A stretch of 64,000 nucleotides of DNA from Croceibacterium salegens (GTDB lineage: Bacteria > Pseudomonadota > Alphaproteobacteria > Sphingomonadales > Sphingomonadaceae). Where the stretch lies: the NCBI RefSeq assembly GCF_009827435.1, contig NZ_WTYM01000052.1, positions 1 through 64,000 of the forward strand. The letters are read 5' to 3'. Shown in pieces: positions 1-64,000 of this stretch (the first letter of the stretch is position 1; each line of letters opens with the position of its first letter). The notes beneath the pieces are model-generated. The model had not been told where the DNA came from, did not search any database, and saw nothing but the letters and a program-made list of their open reading frames with translations. The translations under genes were made by a program, and so were the position numbers.

Positions 1-1400
1 ATCGGATAGTGCCCCGGCTCGGTTTCGAAGGTGATCCAGCGCAGTTCGGTGAAGGCGTCGATGCCGGCCTTGCCGCCGAAGCGGCCGTAGCCCGAGGCTT
101 TCATGCCGCCGAACGGCATCTGCGGTTCGTCCGACACCGTGCTGGCGTTGACGTGGCAGATGCCCGACTGGATCTGGCGGGCGACCTTGATGCCGCGCGC
201 GGTGTCGGTGGTGAAGACCGCGGCGGAGAGGCCGTATTCGGTGTCGTTGGCGAGCTCGATCGCGTGCGCCTCGTCGCGGGCGCGGGCGATGCCGACGACC
301 GGGCCGAAGCTCTCGTCGCGGAACAGCTTCATATCGGGCGTGACCTTGTCGACGAGGTGCGCGGGCATGAGCACGTTCTCGGTCGTCTCGCCGCCGGTCA
401 GCAGCACCGCGCCCTTGGCCAGCGCGTCGTCGATCAGCGCGTAGCACTTGTCGACCGTCTTAGTGTCGACCACCGCGCCGAGCGGGGTGTTGCCCGCCAC
501 CGGGTTGCCGACCGGCATCGATTTCACCTTGGCGGCGAACTTTTCCGCGAAGGCGTCGGCCACGCTCTCGACCACGATGATGCGCTCGGTCGACATGCAG
601 ATCTGGCCCTGGTTCATGTAGGCGCCGAACGCGGCGGCCTTGACCGCCTCGTCGAGATCGGCGTCCTCGAGCACCACCATCGGCGCCTTGCCGCCGAGTT
701 CGAGCAGCACCGGCTTGAGGTGCTCGGCGGCCCGTTTGGCGATGATCTTGCCGACCGCGGTCGAGCCGGTGAAGTTGATGCGCCGAACCTCGGGCGCGTC
801 GATCAGCGCGCCGACGACTTCGGCGGCATCCTCGGGGGCGTTGGTGACGGAGTTGACCACGCCTTCGGGGAAGCCGGCCTCGGCGAAGGCCTCGATGATC
901 AGCTCGTGGGTGCGCGGGCAGGTCTCGCTGGCCTTGAGGATCACGGCGTTGCCGCAGGCGAGCGGCACGGCGATGGCGCGCACGCCGAGGATGATCGGGG
1001 CGTTCCACGGGGCGATGCCGAGCATCACGCCGACCGGCTCGCGCAGCGCCATGGCGATGGTGCCTTCATGGTCCGAAGGGATGACCTCGCCGGCAATCTG
1101 CGTGGTCAGCGCAGCCGCCTCGCGCACCATTCCGGCGGCGAGCGCGAGGTTGAACATCGCCCAGCCTGCCGTGGCCCCGATCTCGCCCATCATCGCGGCG
1201 ACGAATTCGTCCTTCTTGGCCATCAGCGCATCGGCCGCCTTGCTGAGCACCGCGCGCCGCGCGTTGGGGCCCATCTTCGACCACTGGGCGAACCCGGCCT
1301 GCGCCTTCGCGGCGATCGCCGGGATGTCTCCCGCCTTCATTGCGGCCGCGCTCGAGGCAACCTCGCCGGTCACCGGGTTATGGCGTTGGAACGTGCTCAT
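1..1400 (-). CDS. NAD(P)-dependent aldehyde dehydrogenase, 3' end cut by window
   Basis: Aldehyde dehydrogenase superfamily enzyme that oxidises an aldehyde to the acid with NAD(P). About 466 residues are visible, reading MSTFQRHNPVTGEV at the start and ending GHYP at the window edge, so only the last residues are missing. The catalytic region is complete: the general-base context LELGGK, the nucleophile cysteine in GQICMSTERI, and the Rossmann segment NFTGSTAVGK. Best resemblance is to the vanillin/salicylaldehyde dehydrogenase branch, but the substrate cannot be read from sequence. The start at 1400 has a good GGAGAGGA ribosome-binding site 5 nt upstream. It is transcribed away from the integrated element and lies just outside its left attachment site. 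The 197 bp upstream (1401-1597) show no gene. Confidence 0.9.
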   Translation of the reverse strand, partial: MSTFQRHNPVTGEVASSAAAMKAGDIPAIAAKAQAGFAQWSKMGPNARRAVLSKAADALMAKKDEFVAAMMGEIGATAGWAMFNLALAAGMVREAAALTTQIAGEVIPSDHEGTIAMALREPVGVMLGIAPWNAPIILGVRAIAVPLACGNAVILKASETCPRTHELIIEAFAEAGFPEGVVNSVTNAPEDAAEVVGALIDAPEVRRINFTGSTAVGKIIAKRAAEHLKPVLLELGGKAPMVVLEDADLDEAVKAAAFGAYMNQGQICMSTERIIVVESVADAFAEKFAAKVKSMPVGNPVAGNTPLGAVVDTKTVDKCYALIDDALAKGAVLLTGGETTENVLMPAHLVDKVTPDMKLFRDESFGPVVGIARARDEAHAIELANDTEYGLSAAVFTTDTARGIKVARQIQSGICHVNASTVSDEPQMPFGGMKASGYGRFGGKAGIDAFTELRWITFETEPGHYP

Positions 1401-1597
1401 CTGGTCCTCTCCATGCGCGAGCCCCCTGCAGCGGCGGGCGGAATGTCTGGTTGCCCTAGTGCACATTCCGGGCGCGTTTCGAAAGGTGTTTTGGTTTTTT
1501 GGTGGGTGGGAGGGACAGGATTGTCCGGTCCGGTTGCTTTGCGCCCGGACGTCTCCGCTTCGCTCCGACTCCGAACGAGGTCCGAACCGTCATGATA

Positions 1598-1645
1598 CGC
1601 CAAAGCAAAAGGGCCGTCCCACGGGGCGGCCCTTTTGCTTTGGCG
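1598..1645 (-). terminator. Hairpin, probable original terminator of tRNA-Arg
   Basis: Perfect 19-bp inverted repeat (arms CGCCAAAGCAAAAGGGCCG and its complement) around a short loop, with A/T tracts in the arms. It directly abuts the tRNA 3'-end copy at 1641-1654. Read on the minus strand the order is tRNA 3' end with CCA and then the hairpin, which is the arrangement expected downstream of a tRNA gene. The intact tRNA now lies 24.5 kb away at 26157-26233. I infer that this hairpin terminated the tRNA before the element inserted. Confidence 0.75.
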
Positions 1646-1654
1646 CACCCGACA
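1641..1654. repeat. Left attachment site (tRNA-Arg 3' end copy)
   Basis: TGGCGCACCCGACA is identical to 26157-26170 in the same orientation. It equals the reverse complement of the last 14 nt of tRNA-Arg: CCA, discriminator G, the 3' acceptor strand and three T-stem bases. Identity stops at both edges. Such direct repeats mark tyrosine-recombinase integration into tRNA 3' ends. The true crossover core cannot be fixed without an empty site. Confidence 0.8.
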
Positions 1655-1817
1655 TTGCTAGAACTTCTGTCGCAGGCAGTGTCGGGACGTCCCTAACTAC
1701 TCTGTAAAATAAGGGATTTGTCTTCTACCGTGTTCACGGTTGATCGCCCCCGTTTGCCTGCATTTCGATCACCATGTGGGGTCGAAAGTTGGAACAATTT
1801 TATGGTGTGTATAACCT

Positions 1818-2969
1818 ATGGCACTGACAGCATTGAAGGTGAAGAACGCCAAGCCCGGTCGCTACGTTGATGGCCGTGGCTTGTGTCTTTTCGTGAAGGA
1901 AAGTGGCTCGCGCAGCTGGGTCTTGCGGATGCAGCACAACGGCAGGCGACGCGACTACGGATTGGGATCGGCGCTCGATGTGACGCTGACCGAAGCGCGG
2001 GACGCGGCGGCAGCTCTGCGCCGCCAGGTTCGCGCCGGGATCGATCCGGTTGCCGAGCGACGGAAGTCGCGCAAGGTAGTGCCCAGCTTCGAAACCGCAG
2101 CGCGCGAATGCTATGAAGCGTTGAAGGACGGCTGGAAGAACCAGAACTATCGAAACTGGATTTCCAGCATGGAAAACCACGTCTTCCCGCTGATCGGCAG
2201 GAAGCCCGTCGATCAGGTGGACAACACCCACGTCGTCGAGGTGCTCACGCCCATCTGGCTCGAAATCCCCGATACCGCCCGCAAGATTTTGCAGCGCATC
2301 GGTGCCGTGCTCGACTTCGCGCATATCAAGGGGTGGCGCGAAGAAGAGGCCGCGCTGCGCTCAGTCCGCAAGGGGTTGCCGCGCCAGACCGACAAGGTCG
2401 AACACTTCAAGGCCATGCCCTATGCCGACATTCCGGCGTTCATGAAGGAGCTGGCGACGGCATCACCCACCACGGGCCGCGATGCCCTGCGTTTCACCAT
2501 CTACAACGCCGTTCGGTCGAGCGAGACCCGCAAGGCCGTCTGGACCGAGATCGACCTCGACAAGGCGGTCTGGACCATCCCCGGCGAGCGCATGAAGGCA
2601 AAGGAAACGCATGTGGTGCCGCTCTCCAAGCCAGCGGTTTCCATTCTGCGTCGGCGCTGGAAATTGCGCACGAGCGACGATGGCCTCGTGTTCTCGAATA
2701 ATGGCGAGAAGCCCATCAGCGACATGACAATGACCAAGCTGTTGCGGGATGCCGGGATCAAGAGCGCAACCGTCCATGGCTTCCGCTCCGCATTCACCGA
2801 TTGGGCAGCGGAAAAGACTGACTTTCCGAAGGAAGTGGCGGACAAGGCATTGGCGCACAAGCTGAGCAACCAGGTCGAGGCTGCCTATCGCCGCACCGAC
2901 TTCTTCGACAAGCGGCGCGACTTGATGGCAGTGTGGGCGGAGTTTCTGCAATCCAGCGCTGCGGCCTGA
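1818..2969 (+). CDS. int: Tyrosine-type site-specific integrase
   Basis: A 383-residue phage P4/CP4-57-like integrase. The N-terminus (about 1-80) is the DUF4102 arm-binding type (LTALKVKNAKPGRYVDGRGL), followed by a SAM-like core-binding region (about 95-180). The catalytic domain shows the first arginine in AVRSSETRK, the HxxR box in VHGFRSAF and the nucleophile tyrosine in EAAYRRTDFFDKRR. Length is normal for the family. These enzymes recombine a 3' tRNA end with an attP, which fits the tRNA-Arg repeats at 1641 and 26157. Unusually, it lies beside the repeat copy that lacks the intact tRNA. A strong hairpin follows at 3085-3126. Confidence 0.93.
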   Translation: MALTALKVKNAKPGRYVDGRGLCLFVKESGSRSWVLRMQHNGRRRDYGLGSALDVTLTEARDAAAALRRQVRAGIDPVAERRKSRKVVPSFETAARECYEALKDGWKNQNYRNWISSMENHVFPLIGRKPVDQVDNTHVVEVLTPIWLEIPDTARKILQRIGAVLDFAHIKGWREEEAALRSVRKGLPRQTDKVEHFKAMPYADIPAFMKELATASPTTGRDALRFTIYNAVRSSETRKAVWTEIDLDKAVWTIPGERMKAKETHVVPLSKPAVSILRRRWKLRTSDDGLVFSNNGEKPISDMTMTKLLRDAGIKSATVHGFRSAFTDWAAEKTDFPKEVADKALAHKLSNQVEAAYRRTDFFDKRRDLMAVWAEFLQSSAAA

Positions 2970-3084
2970 CCTTTGGCCAAGCCCTCATTGAGATATGCAA
3001 AAGCGTGGATTAGCGGCCCGGTCAGGGGTCAATGAGCTGATCTCGAAATAAATTCCACCGAAGTCAATGCCCTGTAGGATCATT

Positions 3085-3126
3085 GCCTGATTCACCGTCT
3101 TTCTGGTTGAAAGATGGTGAATCAGG
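3085..3126. terminator. Long inverted repeat after integrase
   Basis: An inverted repeat of about 19 bp (arms beginning GCCTGATTCACC and ending GGTGAATCAGGC, one G-T pair) around the loop TGGTT. It lies 115 nt after the integrase stop and 73 nt before the next start. There is no clear T-run, so it could be a terminator or a regulatory structure. Confidence 0.5.
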
Positions 3127-3198
3127 CTGTAACAAGCTGTCAGAGCATGAATCATCTTCCACGAGTTCATGCTCAAAACGGAACCGAAAGGAACAGTC

Positions 3199-3681
3199 AT
3201 GAACAGCAACGCAATTATTATCACAGCCGACACGTTCAAGTCACTCCCAAAGAATGTCCAGGAAGCGGTCTTAGAAGCTGCTTTCGGCGGCAAAATCAGT
3301 CCAACCACAGCTCGCCATGCCGAGCTTTTGGACGAGGAAGACGACAGCTTTGCCCAATTGTCACCTACCCAAGCAAGAGAATTCTACAACGGGTGTGGTG
3401 AAAAGACACGCAAAGCGCTCGAAGTGATTGCGCAAAGCGAAAGCCGGCAGTTTCACTTGGCCGATGTCGCTAAAGCGATTGGCGTCCGACCTGACGAATT
3501 GCGTGGCGTATGGGGTGGGTTAACTCGAAGACTTTACACGGTAACCGGTGAGAACGATGGCTATCTCATTAACTGGGAGCGACATGATCCGGTAGATGAC
3601 GACGAGGGGAACTATATCGATCACATCGGTGAGGTCTCAGAGCTTACGTACCAGAGCTTTCGGAAGCTACTCGTAAAGTAA
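3199..3681 (+). CDS. Hypothetical winged-helix-like protein
   Basis: A 160-residue protein starting MNSNAIIITADTF. I chose ATG 3199 because AAAGGAAC precedes it at the right distance; an ATG 30 nt upstream is also in frame. The C-terminal half (about 70-150: FYNGCGEKTRKALEVIA, LADVAKAIGV, VWGGLTRR) has the helix spacing of a winged-helix DNA-binding domain and resembles small alphaproteobacterial proteins of unknown role. The N-terminal half is acidic and polar. Its position beside the integrase and its bracketing by two hairpins suggest a regulator carried by the element, but no function can be assigned. Confidence 0.65.
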   Translation: MNSNAIIITADTFKSLPKNVQEAVLEAAFGGKISPTTARHAELLDEEDDSFAQLSPTQAREFYNGCGEKTRKALEVIAQSESRQFHLADVAKAIGVRPDELRGVWGGLTRRLYTVTGENDGYLINWERHDPVDDDEGNYIDHIGEVSELTYQSFRKLLVK

Positions 3682-3684
3682 CGA

Positions 3685-3717
3685 AAGGTGGGCCGAGGAT
3701 TTCTCTCGGCCCACCTT
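3685..3717. terminator. Bidirectional-type terminator hairpin
   Basis: Perfect 13-bp stem (AAGGTGGGCCGAG and its complement) with a 7-nt loop, starting 3 nt after the stop of the 3199 gene. It lies between that gene and the convergent 3754 gene, so it can serve both. There is no strong T-run. Confidence 0.65.
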
Positions 3718-3753
3718 CCGCCTTCAAAGACCACACAAAAAATCTGAGCGAAG

Positions 3754-3948
3754 TTAATTCGATTGGCCATTGCGTATAATCAATTCATGCAAGCTGGCAG
3801 TGGTGACGCGTGTCGCCTTACCGATCTTCACAGTTTCTACTTCGCCCTTCGAGATCAGCTCGTACAGCTTTGTGCGCCCGATGCCGATCATGCGTGCAGC
3901 GTCATTGATCCTGACGCAGATCGGCTCGCTAGGTTGATGGCTGCTCAT
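3754..3948 (-). CDS. Excisionase-family helix-turn-helix protein
   Basis: A 64-residue protein of the excisionase/MerR-like HTH_17 type: VRINDAARMIGIGRTKLYELISKGEVETVKIGKATRV is the standard helix-turn-helix plus wing. Such proteins on integrative elements bend DNA for excision (Xis/RDF) or regulate element genes. Its ATG overlaps the stop of the upstream AlpA-like gene (ATGA), so the two are translationally coupled. Which of the two is the recombination directionality factor cannot be told from sequence. Confidence 0.8.
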   Translation of the reverse strand: MSSHQPSEPICVRINDAARMIGIGRTKLYELISKGEVETVKIGKATRVTTASLHELIIRNGQSN

Positions 3949-4151
3949 TCCGCCGGTTCCTCTTCACGATATTGAACGGGATCGGCAATCCAGCGGTTGA
4001 TGGCTGACTCGTGCCAGCCCGCGCCGTGGATGCTGATCTTGACCTGCGACGGGAACGTGCCCTCTGCGATCTTGCGATAAATGGTGGAGCGGGAAAGGCC
4101 GGTGCGGTCGAGCACGGTCTTGAGGCGGATAATGCGTTCGGTATTCGACAT
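3945..4151 (-). CDS. AlpA-family transcriptional regulator
   Basis: A 68-residue AlpA/prophage-regulatory-type protein: LKTVLDRTGLSRSTIYRKIAEGTFPSQVKI followed by the GWHESAINRWIA segment typical of AlpA. AlpA in CP4-57 activates integrase/excision, so a control role in excision is likely here. I chose ATG 4151 because homology begins at once (MSNTERIIRLKTV). The open frame runs further upstream, but that part is low-complexity and unconvincing. It is coupled to the excisionase-like gene by an ATGA overlap. Confidence 0.8.
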   Translation of the reverse strand: MSNTERIIRLKTVLDRTGLSRSTIYRKIAEGTFPSQVKISIHGAGWHESAINRWIADPVQYREEEPAE

Positions 4152-4500
4152 GGGGCATTCTCGCTTTGATACCGGCGGCCCCTCGCTAGAACATAATGAG
4201 AACTTTTTGATGTAGCACAAGGGTCGGTTTGAGTTGGAATTTGGCCAATTCTTTAGTGATTTGCGAGATTTGAGCCGCCTACGGACGGGTAGAGACATTT
4301 GCGGACAAACCGCTGCGCCACCCTCGGTTTTGGAAATTTTTTCGTTCGGCCCGATCCTGCGACCGACGTGCGGAGAAATGCGACGGCAGTGGCGGATTTC
4401 CGCGCCAGCGTTGCTCGATTTTGCGCACGACTCGAAACCTCGTCCAGACGTTTCGCAATAGTCTGCGCCCAGCCAATCTGAGGACAGCATTGATATCAGA
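4152..4500. other. Intergenic spacer, divergent promoters expected
   Basis: About 350 bp between the divergent alpA-like gene and the helicase gene. Open frames here look like chance. An AT-rich stretch at about 4190-4215 is a plausible promoter for the alpA side. I see no recognisable RNA or repeat. Confidence 0.4.
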
Positions 4501-7203
4501 ATGGTCGGAGAGTGTTCAGGCCGCTATTTCGGCAAAATGCTGAATGACATGAACTTCAAAGGGAACTGGCGAGACTATCAAGCCCGAATCCTTGAAGAGA
4601 TGGACGAGCATTTTGATGACGGAAGACTGCATGTCGTCGCCGCCCCTGGGGCTGGAAAGACGGTACTCGGTCTGGAGATCGTGCGCCGTATCGGAAGGCC
4701 GGCGCTGGTATTTGCTCCAACGATTGCCATTCGCGAACAGTGGGCACACCGGCTTTGCCCGCTGTTTCTCGACACGCCACCGATACCGGAGGCAATCTCT
4801 CGCAATCTTGCAAACTTCCGCGAATTGACGCTGGCGACCTATCAGGCGCTCGATAACCTGCGGCGCGGCGAGGAACTCGACGCGCTGATTGAAAAGCTGA
4901 ATTACCGGGGGCCGCTGACGCTGGTTCTGGACGAAGCACATCACCTGCGGCGGGAGTGGTGGAAATGCCTCAACGAGATGGCCAACCGGCTAGAGGATGT
5001 CCGTCTGGTCGCGCTGACTGCAACACCCCCTTACGATGCCAGCTTTGCCGAATGGTCTCGCTACGAGGAACTGTGCGGGCCGATAGACCTCGAAATCGGC
5101 ATTCCCGAGCTTGTGCGCAATGGCGATCTCTGTCCTCATCAGGATCACCTCATCCTGTTGCAACCGACCGAAGATGCTCTGGCGCTGCTCGATAGAAGGC
5201 GCGCGGCCATCGGTTCGCTGCACATGGCATTGCGCCAAGACGACGGATTGCTGGACTGGCTGGCAGAGCACCCCTGGCTGACGGAATCGGAAGCGCATGT
5301 CGAAGAGATCCTCGAAGCGCCCGAGATGTTATCGGCAGCGCTCGTTCTGCTGGCTTCAGCCGGACGGGAACTGCCCCGTCCCCCGCTGAAGTTGCTTGGT
5401 GTGTCGGCGCGCGATGTGCCGCCGCCATCGCTGTTCTGGCTCGAACGCTTTATGGACGGCGTGATATCGCAACACACTGCTGACTTCCCTCTCGATCCGG
5501 CACGCCTCAAGACTCTGCGCGACCGGCTGAATCGTCATGGCCTCATCGAAGGTGGTCGCGTTCGGCTGCAGCACACACGCTCTGTCTTCAAACTGATGAC
5601 CTCCAGTCTCGCAAAGCTGGATTCGATAGTGGACATTGCGAAGGCCGAACACGATGCGCTGGACGACGATTTGCGCATGGTCGTGTTGTCCGATCATATT
5701 CGCGCTGGAGAGCTGCCAAACCGTCCGGATGCGGAGTTCAAGCCTGCCAAGCTCGGCGTGGTGCCGATCTTCGAAAAGCTGAGACGTTCAGGCATCGCCG
5801 ATGAATATCTCGGCGTTCTGACTGGTAGTCTGGTCATCCTTCCAAAGCGCGCTCTGTCAATGCTGCCTCACGTTGCCGAGGAACTGCACTTCGATCCTGG
5901 TAACTTTCGAGCAAGCGACTTGCCGGGTTGCCCGGACCACGTGCGTATCGAATGCAGGAGCGGTGGCACCGCTGAATTCGTCCGCCTCGTCACAGCCCTG
6001 TTCACACGCGGCGAGGTTCGCATACTCGTCGGCACGCAGTCGCTGCTCGGCGAGGGATGGGATGCGCCAGCACTCAACAGCCTCGTGCTTGCGAGCAATA
6101 CGGCGTCCTTCATGCTGTCCAACCAGATGCGCGGACGAGCAATCCGGATCGATCCGGCCAGGCCCAGCAAGGTAGCCAATATCTGGCATTTGGCGACAGT
6201 CGATCCGGAGGATCGCGAAAGCTGGGACGCGGTCGTCTCGACTTTCAACTGGGGTTGTCTCAACGATGGAGGCGCACCTGGGTTGTCTGACATCGAAGTG
6301 ATCGCGCGCCGCTTCAAGGCATTCGAAGGGATTTCCAATGGAGCGTCCACCCTCATCGAAGACGGCGTTGCCCGACTGGGCCTTGATCCATCGAAACCGG
6401 CCGCATTCGCGAACCTCAAGACATTTGCAGCCGCAGCGGACCGTCCCGCCATTGCAGAGCGCTGGAAGGTGTCTCTTGGTGAAGGGGCCGAGCGAGCGCA
6501 GGTGCGCGAAACCGCGGCTCCCCGTTACGCACCGCGCGCTTTAAGCTGGTTCGATACCCTGCAGGCATTGGGTTGGAGCGCGGCGGGTAGTGGAGCCTTT
6601 GCAGCGGCCAACGAATTGCGGGGGCTTGCGTCATACGAGGGAATTGGGGTCATCGCGATGGGGCTCGCCGGTGTTGCGACGCTCGCAAGCCTGCCCCGCC
6701 TGGCAAAGGCCGGGAGGCTCGTTTGGCGTAATGGTTCACTGGAAGGTAGTCTGGAATCGGTGACCCGCGTTGTCTTGCGTTCGCTGGTCGATGCCGATCT
6801 CATTAGCGGGCGCGAACTGGATACCGCGCAGGTCGAAATCCGCACAAGCCTGGACGGGCGCAAGGATATCGTCCTGACCGGAGTAAGCCGGGCCGCCGAA
6901 CGGCAAGTCATGCAGGCAATCGCAGAGATTTTGGGGCCGGTGCAGAACCCGCGTTACCTGCTGGTGCGCAATTCATGGCTCGGCCTGAAGAAGCGGGTCG
7001 ATTACCACGCTGTGCCTGCCGCGCTGGGGGCTCGCAAAGAAAATGCCGAACGATTAGCCGAACTCTGGCGCAGCGGTGTCGGCTCATCGAAGCTCGTGTT
7101 CACGCGGACAGCGGACGGCAGACGAACTTTGCTACGAGCAAGAGCGTCCTCGTTCGCTGCGGGATATCAACGGATCGTGGATCGACGGTCAGTATGGCTG
7201 TGA
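4501..7203 (+). CDS. Orphan SF2 DEAD/DEAH-box helicase
   Basis: A 900-residue superfamily 2 helicase. The Walker A motif is AAPGAGKT (about 47-54), motif II is LDEAHHL (about 144-150) and motif III is TATPPYD. The second RecA lobe carries GTQSLLGEGWDAPALN and the motif VI region QMRGRAIRIDP (about 541). After the helicase core there are about 330 further residues, including a hydrophobic stretch (GIGVIAMGLAGVATLASL, about 710-735) and a C-terminal domain I do not recognise. Possible alternative starts are ATG 4537 and 4549; none has a strong ribosome-binding site. No methylase, nuclease or partner gene lies next to it. Large orphan helicases on islands are often defence genes, but this is inference. 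Its 3' end overlaps traD by 15 nt, convergently. Confidence 0.85.
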   Translation: MVGECSGRYFGKMLNDMNFKGNWRDYQARILEEMDEHFDDGRLHVVAAPGAGKTVLGLEIVRRIGRPALVFAPTIAIREQWAHRLCPLFLDTPPIPEAISRNLANFRELTLATYQALDNLRRGEELDALIEKLNYRGPLTLVLDEAHHLRREWWKCLNEMANRLEDVRLVALTATPPYDASFAEWSRYEELCGPIDLEIGIPELVRNGDLCPHQDHLILLQPTEDALALLDRRRAAIGSLHMALRQDDGLLDWLAEHPWLTESEAHVEEILEAPEMLSAALVLLASAGRELPRPPLKLLGVSARDVPPPSLFWLERFMDGVISQHTADFPLDPARLKTLRDRLNRHGLIEGGRVRLQHTRSVFKLMTSSLAKLDSIVDIAKAEHDALDDDLRMVVLSDHIRAGELPNRPDAEFKPAKLGVVPIFEKLRRSGIADEYLGVLTGSLVILPKRALSMLPHVAEELHFDPGNFRASDLPGCPDHVRIECRSGGTAEFVRLVTALFTRGEVRILVGTQSLLGEGWDAPALNSLVLASNTASFMLSNQMRGRAIRIDPARPSKVANIWHLATVDPEDRESWDAVVSTFNWGCLNDGGAPGLSDIEVIARRFKAFEGISNGASTLIEDGVARLGLDPSKPAAFANLKTFAAAADRPAIAERWKVSLGEGAERAQVRETAAPRYAPRALSWFDTLQALGWSAAGSGAFAAANELRGLASYEGIGVIAMGLAGVATLASLPRLAKAGRLVWRNGSLEGSLESVTRVVLRSLVDADLISGRELDTAQVEIRTSLDGRKDIVLTGVSRAAERQVMQAIAEILGPVQNPRYLLVRNSWLGLKKRVDYHAVPAALGARKENAERLAELWRSGVGSSKLVFTRTADGRRTLLRARASSFAAGYQRIVDRRSVWL

Positions 7204-7458
7204 TTGGGGTGATATATCACGCTGCTGCTCTGCCTCGAACGCCCGCTTTCCCTTGCGCCGGAACAGCACCAGCGCCTGCGCGCCATCCGGCCCGCTCAGC
7301 TTGGCGGCGACGGTGAGGAATGCGCCGTAGAGCGCAGCGCGATCATCATCGGTCAGTTCAACCAGATCGGCCTTGGCGACCAGGCCGCCCAGCTCGATCA
7401 GTTGCCGGGTCCGTTCATGACGTTTGACCTGCCATTCGCGCATGTCGGTTCGTGCCAT
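7189..7458 (-). CDS. traD: Conjugal transfer protein TraD
   Basis: An 89-residue protein matching the small TraD of alphaproteobacterial (Ti-like) mobilisation regions: MREWQVKRHERTRQLIELGGLVAKADLVEL, then AALYGAFL. It is encoded 7 nt after traC, divergent from traA, which is the standard order in this family. TraC and TraD are thought to act as relaxosome accessory proteins. ATG 7458 was chosen because it immediately follows traC; the longer upstream frame lies inside traC. Confidence 0.8.
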   Translation of the reverse strand: MARTDMREWQVKRHERTRQLIELGGLVAKADLVELTDDDRAALYGAFLTVAAKLSGPDGAQALVLFRRKGKRAFEAEQQRDISPQSQPY

Positions 7459-7465
7459 TGCTGCC

Positions 7466-7771
7466 TCAAGCCGATGCCGCGCCGCCGTCGAGCGGGAGAG
7501 TGCCTTCCGACTGTTTGCTAGGTCCGCTCGCAGTGTCGCATGACTCACCCTGAAAGAAGGCCGCGCCGCGCTTGCGCCAGCCCTCCCCGGTCGCCTTGTC
7601 GTTGTTGGCCGCCGCATCGAGCAGCGCGCCCGCCAGCACATCGGCATCGAGCGTGTCGGCTCCGGTTGCTGTAACCAGCGCGCCGAGGTCGCGCACGCGG
7701 CGTTCCTTCAACTGCTTTGCCTTGTCGGCCAGGGCCTTCAGTTCCGAATCAAAATCGCGGGGTTTGCGCAT
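7466..7771 (-). CDS. traC: Conjugal transfer protein TraC
   Basis: A 101-residue TraC-family relaxosome accessory protein: MRKPRDFDSELKALADKAKQ, then RRVRDLGALVTATGADTLDADVLAGALL, then KGRGAAFFQG-type C-terminus (here WRKRGAAFFQGE). Charged, helical and divergent from traA with the presumed oriT between them. The start ATG 7771 is preceded by GGAGATATCCC. The gene is complete. Confidence 0.85.
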   Translation of the reverse strand: MRKPRDFDSELKALADKAKQLKERRVRDLGALVTATGADTLDADVLAGALLDAAANNDKATGEGWRKRGAAFFQGESCDTASGPSKQSEGTLPLDGGAASA

Positions 7772-7885
7772 GGGATATCTCCATCGTTGGTGTGATGGAG
7801 CCATGATAATCTCTGAGCTTTCCCAATGCAGTAAGGTCGCCGGGACAGTGTGAAACCGCCTAGTCCCGATCAGGATTTTATCATG

Positions 7886-7912
7886 AGAGGGCGCGCTTAT
7901 ACGTCGTGCTGA
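7886..7912. other. Candidate oriT nic region
   Basis: Within the 173-bp traC-traA spacer, GGGCGCGCTTATACGTCG closely resembles the nic-region consensus of Ti-plasmid/RSF1010-type (MOBQ) origins (GGGCGCAATTATACGTCG-like), and is followed by GCTGACGC as in those plasmids. A MobA/TraA-type relaxase encoded 40 bp away is the matching enzyme. The cleavage position is inferred from the family, not shown. Confidence 0.65.
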
Positions 7913-7944
7913 CGCAGGCTTTGCGGTGTAACTGGATTGCCGAC

Positions 7945-10830
7945 ATGGCAATCTTTCACTTCAGCGCAAAGGTCATCGGAAGGTCGAGCGGACGTAGTGC
8001 CGTTGCGGCGGCGGCCTATCGTGCAGGCGAACGGTTGCACGATGAACGCATCGACAGAACCCATGATTTCACCAACAAGGCAGGCGTTCTTCATTCCGAA
8101 GTGATGCTGCCCAAAAGCGCGCCCGAAGCCTTCGCGGACCGGGCCACTTTGTGGAACGCGGTCGAGGTCGCCGAGAAGCGCAAGGATGCCCAGCTTGCCC
8201 GCGAGGTCGAGTTCGCCCTGCCGCGTGAGCTGTCGAAGAAAGACAACATCAGGCTGGCGCGCGAGTTCGTGAAAGCCGAGTTCGTCGAAAAAGGCATGAT
8301 CGCCGATCTCAATGTCCATTGGGATATTGGCGAGGACGGCAAGGCGAAGCCGCACGCCCATGTCATGCTCACGATGCGCGAAGTGATAAAGGACGGCTTC
8401 GGCGCGAAGGTCCGCGACTGGAACAAGACCGCGCTGATCGAACAATGGCGTGAGCGCTGGGCCAATCATGTGAACCGCGCGCTGGCGGAACGCGACATCG
8501 ATGCACGAATCGATCACCGCAGCCTGGAAGCGCAGGGCATAGCGCTCGAACCGCAGGACAAAATCGGCCCCGCAGCCTCGCGTATTAGCGGACGCGGGCT
8601 GGAAGCCGAGCGGATCGAGGAACACCGCGCGATTGCCCAGCGCAATGCCGAGCGCATCATCGCCAATCCCGCGCTGGCGCTCGACGCGATCACGCACCAA
8701 CAGGCCACATTCACCAGGCGCGATCTTGCCGCCTTCATCCACCGGCACAGCGATGGCAAGGAACAGTTCGACGCGGCCTACAATGCGGTGCGCGTATCGC
8801 CCGATCTGATTGCGCTTGGGAAGGACGGACGCGGGCAGGACCGATTCACTTCGCGCGCGATGATCGAGACCGAACAGCGCCTGCATCGCGCCGCCGATGT
8901 GATGGCCGCGCGCGCAAGTCACAGCGTCAGTAATGTTCAGCGAAATGCTGCATCCGCCAGAGCCGTAAAGCGCGGCCTGATCCTGTCGGGCGAGCAGAAA
9001 TCCGCCTTTGAGCACGTCACCAAAGGCAAGGGTCTTGCGGTTGTGGTCGGCTACGCGGGAACGGGCAAAAGCGCCATGCTGGGCGTTGCGCGCGAGGCAT
9101 GGGAAAGCGCGGGCTACACTGTGCGCGGTGCTGCCCTGTCCGGCATTGCCGCCGAGGGCCTGGAGAACGGTTCCGGCATCGCATCGCGCACCATCGCCAG
9201 CCTTGAGCACCAATGGGGCAAGGGGCGCGAGCGTCTGACCGCCAAGGATGTGCTCGTCATCGATGAAGCGGGCATGGTCGGCACGCGCCAGATGGAGCGC
9301 GTGCTCTCCCATGCCGCGAAGGCCGATGCAAAGGTTGTCTTGGTTGGCGATCAGCAGCAGCTTCAGGCCATCGAAGCAGGCGCAGCCTTCCGGGCGATCC
9401 ACGAGCGCCACGGCGGGGTCGAGATCAGCGAGGTTCGCCGCCAGCTTTCCGCATGGCAGCAGGACGCGACCAGGCACCTCGCGACGGGCCGCATCGGCGA
9501 AGCTATCCGGACCTATGAGGAGCACGGTATGCTCCATGCCGCCGACACCCGCGAGGTCGCGCGGACAGAGCTGATCGAGCGTTGGAATCAGGAACGGCAG
9601 GACAGCCCTGGCGACAGCCGGATCATCCTCACCCACACCAATGACGAGGTGCGCGAGCTGAACCAGATGGCGCGCGAAAAGATGCGTGCAGCGGGCGCGC
9701 TAGGGGTTGACGCTACGATCAAAGCGGCACGCGGCGAGAGGCAATTTGCATCGGGCGACCGCATCATCTTCCTGCGCAATGAGCGCGGGCTTGGCGTCAA
9801 GAACGGGACGCTCGCCACGGTCGCAATGGCCAGCGCGCAGCGCATGGCCGTCCGAACAGACGATGGCCGCGAAGTCGCCTTCGACACCAAGGACTACACC
9901 CATATCGATCATGGCTATGCCGCCACGATCCACAAGGCGCAGGGCATGACGGTGGACCGCGCCCATGTGCTCGCTACTCCCGGCATGGACAGCCATTCCG
10001 CCTATGTCGCCATGTCGCGCCACCGCGACGGACTTGCCCTCCACTATGGCCGCGATGACTTCGCCGACCAGTCGAAGCTTGTTCGCACACTGAGCCGCGA
10101 GCGCGGGAAGGACATGGCTGGCGATTACAAGCCTGAGCAGGCTTTCGCCGAACTGCGCGGCATCAGCTTCCGCGAGCGGATCGTGGAGATGGTTCGGCAG
10201 GTGCCGGAACGCGCCAAATCGATCTTTGGAAACTTTCGTCCGCAGGCCCGCCAGCTCGAAGCGCTTCCGGCACAAATCAACACGCAGAACGACCAGCACC
10301 GCGCGGTCGAACGCTATGCCCGCGCACTTGGCGATATCGGCACGATGCAGGCCCAGGGCTTGCCCGTGCTCCCGCACCAGAAGGACGCGCTGGAGAAGGC
10401 AGGAAAGGCGCTCGACGCGATCCGGCCCCATGCCGCCACCGATCTCGCCAAGGCGCTGGAGCGGCGTCCTGAGCTGATTGCAGGAGCCGCTGGCGGGCGC
10501 AGCCAGGAGGCGATGCGCGCCATGCAGAACGAAGCCGCCGTGCGCACCGATCCTGCGTTGCGATCCGAGCGCTTTGTCAGCGACTGGCAGAGGCTGAGCG
10601 CGGCACGCAAGCAGCTTGAGCAGCAAGGTGACCGCGCAGGTGCTGCCCGCTTGTCCGCGAAGCAGAACGAACTGGCGAAAGGTCTTGAACGTGATCCGCA
10701 GGTCGAAGGCCTGCTGCGCAGCAAGGCGCGTGAACTCGGCATCGATCCGAAGCCCGAACGCAGCATCGCCAATGAACTCACCGCAACCCTCACCCGCGAG
10801 CGCACCCGCGCCTTCGACATGGGCATTTAG
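7945..10830 (+). CDS. traA: TraA relaxase-helicase (MOBQ, Ti type)
   Basis: A 961-residue fused relaxase/helicase. The N-terminal MobA/MobL domain (about 1-200) starts MAIFHFSAKVIGRSSGRSAV and has the metal-binding histidines in NVHWD (H125) and KPHAHVMLT (H137, H139). A RecD/TraI-like helicase follows: Walker A GYAGTGKS (369-376), Walker B VLVIDEAGM, VVLVGDQQQLQ, and the UvrD-C-like IHKAQGMTVDRA and YVAMSRHRDGL. The C-terminal 250 residues are helical. I chose ATG 7945 because the family begins MAIFHFS. It nicks oriT, stays bound to the 5' end and unwinds the strand for transfer. The next gene begins 10 nt downstream. Confidence 0.92.
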   Translation: MAIFHFSAKVIGRSSGRSAVAAAAYRAGERLHDERIDRTHDFTNKAGVLHSEVMLPKSAPEAFADRATLWNAVEVAEKRKDAQLAREVEFALPRELSKKDNIRLAREFVKAEFVEKGMIADLNVHWDIGEDGKAKPHAHVMLTMREVIKDGFGAKVRDWNKTALIEQWRERWANHVNRALAERDIDARIDHRSLEAQGIALEPQDKIGPAASRISGRGLEAERIEEHRAIAQRNAERIIANPALALDAITHQQATFTRRDLAAFIHRHSDGKEQFDAAYNAVRVSPDLIALGKDGRGQDRFTSRAMIETEQRLHRAADVMAARASHSVSNVQRNAASARAVKRGLILSGEQKSAFEHVTKGKGLAVVVGYAGTGKSAMLGVAREAWESAGYTVRGAALSGIAAEGLENGSGIASRTIASLEHQWGKGRERLTAKDVLVIDEAGMVGTRQMERVLSHAAKADAKVVLVGDQQQLQAIEAGAAFRAIHERHGGVEISEVRRQLSAWQQDATRHLATGRIGEAIRTYEEHGMLHAADTREVARTELIERWNQERQDSPGDSRIILTHTNDEVRELNQMAREKMRAAGALGVDATIKAARGERQFASGDRIIFLRNERGLGVKNGTLATVAMASAQRMAVRTDDGREVAFDTKDYTHIDHGYAATIHKAQGMTVDRAHVLATPGMDSHSAYVAMSRHRDGLALHYGRDDFADQSKLVRTLSRERGKDMAGDYKPEQAFAELRGISFRERIVEMVRQVPERAKSIFGNFRPQARQLEALPAQINTQNDQHRAVERYARALGDIGTMQAQGLPVLPHQKDALEKAGKALDAIRPHAATDLAKALERRPELIAGAAGGRSQEAMRAMQNEAAVRTDPALRSERFVSDWQRLSAARKQLEQQGDRAGAARLSAKQNELAKGLERDPQVEGLLRSKARELGIDPKPERSIANELTATLTRERTRAFDMGI

Positions 10831-10840
10831 GAGAACCAAC

Positions 10841-11599
10841 ATGGAAGACGACCACATCGAAGAAGTGCAACTGGACCTTGAAGTGGAGGAACCGCCCGCC
10901 CCGGAATCAGGGCCGGAGGCCGCCACGGAATCCGATCCAGCAACGGAAGCCTTCGCCCGCCTCGAAGGTGAAATGGCGATGGTGCGCCACACCGTTCAGA
11001 ACATGGCTAGGGAGCGAGCCGACATCGTGATCCCGGACTACACGGCAACGCTCGGCCAGATGGCCGATCAGCTGGCACAGGTCTCCAAGGCGCTGACCGC
11101 AATCGGCAACAAGTCTGCCATCGAGCTGACCCCGGAAGACATTGCAGTTCAGATCAAGCGCGCCTCGCTCGACATGCTGCGCGACAGCAGCGACCTTTTC
11201 CGCCACGGACGCAAAGACCTCGACCTTGCAACCGGTCGGCTCGCCGCAATTGTCGGACGTGTCCGCACCGAGGCCGAGCAGAAGCGTCAAATCTGGCGCT
11301 TTGCAAGCAGAGGTGTGCTGGCCGGTATCCTGCTATGGTCAATCCTGCCCGGCACCGTCGCGCGCACCATGCCTGAAAGCTGGCATTTGCCTGAGCGAAT
11401 GGCTCGCAAGGCTGTTGGTGAGCCGACCATTGTTGAGGCAGGAATAAGGTTGATCCGATCTCAGAACCCCGAAGCATGGGAGGAGTTGATGGTGACCCAC
11501 AGAACGCTGAACGCGAACCGCGAAAAATTGGACCGATGCACCGAGAAGGCGCGGAAGGAGGAAAGATCGGTCACTTGTTTAATTACGATTTTGCCTTGA
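10841..11599 (+). CDS. Transfer-region accessory protein, one membrane segment
   Basis: A 252-residue protein of unknown function that regularly follows traA in alphaproteobacterial elements (I believe the DUF6118 family). It has a very acidic N-terminus (EEVQLDLEVEEPPAPES), a helical middle with probable coiled coil (about 45-160), one membrane-spanning stretch (GVLAGILLWSILPGTVA, about 165-182) and a polar tail. A transfer-associated role is inferred only from its 10-nt spacing behind traA. The start is supported by GGAG just upstream, at the end of traA. Confidence 0.75.
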   Translation: MEDDHIEEVQLDLEVEEPPAPESGPEAATESDPATEAFARLEGEMAMVRHTVQNMARERADIVIPDYTATLGQMADQLAQVSKALTAIGNKSAIELTPEDIAVQIKRASLDMLRDSSDLFRHGRKDLDLATGRLAAIVGRVRTEAEQKRQIWRFASRGVLAGILLWSILPGTVARTMPESWHLPERMARKAVGEPTIVEAGIRLIRSQNPEAWEELMVTHRTLNANREKLDRCTEKARKEERSVTCLITILP

Positions 11600-12185
11600 G
11601 GTTCTTGCAAACAATTTCGCACCATGCATGGGGCGGCTTTGCGCCCTAACTAAAGCCGATCAACGCGGGCCGCGACGGCCCCAGACGCTTCCGTCGGTTT
11701 TAGTCGCGACCAAAGCTTGCAAAGACTTGTCGGTCGCACCCAACATTGGACCGTCTGCGGATGCGTCAGCTGAAACCCGATGCGTTTACTGCCAGTCGGG
11801 CGTCATTCTTTCAATTTCTTGTAGACCTCGGACAGGCGGAAGGCTCCGGCTCAAAGCCGCGTCGAGTAAGTCTGTATTGGCCAAGCGACGTCGTGGACGA
11901 TGTAGTCCGAACCCATGCTACCCGGTTCGAACAGGTTGGCGGCGTGGCCATATCGGCGGTTGGGTAAGGTTCAGCGCTTATGGGAAGGAACTCGGCAAGC
12001 CGCCACCAGCCCGCCATGGACTTGTGAAGTTTCGCCCGGGGGCCTGCGGGCTGATAGCCGCTGGCGGGGGCTCGCCGAGAATCTTGGCGGCGCGCTCTCC
12101 ATCCATCAGAATACCCTCGGCAGCGGCTTCGCCCATTGGAGCCGTCACGTCGCTCTGCGAAACATCCTGCCGCTGGCGAACTGAC
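11600..12185. other. Gene-poor stretch, probable decayed sequence
   Basis: About 590 bp between the convergent 10841 and 12186 genes. Open frames on both strands are short, unsupported by ribosome-binding sites and unlike known proteins. A minus-strand frame at about 11850-11960 looks faintly protein-like but lacks a start. I read this as remnant sequence at the junction between the mobilisation module and the defence-like module. Confidence 0.45.
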
Positions 12186-15100
12186 CTATTCGAAGCGGCT
12201 TTCGCGCTCGCGATCGTGCTCGTCCCAGCGCCGAATGTTCTCCTCCAGCGCTTTTCCGGCCTCGCGCGCCCAATTACGAACACGCACATCGCTGTGTTCG
12301 CGCATTACGGCGATCAGCGGCCGGCGTCTGACAAACCGTCCCGAGAAGGGTCCCGAGCTTGTGCCGGTGAAGAATCTGCGCTCAAACTTGCGCAGTACCG
12401 GAACGGGATCGGGCGCGGCATCAATCAGCGCAAGGGCAAAGGGCGACCAAACAAGCGGCCCATCTTCCGCTTCGCGGGCGGTATAGGGGATCAATTCGGC
12501 AAGTCCGCTTGCCCGCTCCTCTGGCGCCTCGCGGACCCACTCGATGGCAATATCTTCGTCGAAGGTCACGGTCTTCTTGTTCGAATCGCTGTCGTTCCTG
12601 ACGTGGCCTCCGAAAAAGCGGGCGGCCAAGTCCTGGTGAACCTCGCGCGTAAAAATCTCCTCGAGGACGACGCGAGGAAAGGACATCATCAGCAGCTTGC
12701 AGATCTTGTCGAAACCGCCGTCATGATAGTTCCCGCTGTCCCGCGATGCGCAAAGCGCGCGGCAGGTCGCCCGGGCGGCGTCTTCCGCTCCCTCACCATC
12801 CAATGCGACCTTGGCGATGGTGGCGATGCCGTGATCCTCGCGCGCGCCTTCCTCAGCGAAGGAGCGTGGGTCGGCAAGGAGTTTGCGCCCGAGTTCGATC
12901 AGTGCGGAATCGACCGCGCGCTTGTCGCTGCGATCGCCAAAGATACGCATATGGAGGATCTGGAGGGCGGGAATTGCGCCGCCGTCCAGCTCGTAGAGTG
13001 TCTTGAGAAACCGGCTCAGAGCGGGGCCGGGAACCGGCTTGCTGACTCCCCCCATCTGCAGTTGGCCAAAGCGCCATAGCGGAACGGCCCCGTGCGCGAT
13101 TGCGCGTTCGAAGCGCGCCATTGCGACGTCGTCGAGTGGCAGAGCGAGCTGGAGAATGACGAAATGCTCGGCAAGCACCGGGTCGGTCACCGCATCATCC
13201 AGCCAAAGCTCCACCTGTTCGCGATTCCGCTTGGCAGCGCCTTCCAGCAGTCCGGTCAAGACGAGCGGATTCCGCGTGTCGTCCCCCATCGTTCGAAAGA
13301 CAGCCAAGGTCTCCTGCCAGAGCCGCGCCGGATCGCCGCTGCTTCGAGCGACTCCGCGCGCGAATTGCAATGCGCTGTTCTGCCCTTCACCGACAATGGC
13401 GCGTGCAAGGTATGGAACGGGATCGGCGTGCTTGGCGACGCAGATCCCCGTCGCTTCTGCCAATTTCCCTACGTCGCGGGTCGAGCGTTTCTCGGTTCTT
13501 ACGGGATGCCAATGACGCCACGGCTCGCCAAGCACGAACGCATCGAAGCACTCAGCGATCGTTTGCGGCCGCAGGTCGCGTTCGAGCGCGCGCACTTCCG
13601 CCAGCATGTCGTCGCCAAGTCCTTTGCCACTGAAGCTCAGACCATCGACGACCGCGCGCCATCCGGCATCCCAATAACCCTTGCCGCGGACCGCGCGCAT
13701 GGCCGCGATCGGCAACTCGGGCAGCCCCACGTCGAGATGCTCGCGGAAGTGGTTGGCGATGATATCGCGTGCTCGCTCGGCTCCCGGTTCATCACCAGAG
13801 GCAATGCGAGTGGCACGATCATAGGCGGCGCCGAACCAACCACGGTACCCCTCGCGACCGCCCGGCCGCCACTCTTTCAGATGCGCCTTGGCGCCGAACT
13901 CGAGATTGAGTGATGAACTGAAGTGGCCAGCGTCGAGCATGTGATCGAGTGCTTCGAGACCGAGCGTCCTGGCCTCCTGGTTGGGGTCGTCGAGAAGCCG
14001 GTCTATGAAATCTAGCCGGGTTGCCTGGTCTGCCAGAGTGAACGACAGGTGAGTCCAGAAGCGCTCAAGAAAATGCTTGCTGGCCTTGTGATCGTCTCGC
14101 GCGTCACCATCGGCCAGCGCGTATGCAAGCAGCACCTCCATCGCTCGTCCGAATAGCGTCGGCTCGTGCGCCAGATGCACGAGCAATTCCGGATAGTAAC
14201 GCCGCCCTTCCGAATGTGGGTCGAGCAGCTGGTCGCGCTGCGGACCAGCCAGCGATCGCTCGAACGAAGCTAGCGCGGCCCCCGGCGCTGCCGGCGCCAT
14301 TTGGTTGAAACCGCGCCGCAAGACATCGTCGAGCCCGGCCGGTTCCCCGAACGCGCCATCTGGACCCAGCAGACGCTCGGCAAGTCGGACTGCAGCCGGC
14401 TCGTTGTGAAGCTGCCCCAGCCGGCGCGCGAATGAAGCGAGCAGCCGGGGCGAGGCCGTCAGAAAATGGTCGAGCAGCGTCTCTGGATCGCTTCGCCTAA
14501 TGAAAGGGGCCGCGAGCATGTTCGCGAAGGGTGGCGGCATCACCGCTCGTTGCGGCCCGCGCTGCTGGATCACTCCCCATTCCAGAAATGTCGCCACGTT
14601 GCGAAAGAAGGTATCGACGTTCACGCCCGCGATGGCGGCCAGGACGGGATGCTCGGCCATCTGATGATCGCCCGCTTCGACATAGAAAGCATAGACGAGC
14701 GATGCGACGTCGGCACAGGCACGAGCGCTGGGCTCGCGTTCGCGGCGGCCGCTCTGGAAAAGGCGTTCGAGCAGTTCGCCATCGTTGAGCGTCGACAGGT
14801 CGATGCCCTTGTCCGTTCCCTCCGCGATCTTGAGCGCAATCCGGGCATTGCCGCCGGAGAACTCGGCGAGGTGGCGGCATTCGGCCTCGCTCAACGTGGG
14901 AACGCGCTGCTCTAGGAGCGATATCAGCACGATCTCGCTGTTCTCGCCGAGCGCGCCGAGAAGGCCTGCCGGCTTCTCCCCGCCCATGTCATAATCGATC
15001 GTCAGCACGCTGATATGTCCGCCGGACCGTCGCGCTATCTCAGCCAGTTGGCCGTGGATCGCCGCGTTGGCATTGTCGACGACAAGAATGGCGTCGACAC

Positions 15101-15962
15101 CGGCGAGCATGAGTTCCTCGGCGACCCGCGCGGCGCCCACCTCTAGATCCCGTCCGGCGTCGCCGTAGATGGCTTTGGCCTTGGGCAATGCCCCTTCGCC
15201 AAGATTTTCGTCGAACAGGGCCTCGGCAAGCCGTGTCTTGCCCATTCCGGATAAGCCGACGAGCCGCACCACGCCCCTTGGCTCGCGCAGGGCGGCACGT
15301 ATACTCGCGATCGCTGAATGCATGTCGACCAATTCGTCGCCGAACGTCGCACGGGCCTGGTCGTCGACGATATATGGCTTGCTTGTGGCGCCTTCCGCCG
15401 ACCAGTCGCCGTAGGGCCGCCATCCGCCTAGCGAGCGGCCGCCCTGGCGGAGCAGCCAGATCGCTACGCCGGGATGCCGATTGGCCCAGCGCGCAATGCG
15501 ATCCGCCCCATAGAAATCGAGTTGGATCCGGTCAGCCTGTTCGACATCGCCGAGGCTCTCTCGCATCGCCTTCGAGCGATTGTCCATCGCCGACTTGGTG
15601 GGATCGTCGGTCGAGAAGATGACATAGGCCCCGGCTTCGGTGGCGAGCTCGGAAAAGATCGGGCGCGGTTTTTCCGCGGGCCTCATCTCGTCGCGAATCT
15701 TCGCCGGGCCCATCGCTTCGGCCTTGCATTGAAAAAAGATCAGCCGCCGCGGCAACCAGTCGACCGGCTCCGGCAAATCGTTCCACCGGATCGATGCATC
15801 AACGCCGCCATCGGCTGCTGTCTGATTTCCACCGACCGCGATGGCGAAATGCGAAATGCCCCGCAAATTGGCCTCGGCAACAAGGAGGCGTTCGAGAAGG
15901 GCGCGCAGCTGAACATCGTCCAGCCCTGCGACAAGTTCCTTGGAGACCTCGAACGGTCCCAT
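12186..15962 (-). CDS. PD-(D/E)XK-like nuclease / STAND NTPase / helical-repeat protein
   Basis: A 1258-residue protein with three parts. Residues 30-150 look like a restriction-type nuclease fold: AVGGNQTAADGGVD (D51, D55) and then LIFFQCKAE (K80), the spacing of a PD-(D/E)XK active site. Residues about 230-430 are a STAND-like P-loop NTPase with Walker A GLSGMGKT (236-243) and Walker B AILVVDNA (291-298). The remaining 800 residues are helical and repeat-like, as in sensor arms. The architecture parallels Avs-type antiviral NTPases, whose C-terminus recognises a phage protein and unleashes the nuclease. I cannot place it in a named Avs family. It is the last gene of a three-gene operon, starting 1 nt after the HTH gene's stop, with GGAGGGTGAG as ribosome-binding site. 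Confidence 0.85.
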   Translation of the reverse strand: MGPFEVSKELVAGLDDVQLRALLERLLVAEANLRGISHFAIAVGGNQTAADGGVDASIRWNDLPEPVDWLPRRLIFFQCKAEAMGPAKIRDEMRPAEKPRPIFSELATEAGAYVIFSTDDPTKSAMDNRSKAMRESLGDVEQADRIQLDFYGADRIARWANRHPGVAIWLLRQGGRSLGGWRPYGDWSAEGATSKPYIVDDQARATFGDELVDMHSAIASIRAALREPRGVVRLVGLSGMGKTRLAEALFDENLGEGALPKAKAIYGDAGRDLEVGAARVAEELMLAGVDAILVVDNANAAIHGQLAEIARRSGGHISVLTIDYDMGGEKPAGLLGALGENSEIVLISLLEQRVPTLSEAECRHLAEFSGGNARIALKIAEGTDKGIDLSTLNDGELLERLFQSGRREREPSARACADVASLVYAFYVEAGDHQMAEHPVLAAIAGVNVDTFFRNVATFLEWGVIQQRGPQRAVMPPPFANMLAAPFIRRSDPETLLDHFLTASPRLLASFARRLGQLHNEPAAVRLAERLLGPDGAFGEPAGLDDVLRRGFNQMAPAAPGAALASFERSLAGPQRDQLLDPHSEGRRYYPELLVHLAHEPTLFGRAMEVLLAYALADGDARDDHKASKHFLERFWTHLSFTLADQATRLDFIDRLLDDPNQEARTLGLEALDHMLDAGHFSSSLNLEFGAKAHLKEWRPGGREGYRGWFGAAYDRATRIASGDEPGAERARDIIANHFREHLDVGLPELPIAAMRAVRGKGYWDAGWRAVVDGLSFSGKGLGDDMLAEVRALERDLRPQTIAECFDAFVLGEPWRHWHPVRTEKRSTRDVGKLAEATGICVAKHADPVPYLARAIVGEGQNSALQFARGVARSSGDPARLWQETLAVFRTMGDDTRNPLVLTGLLEGAAKRNREQVELWLDDAVTDPVLAEHFVILQLALPLDDVAMARFERAIAHGAVPLWRFGQLQMGGVSKPVPGPALSRFLKTLYELDGGAIPALQILHMRIFGDRSDKRAVDSALIELGRKLLADPRSFAEEGAREDHGIATIAKVALDGEGAEDAARATCRALCASRDSGNYHDGGFDKICKLLMMSFPRVVLEEIFTREVHQDLAARFFGGHVRNDSDSNKKTVTFDEDIAIEWVREAPEERASGLAELIPYTAREAEDGPLVWSPFALALIDAAPDPVPVLRKFERRFFTGTSSGPFSGRFVRRRPLIAVMREHSDVRVRNWAREAGKALEENIRRWDEHDRERESRFE

Positions 15963-15963
15963 C

Positions 15964-16962
15964 TCACCCTCCGCGAGCGCCGAAACCAGGCTGCCGCTTC
16001 AGTTCGGACAGCTGGTTCGCTACCAACTCGATCGATGGCCGGTAACCGTCGAAACGCTCGTAGAGCGGCTCGACGAAATCATGGACGACATCCTCGAGAC
16101 TGCGCTCAAGGTCGGAAATTTGCGCTACCGTGGCGAGTTCGGCCCTGTGCGAGCGGGCGCGCAGCCGATGGTCGAGAACGTCGCGCAGCAGCGGCTTTGC
16201 CCAAGTAATCAACGTGCGGCCTTCAAGGCCCGTATAGCGAGCCACGAAGCGGATTTCGGTCGTATCGCTCGCGTCGAGCGCACGCGCGAAATTCATTGCA
16301 TGCAGAAAGAACTCGGCAGTGCGCCAGATAGGCAAGGTGAGGTCGAAGATCGTTCCCGGCTCGAGATTGTCCGGGCCGTCCTCCTGATAGCCGCGCTGGA
16401 GGTAGGCGAAAGGATCGCGCGAGACGCGCCAGAAATCACTGTGCGCCGCATCGCGAAAATGCCGGTCGGTGTCGGGCAGGCCCAACCAGCATTCGAGCGC
16501 ACCGTCCTCGATGACGGGCCGTAGGTCCGGTCGGGTCGGAACCCAGAACGGGGTCCATCCGGAACTCTTGGGGATGTCGGTCAGGAGCTCGCGAAGCTGG
16601 CTGGGCGGAGGAACATCCTCGAGGCCGAGGATGGCGTAGGTCTGTTCGCTGTGCCCGAGCGGTTGGCGCGAGGGGTGATCGGATGGCAGCGTTGCGACGA
16701 GGTCCTCCCATCGGCGACGCGAGTCGTGCAGGAAGCTCTCGAAGCTGTCCTCGTCGGCGGGGCGCACGAAGAGGTCCAGCGCCTCGAGAATCGCGATTAC
16801 CCTTTCGAAGCGCAGGTTGATCTGGCCCTGCTCGAACGCATTGACCGTCGGCAGGCTCACGCCAGCCAGCGCGGCTAGGCTGCGCTGGCTGAGACCTTCT
16901 TCCTTGCGGCGGCGAATGGCTTCGTCGACCGTTGCGCGCCAATCGATCGGCCAGTCGGTCAT
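15964..16962 (-). CDS. XRE/HipB-like HTH protein with large C-terminal domain
   Basis: A 332-residue protein. The N-terminal 70 residues are an XRE helix-turn-helix of HipB type (SQRSLAALAGVSLPTVNAFEQGQINLRFERVIAILEALDL), the usual antitoxin partner of HipA. Unlike ordinary HipB (about 75-110 residues) it carries about 250 extra residues (SGWTPFWVPTRPDLRPVIED, FWRVSRDPFAYLQRGYQEDG, FDLTLPIWRTAEFFLHAMNF). That segment resembles the C-terminal part of some AlbA_2/Schlafen-type ATP-binding proteins, but this is from memory. It overlaps hipA by ATGA and is followed after 1 nt by the nuclease-STAND gene. Likely roles: repressor of the operon, antitoxin, and perhaps a sensor that links the kinase to the nuclease. 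Confidence 0.8.
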   Translation of the reverse strand: MTDWPIDWRATVDEAIRRRKEEGLSQRSLAALAGVSLPTVNAFEQGQINLRFERVIAILEALDLFVRPADEDSFESFLHDSRRRWEDLVATLPSDHPSRQPLGHSEQTYAILGLEDVPPPSQLRELLTDIPKSSGWTPFWVPTRPDLRPVIEDGALECWLGLPDTDRHFRDAAHSDFWRVSRDPFAYLQRGYQEDGPDNLEPGTIFDLTLPIWRTAEFFLHAMNFARALDASDTTEIRFVARYTGLEGRTLITWAKPLLRDVLDHRLRARSHRAELATVAQISDLERSLEDVVHDFVEPLYERFDGYRPSIELVANQLSELKRQPGFGARGG

Positions 16963-18143
16963 GTGAAGATCCTTTGCGCATGGCCATGGATGACGTTCCG
17001 ATAGGTTTCGCGGAAATCATCGGGCTGAACCTTGTCCCCGAACGCGAGCGTGCGCGCGGTCGCCAACCCCTTGCCGAGCGCGGCAAGCGTGCGCTCGACG
17101 GCAGCGCGGGGCAAGCCGATATCGAGACCGAATTGCTCGACAATCTTGCGGTCGATCGTATCGAATTCGCGTTTGCGTCCGCCGATCGAAAGCGCGGTAA
17201 TCCGGTCGTAGACGGGGTAGGCGAGCGTGTTGATGAGATCGTATGCGGGCGAGAGCCGCAGGCCCTCCGCTCGTTCGAGCAGGGAGAAGTTCTTGAGATG
17301 CGCGTCGGCGTTACCCAACACTAGATTGAAGACGACAAGACGGAAGAACCGGTTGAGGTCGACCCGGCCCCGCGCGGAATAGCGGGTCACAATTTCGGCC
17401 GCTTCCTCGTAGCTCCCGTCATATTTGCCTTCAAAGGTCCGCCCCCGTGGTCGGCTGAGGATTTGCGCAAAATCCTCGAGGCGCAGCCGCTCCTCGCCTT
17501 GGCGGTCGAAGCGTTCGACCAGAAGCGCGATCCCGGCGATATCGTGCAGCTTTGCTAGCTGCGCGCGCGTCACATCGTCTTCGCCGAGAAGCTCGCGAGC
17601 TAGGCTAAGCGAAAGATGCTCGTTCTGGACGATCGTGGGAAGATCCTCGCGGTTGAATTTGGCGATATGCGTGGCCGGGTCGGTGGCCTCCACGGCTGGC
17701 CGGAAGCCATCGTCGGCGCGAAAGGCGAGCAGTTTCTTCTGCACCCCCGACAAGGTCCGTCCAGCGGTGGTCGCCGCCTCGTCGATGAGGTCGTCCTCGA
17801 TCGGATGGACCGGCGCTTCCCCGTCTGCCGGGATCAGGCCCACTGCGCCGATACAGTCCGCCCCGTAGTGTAGCAGCAGTCCGAAATCGTCTTGGTTCGC
17901 CGTGCCGCCGGCGCGCGCCTGGCGCCCGCGGAGCCAGCCTTCCGGGGCGAGATGCTCGAAAAAGGGAATCAGGCCGCCGCGCCAGTAATGGTCCCGTGTC
18001 TCTGCGGGAAGCGCGCAGGCGATCGTCTCGCGCCAGCCCTCGTCATAGACGAAGCGGGTGTCCGAACCTAGCTCGCTGAGCCGACCGACAGGACGACGCT
18101 TGAAGGTGACGATGGCGTGGCGGTCGGCGATGGCGATACCCGA
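16959..18143 (-). CDS. HipA-like serine/threonine kinase, 5' end without a normal start
   Basis: HipA-family kinase. Coding similarity covers the whole family: the N-terminal subdomain (ADRHAIVTFKRRPVGRLSEL, YWRGGLIPFFEHLAPEGWL, DFGLLLHYGADCIGAV) and the kinase core (TLSGVQKKLLA, HIAKFNRED, LVERFDRQ, catalytic FNLVLGNADAHLKNFSLL, SPAYDLINT). HipA phosphorylates GltX in E. coli. The frame is open back to a TGA at 18144-18146, but no ATG, GTG or TTG exists between that TGA and GTG 17843, which would remove about 100 conserved residues. An in-frame ATG (18173) lies nine codons beyond the TGA. Either a rare start (ATC/CTG) is used or the 5' end is damaged. It is the first gene of the operon with the HTH and nuclease-STAND genes. 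Confidence 0.8.
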   Translation of the reverse strand, partial: SGIAIADRHAIVTFKRRPVGRLSELGSDTRFVYDEGWRETIACALPAETRDHYWRGGLIPFFEHLAPEGWLRGRQARAGGTANQDDFGLLLHYGADCIGAVGLIPADGEAPVHPIEDDLIDEAATTAGRTLSGVQKKLLAFRADDGFRPAVEATDPATHIAKFNREDLPTIVQNEHLSLSLARELLGEDDVTRAQLAKLHDIAGIALLVERFDRQGEERLRLEDFAQILSRPRGRTFEGKYDGSYEEAAEIVTRYSARGRVDLNRFFRLVVFNLVLGNADAHLKNFSLLERAEGLRLSPAYDLINTLAYPVYDRITALSIGGRKREFDTIDRKIVEQFGLDIGLPRAAVERTLAALGKGLATARTLAFGDKVQPDDFRETYRNVIHGHAQRIFT

Positions 18144-18165
18144 TCAGGCTAATGAGACGACACGT

Positions 18166-18189
18166 CTTATCATCGCCAAGATGATTAAG
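18166..18189. promoter_or_regulatory. Dyad upstream of hipA, candidate operator
   Basis: Inverted repeat CTTATCATC - GCCAA - GATGATTAAG (one bulged base) just upstream of the hipA reading frame, in an AT-rich stretch (18160-18260) that contrasts with its surroundings. HipB-type proteins bind dyads in front of their own operon, so this is a candidate binding site for the HTH protein encoded at 15964-16962. No binding motif match is claimed. Confidence 0.45.
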
Positions 18190-18493
18190 CAATATTGAAC
18201 ATATGCGAAATTGTATTGGAAATATACGGTATCTCTGATCGACTGTCTTCCGTGAATGTAGGATCAATTTTCCCAACCAGCGCAAGCGCACAGACATAAA
18301 AAAACAGCTAATCTGAAACGCTGATACATTGGCTGCGGGCATTGCAGTGCTTTCTTGAACAAAACCAGAAAGCGGCCCTTGCGTCATACCGCGTCGAGAT
18401 GCCGCGAGACCGCAATTTGCGAAACCTTAATCACGAGCGATCCTCTGGACCGTCACCGGTCGACACACTCCTCCGCCCGGGCGGACCAATCCT

Positions 18494-18616
18494 ATGACCC
18501 CGACTAAATTGCTCATCCACCAGATCCTCGTGGTGTTCGCGATCGTCCTCGCGGGATTATGGGTTCACTCAGCGCGAATGAATGGAAAGCAAGTTCAATT
18601 GGCCTCATCTGAGTAA
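18494..18616 (+). pseudogene. Relic of traG (coupling protein) N-terminus
   Basis: A 40-codon frame beginning MTPTKLLIHQILVVFAIVLAG, which resembles the first membrane segment of TraG/VirD4-type coupling proteins in alphaproteobacterial transfer regions. After about 23 residues the sequence departs from the family and stops. Nothing else of the usual 600-plus residue protein is visible in the window. It lies alone in the 590-bp stretch between the hipA operon and rtcA (18147-18732), which otherwise shows no gene. I infer that traG was lost when the neighbouring modules were exchanged. Confidence 0.5.
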
Positions 18617-18732
18617 GCTAGCGGCCGCTTTGCCAGCGCCAGTTGACAAAGGCATCGGGTAAAACGAATGGCAGCTTCGCTTGTTGTCGCGCCTACAACC
18701 GGACAGTCGGCGAACGACCCAACTCGCGGCGA

Positions 18733-19749
18733 TCAGCAAACCTCTGCCAAATGTGCTCCGTCGGCGGTTTCCGAGAAGCGAAAATCCCGCCCCGAAAATC
18801 GTTCGATCAAGTCTGCTGCGGTGCGGGTGTGCTCACTGAGCTTGACTGTAGTGAATGCTCCACGGCCCGCCATTGCGAACGGCAGCAACAACTGGTCTTG
18901 AAGGTAAGGTCCGGCAAAGGCCTGCGACGCCAGATAGCCCGCCATACGCTTGGCCGCTGTCTTTGCCAGGCGTTCCGCAGGCACGCCAAGCTTACCGAAG
19001 CCAGACATGACTTCCGTGACATGGTCGAATTCAGCTTCCATGAGTAGGGCATTCCCCGGGCCATTCTCGGCCGGGAGTTGCACTGGAGCGAAGGCTTCGT
19101 CCGGCCATTCGGCCAGCACCTTGCGCGCCGCCTTCAGTTCTCGATCAGCGATGTCGAACGGAATTCCGGCAACCAGCGCTTCTACCTTGCCAGCCTTGAA
19201 CTCGCCGCGCGTCACGCATTCGATCGGGCGCAGCGGCGCTGGATCGATGTCCACGACAATGCGCCCGCCGCCGCGCGGGTAGAAGCCGTGACGCTCGAGC
19301 GTGATGGAAATCTGTGGCCCCATCCGCTCCAGCACCGGCAGCAGCGTCTTTTGGAGGAACTCAAAAGGCGGCGCGGCCATCGCGTGGGTACCGCCCTCAA
19401 TCACCAGTTTTGACGGCGCATCGGCCAGCATCAACGGCACCAGCACGGTCTGCAGTACCAGCCCGGTCGAACCGGCAGTGCCGACGGCGAAATGGTATTC
19501 GCCGGGCGTAACGCTGCCGGGCCGAAAGATTAGCTCGCTGGCACCAACAGTCAGCCCGGAGCATTCCGCTCCGCCGATGGCGCAGGCCGCTTCCAGCGCG
19601 GTGACATGCTGGCGCATCAGGCCGGGCTTAGCCCTGCCCCCGCGGATGTTCTGGATGGTGAAGGGCTCGCCGGTCAGCAGCGAAAGGGCTGCGGAATACC
19701 GTAACACCTGTCCGCCACCCTCACCCTCGGAGCCGTCGATCGTGATCAT
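18733..19749 (-). CDS. rtcA: RNA 3'-terminal phosphate cyclase
   Basis: A 338-residue RtcA. It converts 3'-phosphate RNA ends to 2',3'-cyclic phosphate using ATP. Family signatures: N-terminal IDGSEGEGGGQVLRYSAALS, RGGRAKPGLMRQH, then FYPRGGGRIVVDI and the C-terminal histidine region KLSEHTRTAADLI, which contains the adenylylated histidine. Length matches E. coli RtcA. Its ATG overlaps the stop of the nucleotidyltransferase gene (ATGA), and it is the last gene of the rsr-Y RNA-rtcB operon. Conditional expression through RtcR and sigma-54 is expected from the promoter at 24195-24210. Confidence 0.93.
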   Translation of the reverse strand: MITIDGSEGEGGGQVLRYSAALSLLTGEPFTIQNIRGGRAKPGLMRQHVTALEAACAIGGAECSGLTVGASELIFRPGSVTPGEYHFAVGTAGSTGLVLQTVLVPLMLADAPSKLVIEGGTHAMAAPPFEFLQKTLLPVLERMGPQISITLERHGFYPRGGGRIVVDIDPAPLRPIECVTRGEFKAGKVEALVAGIPFDIADRELKAARKVLAEWPDEAFAPVQLPAENGPGNALLMEAEFDHVTEVMSGFGKLGVPAERLAKTAAKRMAGYLASQAFAGPYLQDQLLLPFAMAGRGAFTTVKLSEHTRTAADLIERFSGRDFRFSETADGAHLAEVC

Positions 19750-20540
19750 TCTTTTTCTACCAATTCAAGGAAAAGCGCTTCGGCCTCTTCCGCAAAGTTC
19801 GTGTTATCGGCGCGCTCTGGCACTTCGCCAGCGCGTGAGAGCTCATCTGCTACCAACCGTTCGATATCGGGCAGCCTAATGGTGTTTCCCGCTTCGTTGG
19901 TTTTCGCCTTTCGAGCGATCAATTCACCAACCTGATCCACCAAGACCCGATCCAGGTCAGCCGCCTGCATCAGAGGCACCATGCTCATCGGCGGACGCCT
20001 CGACGGATCGAGGCGCAGCGCACGTACGGAGAGCGCCGGTCGCAGCGCATAGAAATATCGCTTCACGGCGATCTCGCCGCCTGGATCGAGCCAGCGTTCC
20101 ACTGTGCCCTTGCCAAGGCTGGCGTAGTGCAGCGCGTAGCCACGCGGGTTAAAGTGGCGGTTGGCAAGGTCAGCAAGCTGCTCAACCACCGGATCGTCAG
20201 CAATGTAGCGGATGGAGCTTTCGATCCACTCCGACAGGACCGCGTTGTGCTTGAGCATAAGGCCCAGCGCCTTGCGAACATCCCAGCCGTTCAGATCGAT
20301 CTCATCGACAATGGGCCGTTCGACCACATCGCGGACCGGCTTAAGCGCGAGATAGTCTCGGCGAGGCCGGATGTAGAGAAAGCGCACGTCGTAATCGCTG
20401 TCAGGCGATGGGAAGCCCCATGCGCGCGAACCGGATTCCACCGCCATCAGCAGGCGCACGCCGTCCTCGCTCGCCACATGGGCGAGACGGGCCTCGATAT
20501 CGGCGCGCACTGCGGGCGCGATGGCTAGCGTATCCTGCAT
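19746..20540 (-). CDS. Nucleotidyltransferase (pol-beta superfamily, YcgL/COG3541 type)
   Basis: A 264-residue predicted nucleotidyltransferase. The signature is AVESGSRAWGFPSPDSDYDVRFLYIRP (about 33-59): the GSRxWG loop and DSDYDVRF with the metal-binding aspartates, followed by the family segment DLNGWDVRKALGLMLKHNAVLSEW. The substrate is unknown. It sits between rtcB (43 nt upstream) and rtcA (ATGA overlap), so it is almost certainly co-expressed. Pol-beta-type nucleotidyltransferases have been noted in RNA-repair neighbourhoods, where end addition to a tRNA or tRNA fragment would make sense. That role here is inference. Confidence 0.85.
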   Translation of the reverse strand: MQDTLAIAPAVRADIEARLAHVASEDGVRLLMAVESGSRAWGFPSPDSDYDVRFLYIRPRRDYLALKPVRDVVERPIVDEIDLNGWDVRKALGLMLKHNAVLSEWIESSIRYIADDPVVEQLADLANRHFNPRGYALHYASLGKGTVERWLDPGGEIAVKRYFYALRPALSVRALRLDPSRRPPMSMVPLMQAADLDRVLVDQVGELIARKAKTNEAGNTIRLPDIERLVADELSRAGEVPERADNTNFAEEAEALFLELVEKE

Positions 20541-20583
20541 CGAAATTATCTTTGGTCTCTTGGCGGTAGCGGCGTGAAGGGTG

Positions 20584-21810
20584 TTACCCCTTCACGCACA
20601 CCACCTGTTTCAAGGTATGGACGATCTCCACCAGATCGGCCTGCGCGGCCATCACGGCTTCGATCGGCTTGTAGGCCTTGGGCGTTTCATCAATCACGCC
20701 CTCGTCCTTCCGGCATTCGACACCGGCGGTATCGGCGATATGCTCGTCGAGCGTCACCAGCTTCTTCGCCTGGGTTCGGGACATAACGCGCCCTGCACCG
20801 TGCGAGCAGCTGTCAAAGCTCTCGGCATTACCCAGCCCGCGCACGATAAAGCTCTTCGCCCCCATCGATCCGGGGATGATGCCCATCGTGCCCTTCGCGG
20901 CTCGCACCGCCCCCTTACGGGTGACGAGTACGTTTTCGCCGAAGTGGTTTTCCCGCGTCACATAGTTGTGATGGCAGTTCACCGCTTCGCACTCGGCATC
21001 GAACGGCTTGGCGATCTGGCTCCGGAGTGCATCGAGCACGTGCGTCATCATCACGCGCCGGTTAAGCGCCGCAAAGTCCTGCGCCCATTCGACCGCTTCG
21101 ACATAGTCGTCGAAATGGTCGGTCCCTTCCGGGAAATAGGCGAGGTCCTGATCAGGCAGGTTGATATGCCACTTGCGCATGTCCTGCTTGGCCAGCTCGA
21201 TGAAGAACGTACCGATCGCGTTACCCACCCCGCGCGAGCCCGAGTGGAGCATGACCCACACGCGCTGTTCGGTATCGAGGCACAGCTCGATGAAGTGGTT
21301 GCCGGTTCCCAGCGTCCCCAGATGCACGAGGTTGTTCGTGTTCTTCAGCCGCGGGTACTTGGCTACGATCTGTCCGAACCGTTCGGCCAGTTTTGCCCAG
21401 GCATCGACCACCACGCGGGGCGGATCACCCCACGAACCCTTGTCGCGCTTGCCGCGTCCGACGCTGCGGCCATGCGGCACCGCCGCCTCGATCGCGGAGC
21501 GAATGCCGGCAAGGTTGTCCGGTAGGTCGCTCGCCACCAGCGAGGTACGCGCGGCCATCATGCCGCAGCCAATGTCGACGCCGACTGCAGCAGGGATCAC
21601 CGCGCCTTTGGTCGGAATTACTGAGCCGACGGTCGCACCGATCCCCACATGCACGTCGGGCATGGCGGCCACGTGCTTGAAGATGAACGGCATCTTCGCC
21701 GCCTTGGTCAGCTGCTCTCGCGCCTTGTCGTCAACGGGAACACCGCGGGTCCACATCTTGATCGGCGACCCGCCCTCCACGTCCTGATACTCATACGTCG
21801 TCTGGGTCAT
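20584..21810 (-). CDS. rtcB: RNA ligase RtcB
   Basis: A 408-residue RtcB, the GTP/Mn-dependent ligase that joins 2',3'-cyclic phosphate or 3'-phosphate RNA ends to 5'-OH ends. Seen motifs: MPDVHVGIGATVGSVIPT, GVDIGCGMMA (metal cysteine), GTLGTGNHFIE, MLHSGSRGVGNA, NCHHNYVTREN, IIPGSMGAKSF and the guanylylated-histidine motif CSHGAGRVMSR. ATG 21810 was chosen over the longer frame because GAGGAGGTCGCG lies directly upstream and homology starts there. It is encoded 29 nt after the last Y-RNA-like structure in the same direction. Confidence 0.95.
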   Translation of the reverse strand: MTQTTYEYQDVEGGSPIKMWTRGVPVDDKAREQLTKAAKMPFIFKHVAAMPDVHVGIGATVGSVIPTKGAVIPAAVGVDIGCGMMAARTSLVASDLPDNLAGIRSAIEAAVPHGRSVGRGKRDKGSWGDPPRVVVDAWAKLAERFGQIVAKYPRLKNTNNLVHLGTLGTGNHFIELCLDTEQRVWVMLHSGSRGVGNAIGTFFIELAKQDMRKWHINLPDQDLAYFPEGTDHFDDYVEAVEWAQDFAALNRRVMMTHVLDALRSQIAKPFDAECEAVNCHHNYVTRENHFGENVLVTRKGAVRAAKGTMGIIPGSMGAKSFIVRGLGNAESFDSCSHGAGRVMSRTQAKKLVTLDEHIADTAGVECRKDEGVIDETPKAYKPIEAVMAAQADLVEIVHTLKQVVCVKG

Positions 21811-21838
21811 CGCGACCTCCTCATGCTTCTTCATAGGT

Positions 21839-21938
21839 GCTGGCGACAAGTTTTGGCGAGACTTCTCCGCATGTTGCCATGCGGGGGCGGGTTCGAACCG
21901 CCTGGTTACCGATGTAGTCCCGACCGGCATTCGCCAGC
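21839..21938 (-). ncRNA. Y-RNA-like element 1 (tRNA-like, GCAA-capped acceptor arm)
   Basis: About 100 nt, fifth from the promoter. Terminal stem GCTGGCGA/TCGCCAGC, conserved 5' block GAATGCCGGTCGGGACTACATC, and upper helix GGTCGGGAC/GTCTCGCC (one bulged T). The head holds a T-arm (GGCGG TTCGAAC CCGCC) followed by a 7-bp hairpin CCGCATG-GCAA-CATGCGG, equivalent to an acceptor stem closed by a tetraloop. No D-arm or anticodon arm is evident. Known bacterial Y RNAs bind Ro60 through the stem and mimic tRNA with the head. Confidence 0.75.
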
Positions 21939-21951
21939 GCTGATATTCGGT

Positions 21952-22077
21952 GCTGGCGGCGAGTGATTGATGAGACGCTTTACTGAGCTACTCCGGTTGC
22001 CCGGGGGCGGACTCGGACCGCCGACCTCCTGCTTTCGCAGGCGCTCTACCCATGTAGTCCCACCGGCATCCGCCAGC
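21952..22077 (-). ncRNA. Y-RNA-like element 2 (tRNA-like, extra GAAA hairpin)
   Basis: About 126 nt. Terminal stem GCTGGCGG/CCGCCAGC, the conserved block GGATGCCGGTGGGACTACAT, and upper helix GGTGGGAC/GTCTCATC. The head has an extra hairpin CCTGC-GAAA-GCAGG (22028-22041) where an anticodon arm would be, a T-arm (GGCGG TCCGAGT CCGCC), a GCAA-capped acceptor-like stem and a D-arm-like TAGCTCAGTAAAGC. With a GAAA tetraloop there is no anticodon, so it cannot decode. Confidence 0.75.
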
Positions 22078-22093
22078 GATAATTGATACTCGG

Positions 22094-22232
22094 TTCACGG
22101 CGACGAGGTTTTGGAAAGACGTTCCTGCTCTACCCGCTGAGCTACAGGCCCATAGTTGGTGGACCTGGCGGGATTCGAACCCGCGACCTGGCGATTACAA
22201 TTCGATGTAGTCCTTCCAGCATTCGCCGTGAA
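22094..22232 (-). ncRNA. Y-RNA-like element 3 (circularly permuted tRNA head)
   Basis: About 139 nt. Terminal stem TTCACGGCGA/TCGCCGTGAA, block GAATGCTGGAAGGACTACATC, upper helix GGAAGGAC/GTCTTTCC. The head is a tRNA in permuted order: 3' half first (TTGTAATCGCC, T-arm GCGGG TTCGAAT CCCGC, acceptor strand CAGGTCC, then ACCA), a 5-nt linker ACTAT, then the 5' half (acceptor strand GGGCCTG, D-arm TAGCTCAGCGGGTAGAGC). The acceptor strands pair over all 7 positions with one G-T. The loop fragment TTGTAA resembles tRNA-Thr(UGU). Confidence 0.8.
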
Positions 22233-22235
22233 TTT

Positions 22236-22406
22236 GGAAAAGGTCGGGGCAACGAGTGTTGGTGAGACAATCGACCCTTAAGCTACGTTCCAGCGGCGGG
22301 ATTCGAACCCACATCTCCCCGCAGGATTGCTCCCATGGGGCGCTTTACTCGTCGGGCCTATCATGTGGGAGATGTAGTCCCACCGGCATTTGCCCCGGCC
22401 CTTTCC
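22236..22406 (-). ncRNA. Y-RNA-like element 4 (longest, enlarged head)
   Basis: About 171 nt. Long terminal stem of roughly 16 bp with one mismatch (GGAAAGGGCCGGGGCAA with TTGCCCCGACCTTTTCC), block AAATGCCGGTGGGACTACATC, upper helix GGTGGGAC/GTCTCACC. The head has a T-arm (GTGGG TTCGAAT CCCGC), a GCCCC...GGGGA arm with a large loop, and a weak D-arm-like TAGCTTAAGGG. The acceptor stem is short or lost. Its 3' edge is 4 nt from element 3, so the two may be separate products of one transcript. Confidence 0.7.
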
Positions 22407-22419
22407 AAAATCAATCTAT

Positions 22420-22522
22420 TCAAAGGTCGCGGCGACGAGGCTTGGGAAAGACCGGCGCCCCTCTGCAGAGAGCACCATCGTGACAGGATGTAGTCCTTCC
22501 CGGCATTCGTCGCGACCTTTGA
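22420..22522 (-). ncRNA. Y-RNA-like element 5 (no tRNA mimic)
   Basis: About 103 nt, nearest to rsr and starting only 5 nt after its stop codon. Terminal stem TCAAAGGTCGCG/CGCGACCTTTGA (12 bp), block GAATGCCGGGAAGGACTACATC, upper helix GGAAGGAC/GTCTTTCC. The head is a simple imperfect hairpin (about 22450-22480, GGTGC...GGCGCC) without T-arm or D-arm, like a minimal Y RNA. It is probably released from the rsr mRNA by processing. Confidence 0.7.
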
Positions 22523-22526
22523 TGTT

Positions 22527-24086
22527 TCAATCCTCCACTTCGTTGACGATCTCGACCCAATCCTTCGCATCGCCGTTGGCGAAGCGCGCCATTGCGTCGA
22601 ACACCGCGTCGGTGAAACCACCGACATTCATGATGTCCTTGCGATCTTTCGCCTGCGTCGAGCCGTAAGGCTGGATGTCGATGCAGATCAGCTTAGCACC
22701 CGGGTTACGGGCCTTCAGCTTGTTCCACTCCTTCATCGTCGCCGAAGCGTCGCCATAGGACCACGGACGCGGCGCATCGAACCAGGACTCATTGTCCGAA
22801 ACGATGACTACGCAATCGACCATCGCCTTCTCGCGGTTCAACAAGGCAAGCGGGGCCGAGACTTTGGTTCCGCCACCGCCGACCCCCGCCAGCTTTGCGG
22901 CATTCACCGCCACGCGAGCCTTGGGATCAAGCTTGAGCGAGACCACGTCCACTTCGAACGGCAGCACACGGGTCTGCGGATTGCTCCGCAGCATCGCGGC
23001 CGATACCAGCGCGGCGATGTCGATGCAGCGCACGACCGAAGTCGCGCCCTTGCGGTAACCGGTCGCAGGCGAGCTCATCGAGCCCGACACGTCCGGACAC
23101 ACCACGACATTGCCTTCCAGCACCGGGACCTTCGCAAGCGACAGGTCCAGAGCCTTCTCAAGCGCAGCCTGCACCGGCAGCGGGACGCCGTCACCGACCT
23201 GGGTCAGTGCGGTCATCAACTGGTAGGGCATCGGCTTCACGCGGGCGATGGCATCGGGATCGGCCAGCCGCGCAGCAACCATCTCGGTCACTCCATCGAT
23301 CTGGAACACTCCCTTACGCGCCAGCGTGTTGAGGTTCATCCGCAACGCCTGCCACCCGATGCGCTCTGCCAGCACGGCCCACTGCTTCGCGGTCAGCTCG
23401 AAGGCGGTCAGCCATTCGAAGGGCACATCGGGCAAGGGCCGCGAACGGTCTGCCTTCCATGCTTCGAAGTCAGCAATCTCCTTCGGCAGCGCCGCGACAT
23501 CGTAGGGCTTGCCGATCAGCCAGCCATAGAAGGCGCGCCGCTCGGCCGAGGCCGGAGCAGGGTGAACCATCTTGACGATATCCGCGAGGCTCGGATCATT
23601 GCCCGTCACCGCCTGCATCAGCTGGCGAGTCGAGGCATTCTCCAGCCATTTACGCACCAGCCGCTTCGGCCGCGAGCCAAGCGAAGTCCGCCCGGTCTGA
23701 CCCGAACGCATGATCTGCACGAAGTTGCGCAGCATGCGCCCGTTATCGATCACGCGCTTGAACACCGGGACCATCAGGTCCGGATCGGACATCGACAGCA
23801 CTGCAGTCAGCAATGCTGGCATATCTTTCATCGCGCCCGACTGGCGAGCATAGATCGCACACTTGGCTACCCATTCAGCGTCCACCGCCCAGGCAGCTTC
23901 GAGCGCCTTAGCAAGCTGGTCCTGCGCATCGGCGTAGAAACCGTCCGACAAAGTGCCGGTTGCGGCTAGCTGCGCGAGCAGGGCTTCGGGGCCATAGGCA
24001 TAAGCGTTGCCGCCCGCCTGGTTGACCGTGTCCGTGCGCGGCAGGAACTTCGCCAGCGCCGAGGAAAAAAGCGTCTTGTTGGCCAT
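22527..24086 (-). CDS. rsr: Ro60/Rsr TROVE-domain RNA-binding protein
   Basis: A 519-residue bacterial Ro60 orthologue. The N-terminal TROVE region (about 1-330) is made of helical HEAT-like repeats (KCAIYARQSGAMKDMPALL, RKWLENASTRQLMQAV, WLTAFELTAKQWAVLAERI). The C-terminal vWA domain (about 340-519) has the MIDAS motif CPDVSGSMSS and later IVSDNESWF. Ro60 forms a ring that binds Y RNA on its outside and ends of damaged or misfolded RNA in its cavity. It is the first gene of the operon. The five Y-RNA-like elements lie directly downstream, and the sigma-54 promoter about 110 bp upstream. GGAG precedes ATG 24086. Confidence 0.93.
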   Translation of the reverse strand: MANKTLFSSALAKFLPRTDTVNQAGGNAYAYGPEALLAQLAATGTLSDGFYADAQDQLAKALEAAWAVDAEWVAKCAIYARQSGAMKDMPALLTAVLSMSDPDLMVPVFKRVIDNGRMLRNFVQIMRSGQTGRTSLGSRPKRLVRKWLENASTRQLMQAVTGNDPSLADIVKMVHPAPASAERRAFYGWLIGKPYDVAALPKEIADFEAWKADRSRPLPDVPFEWLTAFELTAKQWAVLAERIGWQALRMNLNTLARKGVFQIDGVTEMVAARLADPDAIARVKPMPYQLMTALTQVGDGVPLPVQAALEKALDLSLAKVPVLEGNVVVCPDVSGSMSSPATGYRKGATSVVRCIDIAALVSAAMLRSNPQTRVLPFEVDVVSLKLDPKARVAVNAAKLAGVGGGGTKVSAPLALLNREKAMVDCVVIVSDNESWFDAPRPWSYGDASATMKEWNKLKARNPGAKLICIDIQPYGSTQAKDRKDIMNVGGFTDAVFDAMARFANGDAKDWVEIVNEVED

Positions 24087-24120
24087 AGTCCAACTCCATC
24101 ATCAAACTTCATCGGGCTTT

Positions 24121-24146
24121 GGGCGGCCGGCCCATTCCGGCCGCCC
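24121..24146 (-). promoter_or_regulatory. GC-rich hairpin in rsr leader
   Basis: A perfect 10-bp inverted repeat GGGCGGCCGG / CCGGCCGCCC with a 6-nt loop, inside the predicted 5' untranslated leader of rsr (transcription would start near 24184, translation at 24086). There is no T-run in the direction of transcription. It could be an mRNA-stabilising or attenuating structure; nothing more can be said from sequence. Confidence 0.5.
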
Positions 24147-24194
24147 ATTTCCCGCGTCTCGCCGGGTGTTCGACTTACCCGACGGTTTGGATAG

Positions 24195-24210
24195 AGCATG
24201 AGGCGTGCCA
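24195..24210 (-). promoter_or_regulatory. Sigma-54 promoter of the rsr-Y RNA-rtcBA operon
   Basis: TGGCACG-CCTC-ATGCT on the minus strand matches the -24/-12 consensus TGGCACG-N4-TTGCW at all but one position. It faces rsr and is located between rsr and the divergent rtcR, whose product is a sigma-54 activator. Predicted transcription start is near 24184. The upstream RtcR binding sites should lie in the AT-rich 24220-24350 stretch but I cannot delimit them. Confidence 0.85.
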
Positions 24211-24330
24211 ATTTCGAGCCGATCACCGCAGATTTCGCATAGTGTACTGAAATATATACGCTTCTTGAGACCCAGCCCTCTCAACAGCACATCGTAAATT
24301 TGCGAGATATCTATTCTCTTGTATCGCTTA

Positions 24331-24346
24331 TGATAAAATTTTATCA
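24331..24346. promoter_or_regulatory. Perfect palindrome in front of rtcR
   Basis: TGATAAAATTTTATCA, a perfect 16-bp palindrome ending 8 nt before the rtcR start codon, where a ribosome-binding site would be. It could be an operator or an RNA hairpin that limits rtcR translation. It sits within the shared rsr-rtcR control region. Confidence 0.5.
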
Positions 24347-24354
24347 AAGCGGGC

Positions 24355-25941
24355 ATGAAGCCCACTACTGTCATTGGTTTTCTCGGCTCAACACTCGATG
24401 CCGCAAAGTTTGGTCCGTCACGCTGGAACAAGTGGCGGCCCACGGTCAGCATCTGCATGCAGGAGGACCTGCGGGTGGATCGGTTTGTGTTGATTCACGG
24501 CAGCTATCACCGCCGCCTCGCAGAATTCGTAATGCAGGACATCCGCGACGTCTCACCCGAGACCGAGGTCGTCCCCCACGTCATGGATTTTGAAGACGCA
24601 TGGGACTTCGAGGAGGTTTATGGAAAGCTGCTCGATTTCGCGCGTGAGTTCGAATTCGATCCAGACGCGCATGATTACCTGATACACATCACCACCGGCA
24701 CGCATGTGGCGCAGATCTGCCTCTTCTTGCTTACAGAGGCGCGCTATCTGCCCGGTAAGCTCTTGCAGACACAGCCTCACAAGGGAGCGCCGCAGCCGAT
24801 AGGCACCTGGGCCTCGATCGATCTCGACCTTTCCCGTTATGATTCCATCGCTAGCCGCTTCGCTGAGGCGAGCGCGGAAAGCACCAGCTTCCTCAAGAGC
24901 GGGATCGAAACCCGCAACGCGGCCTTCAACCGCATGATCGAGGAGATCGAACAGGTCGCGGTTCGCAGCCGCGCGCCGATTTTGCTCATGGGCCCGACCG
25001 GCGCAGGCAAGAGCCAGCTCGCGCGCAAGGTCTACGAGCTCAAGAAACTGCGCCACCAGGTCGAAGGGCCATTCGTGGAGGTCAACTGTGCGACGCTAAA
25101 GGGCGACAGCGCAATGTCAGCGCTGTTCGGCCACAAGAAAGGTGCTTTCACGGGTGCAGTCCAGGACCGGCCCGGCTTGCTCAAAAGTGCCGACAAGGGC
25201 CTCCTATTCCTGGACGAGATTGGCGAACTGGGGCTGGACGAACAGGCCATGATCCTGCGCGCGATTGAGGAGGGGCGCTTCCTTCCGGTTGGCGCGGACA
25301 CTGAGGCAAAGAGCGAGTTCCAGCTGATCGCCGGAACCAATCGCAATCTTTTGGATGAAGTCGCCGCTGGCAATTTCCGCGAAGACTTGTTTGCACGCCT
25401 GAATCTTTGGACCTTCGCATTGCCAGGGCTCGCCGAGCGGCGCGAAGATATCGAACCCAACCTCGACTACGAACTTGAGCGTTTCGCCGAACGTGAGGGC
25501 ACGCGCGTTACATTCAACAAGGAAGCGCGGGACCGGTATCTCGCTTTTGCCGAGAGCCCGTCTGCACGGTGGCAAGGCAATTTCCGCGACCTCGCCGCCA
25601 GCGTAACCCGCATGGCGACACTTTGCCCGACCGGCAGGATCGACCGTGAGGCTGTGGATTTCGAAACCGGGCGCCTCGCACGGCTCTGGTCAGGCGACAA
25701 GGCAGAGATAGGCGTGTTGACCGACTTGCTCGGAAAGGATCGCGTGGGGGCGATCGACCCTTTCGACCGGGTACAGCTGGAATATGTGTTTGACGTGTGC
25801 CGACACTCAGCCAGCCTTTCTGACGCAGGACGCACCCTCTTTGCCGCCTCACGCGAACAGCGCACATCGACCAATGATTCTGATCGCTTGCGGAAATACC
25901 TCGCCAAATTTGGGTTGGACTGGGGTGCCGTCACCCAATGA
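24355..25941 (+). CDS. rtcR: Sigma-54-dependent RNA-repair activator RtcR
   Basis: A 528-residue bacterial enhancer-binding protein. The N-terminal CARF-like RtcR domain (about 1-170: VIGFLGSTLDAAKFG, HDYLIHITTGTHVAQICLFLL) is thought to sense an RNA end or cyclic-phosphate ligand. The AAA+ domain (about 180-420) shows Walker A GPTGAGKS, the sigma-54 contact motif GAFTGAV, Walker B LLFLDEIGEL and the arginine-finger region LNLWTFALPGL. The C-terminal 60 residues are an HTH (SLSDAGRTLFAASREQRTS). It is divergent from the operon it should activate and is the last gene before the element's right end. The 215 bp after it hold no gene. Confidence 0.95.
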   Translation: MKPTTVIGFLGSTLDAAKFGPSRWNKWRPTVSICMQEDLRVDRFVLIHGSYHRRLAEFVMQDIRDVSPETEVVPHVMDFEDAWDFEEVYGKLLDFAREFEFDPDAHDYLIHITTGTHVAQICLFLLTEARYLPGKLLQTQPHKGAPQPIGTWASIDLDLSRYDSIASRFAEASAESTSFLKSGIETRNAAFNRMIEEIEQVAVRSRAPILLMGPTGAGKSQLARKVYELKKLRHQVEGPFVEVNCATLKGDSAMSALFGHKKGAFTGAVQDRPGLLKSADKGLLFLDEIGELGLDEQAMILRAIEEGRFLPVGADTEAKSEFQLIAGTNRNLLDEVAAGNFREDLFARLNLWTFALPGLAERREDIEPNLDYELERFAEREGTRVTFNKEARDRYLAFAESPSARWQGNFRDLAASVTRMATLCPTGRIDREAVDFETGRLARLWSGDKAEIGVLTDLLGKDRVGAIDPFDRVQLEYVFDVCRHSASLSDAGRTLFAASREQRTSTNDSDRLRKYLAKFGLDWGAVTQ

Positions 25942-26156
25942 CCTAAGCGGCTGCAATCTGAACCGATTCTCGAGAAGTGCGGCGCAATCAAGGCGCCCGA
26001 ATTCCAAGGCCCTCAAATTGTATTGTAGTGTCGGAACATCCCGCAGCGGCCCCGAAAAGACCATTCAAGCCCGCACATTATGTTGGGTCAATCGTAGGAA
26101 CGCATTCTGCTATCTTCGCGAAACGGGCGCAAAAACAACGCGATAACGCAGTTGAC

Positions 26157-26233
<77 letters not shown>

Positions 26234-26293
26234 GTGCAGCGCGAGCGCCTAGCAACAGCCTCGCGGCGCGCCAAGCGGAAACCTTGCGATGTA

Positions 26294-26695
26294 TCAGTTC
26301 GCGGCGGCGGTGCGCGAGCCTGCCTCGCCGAACTGGTTGAGCCCGCTGCCGTCGGCGAACTGGACCGTGACGTCGAACCCGCCGCGGCGGCCGTCGCGCA
26401 GCGGGTAGTAGGTCATGTCGATCTTGTCGCCCGGCTTGAGCGAGCGCTTCGACCAGCCGTAGCGCACAAGGTGGTTCGGGCTCATGCCCTCGAACGCCCA
26501 CTGGTTGCCGTCCGCGTCCTTGGCGTAGAGGAAGGTGTGCGGATTGGTCCATTCCCAGCGCACGACGGTCATGTTCTCGAGCGGCTTGGCCTTGCCCCAT
26601 TCGAACATGGCGGTCGAATGGTGCGCGGCGACGGGAACCGCGACCGCGGCGATCGCAGCCGCGACGATGGCGAACTTGGGGGTGAACTTGCGCAT
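26294..26695 (-). CDS. DUF6152-type secreted protein
   Basis: A 133-residue protein with a signal peptide ([24 protein letters not shown]) followed at once by [29 protein letters not shown]. That mature start and the NPHT region are typical of the DUF6152 family of small periplasmic proteins of unknown function. ATG 26695 is chosen because the signal peptide begins there and GGAGAGG precedes it; the longer frame has no such support. It is divergent from the secreted protein gene at 26844. Confidence 0.85.
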
Positions 26696-26843
26696 GGCCT
26701 CTCCTTTACCCCGCTGCAGATGAACCTGCGCTGGGCGATCCGGTGCTATTTGCCAGCGTCTATCGGACAAAATCAACCTGCTTCTTGACTGCCGTCAAAT
26801 AGGGTCACAATTTGCAGGCGATATTCGAGTGGGAGAGAACCAG

Positions 26844-27653
26844 ATGATCGGTGGCAAATACCTGCTTGGCGGGGCGGCGGTACTGGCCTTGTGCGCCGGC
26901 GGTACGCTTGCCGCGCAGGAACCGGCCAAGGGCGTTCCTGTGGCGCGTGCGACCGAATACCAGGAGGTCACGCAATGGCCCGACTGGACCGGCATCTGGT
27001 ACCCCGACTGGTCGAAGCTGTTCTCCAATCGCGGCAAGCCGATGGTCCTGACGCCCAAGGCGCAGGCCAAGCTCGACGCCTTCAACGAGAAGTACAAGGA
27101 GGGCGGCCCGCCGCTCTATGCCCAGGCACACTGCCTGCCGCCGGGCATGCCGGGGATGATGCAGCAGCCCTACCCGATCGAATTCCTCTATTCGCCGGGC
27201 CGGGTGACGATCATCACCGAAGCCTACGAACAGGTGCGCCGGGTCTATCTCGGTCAGCAATTGCCCGATGACCCGGACCTGTTCTTCAAGGGCAATTCGG
27301 TCGGCCACTGGGAAGGCGACACGCTGGTCGTCGACAGCAACGGCTTCAGCCTGCTGACCACCATCGCGCCGGGCGTCGAGCACAGCGAGAAGATGACCAC
27401 GCACGAGAAGTTCTACCTGACCGGGCCGGGCGAGATGATGGAGGAGATCACCATCGTCGATCCCGAGGTGCTGATGGAGCCCTACACCACCAAGGTCGCC
27501 TTCAAGCTCGATAACTCGTTCCCGATCCGCGAATATATCTGCGCCGAGAACAACCGGCTCGAATCGGGCGAGGACGGGGCCAACATCGACCTCAAACTCG
27601 ACGGCGAGGACGATCCCTTCGCCAATCTCGGCCAGGACGACAGCGGAAACTAG
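26844..27653 (+). CDS. Secreted protein of unknown function
   Basis: A 269-residue exported protein. It has a signal peptide (MIGGKYLLGGAAVLALCAGGTLAAQ), then a conserved-looking region TQWPDWTGIWYPDWSKLFSN, a central GNSVGHWEGDTLVVDSNGFS and an acidic C-terminal tail. Proteins with the WTGIWYP and GHWEGDTLVVDT segments are common next to DUF6152 genes in sphingomonads and related bacteria, often near catabolic genes, but their role is unknown. The ribosome-binding site GGGAGAG lies 7 nt before ATG 26844. Confidence 0.85.
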   Translation: MIGGKYLLGGAAVLALCAGGTLAAQEPAKGVPVARATEYQEVTQWPDWTGIWYPDWSKLFSNRGKPMVLTPKAQAKLDAFNEKYKEGGPPLYAQAHCLPPGMPGMMQQPYPIEFLYSPGRVTIITEAYEQVRRVYLGQQLPDDPDLFFKGNSVGHWEGDTLVVDSNGFSLLTTIAPGVEHSEKMTTHEKFYLTGPGEMMEEITIVDPEVLMEPYTTKVAFKLDNSFPIREYICAENNRLESGEDGANIDLKLDGEDDPFANLGQDDSGN

Positions 27654-27712
27654 GCCCGCCCCGCGCCGCCGGGTTAGCGATTTGGCAAGACCCGGGGGAC
27701 TATTCCCGGGCC

Positions 27713-28120
27713 ATGAACGCCGTCCCCCCCACCATGACTCCCGGCAAGGCCGGACGGGCCAGTTTCGGCCAAGGCGCCGCCGGCGCCTCGAGCCGCAAGT
27801 GGGCCGCGCTGCAGGAAGCCGCGAACGTCGTGGCGACGCTGGCCGGGCTCGAACAGGAGCGGCCGGGCGCGGAGGTGCGCAACTTCCCGGCGCTTATCAA
27901 GGATGCGGCGAAATGGCGCCGTGAGCTGGCCGACCAGCAGATCGACGACATGACCGCGATGATGCAGCCCGGCATCGCCGCGCTGCTCGGCGTCAACGCC
28001 CGCGGGGCCGATCCGCGCCCGGCGGCGCTGGCGCTGTGGCGCGAATATGTCGCCGCGCGCGGGGCCGTGCTCGCGCTGCTGCCGCCGAGCGGCAACATGG
28101 GACCGCCGCGCACCGCGTGA
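27713..28120 (+). CDS. Hypothetical protein
   Basis: A 135-residue soluble protein without recognised domain. It reads KWAALQEAANVVATLAGLE, then NFPALIKDAAKWRRELADQQIDDMTAMMQPGIAALL, mostly helical. It lies 48 bp before mmcB on the same strand, so it may be co-transcribed, but there is no other clue to function. Confidence 0.7.
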   Translation: MNAVPPTMTPGKAGRASFGQGAAGASSRKWAALQEAANVVATLAGLEQERPGAEVRNFPALIKDAAKWRRELADQQIDDMTAMMQPGIAALLGVNARGADPRPAALALWREYVAARGAVLALLPPSGNMGPPRTA

Positions 28121-28168
28121 TTTCCGCCGCGGCTTGACGAGGTTCTTGCTCTGTTCCATCGGTGGAGC

Positions 28169-28672
28169 ATGGCCGAATCGCCCGCCCTCGCCGCATCGCC
28201 CGACGAATTCGACCGTCGCGCCCGGGCGGTGACGCGCGGCATCTGCCGGCTCTTCGCGCGCAACGACATCTGGGTCCTGCCGGAAATGCCGCTGCGCAAT
28301 GGGCGGCGCGCCGACCTGATGGGGCTCGACGCCAAGGGCCGCATCGTCATCGTCGAGATCAAGACCGCGCGCGGCGACCTGCTGGGCGATGCCAAGTGGC
28401 CCGACTACCTCGATTTTTGCGATCGCTTCTACTGGGGCCTGCCGCCCGAGCTCGACCCGACATGCCTCGAAGGGCCCGATTTCCGGCCCGACTGCTGCGG
28501 GGTGATCGTGGGCGACGAATACGACGCCGAGATCGTCCGCCCGGCGCCCTCGCACCCTCTCGCCGCGGCACGGCGAAAGGCGGAGACCGAGCGGCTCGCC
28601 CGCGCCGCGCTGCGCCGCCTCGTCGTCGGGGCCGACGCCGAATGCGGTTCTTGGGGCCGCGTCGCGGGCTAG
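28169..28672 (+). CDS. mmcB: MmcB-family DNA repair protein
   Basis: A 167-residue MmcB-like protein with a PD-(D/E)XK nuclease-type core: PLRNGRRADLMGLDAKGRIVIVEIKTARGD gives the acidic residue, then E-x-K. This is followed by DYLDFCDRFYWGLPPE and FRPDCCGVIVGDEYDAEI, segments characteristic of the family. In Caulobacter MmcB is part of the DNA-damage response (mitomycin C resistance, LexA-controlled). I see no clear LexA box at this promoter. It converges with the hydrolase gene 1 nt away. Confidence 0.88.
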   Translation: MAESPALAASPDEFDRRARAVTRGICRLFARNDIWVLPEMPLRNGRRADLMGLDAKGRIVIVEIKTARGDLLGDAKWPDYLDFCDRFYWGLPPELDPTCLEGPDFRPDCCGVIVGDEYDAEIVRPAPSHPLAAARRKAETERLARAALRRLVVGADAECGSWGRVAG

Positions 28673-28673
28673 G

Positions 28674-30419
28674 TCACTTCACGAAGCGTCTGGCGATCCA
28701 GTCGCCGACGAGTTTCAGCGCTTCGGGTGCAAAGGTTTCCTCGATCTGCGCATATTCGCCGACGCCGCCGGTGGTGGCGTGCTGGAACAGGTGGTTGAGG
28801 CCGGGCAACTCGACTGTGGTCGCATCGGGGTTGCCCGCGGTTGCTGCCTTGATCGCCGCGAGGTTGTCTTCGGCCGGGACCTGCAGGTCGAGACTGCCGC
28901 CGATGGCAAGGATCGGCATCGTGAGCGAGGCCAGCACAGGGGCCGGGTCGTACTTGAGGAAGTACTGGTACCACGGCCCCGAGACCTGTCCGACGATGAG
29001 GTCGGGGTCGGTGCCTGCCGGAACGCCGATGGTCGCCATGGCCTCGGGCGTCAGCACGGCCCGCGCGGCAACCTTGCCGTCTTCGGGCGTGTCGGCCTCT
29101 ATGATCGCCTTGAACACCGCCGCCATGATCGGTTCCTGCCGGTCGATCTGCGCCTCGCTCGCCCCCATCGTCATGCCGAGGAGACGCTGCTGCGAGAGCA
29201 TGAGCTGGTCGAGGTGCGTCCCGGGCCCGGCGAGCAGGACGACGAAGCCTATCGCCGGGTTCTGCGACGCGGCGATGGGCCCGATCATGCCGCCTTCGGA
29301 GTGGCCTACGAAGCCGATGGCGTCGTGGCGGATTTCCGGGCGGGTCATGAGGTAGGCGGCCGCCGCATTGGCGTCGGTGGCGAGGTCGGCCGAGGTCGCG
29401 TTGGCGTAGGTGCCGGTCGACTTGGCGATCCCGCGATCGTCGTAGCGCAACACGGCGATGCCGCGGCGGGTCAGGTAGTCGGCGATCACCGCAAAGGGGC
29501 GATGGCCCATCAGCGCCTCGTCGCGGTCCTGTCCGCCCGAGCCGGTGATCATCACCGCGGCGGGGAACGGGCCCTTGCCCTCGGGCAGGGTCAGCGTGGC
29601 GGCAAGGTGGACTTCTGGGAACGCCGGGTTGTCGAAGGCGACTTCCTCGGCGGTGTAGGGGAACGGCTCCTTCGGCGTCTGCGGCCGCGACGGCGGCTTG
29701 GACGCGGCCGCTTCGCCGGTTTTCCGTTCGAGGTGGACCTCGGCCACGTTGCCGTTGACCGACGTCGTGTAGGTCCCGTCGAGGCGCGTCATGTCGTCGG
29801 ACAGCTTCCCGGCGAACTTCGTCATGCCGCCCATCAGCGAGAAGCTGACATCCTGCCCGTCGCGCTCGAAGCTCTCGACCGGGACGCCGTTGGCGAGCTG
29901 GTCGGGCGAATCGACCAGCATGATCGTGCCGCGATCGCCGGTCTCGATGCGCAGGACCTGGCGCAGCGTTGCGTTGTTGAGCTTGGCGGTGCCTTCCCAG
30001 CGCCCGTCGAGCCCCTCGACCACCGGCTTGGCGGGCGGCTGTCCGGCTTCGAAGGTGAGCGGCAGGTCGGCGCCCTGGTTGAAGGTCCCCTTCCACGTAT
30101 GCTCGGCCGCCTGCCAGTCGCCCTCGAAGCTCGCGCCGATGCGGTCGATCGTCCACGACAGGTGCTCGCCGGTGACCGATATGCTGGTCACCTCGGCGAA
30201 CTGGCCGGGAGCCTGGTTGGCGTTTTCGATTTTGGCCTCGAGCGCGCCGTCCGCGCCCTCGGTCACGTAGAGCACGAGGACCACGGGGCCGCGCGGCGTG
30301 ACCAGCGAACCGTGCCAGTCGCCGACGATCTGCGGGGCGTCCTGCGCCGCGGCAGTCGTCCCGGCGAAGAGCAGCGAGAGAGCCATCGACGCTGCGGCGA
30401 GCGAGCGGAGGAGTGCCAT
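28674..30419 (-). CDS. Secreted alpha/beta hydrolase with N-terminal beta-rich domain
   Basis: A 581-residue exported protein. It has a signal peptide (MALLRSLAAASMALSLLFAGTTAAAQ), about 230 residues of beta-rich sequence (IVGDWHGSLVTPRG ... LDGRWEGTAKLN, an internally repeated motif), then an alpha/beta hydrolase domain. The oxyanion region is VMITGSGGQDRDEALMGH, the nucleophile elbow GFVGHSEGGMIGP and the late histidine LPGLNHLFQHA. Probably a serine esterase or peptidase of the periplasm; the substrate is unknown. A palindrome lies 20-43 nt upstream of its start. Confidence 0.85.
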   Translation of the reverse strand: MALLRSLAAASMALSLLFAGTTAAAQDAPQIVGDWHGSLVTPRGPVVLVLYVTEGADGALEAKIENANQAPGQFAEVTSISVTGEHLSWTIDRIGASFEGDWQAAEHTWKGTFNQGADLPLTFEAGQPPAKPVVEGLDGRWEGTAKLNNATLRQVLRIETGDRGTIMLVDSPDQLANGVPVESFERDGQDVSFSLMGGMTKFAGKLSDDMTRLDGTYTTSVNGNVAEVHLERKTGEAAASKPPSRPQTPKEPFPYTAEEVAFDNPAFPEVHLAATLTLPEGKGPFPAAVMITGSGGQDRDEALMGHRPFAVIADYLTRRGIAVLRYDDRGIAKSTGTYANATSADLATDANAAAAYLMTRPEIRHDAIGFVGHSEGGMIGPIAASQNPAIGFVVLLAGPGTHLDQLMLSQQRLLGMTMGASEAQIDRQEPIMAAVFKAIIEADTPEDGKVAARAVLTPEAMATIGVPAGTDPDLIVGQVSGPWYQYFLKYDPAPVLASLTMPILAIGGSLDLQVPAEDNLAAIKAATAGNPDATTVELPGLNHLFQHATTGGVGEYAQIEETFAPEALKLVGDWIARRFVK

Positions 30420-30438
30420 GGTCGTAATCTCCTGAGAG

Positions 30439-30462
30439 CCATTTAGGTAATTGCCTAAATGG
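30439..30462. promoter_or_regulatory. Palindromic operator-like site before the hydrolase gene
   Basis: CCATTTAGG-TAATTG-CCTAAATGG is a perfect palindrome with 9-bp arms, in the 55-bp gap between the XRE regulator gene and the hydrolase gene. The position suits either a repressor site for the hydrolase promoter or the end of the upstream operon. The regulator is not identifiable; the sites near 31120-31204 have a different sequence. Confidence 0.55.
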
Positions 30463-30474
30463 TTCGTTGCAAGC

Positions 30475-30696
30475 CTATTCGGCTGCGTTCGGCCGTTCGA
30501 GTTCGTCGCCTTCCCAGAACAGTGCCTCGACCGGCTGGGCGAATACCTTTGAAATGCGAAAGGCGAGCGTCAGGCTGGGGTCGTGCTTGCCGACCTCGAT
30601 CGCGTTGATCGTCTGGCGCGACACGTCGACCAGTTCGGCCAGCTCGGCCTGCGACATGCGCCGTTCGGCGCGGAGGACGCGCAGCCTGTTATGCAT
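30475..30696 (-). CDS. XRE-family helix-turn-helix regulator
   Basis: A 73-residue regulator consisting almost only of an XRE domain: [59 protein letters not shown]. This compact type (YdaS/YozG-like) usually pairs with a small membrane protein gene. Here it overlaps the membrane protein gene upstream by 8 nt, so they are co-expressed. Candidate binding sites lie upstream of the pair at 31120-31204. Confidence 0.92.
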
Positions 30697-31120
30697 TGAG
30701 CTTGAGCGTCGCGCGCGCCACGCCGAACGAGAACCCGCAGCACAGCGCCGTAAGCGTCAGCGCGAGGCCCCAGATCGGCGAGATGCCGGACGGTCCCAGG
30801 ACAATGGACGTGGTGCCGACCGCCATCGCCGCCGCGCCGCCCACACCGAGCGCCTCGAGATGGATCTTGCGGGTCAGCTCGTCCGCCTCGCGCAGGAAAT
30901 GCCTGTACGAACGAACCGCACCGATCCCGATCGCAAGTTGCAGCGCCACGGCTACCGCGGCGAACAGGGGCGCCGGTTCGAATCGCTTCACGGCATAGGT
31001 CGTGGCGACGAAGGTCAGGGCCCAGGCCAGGCACCAGAGGTTGGTGACCCGGGCGTTGCGGACGTCCTTCTTGCGCAATCCGTTGGCGCAAGTGACGGAA
31101 TCGGTGGGCTGCATGATCAT
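30689..31120 (-). CDS. Small multi-pass membrane protein
   Basis: A 143-residue membrane protein with about four hydrophobic spans: [56 protein letters not shown] and [18 protein letters not shown]. This is the typical partner of a small XRE regulator. ATG 31120 overlaps the first operator-like repeat; ATG 31114 is an alternative. The function is unknown. Confidence 0.8.
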
Positions 31121-31204
31121 GTCAAATTCTCTTGTCGCAATGTCAAAATCTCTTGACGAATCGCGATGTATGTAAAACCCGACCATATGTCAAGTTGTCT
31201 TGTC
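31120..31204. promoter_or_regulatory. Three operator-like repeats before the XRE pair
   Basis: Three 17-bp copies of TGTCAA-N5-CTTGWC at 31120-31136 (TGTCAAATTCTCTTGTC), 31141-31157 (TGTCAAAATCTCTTGAC) and 31188-31204 (TGTCAAGTTGTCTTGTC). Each is an imperfect dyad (GTCAA...TTGAC). The first two start 21 bp apart, about two helical turns. They lie at the promoter and start of the membrane protein/XRE pair, suggesting autoregulation by the XRE protein. Confidence 0.65.
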
Positions 31205-31267
31205 TCCATGCGCCTGACCGCGCATGAATCGCTGTCGCCCGGGGATTCCGCTTGGTAAGCGGGCGCC

Positions 31268-31987
31268 ATGACCGCTGCCGTCATCCTCTCCGCGCTGGCG
31301 ATGACCGCAATCGTGGCCCTGCGCTACCTCGCGGCGAGCGGGCTCTTCGCATGGGCGACGCGGCGCGTGAGGCCGGGGCTCTACGCTGGGCTGGAGCCGC
31401 AGATCCGCCGCGAAATCGGCTGGTCACTCGCATCGGCGGCGATCTACGGCGTGCCCGCCGGGGTGGTCGCCTGGGGCTGGGACCAGCGCGGCTGGACGCA
31501 AATCTATGACGGCTGGGGCGACTATCCGCTGTGGTACCTGCCCGTGTCGGTCCTGCTCTACCTCTTCGCGCACGACACCTGGTTCTACTGGACCCACCGC
31601 CTGCTGCACCGCCCGCGCTGGTTCCGCGCCGCCCACGCGGTGCACCACGCCAGCCGCCCGCCGACCGCGTGGGCGGCGATGAGCTTCCATCCGCTCGAGG
31701 CGGTCAGCGGGGCGATCGTCATCCCCGCGCTGGTGTTCCTCGTTCCGATCCACGTCGCCATGCTGCTGATTGTCCTGACGATAATGACCGTCATGGGCGT
31801 GACAAATCACATGGGCTGGGAGATGTTTCCTCGCGCCCTCGTTTACTCGAAGGCAGGCAACTGGCTGATAACCGCAAGCCACCACCAGCGGCATCACGAC
31901 GAGTACAAATGCAACTACGGCCTCTACTTCCGGTTCTGGGATCGACTGTGCGGCACCGACCGCGGATTGTCGCAGCGTTCGGCCTGA
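31268..31987 (+). CDS. Fatty acid hydroxylase / sterol desaturase family protein
   Basis: A 239-residue integral membrane di-iron enzyme. The three histidine boxes are intact: HDTWFYWTHRLLH (about 101-113), HAVHHAS (about 124-130) and HHQRHHDEYKCNYG (about 205-218). Four to five membrane spans surround them. Members hydroxylate or desaturate lipids, sterols or carotenoids; the substrate here is not evident. The following DUF2141 gene overlaps its 3' end by 40 nt. Confidence 0.92.
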   Translation: MTAAVILSALAMTAIVALRYLAASGLFAWATRRVRPGLYAGLEPQIRREIGWSLASAAIYGVPAGVVAWGWDQRGWTQIYDGWGDYPLWYLPVSVLLYLFAHDTWFYWTHRLLHRPRWFRAAHAVHHASRPPTAWAAMSFHPLEAVSGAIVIPALVFLVPIHVAMLLIVLTIMTVMGVTNHMGWEMFPRALVYSKAGNWLITASHHQRHHDEYKCNYGLYFRFWDRLCGTDRGLSQRSA

Positions 31988-32397
31988 GCGCGTCCGCGCT
32001 GATCCTGACCGGTGCCGGGGCGCCGGGCACCGACGTGCGCGTGACGGTGACCGACCTGCGCTCCACCAAGGGGCTGATCCAGGCCTGCCTGACCCCGAAT
32101 CCCAAGCATTTCCCCGACTGCAAGGGCGACAGCAAGGCCTTCGCCCTGACCGTCCCGGCCGGCGAGGTCGTGCAACTCGACTTCGGTCACGTGCCCGCCG
32201 GACGCTACGCCATCGCCCTGCTGCATGACGAGAACGGCAACGGCCGCGCCGACAAGGCATTGATGCTCCCGCGCGAGGGCTTCGGCTTCTCGCGCGACGC
32301 GCCGCTCCGCATGGGGCCGCCGACGTTCGCATCCGCCGCCTTCGAGGTCGGCGGAGAGCCGGTCGTGCAGAAGATCCGCATGCGCTACCTCCTCTGA
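31948..32397 (+). CDS. DUF2141 domain secreted protein
   Basis: A 149-residue protein of the DUF2141 family: VRVTVTDLRSTKGLIQACLT, then HVPAGRYAIALLHDENGNGRADK, then GFGFSRDAPLRMGPPTF, the usual three blocks. A hydrophobic N-terminus (AAFGLSASALILTGAGA) acts as signal peptide. The only start that keeps the signal peptide is GTG 31948, inside the end of the hydroxylase gene, so translation is probably coupled. The DUF2141 function is unknown; the pairing with a fatty acid hydroxylase is the only hint. Confidence 0.8.
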   Translation: MRHRPRIVAAFGLSASALILTGAGAPGTDVRVTVTDLRSTKGLIQACLTPNPKHFPDCKGDSKAFALTVPAGEVVQLDFGHVPAGRYAIALLHDENGNGRADKALMLPREGFGFSRDAPLRMGPPTFASAAFEVGGEPVVQKIRMRYLL

Positions 32398-32438
32398 CGC
32401 GCTTGCCGCGCCGCGGGCACGGGCCTAATCCGCCCTGC

Positions 32439-33719
32439 GTGAACGGCGAAGCAGGCGAATTCGGAACCCCGGCGAAAGGCATCGCGGCGGATTCGACGTT
32501 CGCGCCGTTCCGCTGGCCGCTGTTCCGCGCCCTGTGGACCGCCAACCTCGTCTCGGCCGTCGGCAGCATGGTGCAGTCGACCGCCGCGGCCTGGCTGATG
32601 ACCGACCTGACGGATTCGCACCTGCTGGTCGCGCTGGTGCAGGCCTCGGTCGTCATCCCGATGCTATTCTTCGGCATGTTCGCCGGCGCGCTGGCCGACC
32701 ATTACGACCGCCGCACGGTCATGCTGGTGGCCAATGCGGGCATGGCGGCGGTCTCCGCGCTGCTTTCGGCGCTGGCCTGGTTCGATGCCGTGGCGCCGTG
32801 GTCGCTGCTGCTGTTCACCATGCTGATCGGCAGCGGCTTCGCACTCAACGGCCCGGCCTGGCAGGCATCGGTGCGCATGCAGGTCCCGCGTGAGGACTTG
32901 CCGCAGGCCATTTCGCTCAATTCGATCGCCTTCAACATGGCGCGCAGCGTCGGCCCGGCGATCGGCGGGTTGCTGCTCTCGCTTTCGGGGCCGAAGCTGG
33001 CCTTCACGGTCAACGCGCTCAGCTACATTCTGATGATCCTCGTCCTGCTGCGCTGGCGACCGCCGCCGCGTGGGACGGCCGGGCGCCGCGCGATTCTCCC
33101 GGCTATCGGCGCGGCGCTGCGCTTCTGCGCTTCGTCGAGCCCCGTGCGCCGGGTCCTGCTGCGCGGCTTCGCCTTCGGTGTCGGTGCGATGGGCTACCAG
33201 GCGCTGATCCCTCTGGTCCTGCGCGACCAGGTCGGCGGCGGGGAATTCGAGTTCGGTCTGGTGCTCGGCGCGTTCGGGATCGGGTCGGTGGTCACCGCGT
33301 TATGGATCGCCCCGTTCCGCCGCCGCTTCGGGCCCGAGGCGGCGGTCAGCCTGGCCATGCTCTGTTCGGCCGTGGCGCTCTGCGTTCTCGCCCTGTCGTC
33401 CTCGCTCCCACAGGCCATCGCCGGCAGCGCGCTGGCCGGCGCCGGGCAGGTTATCGCGATGACGAGTCTCAACGTCTCGATGCAGTTGCGCAGCCCCGAG
33501 GAAATCCTCGGGCGCTGCCTATCGATCTTCCAGGCGCTGTCGTTCGGGGGCTTCGCCATCGGCTCGTGGATCTGGGGCGCGCTGGCCGATGCTGCCGGAT
33601 TGCCGCCAGCGCTTCTCGTCGCCTCCGCATGGCTCGCGATAGCCATGGTGACGCTGCGAATGTTCGCGCCAATGCCAAGGATTGGTGAAGGAACAGTGGG
33701 TTCCGGACCGAAGACATGA
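32439..33719 (+). CDS. MFS transporter (EntS-like, MFS_3)
   Basis: A 426-residue 12-span major facilitator of the enterobactin-exporter-like MFS_3 group. Visible: NLVSAVGSMVQSTAAAWLMTDLT in span 1 and GMFAGALADHYDRRTVML, the family's loop 2-3 motif. ARSVGPAIGGLLLSLSGPKLAFTVNALSY follows in the fifth span region, and SIFQALSFGGFAIGSWIWGALAD near the end. An export role for a small molecule is likely; the substrate is unknown. GTG 32439 is preferred; a TTG at 32403 is also in frame. Confidence 0.88.
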   Translation: MNGEAGEFGTPAKGIAADSTFAPFRWPLFRALWTANLVSAVGSMVQSTAAAWLMTDLTDSHLLVALVQASVVIPMLFFGMFAGALADHYDRRTVMLVANAGMAAVSALLSALAWFDAVAPWSLLLFTMLIGSGFALNGPAWQASVRMQVPREDLPQAISLNSIAFNMARSVGPAIGGLLLSLSGPKLAFTVNALSYILMILVLLRWRPPPRGTAGRRAILPAIGAALRFCASSSPVRRVLLRGFAFGVGAMGYQALIPLVLRDQVGGGEFEFGLVLGAFGIGSVVTALWIAPFRRRFGPEAAVSLAMLCSAVALCVLALSSSLPQAIAGSALAGAGQVIAMTSLNVSMQLRSPEEILGRCLSIFQALSFGGFAIGSWIWGALADAAGLPPALLVASAWLAIAMVTLRMFAPMPRIGEGTVGSGPKT

Positions 33720-33826
33720 CGTCACCGGATTGAATTTCTTGCCGCCCCCACCGGCTTCTTAACGGTTAATTTACCACGCTGCGCCAGAACGGTCCCTGAT
33801 ATGACAGAGCCGGGGACGCATTTGCC

Positions 33827-35644
33827 ATGGATACGTTGAGGGGCAGCTTCGGAGCGCTCGATACGGAGCGCGATTACGACGCGGGCGAAGACGACTTCGA
33901 CCGCGAAGCCCCGCCGGCATCGATCGGCACCGACGAACGCCGCATGCAGGTCCGTGCCTACAACCACTGGGCCAGCCTGCTCGAGGACCGCAATTTCCCG
34001 GCGATCGACGACCTCGACGTTGCCGACCTGCCCGATTTCGGCCCCTACAGCGTGCTACTCGACTTCACCGCGGGGATCGAGAACCCGGGCATCGCCTATC
34101 TCGGTTCGGAACTGGCCGAAGAGTGCGAAGTCACGCCGCAGAACCTGCAGACGCTGTCCGACGTACCGGCACGCTCGCTCCTCAGCCGCATCACCGACCA
34201 CTACATGCAGATTCTCGCCAACCAGGCGCCGATCGGGTTCGAAGCCGAATTCGTCAACCAGCGCGGGGCGACGATCCTCTATCGCGGGATCCTGCTGCCG
34301 TTCTCGACCGACGACGAGAAGATCGACTTCATCTATGGCGTGATCAACTGGAAGGAGCTGGCCGACCAGCACACCTCCGACGAGCTGCTGCTGCAGGTCG
34401 ACCAGGCTCTCGAGCAGAAGCCGGCGACCGCGCCGAGCCGCTTCGACGATACGCCGATGACCGACTGGGCCGACGGCCCGGGCTCGACGGTGGCCAACGA
34501 CATCGGCGACGACGATTACGCGGAAGAACCACTTGCCGCCGCGCCGGCGCCCTTCGGCGCCAACCTCGGCTATCGCCCCGGCGAGGACGAGGACGAGGAA
34601 GACGAAGACGGTCCGATCGACTATGCGGCCAAGTTCGGCCTCAACTACGATGACGACGAAGAATTCGAAGAAGGCGAAGGCGAGGAAGAGCCCGAGGACG
34701 ACGGCATGCCGCGTCCCTCGTTCGGATCGCTGACCTCGATCGGAGGCGGCCTGCGCAAGACCGAGCGCACCGCGGTGCTCGAGCTTCCCGAAGACGATCA
34801 GGAATTCCCGGAAACCGGCTACGAAACCGAGTCGAGCGAGGATGCCGGCGACTACGCCGAAACCTATGCTCCCTACGAGGAACCGGCAGGATACGAAGAG
34901 CCGGCCTACGAAGCTCCCGAGCCCGAATCGGTGCCCGAGTACGAAGCCGCGCCGGTTGCTTACGAACCGGCTTACGAGCAGGGCTATGAAGCGATCGAGG
35001 ACGAACCGTCTTCGGAAATCGAACTTGCCGAACTCGACCCCGCCGACATGGAACTGGGTGACTGGCTCGCCGCGGCGCGCGAAATGGCCGCTGCCGCGCG
35101 GACCAGCGAAGACCGCACCCGCACCGCGCTCTACGAAGCGATCGGCCGGGCCTACGACTTCTCGCTCGCCGCCACCGACCAGCCGGAAGATTTTGACGAA
35201 CTGCTGGTCGATTCCGGCCTGACGATGCAGGATCGCGCGCCGATGACGCCGATCGTCAAGCTCGTGTTCGGCGCCGACTACGACAAGACCCGCGTCACCG
35301 AATACGCCGCCGCGCTCAGCCACGCCCACCGGCTCGAACTGCCGCGCGGGACGCTCGGCGACTACCTGCGCAACGCCGAAGGCGGCCTCAAGGGCGTCGT
35401 CCAGGCCGAGCGCCGGATGCGCAAGGCCGAGAGCGGCAAGGACATCGGCGAGGATCCGCGCGAGGCGCTGGCCGAAGCGCTGCGCGCCATGCCGGCGATC
35501 GAGCTCGACGACATCGACCCGAACGGCGCCGAATTCGCGCTGGTGATGATCCGCCGCTGCGACGACGGCACCATCGAACTGGTCGGCGAAGTGCCCGAGG
35601 ATACGAGCCTGCTCGAACGCGCGGCGAAGAAGCTCGTCGGCTAA
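33827..35644 (+). CDS. PAS-like N-terminal domain protein with long acidic middle region
   Basis: A 605-residue protein. Residues about 40-190 look like a PAS-type sensory fold (VRAYNHWASLLEDRNFPAIDDLD, FGPYSVLLDFTAGIENPGIAYLG, PIGFEAEFVNQRGATILYRGILLPFS, FIYGVINWKELAD). Residues 200-400 are extremely acidic and repetitive (EEPAGYEEPAYEAPEPES) and must be disordered. The last 200 residues form a helical domain (LGDWLAAAREMAAAARTSEDRTRTALYEAIGRAYDF). No output domain is recognised. Similar proteins occur in Erythrobacteraceae, to my knowledge uncharacterised. Confidence 0.8.
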   Translation: MDTLRGSFGALDTERDYDAGEDDFDREAPPASIGTDERRMQVRAYNHWASLLEDRNFPAIDDLDVADLPDFGPYSVLLDFTAGIENPGIAYLGSELAEECEVTPQNLQTLSDVPARSLLSRITDHYMQILANQAPIGFEAEFVNQRGATILYRGILLPFSTDDEKIDFIYGVINWKELADQHTSDELLLQVDQALEQKPATAPSRFDDTPMTDWADGPGSTVANDIGDDDYAEEPLAAAPAPFGANLGYRPGEDEDEEDEDGPIDYAAKFGLNYDDDEEFEEGEGEEEPEDDGMPRPSFGSLTSIGGGLRKTERTAVLELPEDDQEFPETGYETESSEDAGDYAETYAPYEEPAGYEEPAYEAPEPESVPEYEAAPVAYEPAYEQGYEAIEDEPSSEIELAELDPADMELGDWLAAAREMAAAARTSEDRTRTALYEAIGRAYDFSLAATDQPEDFDELLVDSGLTMQDRAPMTPIVKLVFGADYDKTRVTEYAAALSHAHRLELPRGTLGDYLRNAEGGLKGVVQAERRMRKAESGKDIGEDPREALAEALRAMPAIELDDIDPNGAEFALVMIRRCDDGTIELVGEVPEDTSLLERAAKKLVG

Positions 35645-35695
35645 CTTCCGCACGGGCCTTGCCCACCCACAGCAACGGCGTGTAGCGCGCAAGGC

Positions 35696-36631
35696 ATGTC
35701 CTTGCGCGTTGCCGCGTTCATCTCCCTGGGCCTAACCGCCGTCGTCGCCCTCGGTGTGGTCGGGACCTATTTCTGGGCGGTGCGCAGCCAGTCGGTCGCG
35801 ACGCTCGACTGGCTCGACCAGCAATTCCCGCGAACCGTTGCCACCCTTCCGCCGGTCAGCGCCGCCTATGGCAGCGATCCGCACCAGGTCGTCGTGGTCT
35901 ATCGCCCGGCCGGGATGAGCAACCCGCCACTGGTGGCCTTCATCCACGGCGGCGGCTGGCGAAACGGCAGCCCGGACGACTACGGATTCGTCGCTCGCGC
36001 CTTCGCGCAGCGAGGCTACGCCACGGCGCTGGTCGGCTATCGACTCAACGGCACCGGCCGCTTCCCGGCCATGCTCGAAGACAGCGCGGCGGCGGTCCGC
36101 TGGCTGCTCGACCATGCTGACGAACTCGGCGTTTCGACCGACAAACTACTGTTATCCGGGCATTCTGCCGGAGCTTATAACGCGGTCATGCTGTCGCTCG
36201 ACCGGCAATGGCTCGAGCGAGAGGACGTACCCGAGGGCACCGTGAAGGGCGTCGCCGGGCTCGCCGGACCGTACGACTTCTACCCCTGGGACAGCGACTA
36301 TTCGCGCGCCGCGTTCGGGGCCTGGCCAAATCCCCGGCAAACCCAGCCGATCGATTTCGCGCGCGGCGATGCGCCGCCGATGCTGCTGGTCACCGGCGAC
36401 GCCGACGAGACGGTCAAGCCGCGCAATTCGCAGGCTATCGCCGCACGCCAGCAGGAACTCGGTGCCCGCGCCGAAGTCCTCGTCCTGTCCGGCTACAGCC
36501 ATGCCGGTACGCTGACCCATATCGCCCGGCCGTTCGACCGCGACAGCCGCGAAATCGATGCGATCATGGCCTTTTTCGATTCCATCGCCCACAACACCGC
36601 TTCAGCGGCGGTTCAGCCCGCCAAGCGATAG
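35696..36631 (+). CDS. Alpha/beta hydrolase (carboxylesterase, BD-FAE-like)
   Basis: A 311-residue esterase with a single N-terminal membrane anchor (AAFISLGLTAVVALGVVGTYFW). The hydrolase core has the oxyanion motif AFIHGGGWRNGS, the nucleophile elbow LLSGHSAGAYNAV, the acid in VTGDADETVKP and the late histidine LSGYSHAGTLTH. It belongs to the hormone-sensitive-lipase/BD-FAE-like esterases. The substrate is unknown. It is followed 11 nt later by the M48 protease gene. Confidence 0.88.
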   Translation: MSLRVAAFISLGLTAVVALGVVGTYFWAVRSQSVATLDWLDQQFPRTVATLPPVSAAYGSDPHQVVVVYRPAGMSNPPLVAFIHGGGWRNGSPDDYGFVARAFAQRGYATALVGYRLNGTGRFPAMLEDSAAAVRWLLDHADELGVSTDKLLLSGHSAGAYNAVMLSLDRQWLEREDVPEGTVKGVAGLAGPYDFYPWDSDYSRAAFGAWPNPRQTQPIDFARGDAPPMLLVTGDADETVKPRNSQAIAARQQELGARAEVLVLSGYSHAGTLTHIARPFDRDSREIDAIMAFFDSIAHNTASAAVQPAKR

Positions 36632-36642
36632 CGGAACCCGAC

Positions 36643-38100
36643 ATGCGCCTTCTCACCAGACTGCTCGCCTGCCTCGCCGCCGCATCGATGCTGCTGGCCC
36701 AGCCGGTGGCGGCGCAATCGATCCTCCGCGACTCCGAGACCGAGAAGCTGCTCCAGGACATGGTCAATCCGCTGGTCGAGGCCGCCGGCATGCCAAAGGG
36801 CTCGGTCGAGGTCGTGCTGATCAACGATCCCACGCTCAATGCCTTTGTTGCCGGCGGACAGCGGATCTACGTTCACTCCGGGCTGATCAACGCGGCGGAC
36901 AGCGCCAACGAAGTGCAGGGCGTGCTGGCGCACGAACTCGGTCACATCATCGGCGGTCACGTCATTCGTTTCGATGAAGGTTTAAAGAAGGCGACCAACA
37001 TCACGATCCTGTCGCTGCTGGTCGGCATCGCCGCCGCCGCGGCCGGCGCGGGCGACGCAGCAATGGGAGCGCTGGCGATGGGCCAGCAAGCCGCCTACGG
37101 CTCGCTCCTCGCTTTCAGCCGCGCGCAGGAGGCGACCGCAGACGCTTCGAGCGTTCACCTCCTCAAATGCGCAAGGATAAGCGGCAGGGGCGCTGTGAAC
37201 TTCTTTCGCAAACTCGAGAACCTGGAATACCGCTACGGTTACAGCCAGAGCGAGGAAGCAGGCTTCACCCGCACCCATCCGCTTACCGGAGACCGCATCA
37301 CGCGGCTCGAAGACGATCTGAAGGGCGATCCTGCCTGGAACGATGCGCCGCCGGTCGACCTCAAAGCCAGCGTCGAACGCCCGGCAACGATCGACAGCGC
37401 ATTGCCATCACCGACCGTCGTTGGCGACTGTCCCCCCGTGCAGGAAAAGGCCGGCGATATTGAAACGCGCTTCCAGCGCGTGAAGGCCAAGCTCTACGGC
37501 TACCTTGCCAAGCCGAGCGATACGCTGCGCAGCTTCCCGCCTTACGTAAACACGGTGCCGGCGCACTATGCCCGGGCCTACGCCTATCACAAGGAGGCCC
37601 TGCTCGACGATGCGGTCCGCGAGACCGACGCGCTGCTCGCCACCGATCCCAGCGACCCATACTTCCTCGAGCTCAAGGGGCAGGTGCTGCTCGAATCCGG
37701 CCATCCCGATGAAGCGCTGGCGCCGCTTCGCCAGGCGACCCTGCTGACCAACAACGATCCGCTGATCGCCGGAACTTTCGGCCATGCGCTGGTCGCGACA
37801 GAAGACCCGAAGCACTACGACGAAGCCGAAGAGGTGCTGCGCGCGGCAGTCGCCAAGGATCGCGAGAATCCTTTCGCCTGGTACAACCTGGGGACGGTTT
37901 ACGGCGCCAAGGGCGACATCCCGCGGGCGCGCCTCGCCAGTTCTGAACAGCAGGTCATGACCGGCGCTTCAGCCGAAGCGTTGCGCAACGCGGAGGCGGC
38001 CGAAGCCGGGCTCGATCAGGGTTCGCCGGACTGGATCCGCGCCCAGGACGTGGCCATGCAGGCCCGCGCGCAGCTTGAACGCGAGAAAGACCGCAAGTAA
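36643..38100 (+). CDS. Periplasmic M48 zinc metalloprotease with TPR domain (BepA-like)
   Basis: A 485-residue protein. It has a signal peptide (MRLLTRLLACLAAASMLLAQPVAAQ) and an M48 peptidase domain with the zinc motif VLAHELGHIIGGHVIR and the third ligand region in SRAQEATADASSVHLL. A C-terminal TPR array covers about 300-480 (AYAYHKEALLDDAVRETDALLATDP, LVATEDPKHYDEAEEVLRAAV). This is the layout of BepA/YfgC, which quality-controls outer-membrane proteins such as LptD. The next gene, a DsbA-like protein, fits the same envelope-folding theme. Confidence 0.9.
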   Translation: MRLLTRLLACLAAASMLLAQPVAAQSILRDSETEKLLQDMVNPLVEAAGMPKGSVEVVLINDPTLNAFVAGGQRIYVHSGLINAADSANEVQGVLAHELGHIIGGHVIRFDEGLKKATNITILSLLVGIAAAAAGAGDAAMGALAMGQQAAYGSLLAFSRAQEATADASSVHLLKCARISGRGAVNFFRKLENLEYRYGYSQSEEAGFTRTHPLTGDRITRLEDDLKGDPAWNDAPPVDLKASVERPATIDSALPSPTVVGDCPPVQEKAGDIETRFQRVKAKLYGYLAKPSDTLRSFPPYVNTVPAHYARAYAYHKEALLDDAVRETDALLATDPSDPYFLELKGQVLLESGHPDEALAPLRQATLLTNNDPLIAGTFGHALVATEDPKHYDEAEEVLRAAVAKDRENPFAWYNLGTVYGAKGDIPRARLASSEQQVMTGASAEALRNAEAAEAGLDQGSPDWIRAQDVAMQARAQLEREKDRK

Positions 38101-38110
38101 GCCCGTGGCC

Positions 38111-38803
38111 ATGCGCTGGCTCCTTACATTCGTGATTGCAGTCATCGGCGGCTTCGCCGGGTCTGCCGTGTGGTCCTATGCCGGCTTCGGCGGCGAAGCG
38201 ACGCGGACCTACCTGATGGCCAACCCCGAAGTCCTGCCAAAGGCGATGGAGGAACTCACCAAGCGCGAGCAATCGGCCCGCATCGGATCCCTGCGCGCCG
38301 ATCTCGAACTGCCCTTCCCGGGGGCGGTGCTGGGTAACCCCAACGGCAAGGTCACCGTAGTCGAGTTCACAGACTACGCCTGCGGGTACTGCCGCATGAG
38401 CGTGGCCGACGTGAAGCGGCTGGTGAAGGAAAACCCGGACCTGCGCGTGGTGATGCGCGAATACCCGATCCTGCGCCCCGAAAGCGTCGATGCCGCGCGC
38501 ATGGCGCTGGCCGCCGCGCAACAGGGCAAGTACGCCGAGTTCCACGATGCGATGTACGAGATCGGCACGCCCGACGCGCAGACCATCGCCGAGGCGGCGA
38601 AGCGCGCCGGGCTCGACATGGAAAAGGCCAACGCGGCCATCGCCAGCGGCACTTTGGATTCGTTCCTGCAGACGAATCACCAGCTCGCCTCACAGGTCGG
38701 CATCAGCGGGACGCCCGGCTGGGTGATCGGCGACCGGGTGATCGACGGTGCAGTAGGCCACGAGGCGCTGGCCAGCGCGATCGCGGAGGCGCGCGAGTCC
38801 TGA
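38111..38803 (+). CDS. DsbA-family thioredoxin-fold disulfide protein
   Basis: A 230-residue periplasmic or membrane-anchored protein with an N-terminal anchor (WLLTFVIAVIGGFAGSAVW). The thioredoxin/DsbA domain has active site CGYC (EFTDYACGYCRMS) and cis-Pro region GISGTPGWVIGDRVIDG, the Com1/DsbA-like subgroup. It forms or isomerises disulfides in exported proteins. ATG 38111 is chosen; GTG 38105 is an alternative two codons upstream. It starts 10 nt after the M48 protease stop. Confidence 0.9.
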   Translation: MRWLLTFVIAVIGGFAGSAVWSYAGFGGEATRTYLMANPEVLPKAMEELTKREQSARIGSLRADLELPFPGAVLGNPNGKVTVVEFTDYACGYCRMSVADVKRLVKENPDLRVVMREYPILRPESVDAARMALAAAQQGKYAEFHDAMYEIGTPDAQTIAEAAKRAGLDMEKANAAIASGTLDSFLQTNHQLASQVGISGTPGWVIGDRVIDGAVGHEALASAIAEARES

Positions 38804-38886
38804 ACGCGCTGACTTCCTTTTTCCGGCGCAAGTCGGACAGCCGACCGGCGGCTTCCGCCACCGCCGAACAGGCTCACACGAAACCA

Positions 38887-40077
38887 ATGCTGCCGGTGAA
38901 GCCGACCCCGTTCTTCGCCGACAAGAACCGCGCCTTCTGGAACCTCCAGCTGATAGGCTGGATCGGCGCCATGATGCTGCGCACGATGATCATCTTCGCC
39001 AACCAGCAACCGGCCGGGTTGCTGGTGATCGTTTTCGTGGAGATGATGACCGGCTTTTCGATCAGCCTCGTGCTGTCGGTCATCTATCGCCACCTGATAA
39101 ACCGCAGCGCGCTGGTCACCTGGGGTCTGACCGCGCTGGTCCTGACCGTCGCCGTGACGATGTACGCTTCGATCGATTCCTGGCTGCAGGGGATTTATTA
39201 CGCCAACATCCGCGAAACGAGCTTCGCCCAGCGCTTCGTGGCGCTGATCTTCCTCGACGGATCGCTTCTGGGCGCCTGGTCGGCGCTCTATTACGCGATC
39301 AACTTCTTCCTCCAGGTCGAGGAACAGGCCGACCGGCTCGAACGCCTCGAGGCGCAGGCGACGAGCGCGCAGCTGGCCATGCTGCGCTACCAGCTCAACC
39401 CGCACTTCCTGTTCAACACGCTCAATTCGATCAGCACGCTGGTGCTGCTCAAACAGACCGAACCGGCCAACGCGATGCTCACCCGCCTTTCCGGCTTCCT
39501 GCGCCATACGCTGATCAGCGAGCCGGGTGCCAAGGTGACGGTGGCGCAGGAGGTCGAGACGCTGAAGCTCTACCTCGATATCGAGCGCATGCGGTTCGAG
39601 GACCGGCTGCGTACCGTGTTCAGCATCGATCCGGCGGCGGCCGAGGGCACAATCCCGAGCTTCCTGCTCCAGCCGTTGGTCGAAAACGCCATCAAGTACG
39701 CGGTCAGCCCGCAGGAGGAAGGCGCGCGCATCAGCCTCTCCGCCCAGCTGGTCGGGCAGCGGCTACGCCTGACCGTTTCCGACACCGGGCCGGGCATGCA
39801 GGGCGGGCGCTCGCGATCGGCCTTCCCCTCCGGATTCGCCGGCGCGGGCCGCCCGGTCTCGACCGGCGTCGGCCTCGCCAATATCCGCGACCGCCTTGCG
39901 CAAGCCTACGGCGAGGACCACCTGTTCGAGATACGCACCCCGGCGGACGGCGGTTTCACGGTAATCATCGAGATTCCCTACCAGCGTCTCGCCGGTCCGG
40001 CAGAAGGCGAGAAACCGATGCCTGCCTCGACAGTTAGTAACCCGTCCGCCCAGCGGGCTTTGGGATTTGAAGCATGA
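38887..40077 (+). CDS. Sensor histidine kinase, LytS/YehU (HisKA_7) type
   Basis: A 396-residue sensor. Four membrane spans lie in the first 150 residues (LQLIGWIGAMMLRTMIIFA, LLVIVFVEMMTGFSISLVLS, VTWGLTALVLTVAVTMYA, FVALIFLDGSLLGAWSALYY). A coiled-coil linker (EEQADRLERLEAQATSAQLA) leads to the His-kinase region with phospho-acceptor motif LRYQLNPHFLFNTLNSIS, and a HATPase domain follows (LLQPLVENAIKYAV, SDTGPGM, GVGLANIRDRL). No extracytoplasmic domain is present, so the signal is probably sensed in the membrane. It overlaps the regulator gene by ATGA. Confidence 0.92.
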   Translation: MLPVKPTPFFADKNRAFWNLQLIGWIGAMMLRTMIIFANQQPAGLLVIVFVEMMTGFSISLVLSVIYRHLINRSALVTWGLTALVLTVAVTMYASIDSWLQGIYYANIRETSFAQRFVALIFLDGSLLGAWSALYYAINFFLQVEEQADRLERLEAQATSAQLAMLRYQLNPHFLFNTLNSISTLVLLKQTEPANAMLTRLSGFLRHTLISEPGAKVTVAQEVETLKLYLDIERMRFEDRLRTVFSIDPAAAEGTIPSFLLQPLVENAIKYAVSPQEEGARISLSAQLVGQRLRLTVSDTGPGMQGGRSRSAFPSGFAGAGRPVSTGVGLANIRDRLAQAYGEDHLFEIRTPADGGFTVIIEIPYQRLAGPAEGEKPMPASTVSNPSAQRALGFEA

Positions 40078-40868
40078 CAATTCGAACAATCATCGTCGAC
40101 GACGAAAAGCTGGCCATCCAGGGCCTCCAGCTCCGCCTCGAGAAATTCAACGACGTCGACATCATAGAAACCTGCGCCAATGGCCGCGAGGCAATCCGCA
40201 AGATCAAGACCGAGAAGCCCGACCTGGTATTCCTCGACGTCCAGATGCCCGGATTCGACGGCTTTTCGGTGGTCAAGGGCGTGATGGAGATCGACCCGCC
40301 GCTCTTCGTCTTCGTTACCGCCTTCGAGGAACACGCGATCCGCGCCTTCGAAGCCAACGCAGTCAACTACCTGATGAAGCCCGTCGACGAGGACAAACTG
40401 GCCGACACGCTCGAACGCGTGCGCACACGGCTTGCGGAAAAGCGCTCGGCCGACGAGGCGCGCAAGTTGCAGGACGTGCTGGCCGAAGTCGCGCCCGAAG
40501 CGATGGAAAACCTGCCTGCCGAGGACGAAAACAGCGGGCGCTACGAAAAGCTCATCAACGTCAAGGACCGGGGGCAGATCTTTCGCGTCGACGTCGACAC
40601 GATCGAGCACATCGAGGCCGCTGGCGACTACATGTGCATCTACACCGGCGACAATTCGCTGATCCTGCGCGAAACGATGAAGGACCTCGAACGCCGGCTC
40701 GACCCGCGGGTGTTCCAGCGCGTCCACCGCTCGACAATCGTCAACCTCGACCAGGTCCGCCAGGTCAAACCGCACACCAACGGCGAGTGCTTCCTCGTGC
40801 TCGACAGTGGTGCGGAGGTGAAGGTCTCGCGCAGCTATCGCGACGTCGTCGCCAGATTCGTCCACTAG
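40074..40868 (+). CDS. LytTR-family response regulator
   Basis: A 264-residue response regulator. The receiver domain (1-120) has IIVDDEKLA, the phospho-acceptor aspartate in LVFLDVQMPGFDG, and the switch region FVFVTAFEEHA ... YLMKPVD. The C-terminal LytTR DNA-binding domain (about 155-264) has IEHIEAAGDYMCIYTGD and FQRVHRSTIVNLDQV. Coupled by ATGA to the LytS-type kinase, so the two form a two-component system; targets are unknown. Confidence 0.95.
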   Translation: MTIRTIIVDDEKLAIQGLQLRLEKFNDVDIIETCANGREAIRKIKTEKPDLVFLDVQMPGFDGFSVVKGVMEIDPPLFVFVTAFEEHAIRAFEANAVNYLMKPVDEDKLADTLERVRTRLAEKRSADEARKLQDVLAEVAPEAMENLPAEDENSGRYEKLINVKDRGQIFRVDVDTIEHIEAAGDYMCIYTGDNSLILRETMKDLERRLDPRVFQRVHRSTIVNLDQVRQVKPHTNGECFLVLDSGAEVKVSRSYRDVVARFVH

Positions 40869-40876
40869 CCCAACCT

Positions 40877-40955
40877 CGTTCGTTTCGAGCGGAGGCCTCA
40901 GGCCGTAGTCGAGATGCGCCGCACGACGCGTCTCGACTTGGCTCGACGCGAGAGG
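40877..40955. repeat. REP-like palindromic intergenic sequence
   Basis: Between the regulator and nadC lies a block built from repeated TCTCGAC/GTCGAGA-type words (TTCGAGC, GTCGAGATGCG, CGCGTCTCGAC, GCTCGACGCGAGAG) that can fold on itself. It resembles the dispersed palindromic repeats found between genes in Erythrobacter-like genomes. Only one copy is seen here, so the repeat status is inferred. Confidence 0.4.
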
Positions 40956-40969
40956 GTAGGGAGTAACCG

Positions 40970-41833
40970 ATGACTGCCTTCGCCCTCCCCGGTCTCGACC
41001 TCGACGCTTTCGTCCGCGCCATGCTCGACGAGGATCTTGGCGTCGGATGGCCGGGCGGGGGTCACGACGTCACGGCGGAAAGCGTCATTCCGGCCGATGC
41101 GCGCTTTTCCGGCGTCATGGACAGCCGTGACGCCATCGTCGTCGCTGGCCTGCCGATTGCCGCCGCCTTCTTCCACGCGCTCGATCCGGCGATGCAGATC
41201 GAGATACTGGTCGAGGAAGGTGCCGAGGTGGAGCCGGGCGCGGACCTGATGCGCCTGACCGGCAACGCCCGCGCCATGCTCACCGCCGAACGCAGCGCGC
41301 TCAACACCGTTCAGCACCTTTCGGGCATCGCCACGATGACGCGCGAATACGTCCGCGCGATGGGTGACGCCGGAGCGGTCCTGCTCGATACCCGCAAGAC
41401 CATCCCCGGCCTGCGGCACCTCGAAAAGTACGCCACGCGGATGGGCGGGGCGCAGAACCACCGTATGGGACTGTGGGATGCGGCAATGATCAAGGACAAC
41501 CACATCCTCGTTGCCGGATCTGTCGAACAAGCCGTCGGCGCGGCCCGGAGGGCGGGGGTCGAACAGGTCATCTGCGAAGTCGACCGTATCGAACAGATCG
41601 AGCCGGCATTGGCCGCGGGTGCGAGCCACCTGCTGCTCGACAACATGCCGCCCGAAACCCTGCGCGAGGCGGTCGCATTGGTGGCCGGGCGCGTGCCGAC
41701 CGAAGCCTCGGGTGGGGTCAATCTCGCCACGATCGGGGCGATTGCCGCGACGGGCGTCGACTACGTCTCGGTCGGGCGCCTCACGCAAAGCGCCCCGGCC
41801 GCCGATATCGGGCTCGATTTCACCCCCCTTTGA
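40970..41833 (+). CDS. nadC: Nicotinate-nucleotide pyrophosphorylase (carboxylating)
   Basis: A 287-residue NadC (quinolinate phosphoribosyltransferase), which converts quinolinate and PRPP to nicotinate mononucleotide in NAD synthesis. Signatures: DEDLGVGWPGGGHDVTAE, the substrate-binding NTVQHLSGIATMT, DTRKTIPGLRHLEKYA, GGAQNHRMGLWDAAMIKDNH and EASGGVNLATIGAIAATGVDYVSVGRLT. Length and motifs are normal. nadA/nadB are not in the window. Confidence 0.96.
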   Translation: MTAFALPGLDLDAFVRAMLDEDLGVGWPGGGHDVTAESVIPADARFSGVMDSRDAIVVAGLPIAAAFFHALDPAMQIEILVEEGAEVEPGADLMRLTGNARAMLTAERSALNTVQHLSGIATMTREYVRAMGDAGAVLLDTRKTIPGLRHLEKYATRMGGAQNHRMGLWDAAMIKDNHILVAGSVEQAVGAARRAGVEQVICEVDRIEQIEPALAAGASHLLLDNMPPETLREAVALVAGRVPTEASGGVNLATIGAIAATGVDYVSVGRLTQSAPAADIGLDFTPL

Positions 41834-41896
41834 CGATCCGATTGCCTGCTCGCCGCGCTTGCGGCACAAGGTCGCGATCTAGGGGAGGTACCTGAA

Positions 41897-42325
41897 ATGA
41901 AACCCGAATCCATTCGCAAGTTCGACATGTTCTATCTCGGCTCGCTGGCCATCTCGGTGGTCAGCATAATCGTCGGATATGACGCGCTCGTCGCGGAGGT
42001 TGCCGCGGAGGGCGAGGCGAGCGGCATGGCTCTCGGGCAGGTCTGGGCGATCGGCGCGGTCGTCATCGGCCTCGCCATAAGCCTTCTGCTGTGGTGGCTG
42101 ACATCGTCCAAGCGCCTGTCGATCGCCAAATGGATCATCGTGCTGTTCTTCGTGCTCGGGCTGATCGGCTTGCCGGGCACCCTGGCCGATGGGCTGACGA
42201 TGCTCGAAATAATCGGCCTAGTCTCGGTGGCCGCCCAGGCCACAGCGATCTGGTATCTGTTCCGACCTGACGCCAAGGAATGGTTTGCCGGATCCTCGCC
42301 GGTAGACCCGAAAACCTTTGACTGA
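41897..42325 (+). CDS. Small membrane protein of unknown function
   Basis: A 142-residue membrane protein with four hydrophobic spans (MFYLGSLAISVVSIIVGYDAL, GQVWAIGAVVIGLAISLLLWWL, WIIVLFFVLGLIGLPGTL, IIGLVSVAAQATAIWYLF). It starts MKPESIRKFDMFYLG behind a GGGGAGGT ribosome-binding site. No family recognised. Downstream RNase T2 begins 3 nt after its stop, suggesting co-transcription. Confidence 0.78.
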   Translation: MKPESIRKFDMFYLGSLAISVVSIIVGYDALVAEVAAEGEASGMALGQVWAIGAVVIGLAISLLLWWLTSSKRLSIAKWIIVLFFVLGLIGLPGTLADGLTMLEIIGLVSVAAQATAIWYLFRPDAKEWFAGSSPVDPKTFD

Positions 42326-42328
42326 AGC

Positions 42329-43030
42329 GTGACTCCCGCGCGCCTGCTGGCGGTGGCGGCGGTTCTCGCGCCAGCCCCCGCCGTGGCGCAAGCCTACCAG
42401 TGCCAGGTGCCGAAAGGCGCGATCGCGCTCCCCGCTCCCGAGAGCGGTGAAGAAGTGCGCACGCGGGTCACCGGCTACACTCTGGCGGCGAGCTGGTCGC
42501 CTGAATACTGCCGCACGCGAACGCCTTCGCAGGCCGACGCCCGGCAGTGTTCGGGAAAGCAGGGACGCTTCGGAATGATCCTGCACGGCCTGTGGCCCGA
42601 AGGCGCGGACCGTTCGCCGCAATGGTGCCGGACGGAGCGGCAGCCGGGAGAAGCGGACCTTCGCCAGAACCTGTGCGCCACACCTTCGGTTAAATTGCTG
42701 GGCCACGAATGGGCCCGCCACGGCAGCTGCATGGCGCAGAGCCCAGCGGCCTATTTCACAATCCAGCGCGTGCTGTGGGACAATGTGCGCTGGCCGGATT
42801 TCGACCGCCTGTCACGCCGTAGGAATCTTGACGCGGGTGCGGTGAGACAGGCGATCGCCCAGGCCAACCCGCGCTGGTCGGCGTCGCAGATTGGCCTCGA
42901 GCTCAACCCGCGCGGCTGGCTCGAAGGCGTGCGCCTCTGTTTCAACCTGCAATTCAAGGCCGTGGCTTGCCCGAAATGGCAATTGGGGCCCGGCGATGCA
43001 GCGAAGGTCTCGATCTGGCGCGGACTGTGA
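42329..43030 (+). CDS. Secreted ribonuclease T2 family enzyme
   Basis: A 233-residue RNase T2. Both catalytic segments are present: CAS I FGMILHGLWPEG and CAS II GHEWARHGSC, each with its histidine. A signal peptide (LLAVAAVLAPAPAVAQA) sends it to the periplasm. RNase T2 leaves 2',3'-cyclic phosphate or 3'-phosphate ends. The start is GTG 42329, 3 nt after the preceding stop. It converges with tadA. Confidence 0.9.
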   Translation: MTPARLLAVAAVLAPAPAVAQAYQCQVPKGAIALPAPESGEEVRTRVTGYTLAASWSPEYCRTRTPSQADARQCSGKQGRFGMILHGLWPEGADRSPQWCRTERQPGEADLRQNLCATPSVKLLGHEWARHGSCMAQSPAAYFTIQRVLWDNVRWPDFDRLSRRRNLDAGAVRQAIAQANPRWSASQIGLELNPRGWLEGVRLCFNLQFKAVACPKWQLGPGDAAKVSIWRGL

Positions 43031-43034
43031 GGGC

Positions 43035-43490
43035 CTAGCGGCGGGCGGCAAAGAAGCCGCGCAACAATTCCGCCGACGCCGCCTCGCCCATTCCGGAATA
43101 GACTTCCGGGCGATGCAGGCATTGCGGCTGTTCGAACACCCGTGCGCCATGCTCGACCGCCCCGCCCTTGGGGTCCGGCGCTGCGTAGTAGAGTTTGCCG
43201 ATCCGGGCATGGGCGATGGCCCCGGCGCACATCGCGCAGGGTTCGAGCGTGACCCACAGTTCGCAGCCTTCGAGCCGCTCGGCCCCCAGCGCCTGCGCCG
43301 CACGACGGATTGCCAGTAGCTCGGCGTGGGCGGTCGGATCGGACAACTCGCGTGGGGCATTGTGCGCTTCGGCGACGATCTCCCCGCCGCGCACCACGAC
43401 CGCGCCGACCGGCACCTCTCCCGCCGCGGCGGCGGCTTCGGCAAGGATCAGCGCGCGCTGCATCGGCGGGGGGAGAGGCCAGCGGGTCAT
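43035..43490 (-). CDS. tadA: tRNA-specific adenosine deaminase
   Basis: A 151-residue nucleoside deaminase of the TadA type, which converts A34 to inosine in tRNA-Arg(ACG). Zinc-site motifs: SDPTAHAELLAIRRA (HAE) and VTLEPCAMCAGAIAHARIGKLYYAAPDPKGGAV (PCAMC), plus VPVGAVVVRGGEIVAEAHN. The length is typical. It sits between convergent RNase T2 and divergent rpmB. Confidence 0.93.
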   Translation of the reverse strand: MTRWPLPPPMQRALILAEAAAAAGEVPVGAVVVRGGEIVAEAHNAPRELSDPTAHAELLAIRRAAQALGAERLEGCELWVTLEPCAMCAGAIAHARIGKLYYAAPDPKGGAVEHGARVFEQPQCLHRPEVYSGMGEAASAELLRGFFAARR

Positions 43491-43615
43491 CGACCCTTCC
43501 GCTAGACCGCCGCCTGACGCGCTGCAATGGCATGCGAATGCTTGACGATTCGGGAGGTGCCCGCTATGCGCGCCGCTTTCCCGGACACCATCCGATTTAC
43601 GAGTAGAGACGAATC

Positions 43616-43903
43616 ATGTCGCGCATCTGCGAATTGACCGGCAAGGGCCGCCAGGTTGGCCACAACGTGAGCCACGCCAACAACAAGACCAAGCGGGTTT
43701 TCCTGCCGAATCTTCAGAACGTTACGCTGATGAGCGAGAAGCTCGACAAGAGCTACAAGTTCCGCGTTTCGACGCAGGGCCTGCGCTCGGTCGAACACAA
43801 CGGCGGGCTCGACAACTGGCTGCTCAAAACCAGCGACGAGAAGCTCAGCGCCAACGCCCTGAAGGTCAAGCGCGAGCTCAAGAAGGCGCTTGCCGCCGCC
43901 TGA
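43616..43903 (+). CDS. rpmB: 50S ribosomal protein L28
   Basis: A 95-residue L28 of the alphaproteobacterial long form: [68 protein letters not shown]. It is monocistronic, with an intrinsic terminator at 43928-43967. Confidence 0.98.
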
Positions 43904-43927
43904 TTCGCCGGCTCCGGCCAGGCATTC

Positions 43928-43967
43928 AAAAAAGGCCTCCCGTCCCACTGGGTCGGGCGGCCTTTTT
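43928..43967 (+). terminator. Intrinsic terminator of rpmB
   Basis: AAAAAAGGCC ... GGCCTTTTT with a GC-rich inner stem (CCCG/CGGG), 25 nt after the rpmB stop and ending in a T-run. It may also serve the convergent 43981 gene. Confidence 0.85.
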
Positions 43968-43980
43968 GCGTTGGCGTCAG

Positions 43981-44997
43981 CTATCGGCCAGGCTCAACGC
44001 CTGCCTGCCCGCCTTTCGGTTTCCATTCCAGTTCGACGAGCAGGGTGCGCTGAACGACCACGGCTTCGTTGGCATCGGTAACGAGCCATAACCGCACGCT
44101 CTCACCTCCAGGCATGACCGCCAGCCCTTCGTAGTTTTCGCGCAGATCAAAGTCAGAGATGCGCGCCACCGGCTGCCAGGGCCACGGCTTACCGGCGCGG
44201 ATGTCGGCAGGATCGGCCACAACCAGCCGGCTGGCGAACGGTGGATAGCCCGCAAAGGTGAGGCCGCGCAGAAGAACCGGCACACATCCGTCGGGAAGGA
44301 CGGCCGCATCGACCGGGTCGAGCCCGGGAGGCGACTCGAAGATGAATTGGACCGCATGGTTGTCCTCGATGGGATCGCCGGCGAAAAGCAGTGCCGTTCG
44401 GCGCATCGGGCTAAGTGGGTCGCCCGTTTCCCTGAGGACAAGGAAGCGTCCGCCGGGCAAGCGCACGATCGATTCCGCCCCGCCGTTACCGGGGAAGTCC
44501 TCCATGCCCGCAGGATAGGTCTCCGCGATCGCCTTCGAAGATGCTCCGAGCCGCCAGATGCCGTTTATCCCTTCGAGCGACAGCCATGTCGAGCCAGTGG
44601 CCGGGTCGTAGGTCGCCCCCTCGACATCGTTGGCCCTCTTGTCGAAGGGCATTGCGATTGATCCGAACAGTTGGGCGGGCTTTGCGTTGGGGTCCCCAGG
44701 CGGCAGAAACTCCAGCCAGCTGCCTCGATCGGTATAGGCCCGCAATCGACCGTCCGGCATGGGGACCAGGGCCGAATAGCCGCCGAAGCGCCCGTCCTCG
44801 CTGGTCATCTGCCAGACACCGAGCCGGCGCACACCGTTGCTGCCGGCGTCGGTTTCGGGACCGGCGAGCAGCTCGATTCGCAGCTGGCCCGCGGGGACCT
44901 TTGCCCGCCGCGGGTGGTTCTGCGGCCACATCTGGGCCGTGGCTGCCAGCGCAAGGAGGAAGACGAGCGCCAGGCGCCCGGGCCTGGCCGCGAACAT
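43981..44997 (-). CDS. Phytase-like esterase-domain secreted protein
   Basis: A 338-residue exported protein. It has a signal or anchor segment (LALVFLLALAATAQ) and a beta-propeller-like domain of the 'esterase-like activity of phytase' family. Typical parts are TSEDGRFGGYSALVPMPDGRLRAYTDRGSW, DVEGATYDPATGSTWLSLEG, GNGGAESIVRLPGGRFLVLRE and ENYEGLAVMPGGESVRLWLVTDAN. The enzymatic activity is unproven for the family. ATG 44997 is chosen because the signal peptide starts there. The start overlaps the stop of the sulfotransferase gene, so they are co-expressed. Confidence 0.85.
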   Translation of the reverse strand: MFAARPGRLALVFLLALAATAQMWPQNHPRRAKVPAGQLRIELLAGPETDAGSNGVRRLGVWQMTSEDGRFGGYSALVPMPDGRLRAYTDRGSWLEFLPPGDPNAKPAQLFGSIAMPFDKRANDVEGATYDPATGSTWLSLEGINGIWRLGASSKAIAETYPAGMEDFPGNGGAESIVRLPGGRFLVLRETGDPLSPMRRTALLFAGDPIEDNHAVQFIFESPPGLDPVDAAVLPDGCVPVLLRGLTFAGYPPFASRLVVADPADIRAGKPWPWQPVARISDFDLRENYEGLAVMPGGESVRLWLVTDANEAVVVQRTLLVELEWKPKGGQAGVEPGR

Positions 44998-46466
44998 CAA
45001 GCTGCGCTCGGTTCCAGCTTGCCGCGATAGGCCTGCCTGAACGGCTCCATCCAACGCGAGTAGGGGGCTGATGAATTCAGTCCCGCCTTGTTTATCGGGT
45101 CACGCACCTGCGAGGCGCTGGCGGTCGAAACGACGCGTTCGGACAGGTGCGGGGAGAGCTGCGGCTCCTCGAACGGCAGTCCGGCGTGTTCGTCGATCCG
45201 GCGAATCCACTGCTCCGGGTCATTGACGAGTTCGGCATAGGGCACCGTCAGGATGCGATCCGGCAGGAGATCGCTCCAGAAGGCGTGAAGTTCGTCCTCC
45301 TGGTTGAAGAAGTCGCCGATCCATTCGAGCGACCAGCTCCATTCGCTACCCTTGAGGAAGAAGGTGCTGAAATCCGACCAGGCGTTATCCTGCGGATCGC
45401 GGCGCAGCCAGAACACCGGCCGTTCGGGGAACATGACCGTGAGAAGCCCCATGTAGCCGCTCGCCAGGAGGCTCTTGTCGATCACCGGCAGGTCACCCGG
45501 CATGCGCTGGGCGAGCAGATTGTTGTACGTCTCCCTTAGCTTGGCCACCGACCCGCCTCGCTCGATGTAAGCTTCCAGGTCGTGGAGCGAACTGCCGCCG
45601 ACGTCCTGCTGGACCATCCGGAACAGGCCGAGCTCGGCCCCGTCGCCAGTCGCCGAATGGCTGACCAGAATTTGCTCTGTCAGGGTGGTGCCGGAGCGGG
45701 GAAGCCCGGTTACGAACAGCGGCCTGCCCTGCGTTCCGCGCATATCGAGCGAGTGCTTCTCGACCGCCGCACGCGTCCAGCCTGCCATCGAAGCGCGGCT
45801 TTGTTCGCGGCGAACGTCCGGATCGTAGGCCTCAAGTCCGCGCATGATGCGAGCGCCTTCGTCGAACGCCTTGAACGCTTCCGCGTAGGCCTCGCGCTGA
45901 TGATGGACCCGGCCCAAAGCATAGTAGTAGGCCACGCCCTCGATATCCTCGCGCGTAGCGAAGTGGCGCTCGGCAGCGATGATCAGGTCGCCATCCGCCG
46001 GTTCGATCTTGCCGATCATCGCCAAGGCGATCCACGTCTGGCCCGATTGGGGATCGAGCATGGCCGCCTTGCGGAGGCTTTCCCTGGCCTTGTCGCGCTC
46101 CCCCGAGTTGGTCGCGACAGTCCCATCGAGATAGGCGCGCCCTGCCGGGTTCCAGCTGTCCTGGGAAATATCGTTGATAGTACGCTTGGCCGCATCATGG
46201 CGACCGGCGCGCGCCTGGAGACCGGCCATCTCCAGCACGATCTCCGGAAGGTTACCTGCCTGGCTGCGCCAGACCTGCAACGCCTCCAGCGCGGCATCAT
46301 GCTCGCCGTTTCGTTCCAGCGCCGTTGCAATCGACTTCCAGGTCTTGCCCAGGGGAGGCCGGATCGAGATCAGTCGCATTGCCGCCTCGTTGACCGCGGC
46401 GCGATCGTGGCGTTGCAGGGCGGCGATAAAGTCGGCCTTCGCTGCGGCGGTCTGCTCGGTCGTCAT
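44997..46466 (-). CDS. TPR-containing sulfotransferase family protein (1)
   Basis: A 489-residue protein. An N-terminal TPR array covers about 1-220 (WKSIATALERNGEHDAALEALQVW, GERDKARESLRKAAMLDPQSGQTWIALA, AYAEAFKAFDEGARIMR). A sulfotransferase domain follows, with the PAPS 5'-phosphosulfate loop PLFVTGLPRSGTTLTEQIL and 3'-phosphate region PVFWLRRDPQDNAWSDFSTFF. TPR-sulfotransferases of this type resemble tyrosylprotein sulfotransferase and are common beside TonB receptors in sphingomonads and caulobacters. The acceptor is unknown. It probably forms a unit with the second sulfotransferase and the phytase-like gene. Confidence 0.9.
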   Translation of the reverse strand: MTTEQTAAAKADFIAALQRHDRAAVNEAAMRLISIRPPLGKTWKSIATALERNGEHDAALEALQVWRSQAGNLPEIVLEMAGLQARAGRHDAAKRTINDISQDSWNPAGRAYLDGTVATNSGERDKARESLRKAAMLDPQSGQTWIALAMIGKIEPADGDLIIAAERHFATREDIEGVAYYYALGRVHHQREAYAEAFKAFDEGARIMRGLEAYDPDVRREQSRASMAGWTRAAVEKHSLDMRGTQGRPLFVTGLPRSGTTLTEQILVSHSATGDGAELGLFRMVQQDVGGSSLHDLEAYIERGGSVAKLRETYNNLLAQRMPGDLPVIDKSLLASGYMGLLTVMFPERPVFWLRRDPQDNAWSDFSTFFLKGSEWSWSLEWIGDFFNQEDELHAFWSDLLPDRILTVPYAELVNDPEQWIRRIDEHAGLPFEEPQLSPHLSERVVSTASASQVRDPINKAGLNSSAPYSRWMEPFRQAYRGKLEPSAA

Positions 46467-46535
46467 GAGCCCTGCAATGCCCGAGAGGCGGTCATTAGGA
46501 AAGGGGAGGCATCGGTCGGTTCATCCCGCAGGATG

Positions 46536-47981
46536 TCATGCCTCGTAGGCTTCGATGAAAGGGCGCATGAATTCACGATAGGGTTCGGCGCTGCCGATAC
46601 CGCGCCGATTGATCGGTTCACGCACCTGCAGAGAGCTCGCCGTAGTAACCCTCTGCGATGTCTCGTGGAATCTGTGTTGCTGCGCTTCGACCTCGAGGCC
46701 GCAGTGAGCGGTCATCCGCGCGATCCATTCTTCCGGGTGCGTAACGAGTTCGGCATAGGGGACTATCAGCATCCGGCTTCCGAGCACCGATTTCCAGTGC
46801 GCGAACAACCGGTCTTCGAGCTTCATATGATGGGCTATGTCGGCCAGTGACCACCCCGCGATCGCACTGCGCGACATCCAGGTGCGAAAAATCGACCAGG
46901 CGTTGTCGAGCGGGTCTCGTCGCAACCAGAGTACAGGCGCATCGGGGAAGATAAGGGCATATGGCCCGAGACTGCGGCTCTGGTTGAGCGTCTTGTCAAT
47001 GAATGCGCCCTCGCCCGGTATCCGTTCTGCGACGAGGCGCAGATAGCTCTCGCGCAAGTCCCGCAGCTTTCCACCTGCCTCGACGTAACGCTTGAGGTCT
47101 GCCGGCGCGAAGCCGTCGCTGATTGCTTCGAGCTGCATCGCTAGGCCGAGTTCGCCGCCCCCATCGACCGCTGAGTGCGCTGCAAGGATTTGCTCAACCA
47201 GTGTGGTGCCGCTGCGAGGGAGCCCGGTGACGAATATCGGCTTGCGTGCTTCGGCGGCAGGACATTCAGCTAGGCAGGAGATCTCCTCGGCAGTCCAGCG
47301 TCCGGCGATCTGCGCCGACTGCTCGTTTTCCTCGGCCGAATAGGCCCGTCCCTGCCTGACGATGTTTGTCGATTTTTCGAAGTGGGAGAAGGCATCCGCC
47401 CGGTTGCCGCGGCGGTGCTCGACAAGTCCAAGGGCGTTTTCGACCGCGGCGTGGTCTTCCGGATCATCGAACCTGGGGGCATTCGCAAGTGCTCGCATTG
47501 CGGAATAGTCGGCATCCGAGATGGTGCCGAAATGGGCGAGTCCCTGCCACGAGCGCCCCGAATCCGGTCGCGCCTTGAGTGCCCGGCGAAATTCCTTTTC
47601 GGCATCGCGCAACTGTCCGAGGTTGAATGCAAGGGCTCCTCGCAAATAGGCGTTGGCGACTTCGGTCGGGAAACCGGCCGGCAAGGCTTCGACGAGCTTT
47701 TGCGCCCTCGCCGTCTGGCCCGCCAGGGAGAGGATCATCGCCTTCTCGTAATTCACGACATTGGCCGGGGTACCCTGCCGATGCCAGCAATTCAGCGCGG
47801 TGAGCGCCAGGTTGAGCTCCCCCCATTTGAAGACTTGCTGTGACAGGCCTAACCATTGGTCGCCCAGCGGTGCTTCCAGCGCAATGAGCTGGCGTGCCGC
47901 AGCAAGGATTGCCTGCCGGTCCTGCCGTTGCAAGGCCGACTTGAAGGCCGATGCGGCGAGCCTGAGAATGTCGTTGTTCAC
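46536..47981 (-). CDS. TPR-containing sulfotransferase family protein (2)
   Basis: A 481-residue paralogue of the neighbouring sulfotransferase. It has TPRs at the N-terminus (LAASAFKSALQRQDRQAILAAAR, LGQLRDAEKEFRRALKARPDSG) and the sulfotransferase motifs PIFVTGLPRSGTTLVEQILAAHS and PVLWLRRDPLDNAWSIFRTW. The ends also match (SSLQVREPINRRGIGSAEPYREFM against ASQVRDPINKAGLNSSAPYSRWM). I chose GTG 47981; GTG 48014 is possible but crowds the terminator of the receptor gene. Tandem duplication followed by divergence is likely. Confidence 0.87.
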   Translation of the reverse strand: MNNDILRLAASAFKSALQRQDRQAILAAARQLIALEAPLGDQWLGLSQQVFKWGELNLALTALNCWHRQGTPANVVNYEKAMILSLAGQTARAQKLVEALPAGFPTEVANAYLRGALAFNLGQLRDAEKEFRRALKARPDSGRSWQGLAHFGTISDADYSAMRALANAPRFDDPEDHAAVENALGLVEHRRGNRADAFSHFEKSTNIVRQGRAYSAEENEQSAQIAGRWTAEEISCLAECPAAEARKPIFVTGLPRSGTTLVEQILAAHSAVDGGGELGLAMQLEAISDGFAPADLKRYVEAGGKLRDLRESYLRLVAERIPGEGAFIDKTLNQSRSLGPYALIFPDAPVLWLRRDPLDNAWSIFRTWMSRSAIAGWSLADIAHHMKLEDRLFAHWKSVLGSRMLIVPYAELVTHPEEWIARMTAHCGLEVEAQQHRFHETSQRVTTASSLQVREPINRRGIGSAEPYREFMRPFIEAYEA

Positions 47982-48029
47982 GCGCTGTGCCTGACGGAAA
48001 CTTGGGCCCCGCACGCAGACGGTGGGCCA

Positions 48030-48060
48030 AAAAAAGGGGCGGCCAAAAGGCCGCCCCTTC
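48030..48060 (-). terminator. Intrinsic terminator of the TonB receptor gene
   Basis: On the minus strand AAGGGGCGGCC-TTTT-GGCCGCCCCTT followed by a T-run, 34 nt after the receptor's stop codon: a classic rho-independent terminator. It separates the receptor from the downstream sulfotransferases, so these need their own promoter or readthrough. Confidence 0.9.
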
Positions 48061-48093
48061 GTACTCAGATAAGCGTATCGATCAAGTCGACGC

Positions 48094-51000
48094 TTACGGC
48101 TGACCGCCGAAGCGGACGGCCAGCGTCAGGCGAACCGAACGCGGAGCCTGGTAACCGCGGACCTTCATGAAGTCCGCATTCGGGCCGCCAAAGCTGACGT
48201 CGCCGAATTCGTCGAAGTCCAGCTTCGACTTCCAGTTGAACACGTTGAACACGTCGAGAGCGAAGTAGCTTCCGTCGAGGCCCGTGAAGCTGCCCAGGTC
48301 GAACGAAGTGCGCAGGTCGATCTGCTTGTTCCATTCGGACTCGAACGCCGAACCACGCGGAACGAGGTACGAGCCGCCGACCGCAGTGCCGCCGACATTC
48401 GACTGCTGGCAGTAGTACGACGCAGCACCGTACGAGGCCGCAAAGTTGCTCGAGTCGTAGTAGTTGCCGATGCAGCTGAACTTGCGCGGGCTTTCGACCA
48501 GCGCGTTGACGCCGATGTCGAGCCATTCGACCGGCTTCACGTGTCCGTAGAGCTTGAACACGTGAGCGCGACCGTTGGCAAGGTCACCGTAGGCGCCGTC
48601 GAGGAAGCCCGGCTGGTCGAAGTCCTGGGTCAGGCCGGTGTCGGTCTGGTTGTTGTCGGACTTCACGCCGCCTTCGAAGTTACCCACGAGGTTCGTCCAG
48701 GTGTAGCTGAAGTTGAACCCGTAGACGCCGTTGAAGGCCTTATCGACGGTGAACTGGATGGCGTCGTAGGCACGTTCCGCCTTCGGATAGCCGAGATCGG
48801 CCACGTCGAGCGTGACGATATCGCACATTCCGGCGACCGAGCAATCGCCATCCAGGCGGACGGTGATGGGCGAACCCGGGTTCGACAGAACGTACTGGTG
48901 GAAGCCGCTGAACACCGAACTGCAGCCTGCGATGCCGTTTTCGGCGCAGTATGCGTTGACCGCAGCGTCGATCGCCACGTCTTCCAGCGTCTCGCCGAGA
49001 CGGCGGTTGATGTAGCTCAGGCCGAACTTCCAGTCGCCGGTCCGGTGCGAAATGCCGAGCAGCCATTCGTCCGAGTAGCTCGGAGCCAGGCCCTGGGCCA
49101 CCAGGGTATCGGTCGGACCCTGCGTACCATCCGCGAAGATGATCGCGCACTGCTGGCTCAGGCCGGTGAGGGTCTGGAAGGCAGCAGGGCAGGCACCGCC
49201 GACGTTCGGCGCATAGTTGGTGATGTTGCCATCGGAATCGAAGGTGTAGAAATCGGGCACACCGTCGCCGTCGGCATCAGCACCAGCAGCGGCCGTGTAG
49301 GTCTGCCGCTGTTCGACGTAGAGTTCCGCGCCGGCGAGACGAATGTTGGTGTTCGTCGCGATCGGGAGGAAGTAGCGGCCCCAGAAGGCGTTAACCTTCG
49401 TGGCACCGTCACCGAAGAGGTCGAACGTGGCGCCCAGACGCGGACCCCACTGGTCGCCCGAGTCGTAGTACAGATCGCCCGACTGGGTGTAGTTCTTGAA
49501 CCGGTCGTTGCGGATGCCGAGCTGCAGGTTCAGGCGGCCGTCCATGAGCGACCACGAATCCTGCAGGTAGAACGCCCGCATGTTGGTGTTGAACTCACCC
49601 TGGTTGTAGTAGAACCGGCGACGCGTCTGCGTGGTACGCAGGTCGTACCGGAACCCGGCGCCCGTGTACTGGGTCAGTTCGCCAGCGGTCAGGTCTTCGT
49701 AGTCGAAGCCGCCACGGAAGTGGTGTTCGCCGGCGAAGTTGGCATAGACGTCGACGTCCGCGCGGTAGAACTTGCGGTCGTTGATGTCGTTGGTGTCGCC
49801 GATGACCGTACCGTACGCGATACGGGTCGTGCCGATGCGGCTGAGCAGGTACGGCGAATCCGGATCGGTGTGCTGAGTCGCCTTGTCGTGGTTCTCACCG
49901 TACGATGCCGACAACGTCAGCCAGTCGGTGAACTGGCCGGTGTAGGTGCCGATGAAGTTGTTGCCACCGAACTCGCTTACCACCGCACCACGCAGTGCGC
50001 CGACAGTGTCGGTCGTACCGTCGTAGTTGAAGTAGTTCGTGCGCTGCGTCTGGTCATCGCGGAAGAAGGTGCCTTCCAGGCGATGTCCGTCGGCAATCAC
50101 GAAATCGACCTTGCCGCCGAAGAACGGCGACTTGCTCTTGGTTTCAAGACGCAGCGAGTTCGAATTGCTGGTGTCGCCGTTCTTGAAGTAGCGCGGCTGG
50201 TACAGCGCGTAGAAGAACAGGCGGTCCTTGATGATCGGACCCGACACGTAGAGCGAAGCGTCATACGATTCGCGGTAGTCGGCGTCGTTCTTGTCGCGGA
50301 TCTTGTCACCGGTCGTGGTGGGATCGGAATCCAGATCGGTGAAGGTGTTCGGCGAATCGGTACGAAGCGCGTCGGGAGCCCAGGTGGCGACGACGCCGGC
50401 CTTGAACTCGTTCGAACCCGACTTGGTGACCGCGGAGGTCACGCCGCCGAGCGCGCGGCCGTATTCGGCCTGGTAGCCGCCGGTCTTGACGTCGAGCGTG
50501 CGATAGAACTCGAACGGAATGATCGAGCCGCCGAGGAAGCTACGGAAATCGGTGATGTTCAGGCCGTTCACGTAGTAGGCGTTCTCGGCCACGGTCGCGC
50601 CGCCGATGGAGGCGAGGTTACCGAAACCGGAGTCGCCCGCCGTCGTGCCCGGAGCGAGCAGGATCAGCGAGGTCTGGTCGCGGCCAACCGGAACGGTCGA
50701 AGCCAGTTCCTGGACGTCGAGGGTGAGACCCGTCTGGGTCTGCGCGAAGTCGTTGACCTGGATACGAGTACCCAGAACGACGATGTCGTTGCCGTCGGCC
50801 TCAGCACCCGCATCGCCGCTCGCGGCGATGTAGCGGTAGCTGTTGGTCTGGCCGGCGACGACGGTCGCGCCGCGGTCTTCAACGACCGGGGTGCCGTTGG
50901 CAGTGACCGAAACCGTGTACGTGCCGGTCGGCAGGTTGGGGACGATGAAGGAACCGTTTGAACCCGTCGTCACGCTCTGGCTGAAGCCCTGCGAGTTGGA

Positions 51001-51195
51001 GGTAACGGTAACTTCGGCGCCCGCGAGCGGCGCGCCAGCTTCGTCCACGACGGTGCCAGAAAGGACGCCGCGGGTGTAGTCCTGCGCTGCGGCCGGAGCG
51101 GCCAGAGCGATTGCACCGACGCCCATACCGACGACGGAGAGGGCCTGCAGACAGCTAGCGCTGCACAGAGCCGATTTCTTGAGGAATGATTTCAC
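48094..51195 (-). CDS. TonB-dependent receptor with carboxypeptidase-regulatory domain (Oar-like)
   Basis: A 1033-residue outer-membrane protein. It has a signal peptide (ALSVVGMGVGAIALAAPAAAQ), an N-terminal carboxypeptidase-regulatory-like fold (GVLSGTVVDEAGAPLAGAEVTVTSNSQG), a plug domain (IVVLGTRIQVNDFAQTQTGLTLDVQELA; NAYYVNGLNITDFRSFLGG) and a long beta-barrel ending LTLAVRFGGQP. This OmpA-related/Oar-like type takes up peptides or complex substrates using TonB energy. GTG 51195 is chosen: homology and signal peptide begin there and AAAGGGACTGG precedes it. Confidence 0.9.
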   Translation of the reverse strand: MKSFLKKSALCSASCLQALSVVGMGVGAIALAAPAAAQDYTRGVLSGTVVDEAGAPLAGAEVTVTSNSQGFSQSVTTGSNGSFIVPNLPTGTYTVSVTANGTPVVEDRGATVVAGQTNSYRYIAASGDAGAEADGNDIVVLGTRIQVNDFAQTQTGLTLDVQELASTVPVGRDQTSLILLAPGTTAGDSGFGNLASIGGATVAENAYYVNGLNITDFRSFLGGSIIPFEFYRTLDVKTGGYQAEYGRALGGVTSAVTKSGSNEFKAGVVATWAPDALRTDSPNTFTDLDSDPTTTGDKIRDKNDADYRESYDASLYVSGPIIKDRLFFYALYQPRYFKNGDTSNSNSLRLETKSKSPFFGGKVDFVIADGHRLEGTFFRDDQTQRTNYFNYDGTTDTVGALRGAVVSEFGGNNFIGTYTGQFTDWLTLSASYGENHDKATQHTDPDSPYLLSRIGTTRIAYGTVIGDTNDINDRKFYRADVDVYANFAGEHHFRGGFDYEDLTAGELTQYTGAGFRYDLRTTQTRRRFYYNQGEFNTNMRAFYLQDSWSLMDGRLNLQLGIRNDRFKNYTQSGDLYYDSGDQWGPRLGATFDLFGDGATKVNAFWGRYFLPIATNTNIRLAGAELYVEQRQTYTAAAGADADGDGVPDFYTFDSDGNITNYAPNVGGACPAAFQTLTGLSQQCAIIFADGTQGPTDTLVAQGLAPSYSDEWLLGISHRTGDWKFGLSYINRRLGETLEDVAIDAAVNAYCAENGIAGCSSVFSGFHQYVLSNPGSPITVRLDGDCSVAGMCDIVTLDVADLGYPKAERAYDAIQFTVDKAFNGVYGFNFSYTWTNLVGNFEGGVKSDNNQTDTGLTQDFDQPGFLDGAYGDLANGRAHVFKLYGHVKPVEWLDIGVNALVESPRKFSCIGNYYDSSNFAASYGAASYYCQQSNVGGTAVGGSYLVPRGSAFESEWNKQIDLRTSFDLGSFTGLDGSYFALDVFNVFNWKSKLDFDEFGDVSFGGPNADFMKVRGYQAPRSVRLTLAVRFGGQP

Positions 51196-51556
51196 GTTCC
51201 AGTCCCTTTTTCCAAAGGCCGCCGCCGGAACTGCGACGATGCCTTGAGCATTTCCGAACATGCGGCCTCCCTGGCCCCATCCGTGCGCTTCGGGCACACG
51301 AATCCCGTTCGGAAAATGATGCGGTGCAATGAGAGATTTTGGGGCCGTGGGTCAAAGACCTTGTCAGCCGTGTCGGACATTGGTTTTCAGCTGTAACCAA
51401 ATTGCCACACAGGGGTTTGTGCCGACCAACTGCGCCCAGAAATCGACGAATTACGGGTATTTCGCAACAATGTTACAATTGCAACCGGCATGGGCGTTGC
51501 AAAATTGCACCGCAGGGCGAGTGCGCCGAAACTTTATGTTTGAAACGTTCCCAAGC
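51196..51556. other. Divergence-free spacer upstream of the TonB receptor
   Basis: About 360 bp between the M23 peptidase stop and the receptor start, both genes on the minus strand. It is AT-richer than its surroundings around 51400-51540 (ACAATGTTACAATTGCAA) and probably carries the receptor promoter and control sites. I see no gene or clear motif match. Confidence 0.4.
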
Positions 51557-52426
51557 TCAGTTCGCGGGTGCGACAAAGAGCAGCGGATCGAGCCGTGCGT
51601 CGTGCCATTTCATCGACCAGTGGAGGTGCGGCCCTGTGGCCCTTCCGGTCATTCCGATGTTGCCGATGTACTGGCCCTGGCGAACCACGTCGCCGACTTT
51701 GACCGCCAGTTTCGAGGAATGCAGGAAAGCGCTGTTGAGACCGCCGCCGTGATCGATGATCAGGAGGTTGCCCTCGAGTGAAAACGGAGACTGAGCGGCG
51801 AGCACGACGACGCCGTCGGCAGGGGCGACGTAGGGCGTGCCGCTCTCCCCCGTCGCGATGTCGAGGCCCGAGTGGTAGCTGCCCGCCTCGCCGCCGCGAT
51901 AGATGCGCTGCGAGCCGAATCGGCCCGAGATTCGGCCCCTGGCCGGCCAGATGAAATCCTGCCGCCAGCCGCCGATGTCGTGGTCCACGGCCCGCGCCGC
52001 GGCAATTTGCGCCAGCTCGGGCTCGCGGATCTTCCAGAACTCCTCGGTCGTGCGGCCCTGCGTGCGCGGAATGTCGACGCGTTCTATGTTCCAGGCGCGT
52101 GGACTGACCGTCAGCGGGCTGGTGACGGTACGCCCGTCTGCAAACGTCGCGACCAGCGTCGACGTGGGCCCCGCATCGCGGTCGAAGGCGGCGAAGAAAT
52201 GACCACTCGGATCGAGCTTCAGAGGTTCATCGCCAAGCCGGGCGGCAACGGTGCCCGCCGGGGCTTGTCCACGTAGCCAGCCGCCCTGGGTCAGCTCGCC
52301 TGAATAGACGAAGGTCGCCGGTGCAGCCGCTGCAGGCGGCGGAGCGCTTTCGCCCGTACCACCGAAACCGGCCAGCCAGGCGACGGCCGAGGCGGCCAGC
52401 GCAAACTTCAGCAACCCGGCAGGCAT
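51557..52426 (-). CDS. M23 family metallopeptidase (LytM domain)
   Basis: A 289-residue exported protein. It has a hydrophobic N-terminus (FALAASAVAWLAGFGG), about 130 residues of unknown beta-rich sequence, and then an M23 domain. The zinc ligands are intact: SYHSGLDIA (H, D) and TGPHLHWSMKW (HLH), with the typical GRFGSQRIYRGG and GVVVLAAQ. It probably cleaves peptidoglycan cross-links or acts as an envelope hydrolase. The DUF2093 gene ends 2 nt upstream. Confidence 0.9.
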   Translation of the reverse strand: MPAGLLKFALAASAVAWLAGFGGTGESAPPPAAAAPATFVYSGELTQGGWLRGQAPAGTVAARLGDEPLKLDPSGHFFAAFDRDAGPTSTLVATFADGRTVTSPLTVSPRAWNIERVDIPRTQGRTTEEFWKIREPELAQIAAARAVDHDIGGWRQDFIWPARGRISGRFGSQRIYRGGEAGSYHSGLDIATGESGTPYVAPADGVVVLAAQSPFSLEGNLLIIDHGGGLNSAFLHSSKLAVKVGDVVRQGQYIGNIGMTGRATGPHLHWSMKWHDARLDPLLFVAPAN

Positions 52427-52428
52427 TG

Positions 52429-52632
52429 TCAGTCGTCGCCGGACAGCCGCTGCGTGGCGATGGCGGCGCTGGCGTAGGCTTCCTGCCGGTCGACCGACCA
52501 GTAGCGCAGCTCTTCCAGCGGGATAGCCTCGCCGGTGACGGCACAGACGACGAAATGGCCCGGCCTGGCCACGCGGAAGCCGTTCGGCCCGTAGATCAGC
52601 GTGGCAGGGGTCTGTCGTGAATTCATCAGCAT
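52429..52632 (-). CDS. DUF2093 domain protein
   Basis: A 67-residue protein matching DUF2093, a small alphaproteobacterial family: PATLIYGPNGFRVARPGHFVVCAVTGEAIPLEELRYWSVDRQEAYASA. The function is unknown; family members commonly lie next to xseA, as here. It is 24 nt after xseA and 2 nt before the M23 peptidase, in one probable operon. Confidence 0.9.
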   Translation of the reverse strand: MLMNSRQTPATLIYGPNGFRVARPGHFVVCAVTGEAIPLEELRYWSVDRQEAYASAAIATQRLSGDD

Positions 52633-52656
52633 ACGCGGGACCTTAGCAACGAGCGG

Positions 52657-54111
52657 TCACTCGAACAAATCGTCTTGTGCGGGCCGTTTGGCCTGCGCGA
52701 CGGGACGAGGCTTGGACCTCGATACACCAAGCGGACTAACCTCGACTGAACCGTCGGCGAATTCGAGCGTCAGGACCGGCTGCGCGGCGGCGACGGCGCG
52801 CGAAGACACCACCGGGTGGCCGCTGGCGCTGACCAGCGCATAACCGCGTTCGAGCGGGGCCTTGGGATCGAGCGAACGGCGCAAGCGCTCCAGGGCAGCC
52901 AGCCGCTCGCCGCGCTCGGCCAGAGGGCGGGTGACGAGCGCGGGCACGAGCCGGACGGAATTGAGCCGCTGCTGTGCATCGCGCAGGCCCCGTTGCAGCA
53001 TGGCAGGCGACAGGCGCAGTTCGGACAACCTTTCGCGCCCCTTCCCGGCACGATCGGCAAGGCCGCGGCGCAGGCGCTCGGCAAGGTCGTCGAGGGCCTG
53101 CGCCTTGGCCGCCACCAGCGCCTCTGGCTGCGGAAAGCGCGCCACCCGCGCCTCGAGCCGTTCGCGCCCGAGCGTGACCGGGCGCATGACCGACTTGCGC
53201 TGGCGCAACGCAAACTCGTCGAGCGTCGCGGTGAGGTCGCGCAGCACCGGCACGGCAATCTCGGCGGCGGCGGTGGGGGTCGGGGCGCGCCGGTCGGCAG
53301 CATAGTCTGCCAGCGTGGTGTCGGTCTCGTGCCCGACCGCGCTGATCACCGGGATCGGCGATTCGGCGATGGCGCGGACGACGGTCTCCTCGTTGAAGCC
53401 CCACAGGTCCTCGATCGAACCGCCTCCGCGCGCGACGATCAGCAGGTCGGGGCGCGGCACCGCGCCGCCCTCGGCCAGCGCGCCGAACCCACGCACCGCG
53501 GCGGCGACCTGCTCGGCCGAACCCTGCCCCTGGACCAGCACCGGCCAGACCAGCACGCGGCTGGGGAAGCGGTCGGCAAGGCGGTGGAGGATGTCGCGGA
53601 TCACCGCCCCCGTCGGCGAAGTGACCACGCCGATCACTCGCGGGAGATACGGCAGCGGCCGCTTGCGCTCGGGCGCGAAGAGCCCCTCGGCGGCGAGCCG
53701 CTGGCGGGTCTTCTCGAGCAGCGCGAGCAGCGCCCCTTCGCCGGCGATCTCCATCCGCTCGATGACGATCTGGTATTTCGAGCGCCCGGGATAGGTCGTC
53801 AGCTTGCCCGAAGCGACGACCTCGATCCCATCCTCGGGCCGGAATCCCAGCCGCTCGGCATTGCCGCGCCACATCACCCCGTCGATCACCGCGCCCTCGT
53901 CCTTGAGGCTGCAGTAGAAGTGCCCGGAGGCGGCGCGCTTGACCCCCGACAGCTCGCCGCGCAGCTTCACGAAACCGAAGCGCTCCTCGACCGTGCGCTT
54001 GAGCAGCTGGGAAATCTCGGTGATGGAGAGCGGTGCGGCGTTGTCCCCAGCGGCCCCCTTGGCTACCAGCCCGGCAGCTGAATCGTCGTCGTCGAAAGAA
54101 GGGCCGGGCAT
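52657..54111 (-). CDS. xseA: Exodeoxyribonuclease VII large subunit
   Basis: A 484-residue XseA, which with XseB degrades single-stranded DNA. It has an N-terminal OB fold ([45 protein letters not shown]) and the catalytic region [44 protein letters not shown] and [32 protein letters not shown] long coiled coil (about 290-430) and the C-terminal GYALVS motif follow. The start ATG 54111 overlaps the purD start in the opposite direction (CATG). Confidence 0.96.
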
Positions 54112-55399
54112 GAATATCCTCTTGCTGGGAGCAGGCGGGCGCGAACATGCGCTGGCGTGGAAGCTGGCGCAATCCCGCTACATCGCCGCCGACGGTGGTA
54201 CGCTCTATGCCGCGCCGGGCAACCCCGGCATCGCCGAATGCGCCACGCTGGTCGAACTCGACGTTGCCGACCACGACGCTGTCGTCGCCTGGTGCGAGGG
54301 GCACAGGGTCGATTTCGTCGTCGTAGGGCCGGAAGCCCCGCTGGTCGATGGGCTGGCCGACACCTTGCGCGGGGCCGGGATCGCGGTGTTCGGTCCGAGC
54401 AAGGCCGCCGCCCAGCTCGAAGGCAGCAAGGGCTTCACCAAGGACCTGTGCGAGCGCGCCGGAATCCCGACCGCGGGCTATGTCCGGACGACCTCGCTGG
54501 AGCAGGCGAAGACCGCGCTCGACCGCTTCGAAGCGCCCTACGTGCTCAAGGCCGACGGGCTGGCGGCGGGCAAGGGCGTGGTCATCGCAGCCACGCAAGA
54601 CGATGCGAATGAAGCGCTTGAAGACATGTTCAGCGGCGCGTTCGGCGCTGCCGGGACAGAGGTTGTCCTGGAGGAATTCATGGAAGGCGAGGAAGCGAGC
54701 TTCTTCGTCCTTACCGACGGGGCGACGATCGTCCCCTTCGGCTCGGCGCAGGATCACAAACGGGTCGGCGAAGGCGACACCGGGCCGAACACCGGCGGGA
54801 TGGGCGCCTACAGCCCCGCCCCGGTGCTCAGCGCGAGCCTGCGCGGGGAAGCGATCGAGCGGATCATCGCCCCGACGGTTCGGCAGATGGCCGAGGAAGG
54901 CATGCCCTATTCGGGCGTGCTCTACGCCGGGCTGATGCTGACCCCGCAAGGCCCCAAGCTGGTCGAGTACAACTGCCGCTTCGGCGATCCCGAATGCCAG
55001 GTGCTGATGATGCGGCTGGAGAGCGATCTCGGCGAGTATCTCTACGCCTCCGCGACCAGCGGCCTTGCCGCGCTCCGGCCGCCGAAGTTCTCCCGCGAAA
55101 CCGCCATGACGGTCGTGATGGCGGCGCAGGGCTATCCCGGCACGCCGGCGAAGGACGGATCCATCGCGGGGATCGACGCCGCCGAAGCCGGCGGGGCCAA
55201 GGTCTTCCATGCCGGGACCGCGCTCAGGGACGGGCAACTGGTCGCCAGTGGCGGGCGCGTGCTCAACGTGACGGCGAGCGGCAGCAGCGTGGCGGAAGCG
55301 CAGCGCAAGGCCTACGCCGCGGTCGACGCGCTCGATTTCCCGAGCGGCTTTTGCCGCCGCGACATCGGCTGGCGCGAAATCGAGCGCGAAGGCTCCTAG
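54110..55399 (+). CDS. purD: Phosphoribosylamine-glycine ligase
   Basis: A 429-residue PurD (GAR synthetase), the second step of purine synthesis. It has [55 protein letters not shown], the ATP-grasp segments [17 protein letters not shown] and [17 protein letters not shown], and [26 protein letters not shown]. Its ATG (54110) shares bases with the divergent xseA start, leaving no spacer for promoters. Its stop overlaps the convergent 55396 gene by 4 nt. Confidence 0.97.
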
Positions 55400-56241
55400 A
55401 GCCCGAGCGCGTCGCGCATGGCCCACAGCGGCAAGTGCGGACGGGCGAGCGCCTGGTTTACCGCATAGGGCCACCAGCCTGGGCCGAAGGGCAGGTAGAG
55501 CCGCACCGGAACGCCTAGCCGCTTGGCGATCGCCGTGGTGCGGCGGCGGGGCAGGCCGCGGAGCTGTTCGAGCTCGCACGGTGTGCTGGACGCCACCAGC
55601 ATCGTCAGCGCCGCTTCGGCGAGTGCGGGATCGTGGGTGGCGATGCCGACCGGGGCGGTGCGCCCGGCGAGGCGTTCGACCAACGACAGGTAGGCGGCAG
55701 CAACGTCCGGGACATCGGCCACCGGATCGGCCCACTCGCCCTTGACCAGCCGGATGCGGCACGGCGTGTCGCGCAAAGCAACGGCATCGGCGGCGCTGCG
55801 CTGCCAGCGGGCAGGGAGCGCGACGCCCGCGGCGAATTCGCGGCCCAGCGAAAGGATGGCGTCGGCATGGACCGGTGCCATGGCATCGAAGGTCAGAGGA
55901 ATGCCGCTGGCGACGAGGCCTGCAACTGCCGCACGATCGAAGCCGATGGCATTGGCCTTGACTGCAATGCGCGTGTCGATCCCGGCCGCGGCGAGCCCGG
56001 CGGCGAGGTCGCCCCAGATCGCGGCGACTTCGCCGACGGTCTCGCCGCTGGCATGGAAATAACCGGCGCTGGTGCGAATGCCGCGCCCACCGAGGGAGGC
56101 GAAGTGCGCCACCGCGGCGGTGACGTCGAGGCCCGGCGAGACCTTTTCGACCAGCTCCGGCAGCGCGTAGCGGACATCGCGCAGGCGGGCGCGCAGGGCG
56201 GAGCTCACCGCCGCACTCGCACCAGCCGTTGCCGCGCCCAT
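55396..56241 (-). CDS. Proline dehydrogenase-like protein
   Basis: A 281-residue protein that resembles the TIM-barrel of proline dehydrogenases in its C-terminal half: [13 protein letters not shown] (as in RLVKGAYWD), [24 protein letters not shown] (the E-L-G flavin region), [22 protein letters not shown]. The N-terminal half is divergent. It is encoded behind and overlaps the GNAT-like gene by 37 nt, so it may serve a joint pathway rather than proline catabolism. A monofunctional PRODH is possible; the sequence is short and substituted compared with PutA. Confidence 0.65.
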
Positions 56242-57290
56242 CGTGCACTGTCGGCGGCGAAGGCCACGGCTCCCGCCATTCCGAACGGGTAGGTCCTGAG
56301 CTGCACGCAGGAATGCTCCTCGCGCGTCCACAGCTCGGCAATCCAGCTTTCCGCATCGCCCATGAGTTCGAAGCGCTCGATCCGGCGCCGCGCCGCATCG
56401 CCGAGCACATGGAGCATCAGCAGCGTGCCGGGCGAACAGCGCTGGAAGCGCTCGTCGAAGCCGATCTTGTAGAGCCAATGCCTGCCGCCGAGCTCGACCG
56501 CGAGGTGCATTGCCGCGATCTCCCCACTGAGCCTGAGGAAGGCAATGCGGCAGCTCCGGTCCTCGCACGCCGCCTTGAGGTAGGCGCGGAAGAATGCCTC
56601 CTTCCGAGGGTCGCAGGCGATGGCTGTGCCCGCCTCGCGTTTCCAGCTCGCCGCCTCGACGGCGATGGCCGCATCGAAGTGCGCGTCGAACTCGTCCGGT
56701 GAGGGGGTGAGCGTTTCGAACGAAACCTGGCCGAATTCGGCGGCACGCCGCGCGGCGCGGCGGAAGTCGGAGCGGCGGCGCGCGTTGAAGCGGCTTTCGG
56801 GTTCGCTCCAGCTTTCGTCCAGCGCGATCGTCGGGCAGGGCGGCGCTGGGCGCACATCGACAAGTCCGCGTCCGGCCATCGCCTCGCGCAGCGCCGGCAC
56901 GAAGGCCGAGCTGGCCGGCACCCGGGCCATGACCAGCGGGCGTCGCTCCCGCGCCACGAGCGTCGCGAGGCGGTGCGCGGCAACCGAATCCCGGACCGCG
57001 GCGTCTCCCGGTTCGAACACTTCGTTGTCCCCCGCCAGCCGCCAGCGGGCGAAGGCTCCGGGCGAGCGGGCGAGCGGCAGGACGGCGTCGAAGCGGCCCT
57101 GGGTTTCGACCTGGAACAGCGCCAGTTCGTCGCCGGCCAGCAGGGTTTCGCGCAGGGCAGAGAGGAAATCGGGGTGCTGGGTCGGCAGCGTGGCGCGCGT
57201 GTCGAGGTGGCGCCAGGCGCGCTGGTGCGCCGTCGCCCCTTCTGCCGTGCGCAAGTCGAGCACCGGCGCATGAATCGCCGAAAATTCCAT
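56205..57290 (-). CDS. GNAT family acetyltransferase (BcsL/CelD-like)
   Basis: A 361-residue protein of the CelD/BcsL-type N-acyltransferase group: SDFRRAARRAAEFGQVSFETL, then WKREAGTAIACDPRKEAFFRAYLKAA, SCRIAFLRLSGEIAAMHLAVELGGRHWLYKIGFDERFQRCSPGTLLM and FELMGDAESW. These blocks form the second GNAT repeat of the family. Members act in polysaccharide or cell-envelope modification; the substrate is not known. It overlaps the PRODH-like gene. Confidence 0.85.
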   Translation of the reverse strand: MEFSAIHAPVLDLRTAEGATAHQRAWRHLDTRATLPTQHPDFLSALRETLLAGDELALFQVETQGRFDAVLPLARSPGAFARWRLAGDNEVFEPGDAAVRDSVAAHRLATLVARERRPLVMARVPASSAFVPALREAMAGRGLVDVRPAPPCPTIALDESWSEPESRFNARRRSDFRRAARRAAEFGQVSFETLTPSPDEFDAHFDAAIAVEAASWKREAGTAIACDPRKEAFFRAYLKAACEDRSCRIAFLRLSGEIAAMHLAVELGGRHWLYKIGFDERFQRCSPGTLLMLHVLGDAARRRIERFELMGDAESWIAELWTREEHSCVQLRTYPFGMAGAVAFAADSARWARQRLVRVRR

Positions 57291-57327
57291 TCACTGTCCC
57301 TCAGGACGGGCGAATAGCCGGGTCTTC

Positions 57328-58551
57328 CTAAGAAACTGCCAATCCGCTCGCAGGTAAGTGCCCGCGCACCAGCCACGCGGCGCTCGTCGCCAGCAGCGCC
57401 GTCAGCGCCAGCGCCCCGAACAGCACCGAGGCCGAGCCGCCGGCGAAGTCGAGCAGGTAACCCCCGGCGAAGCTCATGGCGATGCCGCCCACCCGGCCGC
57501 TGGTCATGCCGAGGCCGATCCCGCTAGCGCGGACATCGGCCGGATAGAGCAGCGTGGCCATGGCGTAGAGCGTGGTGATGCCGACGCTGGCGGCAAATCC
57601 GACCGCGGCGGCGAGGGCGTCGATCGCCAGGCGGGCGCCAGGCGCGGCATCGAGCGTAGCGCCGAATCCGGCGAGCAGGGCTGCCGTTGCCAGGGCGCTC
57701 GCCCACATGACCCGGCGCGATCCCTGCGCCCGGGCGAGCCAGCCGGCGGCGAAAGCGCCGAGAATCGAGCAGGCGTTGAACGTCAGGCTCGCCGTCAGCG
57801 CCTGGTCGAGCGTGAACCCGGCGGCGGTGAGGAACGAGGGCATCCACGCGCCGAGGCCATAGACGATCGCGGTCAGGGCCGCGAAGCTCAGGCCCACCCC
57901 GGCGTTGAGGCGGGCAAATTGCGACGACAGCAGCCGTCCGCGCTGCGCCGCCGGTCCGGCCGCCGGGTGCGGCGGCTCGCGCAACACGGCGAGGAGCACG
58001 ATCCCGAGCACCACGGCCAAGGCGCCAAGCGCCACGAACACCCCGCGCCAGCCGAGCGAGGGCAGCATGGCCGGAAGCGCCGCCGCGCCGATCATCCCGC
58101 CCGCCGGGGTCCCGACCGCGAGCAGCGCGACAACGTAAGTCCTGAAGCGGACCGGCAGCCACTCGCTGCCCAGCGCCAGCGCGTTCGGCCCAGCCGCCCC
58201 GAAGCCCACTCCGCCAAGCACCCTCAGCGCGGCCAGCGCGGCGACATCGTGGGTGCGGCTGACGGCAAGGGTCGCGCAGCCGAACAGGACCACCGCCAGC
58301 GCCAATGCGCGCACCCGGCCGACCTTGTCGCCGAGCCAGCCGCCGGCGGCCGCGCCCAGCGCCATCCCGAACAGCGCCGCGGCCATCGCCGTGCCGAAGT
58401 CGGCCCGTGCGACGCCCCACTCGGCAAGGATCAGCGGCGCGGTCAGGGCGAGCAGCTGGTAGTCGAGCCCGTCGATCACCAGCGCTGCGAGGCACAGCGC
58501 CAGCGTGACGAGCCCGAACGCCCGCACCGCCTCGCGGCTCTCGCCGGTCAA
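57328..58551 (-). CDS. MFS transporter, aromatic acid:H+ symporter (AAHS) type
   Basis: A 407-residue 12-span transporter. Span 1 carries the charged DGLDYQLLALTAPLI typical of AAHS permeases (PcaK/BenK); loop 2-3 has GGWLGDKVGRVRALALA; span 4 RVLGGVGFGAAGPNALAL; loop 8-9 GWLARAQGSRRVMW. Probable substrates are aromatic or other organic acids. TTG 58551 is chosen: it directly follows the SnoaL stop (TAACTTG), with AAAGGCAG as ribosome-binding site. Confidence 0.87.
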   Translation of the reverse strand: MTGESREAVRAFGLVTLALCLAALVIDGLDYQLLALTAPLILAEWGVARADFGTAMAAALFGMALGAAAGGWLGDKVGRVRALALAVVLFGCATLAVSRTHDVAALAALRVLGGVGFGAAGPNALALGSEWLPVRFRTYVVALLAVGTPAGGMIGAAALPAMLPSLGWRGVFVALGALAVVLGIVLLAVLREPPHPAAGPAAQRGRLLSSQFARLNAGVGLSFAALTAIVYGLGAWMPSFLTAAGFTLDQALTASLTFNACSILGAFAAGWLARAQGSRRVMWASALATAALLAGFGATLDAAPGARLAIDALAAAVGFAASVGITTLYAMATLLYPADVRASGIGLGMTSGRVGGIAMSFAGGYLLDFAGGSASVLFGALALTALLATSAAWLVRGHLPASGLAVS

Positions 58552-58552
58552 G

Positions 58553-59041
58553 TTATTCGGCTGCCTTTGCGGGAGGATTCTTCCACGCCCGTTCTTCTCC
58601 GACCCACGGCACCTGGCCGTTGATCCACAGGTCGACGTCGACGCTGGCGAAGCGCCATTCGCCATCGCCGCCCTTCACCGCGAGCGTATCCCACGTGCCC
58701 ATCCCGAACACCCGGTTCTCGAACGTCTCGACGTCGTGCTGCAGGATCGACCAGAAGGCCTTGATGCGCACGCCGTTCTCGCCCTTGGGGCTCATCAGGA
58801 CGGCGGAGAACCGATGCTGGCGGCCGAGGTAGTGGTTGGGCTTGTCATACCACAGCGAATCGGTCGCCCGCTTCAACCCCTCGCGACCGACGCATTGCCC
58901 CTGCGGCCAGTGGCGCAGCCAGCCGTCCTCGGCGAAGGTCGCCGCGTAGCCTTCAAAATCGCCGGTATCGAGCGCCCAGCAATAGCGCGCCATGAGTTCG
59001 TCGATTGCGACGCGATCCTCGAGCGAAACCTTGCCTGTCAT
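58553..59041 (-). CDS. SnoaL/NTF2-like (ring-hydroxylating dioxygenase beta-type fold) protein
   Basis: A 162-residue protein with the NTF2-like fold: LEDRVAIDELMARYCWALDTGDFEGYAATFAEDGWL is the common SnoaL_4 start, followed by KPNHYLGRQHRFSAVLM and WDTLAVKGGDGEWRFASVDVDLWING. Such proteins are isomerases, cyclases or dehydratases in catabolic and secondary pathways. It is coupled to the AAHS transporter, supporting a shared role with an organic-acid or aromatic substrate. Confidence 0.85.
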   Translation of the reverse strand: MTGKVSLEDRVAIDELMARYCWALDTGDFEGYAATFAEDGWLRHWPQGQCVGREGLKRATDSLWYDKPNHYLGRQHRFSAVLMSPKGENGVRIKAFWSILQHDVETFENRVFGMGTWDTLAVKGGDGEWRFASVDVDLWINGQVPWVGEERAWKNPPAKAAE

Positions 59042-59118
59042 GCCGCTCTCCCTTCAGCGGAGAGGATGGACCGCAAGCGGCCCGGCGGCAAGGGGCACCG
59101 CCGGGCCTCGCGCAAAGC

Positions 59119-59910
59119 TCATTGTCGAGCCTGTGCACGTTGCGGAACCAGCCAGACGAGCGCGAGGATCGCACCGCCGAGCACGAGCGAGGCGGCCAGC
59201 CGGCTCAGCTCGAGCCCGCCATGGGTGACCGGTTTGTCGAGGAAATCGCCTACGACAGCGCCCAGCGGCCGGGTAAGGATGAAGGCGGCCCAGAACAATG
59301 CGACGCGATTGGCCCTGGTGAGGAAGTACGCAAAGGCCAGCAAGGCCAGCGCCCCGCCGAATATTTCCGCCGCGCCGAGATAGCCGAGCGGACCGTCCGC
59401 CACCCAGTCGCCCAGCGCGGTGCCGAGCGTCTGCGAGAAGGTGATGGTCAGCCAGTAGTATAGCTCTGCCTTCGGCTCGTGCACCGATTGCACCGAGATC
59501 GTCCCGAGCGCGCGATGCCACGTGGCCAGCGAGGCGAGCACGAGGGCAAGAAGCAGCATCGAACCGCCGGGATAGCCGATACCGAGCGAGCGCGTGGCAA
59601 AATCCGCCAGCGTCGTGCCGGCCGTGGTCGAGGCGATGATAGTCGCCCAGTAGAGATAGGGATGGAACTTCGCCGCCCTGACCTGGAGCCAGACGAGCAG
59701 GGCCAGCAGGCCCCCGAATATCGCCGTACCGACAAGGTAGCCGTTTAGGCCGGACTGCCCGGCGCTCGCGGTGGTCTCGCCCAGCCAGCTCATGCTGACC
59801 GTGTCGCCCATCGTCTCGCCGAAGGTCGTCGCAAGGATCTTGGTGATCCAGAAGCCCAGCGTGACCGCGGGGACCTTTGTCATTGCCGTTTCGGCATCGC
59901 TCGTATTCAT
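59119..59910 (-). CDS. DUF347/COG4705 membrane protein
   Basis: A 263-residue membrane protein with about eight spans. It has the repeated DUF347 motif: ITKILATTFGETMGDTVSM, ATIIASTTAGTTLADFATR, LTITFSQTLGTALGDWVAD and AFILTRPLGAVVGDFLDK. These four internal copies are the hallmark of the COG4705 family. The function is unknown; some relatives lie in metal- or stress-related loci. The LuxR-type gene diverges from it 76 bp away. Confidence 0.88.
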   Translation of the reverse strand: MNTSDAETAMTKVPAVTLGFWITKILATTFGETMGDTVSMSWLGETTASAGQSGLNGYLVGTAIFGGLLALLVWLQVRAAKFHPYLYWATIIASTTAGTTLADFATRSLGIGYPGGSMLLLALVLASLATWHRALGTISVQSVHEPKAELYYWLTITFSQTLGTALGDWVADGPLGYLGAAEIFGGALALLAFAYFLTRANRVALFWAAFILTRPLGAVVGDFLDKPVTHGGLELSRLAASLVLGGAILALVWLVPQRAQARQ

Positions 59911-59986
59911 TGGCCGCACCGCATGCTTGCATCACACTTGGCCGCTACGCGCGAATGGCGTCGCCGGACCATAAGCAGGAGTTGAA

Positions 59987-60499
59987 ATGACCGGATTGAG
60001 CGCGCGCGGACGGCCCGATCACCACGCCCGGAGACTGGCCATCGCCGCCTCGGTCGCCGGGTTGCAGGCGCTGGCGGCGATCTATTTCCTGGTCGATGCC
60101 GTGGGCGAGAGCCACGACGGTTCGAACCCGCTGGGGCTGCTCGACGGCCTCGTCGCGCTCGCCCTGCTGGCGGGGATCGGTTTCGGCGCATTGGCTGTCC
60201 GGCGGTTGCTCGCCGACGCGCGTCGGCACGAGCGCGCGCTCGACGCAGCCCGCGGGGCGCTGGGAGAGCTCATCCGCGAACGTTTCGGAGAATGGCGCCT
60301 GTCGCCGAGCGAAGCCGATGTCGCGCTGTTCGCGCTCAAGGGATGCACCGTCGCGGAAATCGCCGAGATGCGCGGGGCTGCAAGCGGAACGGTGCGCTCG
60401 CAGCTCAGCCAGGTCTACGCCAAGGCCGGCGTTGCCGGCCAGCCGATGCTGATGTCGCTGTTCCTCGAAGACCTGCTGGGCGAAGCCGCGACGGCCTAA
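59987..60499 (+). CDS. Membrane-anchored LuxR-type HTH protein
   Basis: A 170-residue protein. Two membrane spans (LAIAASVAGLQALAAIYFLVDAV and GLLDGLVALALLAGIGFGALAV) are followed by a short linker helix and a GerE/LuxR-type HTH (WRLSPSEADVALFALKGCTVAEIAEMRGAASGTVRSQLSQVYAKAGV). There is no receiver or ligand domain. It could be a membrane-tethered regulator, perhaps for the divergent DUF347 gene. Its stop overlaps the adenosine kinase stop by 3 nt, convergently. Confidence 0.82.
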   Translation: MTGLSARGRPDHHARRLAIAASVAGLQALAAIYFLVDAVGESHDGSNPLGLLDGLVALALLAGIGFGALAVRRLLADARRHERALDAARGALGELIRERFGEWRLSPSEADVALFALKGCTVAEIAEMRGAASGTVRSQLSQVYAKAGVAGQPMLMSLFLEDLLGEAATA

Positions 60500-61488
60500 C
60501 CTAGCTTTTCGGCCATCAGCGCGGCGAGGTTGGCTTCGGAGCGGGCGCCGTAGTGGCTGATGATCTCGGCCGCGGCGATGGCCCCGCGGCGCAGGGACCG
60601 TTCGAGCGGCTCGCCGTTGACGTGGCCGTAGAGGAAACCGGCGGCGAAGAGGTCGCCCGCGCCGGTCGTGTCGACCACCTCGGTCGGTTCGGCGGCGACT
60701 TCAGCGCGCTCGCCCCCGGACACCGCGACGGCGCCCTTCTCGCTGCGAGTCACAACGAGCACCGGGACCTTGTCGCGCAGCGCGGCGATGCCGTCCTCGA
60801 AGTCATCCTCACCGGTCAGCGCGGCAAGCTCGACGTGGTTGGCAAAGAGGATGTCGATCAGCCCCTCGTCGATCAGCTGGCGGAAATCGTCGCCGTGGCG
60901 GCTGATGACGAAGGCGTCGCTGAGCGTGAAGGCGACCTCGCGCCCCGCGGCGCGGGCGGTCTCGATGGCCCGCCGCATGGCGGCGCGCGGCTCTTCCGGA
61001 TCCCACAGATAGCCTTCGAGGTAGAGCACCCTCGCTCCGCCGATCGCCTCCTCGTCGATGGCCGCCGCGGGCAGGAACTGCGAGGCGCCGAGGAAGGTGT
61101 TCATCGTGCGCTGGGCGTCGGGAGTGACGAAGATCAGGCAGCGCGCGGTCGGCGGGTCTCCGGCGCGGGCCGGGGTGTCGAAATCGATCCCGACCGCATG
61201 GATGTCGTGCGCGAAGACTTCCCCGAGCTGGTCCTTGGCGACCTGGCCGATGAAGGCGCACTGCGCGCCCATGGCGGAAAGCCCGGCGAGCGTGTTGGCC
61301 GCCGAACCGCCCGAAATCTCGCGCGCCGGGCCCATCGCGTCGTAGAGCTCGTTGGCACGCTCGGTATCGACCAGCGTCATGCCTCCCTTGTTGAGCCCGA
61401 GCTCGTCGATCAGCGTATCGTCGCACGGGGCCATCACGTCGACGATGGCGTTGCCGATGGCGATTACGTCGTAGCGGGGCTGGGTCAT
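60496..61488 (-). CDS. Adenosine kinase (PfkB family)
   Basis: A 330-residue PfkB-family sugar/nucleoside kinase. N-terminal DVIAIGNAIVDVMAPCDD and GGSAANTLAGLSAMGAQCAFIGQV are followed by the C-terminal signature EVVDTTGAGDLFAAGFLYGHVNG, whose aspartate is the catalytic base. Sphingomonad proteins with the same layout are annotated adenosine kinase; other nucleosides or sugars cannot be excluded. Confidence 0.9.
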   Translation of the reverse strand: MTQPRYDVIAIGNAIVDVMAPCDDTLIDELGLNKGGMTLVDTERANELYDAMGPAREISGGSAANTLAGLSAMGAQCAFIGQVAKDQLGEVFAHDIHAVGIDFDTPARAGDPPTARCLIFVTPDAQRTMNTFLGASQFLPAAAIDEEAIGGARVLYLEGYLWDPEEPRAAMRRAIETARAAGREVAFTLSDAFVISRHGDDFRQLIDEGLIDILFANHVELAALTGEDDFEDGIAALRDKVPVLVVTRSEKGAVAVSGGERAEVAAEPTEVVDTTGAGDLFAAGFLYGHVNGEPLERSLRRGAIAAAEIISHYGARSEANLAALMAEKLG

Positions 61489-61606
61489 CGAGGGTCCTGT
61501 CGTTGGTGCAAGCCGCCGCGCCTTAGCGGCGGATGACCGCAAGGCCAAGGTGCAGACATTGCTGGCGATTGACTTGGCCCGGGCCGGGCGGCACTTGGGC
61601 GCCCGC

Positions 61607-62311
61607 ATGAAGCAAGCGCCCCTTGGCCTCCCGACAGCGCTGATGCGCGGCGCCGGTGCGCTCGCCGAAGGTGCGGTTCTGCGCCTTCTGGGCAAGGTCG
61701 TGGCACTGACCGCTGCGGTTTTCCTGCTGCTCGGCTGGGTGGCCTCGAAGTTCATTGCCGACGGGCTCTCGGCGCTAGGCCTCGATCACGAACGGGGCGC
61801 GAGCGTGCTGATTTCGGCGATCCTGATCGTCTTCGCCGGCTGGCTGCTGTTCCGCGTCGTCGCGCTGTTCATCCTGCAGTTCTACGGCGACGAGGTGGTC
61901 GTGGCGGTCGAGCGGCGCTCCTACCCGCTGGCGGCGGAGCGGGCGCGCAAGCTCGGCCTGGCCGAGGAAGCGCGCCTCGCGCTGGGCAGCGCCGGACGCA
62001 CGCTCCTCGCCAATGGGCTCGCGGTACCCTTCGCGCTGGCGCTGCTGTTCACCGGCATCGGCACCGCGGCGGTGTTCTGGGCGGTCAACGCCTGGCTGCT
62101 CGGGCGCGAACTGACCGACATGGTCTGGCTGCGCCACCGCCCCACGCCCGAAACGCCCGCCCCGGTCGGCCGCCTCGAACGCTTCCTGTTCGGCGGAGCC
62201 GTGGCGGCGCTGATGTTCGTGCCGTTCGCCAACCTCGTCGCCCCGGTGCTCGGCGCGGCGGCGGCCACACACCTCGTCCACGGACGCATGAGAGTATCGA
62301 ATGAGATTTAG
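61607..62311 (+). CDS. EI24 domain (CysZ-like) membrane protein
   Basis: A 234-residue membrane protein of the EI24 family. Four to five hydrophobic spans (VVALTAAVFLLLGWVAS, ASVLISAILIVFAGWLLF, NGLAVPFALALLFTGIGTAAVFWAVNAWLLGREL, FGGAVAALMFVPFANLVAPVLGAAAATHLVH) include the conserved NAWLLGRELTDMV segment. CysZ relatives transport sulfate; the substrate here is open. ATG 61607 is preferred; an in-frame GTG at 61550 would add 19 residues. The next gene overlaps its end. Confidence 0.82.
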   Translation: MKQAPLGLPTALMRGAGALAEGAVLRLLGKVVALTAAVFLLLGWVASKFIADGLSALGLDHERGASVLISAILIVFAGWLLFRVVALFILQFYGDEVVVAVERRSYPLAAERARKLGLAEEARLALGSAGRTLLANGLAVPFALALLFTGIGTAAVFWAVNAWLLGRELTDMVWLRHRPTPETPAPVGRLERFLFGGAVAALMFVPFANLVAPVLGAAAATHLVHGRMRVSNEI

Positions 62312-62726
62312 TGCCAGCCTTGGCCTCGCCGTCCTGCTCGCCGGCTGCACCACCATACCGGTGGCCCAGCAGCCGCGCGACGTTTCGCCCCCGCCGCCCG
62401 AAGCCCGCGAAGTGCCGCCGACGACCCCGCAGCAACCGGAGCCGCAGGGCTTCATCGCGCCGCAGGTCCTGCGCATGGCCGGGCTCGAGAACGTGATCGA
62501 GCAGGATGCCGACCGGCTCACCCGGTTGTTCGGCAAGCCGCGCCTCGACGTCCGCGAGGGCGACATGCGCAAGCTGCAGTTCGCCGGCGATGCCTGCGTG
62601 CTCGACGTGTTTCTCTACCCGCTACGCCCCGGGGCCGAGCCGGTCGCCACCTACGTCGATGCCCGGCGGGCGAGCGACGGGCTCGACGTCGACCGCGCGG
62701 CCTGCGCACGGGCACTGCAGAAGTAA
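62301..62726 (+). CDS. Putative lipoprotein
   Basis: A 141-residue protein with a lipoprotein signal (MRFSASLGLAVLLAGCTTIPV, lipobox LAGC), a proline-rich spacer (SPPPPEAREVPPTTPQQPEP) and a small domain (AGLENVIEQDADRLTRLFGKPRLDVREGDMRKLQFAGDACVLDVFLYP). That domain is recurrent in sphingomonad lipoproteins of unknown role. It starts 11 nt inside the end of the EI24 gene. Confidence 0.85.
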   Translation: MRFSASLGLAVLLAGCTTIPVAQQPRDVSPPPPEAREVPPTTPQQPEPQGFIAPQVLRMAGLENVIEQDADRLTRLFGKPRLDVREGDMRKLQFAGDACVLDVFLYPLRPGAEPVATYVDARRASDGLDVDRAACARALQK

Positions 62727-62787
62727 CCCGGATTTAAGCTTATCGCGGCATACCTCCCGGCGACTAACCGGGGGGACGATTGCGCCC

Positions 62788-63729
62788 ATGAGCATTCATT
62801 TTACCGAGATTGCCGCACAGGCGGCTGCCGACGGCGTGATCACGCCCGATGAAATCCTTGCCCTGCGCCGCGAAGGCTGGGGCGACGGGCAGATGATCCA
62901 CGAGGAAGCCGAGGCGATCTTCGCCATCGACGCCGCGCTGGCCGAACGTCCGGCCGCCTGGTGCGATTTCCTCGTCAAGGCGATCGGCGAATACGTGCTC
63001 AACACCTGGGAACCCAGGGGCTACGTCACCGACGAGCAGGGCGAATGGCTCGCGGCCAAGGTCACCGCCGACGGCAGGATCGATTCGATGACCGAGCTCG
63101 AGCTGCTGGTGCGCGTGGTCGAGCGGGCAAAGAACGTTCCCGACCAGCTCAAGCACCTGGTGCTCGACGAGGTCGAGCGCGCGGTGATGTCCGGCCAGGG
63201 CCCAACCCGCAAGGGCGGCGAGCTGAAGCCGCACGTGGTCACCGAAGCCGATTGCCGCACGCTGCGCCGCACGATCTTCGCCCCTGGCGGCGATCGCCCG
63301 GCGGCGGTGAGCCGCGAAGAGGCGGAAATGCTCTTCCGCATCAAGGACGCGACGCTCGACAAGCCGAACGCTCCCGAATGGAAGCAGCTTTTTGTCCAGG
63401 GCGTCGGCAATTACCTGCAGGGCTACGTCGCGCTCTCGGCGCAGCTTTCGCGCGAACGCGCCGCCGAACTCGAAGCCTTCATGAACGACAGCGAGAGCAA
63501 CGTCGGCCGCTTCATCGGCCGCATGGCCAAGGGCGCGCCCAACGCGTTCGGCGTGGTCTTCGGCAAGAAGGGCGCCGAACCCAGCCGCGACCAGCTGGCG
63601 ATCGAAGCCGAGGCGGTGACCCCCGACGAGCAGCAGTGGCTCGAGGACCGGATCATCGCCGACGACCGTGTCGACGAACTGGAGCAGGCGCTACTCGCCT
63701 TCGTGAGCGAAGAGATTTCGCACGCCTGA
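62788..63729 (+). CDS. Hypothetical acidic soluble protein
   Basis: A 313-residue cytoplasmic protein without known domain. It contains two or three similar segments resembling TerB/EF-hand-like helical pairs (AAADGVITPDEILALRREGWGDGQMIHEEAEAIFAID; VTADGRIDSMTELELLVRVVERA; RIIADDRVDELEQALLAFVSEE), each with an xADGxI/V-x-E core. A tellurite-resistance-TerB-like fold is a guess. The spacer 63730-63856 holds no gene. Confidence 0.78.
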   Translation: MSIHFTEIAAQAAADGVITPDEILALRREGWGDGQMIHEEAEAIFAIDAALAERPAAWCDFLVKAIGEYVLNTWEPRGYVTDEQGEWLAAKVTADGRIDSMTELELLVRVVERAKNVPDQLKHLVLDEVERAVMSGQGPTRKGGELKPHVVTEADCRTLRRTIFAPGGDRPAAVSREEAEMLFRIKDATLDKPNAPEWKQLFVQGVGNYLQGYVALSAQLSRERAAELEAFMNDSESNVGRFIGRMAKGAPNAFGVVFGKKGAEPSRDQLAIEAEAVTPDEQQWLEDRIIADDRVDELEQALLAFVSEEISHA

Positions 63730-63856
63730 TTTCACGCCGAAGTTCGCTTGGGTGGAGCGAGAATGGTGCCGCACGAGAACCGGCGCGCAGCGGACCAAAG
63801 GTCCGTGAGCACCGGAAGCGCAGGGCGGTGCCGTTCGCAGCCCGCCCGGGCGGAAT

Positions 63857-64000
63857 TCAGACCATGAAGCTTTCGCCGCACCCGCACGCGCCCTTGGCGT
63901 TGGGGTTGGTGAACACGAACCCGGCGGCGAAATCGTCCACTACCCAGTCCATCGTGCTGCCGACGAGGTAAAGCACCGAAGCGCCGTCGATGTAGAACGT
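63857..64000 (-). CDS. Iron-sulfur assembly protein, IscA/ErpA (HesB) family, 5' end cut by window
   Basis: The last 47 residues of a HesB/IscA-type A-carrier: FYIDGASVLYLVGSTMDWV, then GFVFTNPNAKGACGCGESFMV. The CGCGESF ending provides the two C-terminal cysteines that bind the cluster; the third lies outside the window. It delivers Fe-S clusters to target proteins. Whether it is ErpA, IscA or SufA cannot be told from this part. Confidence 0.93.
   Translation of the reverse strand, partial: TFYIDGASVLYLVGSTMDWVVDDFAAGFVFTNPNAKGACGCGESFMV

Follow-up and report, generated by a model that had tools for sequence, protein, structure and literature searches.

The window, by which we mean the whole 64,000-nt stretch of DNA analysed here, carries an operon of three genes on its minus strand. 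Its features are reported in Table 1. The hipA stop codon (16961-16959) shares an ATGA with the ATG of the HTH gene, and a single nucleotide separates the HTH stop from the STAND ATG. The preliminary description had proposed this three-gene order, overlap and 1-nt gap, and the coordinates bear it out: all three genes are real, and they abut. The surrounding region is probably a genomic island, as judged from its integrase and relaxase genes, a 14-nt direct repeat of the tRNA-Arg 3' end at position 1641, and, in the ORFs between about 4 and 26 kb, a reduced GC content at third codon positions.

Table 1. Coordinates of the features in and around the operon.
Feature	Position	Strand	Remarks
Probable genomic island carrying the operon	1641..26233	.	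integrase, relaxase, tRNA-Arg, direct repeat, lower GC3
Tyrosine integrase	1818-2969		Pfam match
Relaxase	7906-10830		MobA/MobL Pfam match
Operon hipA, HTH gene, STAND gene	12186-18131	-	transcribed in this order
Nuclease-STAND gene	12186..15962	-	1258 aa; PD-Lambda-4_A family
Presumed Mrr-like PD-(D/E)xK nuclease region	15723..15962	-	STAND residues 1-80, D51 and K80
HipB-like HTH gene	15964..16962	-	332 aa; HTH residues 5-69, extra domain about 74-332
HTH-protein C-terminal domain	15967..16743	-	common to SLFN_AlbA_2 proteins
hipA-like Ser/Thr kinase gene	16959..18131	-	390 aa if ATC start; HipA_C, Couple_hipA
Putative non-canonical hipA start ATC	18129..18131	-	conserved codon, no canonical start
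Inverted repeat ATCAT-N7-ATGAT	18169..18185	.	upstream of hipA; candidate operator
tRNA-Arg	26157-26233

The hipA product matches Pfam HipA_C (6e-47) and Couple_hipA (7e-19), and contains the motifs NADAHLKN (274), SPAYDL (294) and SGVQKK. Both parts expected of a HipA-HipB module are present, a HipA kinase core with its N-subdomain and catalytic motifs, and an adjoining HipB-like HTH partner. The extent first given to hipA, up to 18143, had to be abandoned: an in-frame TGA ends at 18144, without an ATG, GTG or TTG start there, and none of these codons occurs in frame between this TGA and the GTG at 17843, use of which would cost HipA its N-terminal domain. Initiation probably takes place at the ATC at 18131. 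Of the 13 distinct sphingomonad loci, 11 have ATC at this codon; of 50 other loci, 37 have ATG or GTG there. When four close sequences were compared (6 pairs), differences at codon positions 1, 2 and 3 of hipA codons 6-101 numbered 21, 6 and 105, and those in the 100 nt upstream, sorted by phase, 52, 48 and 43. By this pattern codons 6-101 evolve as coding sequence under protein-level constraint, which reaches down to about alignment codon 6 and led us to reject a pseudogene. Frameshifting into hipA from an upstream overlapping ORF was likewise rejected, given the lack of codon periodicity upstream and the indels between relatives. The inverted repeat ATCAT-N7-ATGAT, found by eye in all four alignment rows (the window and three close relatives), is possibly an operator.

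The HTH protein matches the couple_hipB profile TIGR03070 at 1.3e-12, which is under the profile's cut-off. In its predicted model (pLDDT 89.9) residues 5-69 have the HipB fold, with a VIA Z of 10.7 to Shewanella oneidensis HipB 4pu7 (64 aligned, rmsd 2.9). The 250 or so residues initially remarked upon as unexpected correspond to an additional folded region of about 260 residues in the model, beyond residue 69. By sequence comparison, this region is a domain that otherwise occurs on AlbA_2 proteins of Schlafen type: for 33 of the 38 domain-only loci, the alignment to an AlbA_2 protein begins within that protein's first 10 residues, and Pfam PF04326 was found in both AlbA_2-type proteins scanned, one of them just under cut-off. 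The SLFN_AlbA_2 proteins share with the HTH protein a stretch spanning roughly its residues 70-324, and differ in their own N-terminus, which is AlbA_2 where that of the HTH protein is HTH, as well as in their surroundings, hipA directly adjoining them in none of 27 GTDB loci of AlbA_2 type. PF04326 itself gave no match in the HTH protein at E <= 1, so that the AlbA_2 domain which would place it in the Schlafen family is missing. No structural match was listed for the C-terminal domain within the full-length model, a result uninformative on its fold. An MBL partner was considered as a general companion of AlbA_2 proteins and discarded, as only 1 of 38 loci had it (tblastn with one MBL protein as query).

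The STAND protein matches PADLOC profile PDLC03991 (PD-Lambda-4_A) over residues 3-1258, with an E-value of 5.3e-201, which places it in an already catalogued defence family rather than in a new kind of effector. Its length of 1258 residues and the motifs DGGVD (residue 51), FQCK (77-80) and GLSGMGKT (236), all previously noted, were located in the translation, together with a Walker-B-like AILVVDN at residue 291. Residues 1-80 are taken, from their motif, to be a nuclease; the motif is largely conserved in the family alignment, and a Pfam scan of the protein gave no nuclease match. The long C-terminus is helical, as anticipated, in the predicted model (residues 1-1200). An Avs-like layout had also been suggested, and here the evidence is divided: Avs3 (8dgc) is the top Foldseek match (E 1e-8), but its TM-scores are low (0.14 and 0.09), and the only PADLOC profiles matched at E <= 1 were PD-Lambda-4_A and IetA, none of them Avs. 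For the NTPase domain, AAA+ clamp loaders and NLRs tie at a VIA Z of 10.8-12.8. We infer that the STAND operon acts in phage defence.

Among 396 genomes of the same taxonomic order, 10 had a hit to the HTH profile and 8 a member of the STAND family; 3 had both, and since the two genes were adjacent in all 3, their arrangement exceeds chance. A neighbourhood search found the gene order again in two other genera (G151 and G321), as hipA followed by an HTH gene fused in frame to the STAND gene, one of the two fusion copies being frameshifted; the order is therefore not unique to the window genome. In Sphingomonas sp. YR710 a NACHT-type NTPase gene occupies the third slot, with a 4-nt overlap at the HTH stop, so this slot has received two STAND-type proteins. 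Elsewhere (G479), a distant STAND protein of the same PADLOC family has an N-terminal MqsA antitoxin domain (PF15731, 4.4e-16, above cut-off), and no toxin-sized ORF lies close upstream of it on the same strand. This is an independent antitoxin-STAND fusion.

The stable coupling supposed at the outset was not supported: in the loci examined, the pair usually occurs without STAND and STAND without the pair, and the STAND family at large is usually encoded apart, one of the two outcomes that the preliminary description had named as refuting it. The HTH-tree clade of 14 sphingomonad loci comprises one intact separate STAND, two fusions (one frameshifted), three remnants, one locus with another NTPase and seven with nothing; one of these seven, L049, has a stop inside the HTH gene as well. 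Only STAND debris is left in 3 of the 4 closest relatives. In Tsuneonella (L075) the HTH gene is intact while hipA, truncated, and STAND are both broken, which matches the expectation for an antitoxin. The window subclade and the fused subclade are not sister groups in either the hipA or the HTH tree, so that the coupling may have had two origins or may have been lost frequently. An initial scan of the genome contigs with the STAND protein as sole query found no relative. Neither the HTH nor the STAND protein was found in the phage collection at E <= 1e-5, and IMG/VR contained four loci for the HTH profile, with hipA in one. Two overlapping neighbours (389 and 313 aa) of a Sphingobium TomTYG65 STAND gene, taken at first for a hipA-HTH pair, proved to be a DUF4238 protein and a protein with a weak, sub-cut-off HNH match. 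Two apparent hosts of the pair outside Alphaproteobacteria, a Microbispora MAG (L087) and a Kaiparowitsia MAG (L100), nest in Roseomonas-like and Devosia rows and look like contamination.

Such a distribution could arise if a HipA-HipB addiction pair, sufficient by itself, and a STAND defence gene were independent cassettes that share an operon on a mobile island by chance, the pair providing a promoter and retention only. HipA with the extended HipB-like protein is, from the loci compared, a widespread alphaproteobacterial pair by itself: hipA adjoins HTH in 52 of the 53 GTDB loci whose match begins in HTH, and a STAND trace is seen in only 3 of these 52, flanks being unequal and some contigs ending soon after. 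Conversely, the HTH protein occurs in none of the 8 other STAND-bearing genomes of the class, and the two nearest relatives of the window STAND (L180 and L191, 52% identity) are solo genes. The losses of STAND where the HTH gene persists fit as well, as does the scarcity of the fusion in the genera of its carriers (one in 71 and one in 51 sampled genomes, with no second carrier). Chance does not readily account, however, for two genera having in-frame fusions, for another STAND type occupying the third slot, for the MqsA-STAND fusion, or for adjacency wherever HTH and STAND co-occurred in the 396 genomes. We regard independent cassettes as a serious contender, if a somewhat doubtful one. Alternatively, the HTH protein could be a mere ligand-sensing repressor of a costly STAND, its C-terminal domain sensing an infection metabolite so that all three genes are derepressed. 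The HipB-like HTH and the conserved inverted repeat upstream of hipA agree with this, and a domain common to many AlbA_2 proteins fits a portable sensor; but transcriptional control needs no fusion of the repressor to its target, as found in L043, which makes this improbable. That hipA has decayed, leaving HTH and STAND as the functional unit, is suggested by the absence of a canonical start in the window and by the truncated Tsuneonella hipA, but is very hard to reconcile with the constraint on codons 6-101, the intact catalytic motifs and an ATC replacing ATG at one codon in 11 of 13 loci.

The reading that we tentatively prefer, giving it close to an even chance, is that a HipA-HipB-type toxin-antitoxin module has here acquired a STAND nuclease of the PD-Lambda-4_A type and so become a phage-defence unit. 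The sequences themselves show which parts the operon has, how these are ordered and overlap, and where fusions and remnants occur; the fusions are, on this comparative evidence, the best sign that the coupling has a function, and suggest that two defence layers cooperate. The HipB-like protein would be the hub. Its HTH half would repress the operon and neutralise HipA, and its Schlafen-associated C-terminal domain would hold the STAND protein, which in two relatives is covalently attached exactly there, or signal to it. STAND would recognise an infection signal via its helical repeats, assemble via its NTPase and activate its N-terminal nuclease. HipA would form a second layer, arresting translation upon loss or titration of the antitoxin; an inefficient AUC start would keep it scarce, and it may also retain the island in the population. 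A more daring version, which we consider unlikely though worth stating, is an antitoxin-gated immune receptor: through the sensor domain shared with AlbA_2 proteins, the HipB-like protein would hold off both a kinase that arrests translation and an Avs-like STAND nuclease, STAND would guard the antitoxin, phage interference with the antitoxin would fire both, and the kinase would be pre-throttled by the conserved AUC, the HipB-like and MqsA fusions being the same switch invented twice. If the fusions are functional, they would directly and physically link toxin-antitoxin pairs to STAND immune receptors and offer a test case for the idea that in phage defence antitoxins serve as sensors or are themselves guarded. 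They would also indicate a portable domain that Schlafen-type proteins have in common with HipB-like antitoxins, as well as a family of toxins whose scarcity may rely on AUC or AUA start codons.

A literature search, mainly open-access and covering titles and abstract openings among the matches listed, returned no report of HipA coupled to STAND. Among known systems, the HipBA modules, including the reversed hipAB and hipEB orders (PMC8262856), likewise have a HipA-type kinase with an N-terminal subdomain and a HipB-fold HTH partner, the kinase gene leading; the window partner differs by its extra 260-residue Schlafen-associated domain, and window-type loci by a STAND gene placed after HTH or fused to it. 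The portion of Gerdes et al. 2021 (PMC8262856) available to us mentions neither of these additions. PD-Lambda-4 is tabulated under P-loop NTPase in the accessible part of PMC10952713, and its name is absent from that of Vassallo et al. 2022 (PMC9519451). The window STAND matches component A of PD-Lambda-4 (PADLOC) over its full length, whereas component B is replaced by the company of HipA and HTH: its profile PDLC03992 was found neither in the window's own genome (0 of 1) nor in nine other STAND-bearing genomes (0 of 9), with a positive control in E. coli. Avs/AVAST STAND NTPases share the succession of nuclease, STAND NTPase and long helical C-terminus, but none of their profiles is matched. 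HipAD/DS-6 (DefensePredictor), reported to act in phage defence, also associates a HipA-family kinase with a dedicated partner, which carries DUF3037 and DUF1829 and does not resemble HipB; the part of the source at hand (PMC13092281) describes no STAND gene for this system. Taken together, the coupling is a rare, recurrent and unstable combination of known parts rather than a new class.

The three genes, read from the minus strand, are tightly laid out as had been claimed for them: the hipA and HTH genes overlap by ATGA, and the STAND gene starts 1 nt past the HTH stop. The first protein gave Pfam matches to HipA_C (6e-47) and Couple_hipA (7e-19), its PDB matches included HipT and HipA chains, and the motifs NADAHLKN, SPAYDL and SGVQKK are present. 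Residues 5-69 of the second have a HipB fold in the predicted model (mean pLDDT 89.9); VIA matched this part best to HipB of S. oneidensis (4pu7; Z 10.7, rmsd 2.9 over 64 aligned positions), and TIGR03070 couple_hipB gave 1.3e-12, under that model's cut-off.

Positions of the features discussed (window coordinates unless a locus, L, is named)
Feature	Position	Strand	Remark
Operon: hipA-like kinase, HipB-like HTH protein (332 residues), nuclease-STAND protein (1258 residues)	18131-12186	minus	
Probable genomic island	1641-26233		
Integrase	1818-2969		
tRNA-Arg	26157-26233		
14-nt direct repeat of tRNA-Arg 3' end	1641		
RNA-repair cluster: RtcR, RtcA, RlaP, RtcB, Ro60-type vWA protein	18733-25941		adjoins operon
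STAND remnants beside the hipA-HTH pair	L075, L076, L078		L075, residues 1-329 and in-frame stop; L076, 50 residues; L078, 68 residues
NTPase in third position (1351 residues)	L081 2627-6679		
MqsA-STAND gene	L171 3972-5969		
Divergent gene pair beside STAND	L005 3414-5521		
Metallo-beta-lactamase-fold protein	L026 2873-4402		
AlbA_2 plus C-domain loci	L124, L126-L140, L144-L147, L150-L153, L026, L027, L050-L052		

The preliminary description had also pointed to 250 unexpected residues in the HTH protein. They are present, and the same domain is found in Schlafen-type AlbA_2 proteins. A profile search with the HTH protein in named GTDB genomes gave at least 80 loci. Among the matches listed, 53 begin in the HTH, and hipA lies directly upstream in 52 of these, locus L090 being the sole exception; the other 27, spanning halobacteria and several bacterial phyla, are confined to the C-terminal domain. 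The alignment to an AlbA_2 protein starts within its first 10 residues in 24 of these 27 loci and, when all domain-only loci are pooled, in 33 of 38. Pfam SLFN_AlbA_2 was found in both domain-only proteins scanned, in one slightly below cut-off. Because domain-only loci align to AlbA_2 proteins, we conclude that the extra 250 residues are a portable domain that the HTH protein has in common with Schlafen-type AlbA_2 proteins. In one such protein, widespread in bacteria and archaea, this domain makes up the C-terminal half. At one of the 38 loci, the AlbA_2 plus C-domain gene directly follows one for a metallo-beta-lactamase-fold protein, which PADLOC matched to LmuA and, weakly, to Avs1a.

The hipA-HTH pair is common and the hipA-HTH-STAND triple rare. 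Among 396 genomes of the order Sphingomonadales, the HTH protein was found in 10 (2 of them AlbA_2-type, 8 with hipA), and 8 had a member of the STAND family; the two occur together in three genomes (G000, G151 and G321), adjacent every time. Among 385 class genomes, 9 had the HTH protein and 9 the STAND family, and the window's genome alone had both. The gene order is not limited to the window's genome, since hipA-associated HTH-STAND fusions occur in G151 and G321, from two other genera. In G151 the stop-free HTH frame continues into STAND as a single ORF of 1573 residues from ATG; the fusion in G321 is frameshifted near STAND residue 838. Genus samples showed the fusion in these carriers only (1/71 and 1/51); they also held a solo STAND (G869), more distant STANDs (G901, G877, G860), a hipA-HTH pair (G857) and a frame-broken HTH gene with no hipA directly before it (G916). 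The coupling was not reported among the literature matches listed, in which subscription papers are thinly covered.

The stable coupling proposed earlier was not supported. In the loci examined STAND is usually without the pair, adjacency or fusion in G000, G151 and G321 being the exception. No hipA-HTH was found beside the nine plasmid STANDs read among 43 matched records, next to the STAND of G087 or of any of five further genomes from the order, or beside the 7 of 8 class STANDs outside the window's genome whose surroundings were examined. Beside the STAND of a Sphingobium plasmid (L005) lie divergent overlapping genes with a weak HNH match and DUF4238, possibly another defence pair. The four closest relatives (L075-L078; HTH identity 91-96%) retain STAND debris in three cases. 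None adjoins the pair at L077, whose genome carries STAND L180 and this unlinked pair. In the Tsuneonella locus (L075), the hipA N-terminus is gone and the frame broken further on, with the HTH gene retained; by eye, an rtcA-like sequence precedes the broken hipA. The STAND profile found nothing in the whole genomes of L079 to L082. At L081 (Sphingomonas sp. YR710) the third position is taken by a different NTPase, whose gene has a 4-nt overlap with the HTH stop. NACHT was the top Pfam match of this NTPase (3e-5, slightly below cut-off), and PADLOC gave none.

In the STAND tree, the window gene is sister to solo L180 and L191 (52% identity, support 99/96), and the fused pair branches outside these three. 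Trees of hipA and of the HTH protein place the window and fused subclades within one sphingomonad clade (100/100), but not as sisters. One coupling followed by several losses, or two couplings, would both fit. Another PD-Lambda-4_A-family STAND (G479; profile match at residues 94-612) has an N-terminal MqsA antitoxin domain (residues 7-77; PF15731, 4.4e-16, above cut-off) and adjoins a terminase gene, with no toxin-sized ORF just upstream on the same strand; it is an independent antitoxin-STAND fusion, probably on a prophage.

Mainly because of the HTH-STAND fusions, we lean, with close to even confidence, towards the HipB-like protein being a hub that would repress the operon, neutralise HipA and, through its C-terminal domain, be tied to the STAND nuclease. 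That the pair and the STAND gene are independent cassettes would account for their frequent decoupling and seems a less probable, though serious, explanation.

The operon lies between an integrase gene and tRNA-Arg, in a stretch that also holds a relaxase and a helicase. A match such as the 14-nt repeat occurred in 0 of 200 random 4.6-kb stretches taken beyond tRNA-Arg, and third-position GC of the ORFs (0.64-0.79) is mostly lower than beyond it. With its tyrosine integrase, relaxase and tRNA-Arg repeat, the stretch is probably a genomic island.

Of the operon span first proposed, 12186-18143, the lower end stood and the hipA start did not: ATG, GTG and TTG are absent from the frame between its TGA (ending at 18144) and a GTG at 17843, and the probable start is ATC at 18131-18129. 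We compared the window with relatives L076, L077 and L078 (identity 91-93% for HTH, 94-95% for hipA; 6 pairs summed). Differences at positions 1/2/3 of hipA codons 6-101 were 21/6/105, against 52/48/43 by phase in the 100 nt upstream. Since differences pile up at codon position 3, and not so upstream, the N-terminal part of hipA is very likely translated. The alignment's fifth codon is ATC in 11 of 13 distinct sphingomonad loci (window, L022, the fusion locus L043, L048, L049, L076-L080, L082), the remaining two having GTC and TCG; elsewhere it is ATG (31) or GTG (6), together 37 of 50. A conserved ATC replacing ATG is the probable start across sphingomonads. Seven ATC loci make the strongest case, because four offer alternative canonical starts (two an in-frame ATG or TTG upstream, two a GTG at codon 12). 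Any canonical start is absent from 12 of 63 loci, 8 sphingomonads, among them L081, which has GTC at the fifth codon, and 4 others, which have ATA two codons before the fifth; L097 has ATG where other lineages show ATA. This ATA was seen at L025, L100, L115, L125 and L142. AUC is a weak start codon, disfavoured by IF3. In one study with IF3 present, AUC read by anticodons mismatching its third base yielded zero product, and the share obtained for AUU with CAU was lowered; that assay did not include AUC with CAU (PMC10158994).

PADLOC PD-Lambda-4_A (PDLC03991) covers the entire STAND protein (5.3e-201). Foldseek with its predicted model (residues 1-1200, pLDDT 83.7) ranked Avs3 first (E 1e-8), but with TM-scores of 0.14 and 0.09; the NTPase region matched AAA+ and NLR chains (Z 10.8-12.8). 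The operon shares the component A family with the PD-Lambda-4 system, whereas component B was found neither in the window's genome nor in 9 other STAND-bearing genomes. Because of this absence, we conclude that the window STAND belongs to the PD-Lambda-4_A family but sits in a different setting, and that this is not a PD-Lambda-4 system.
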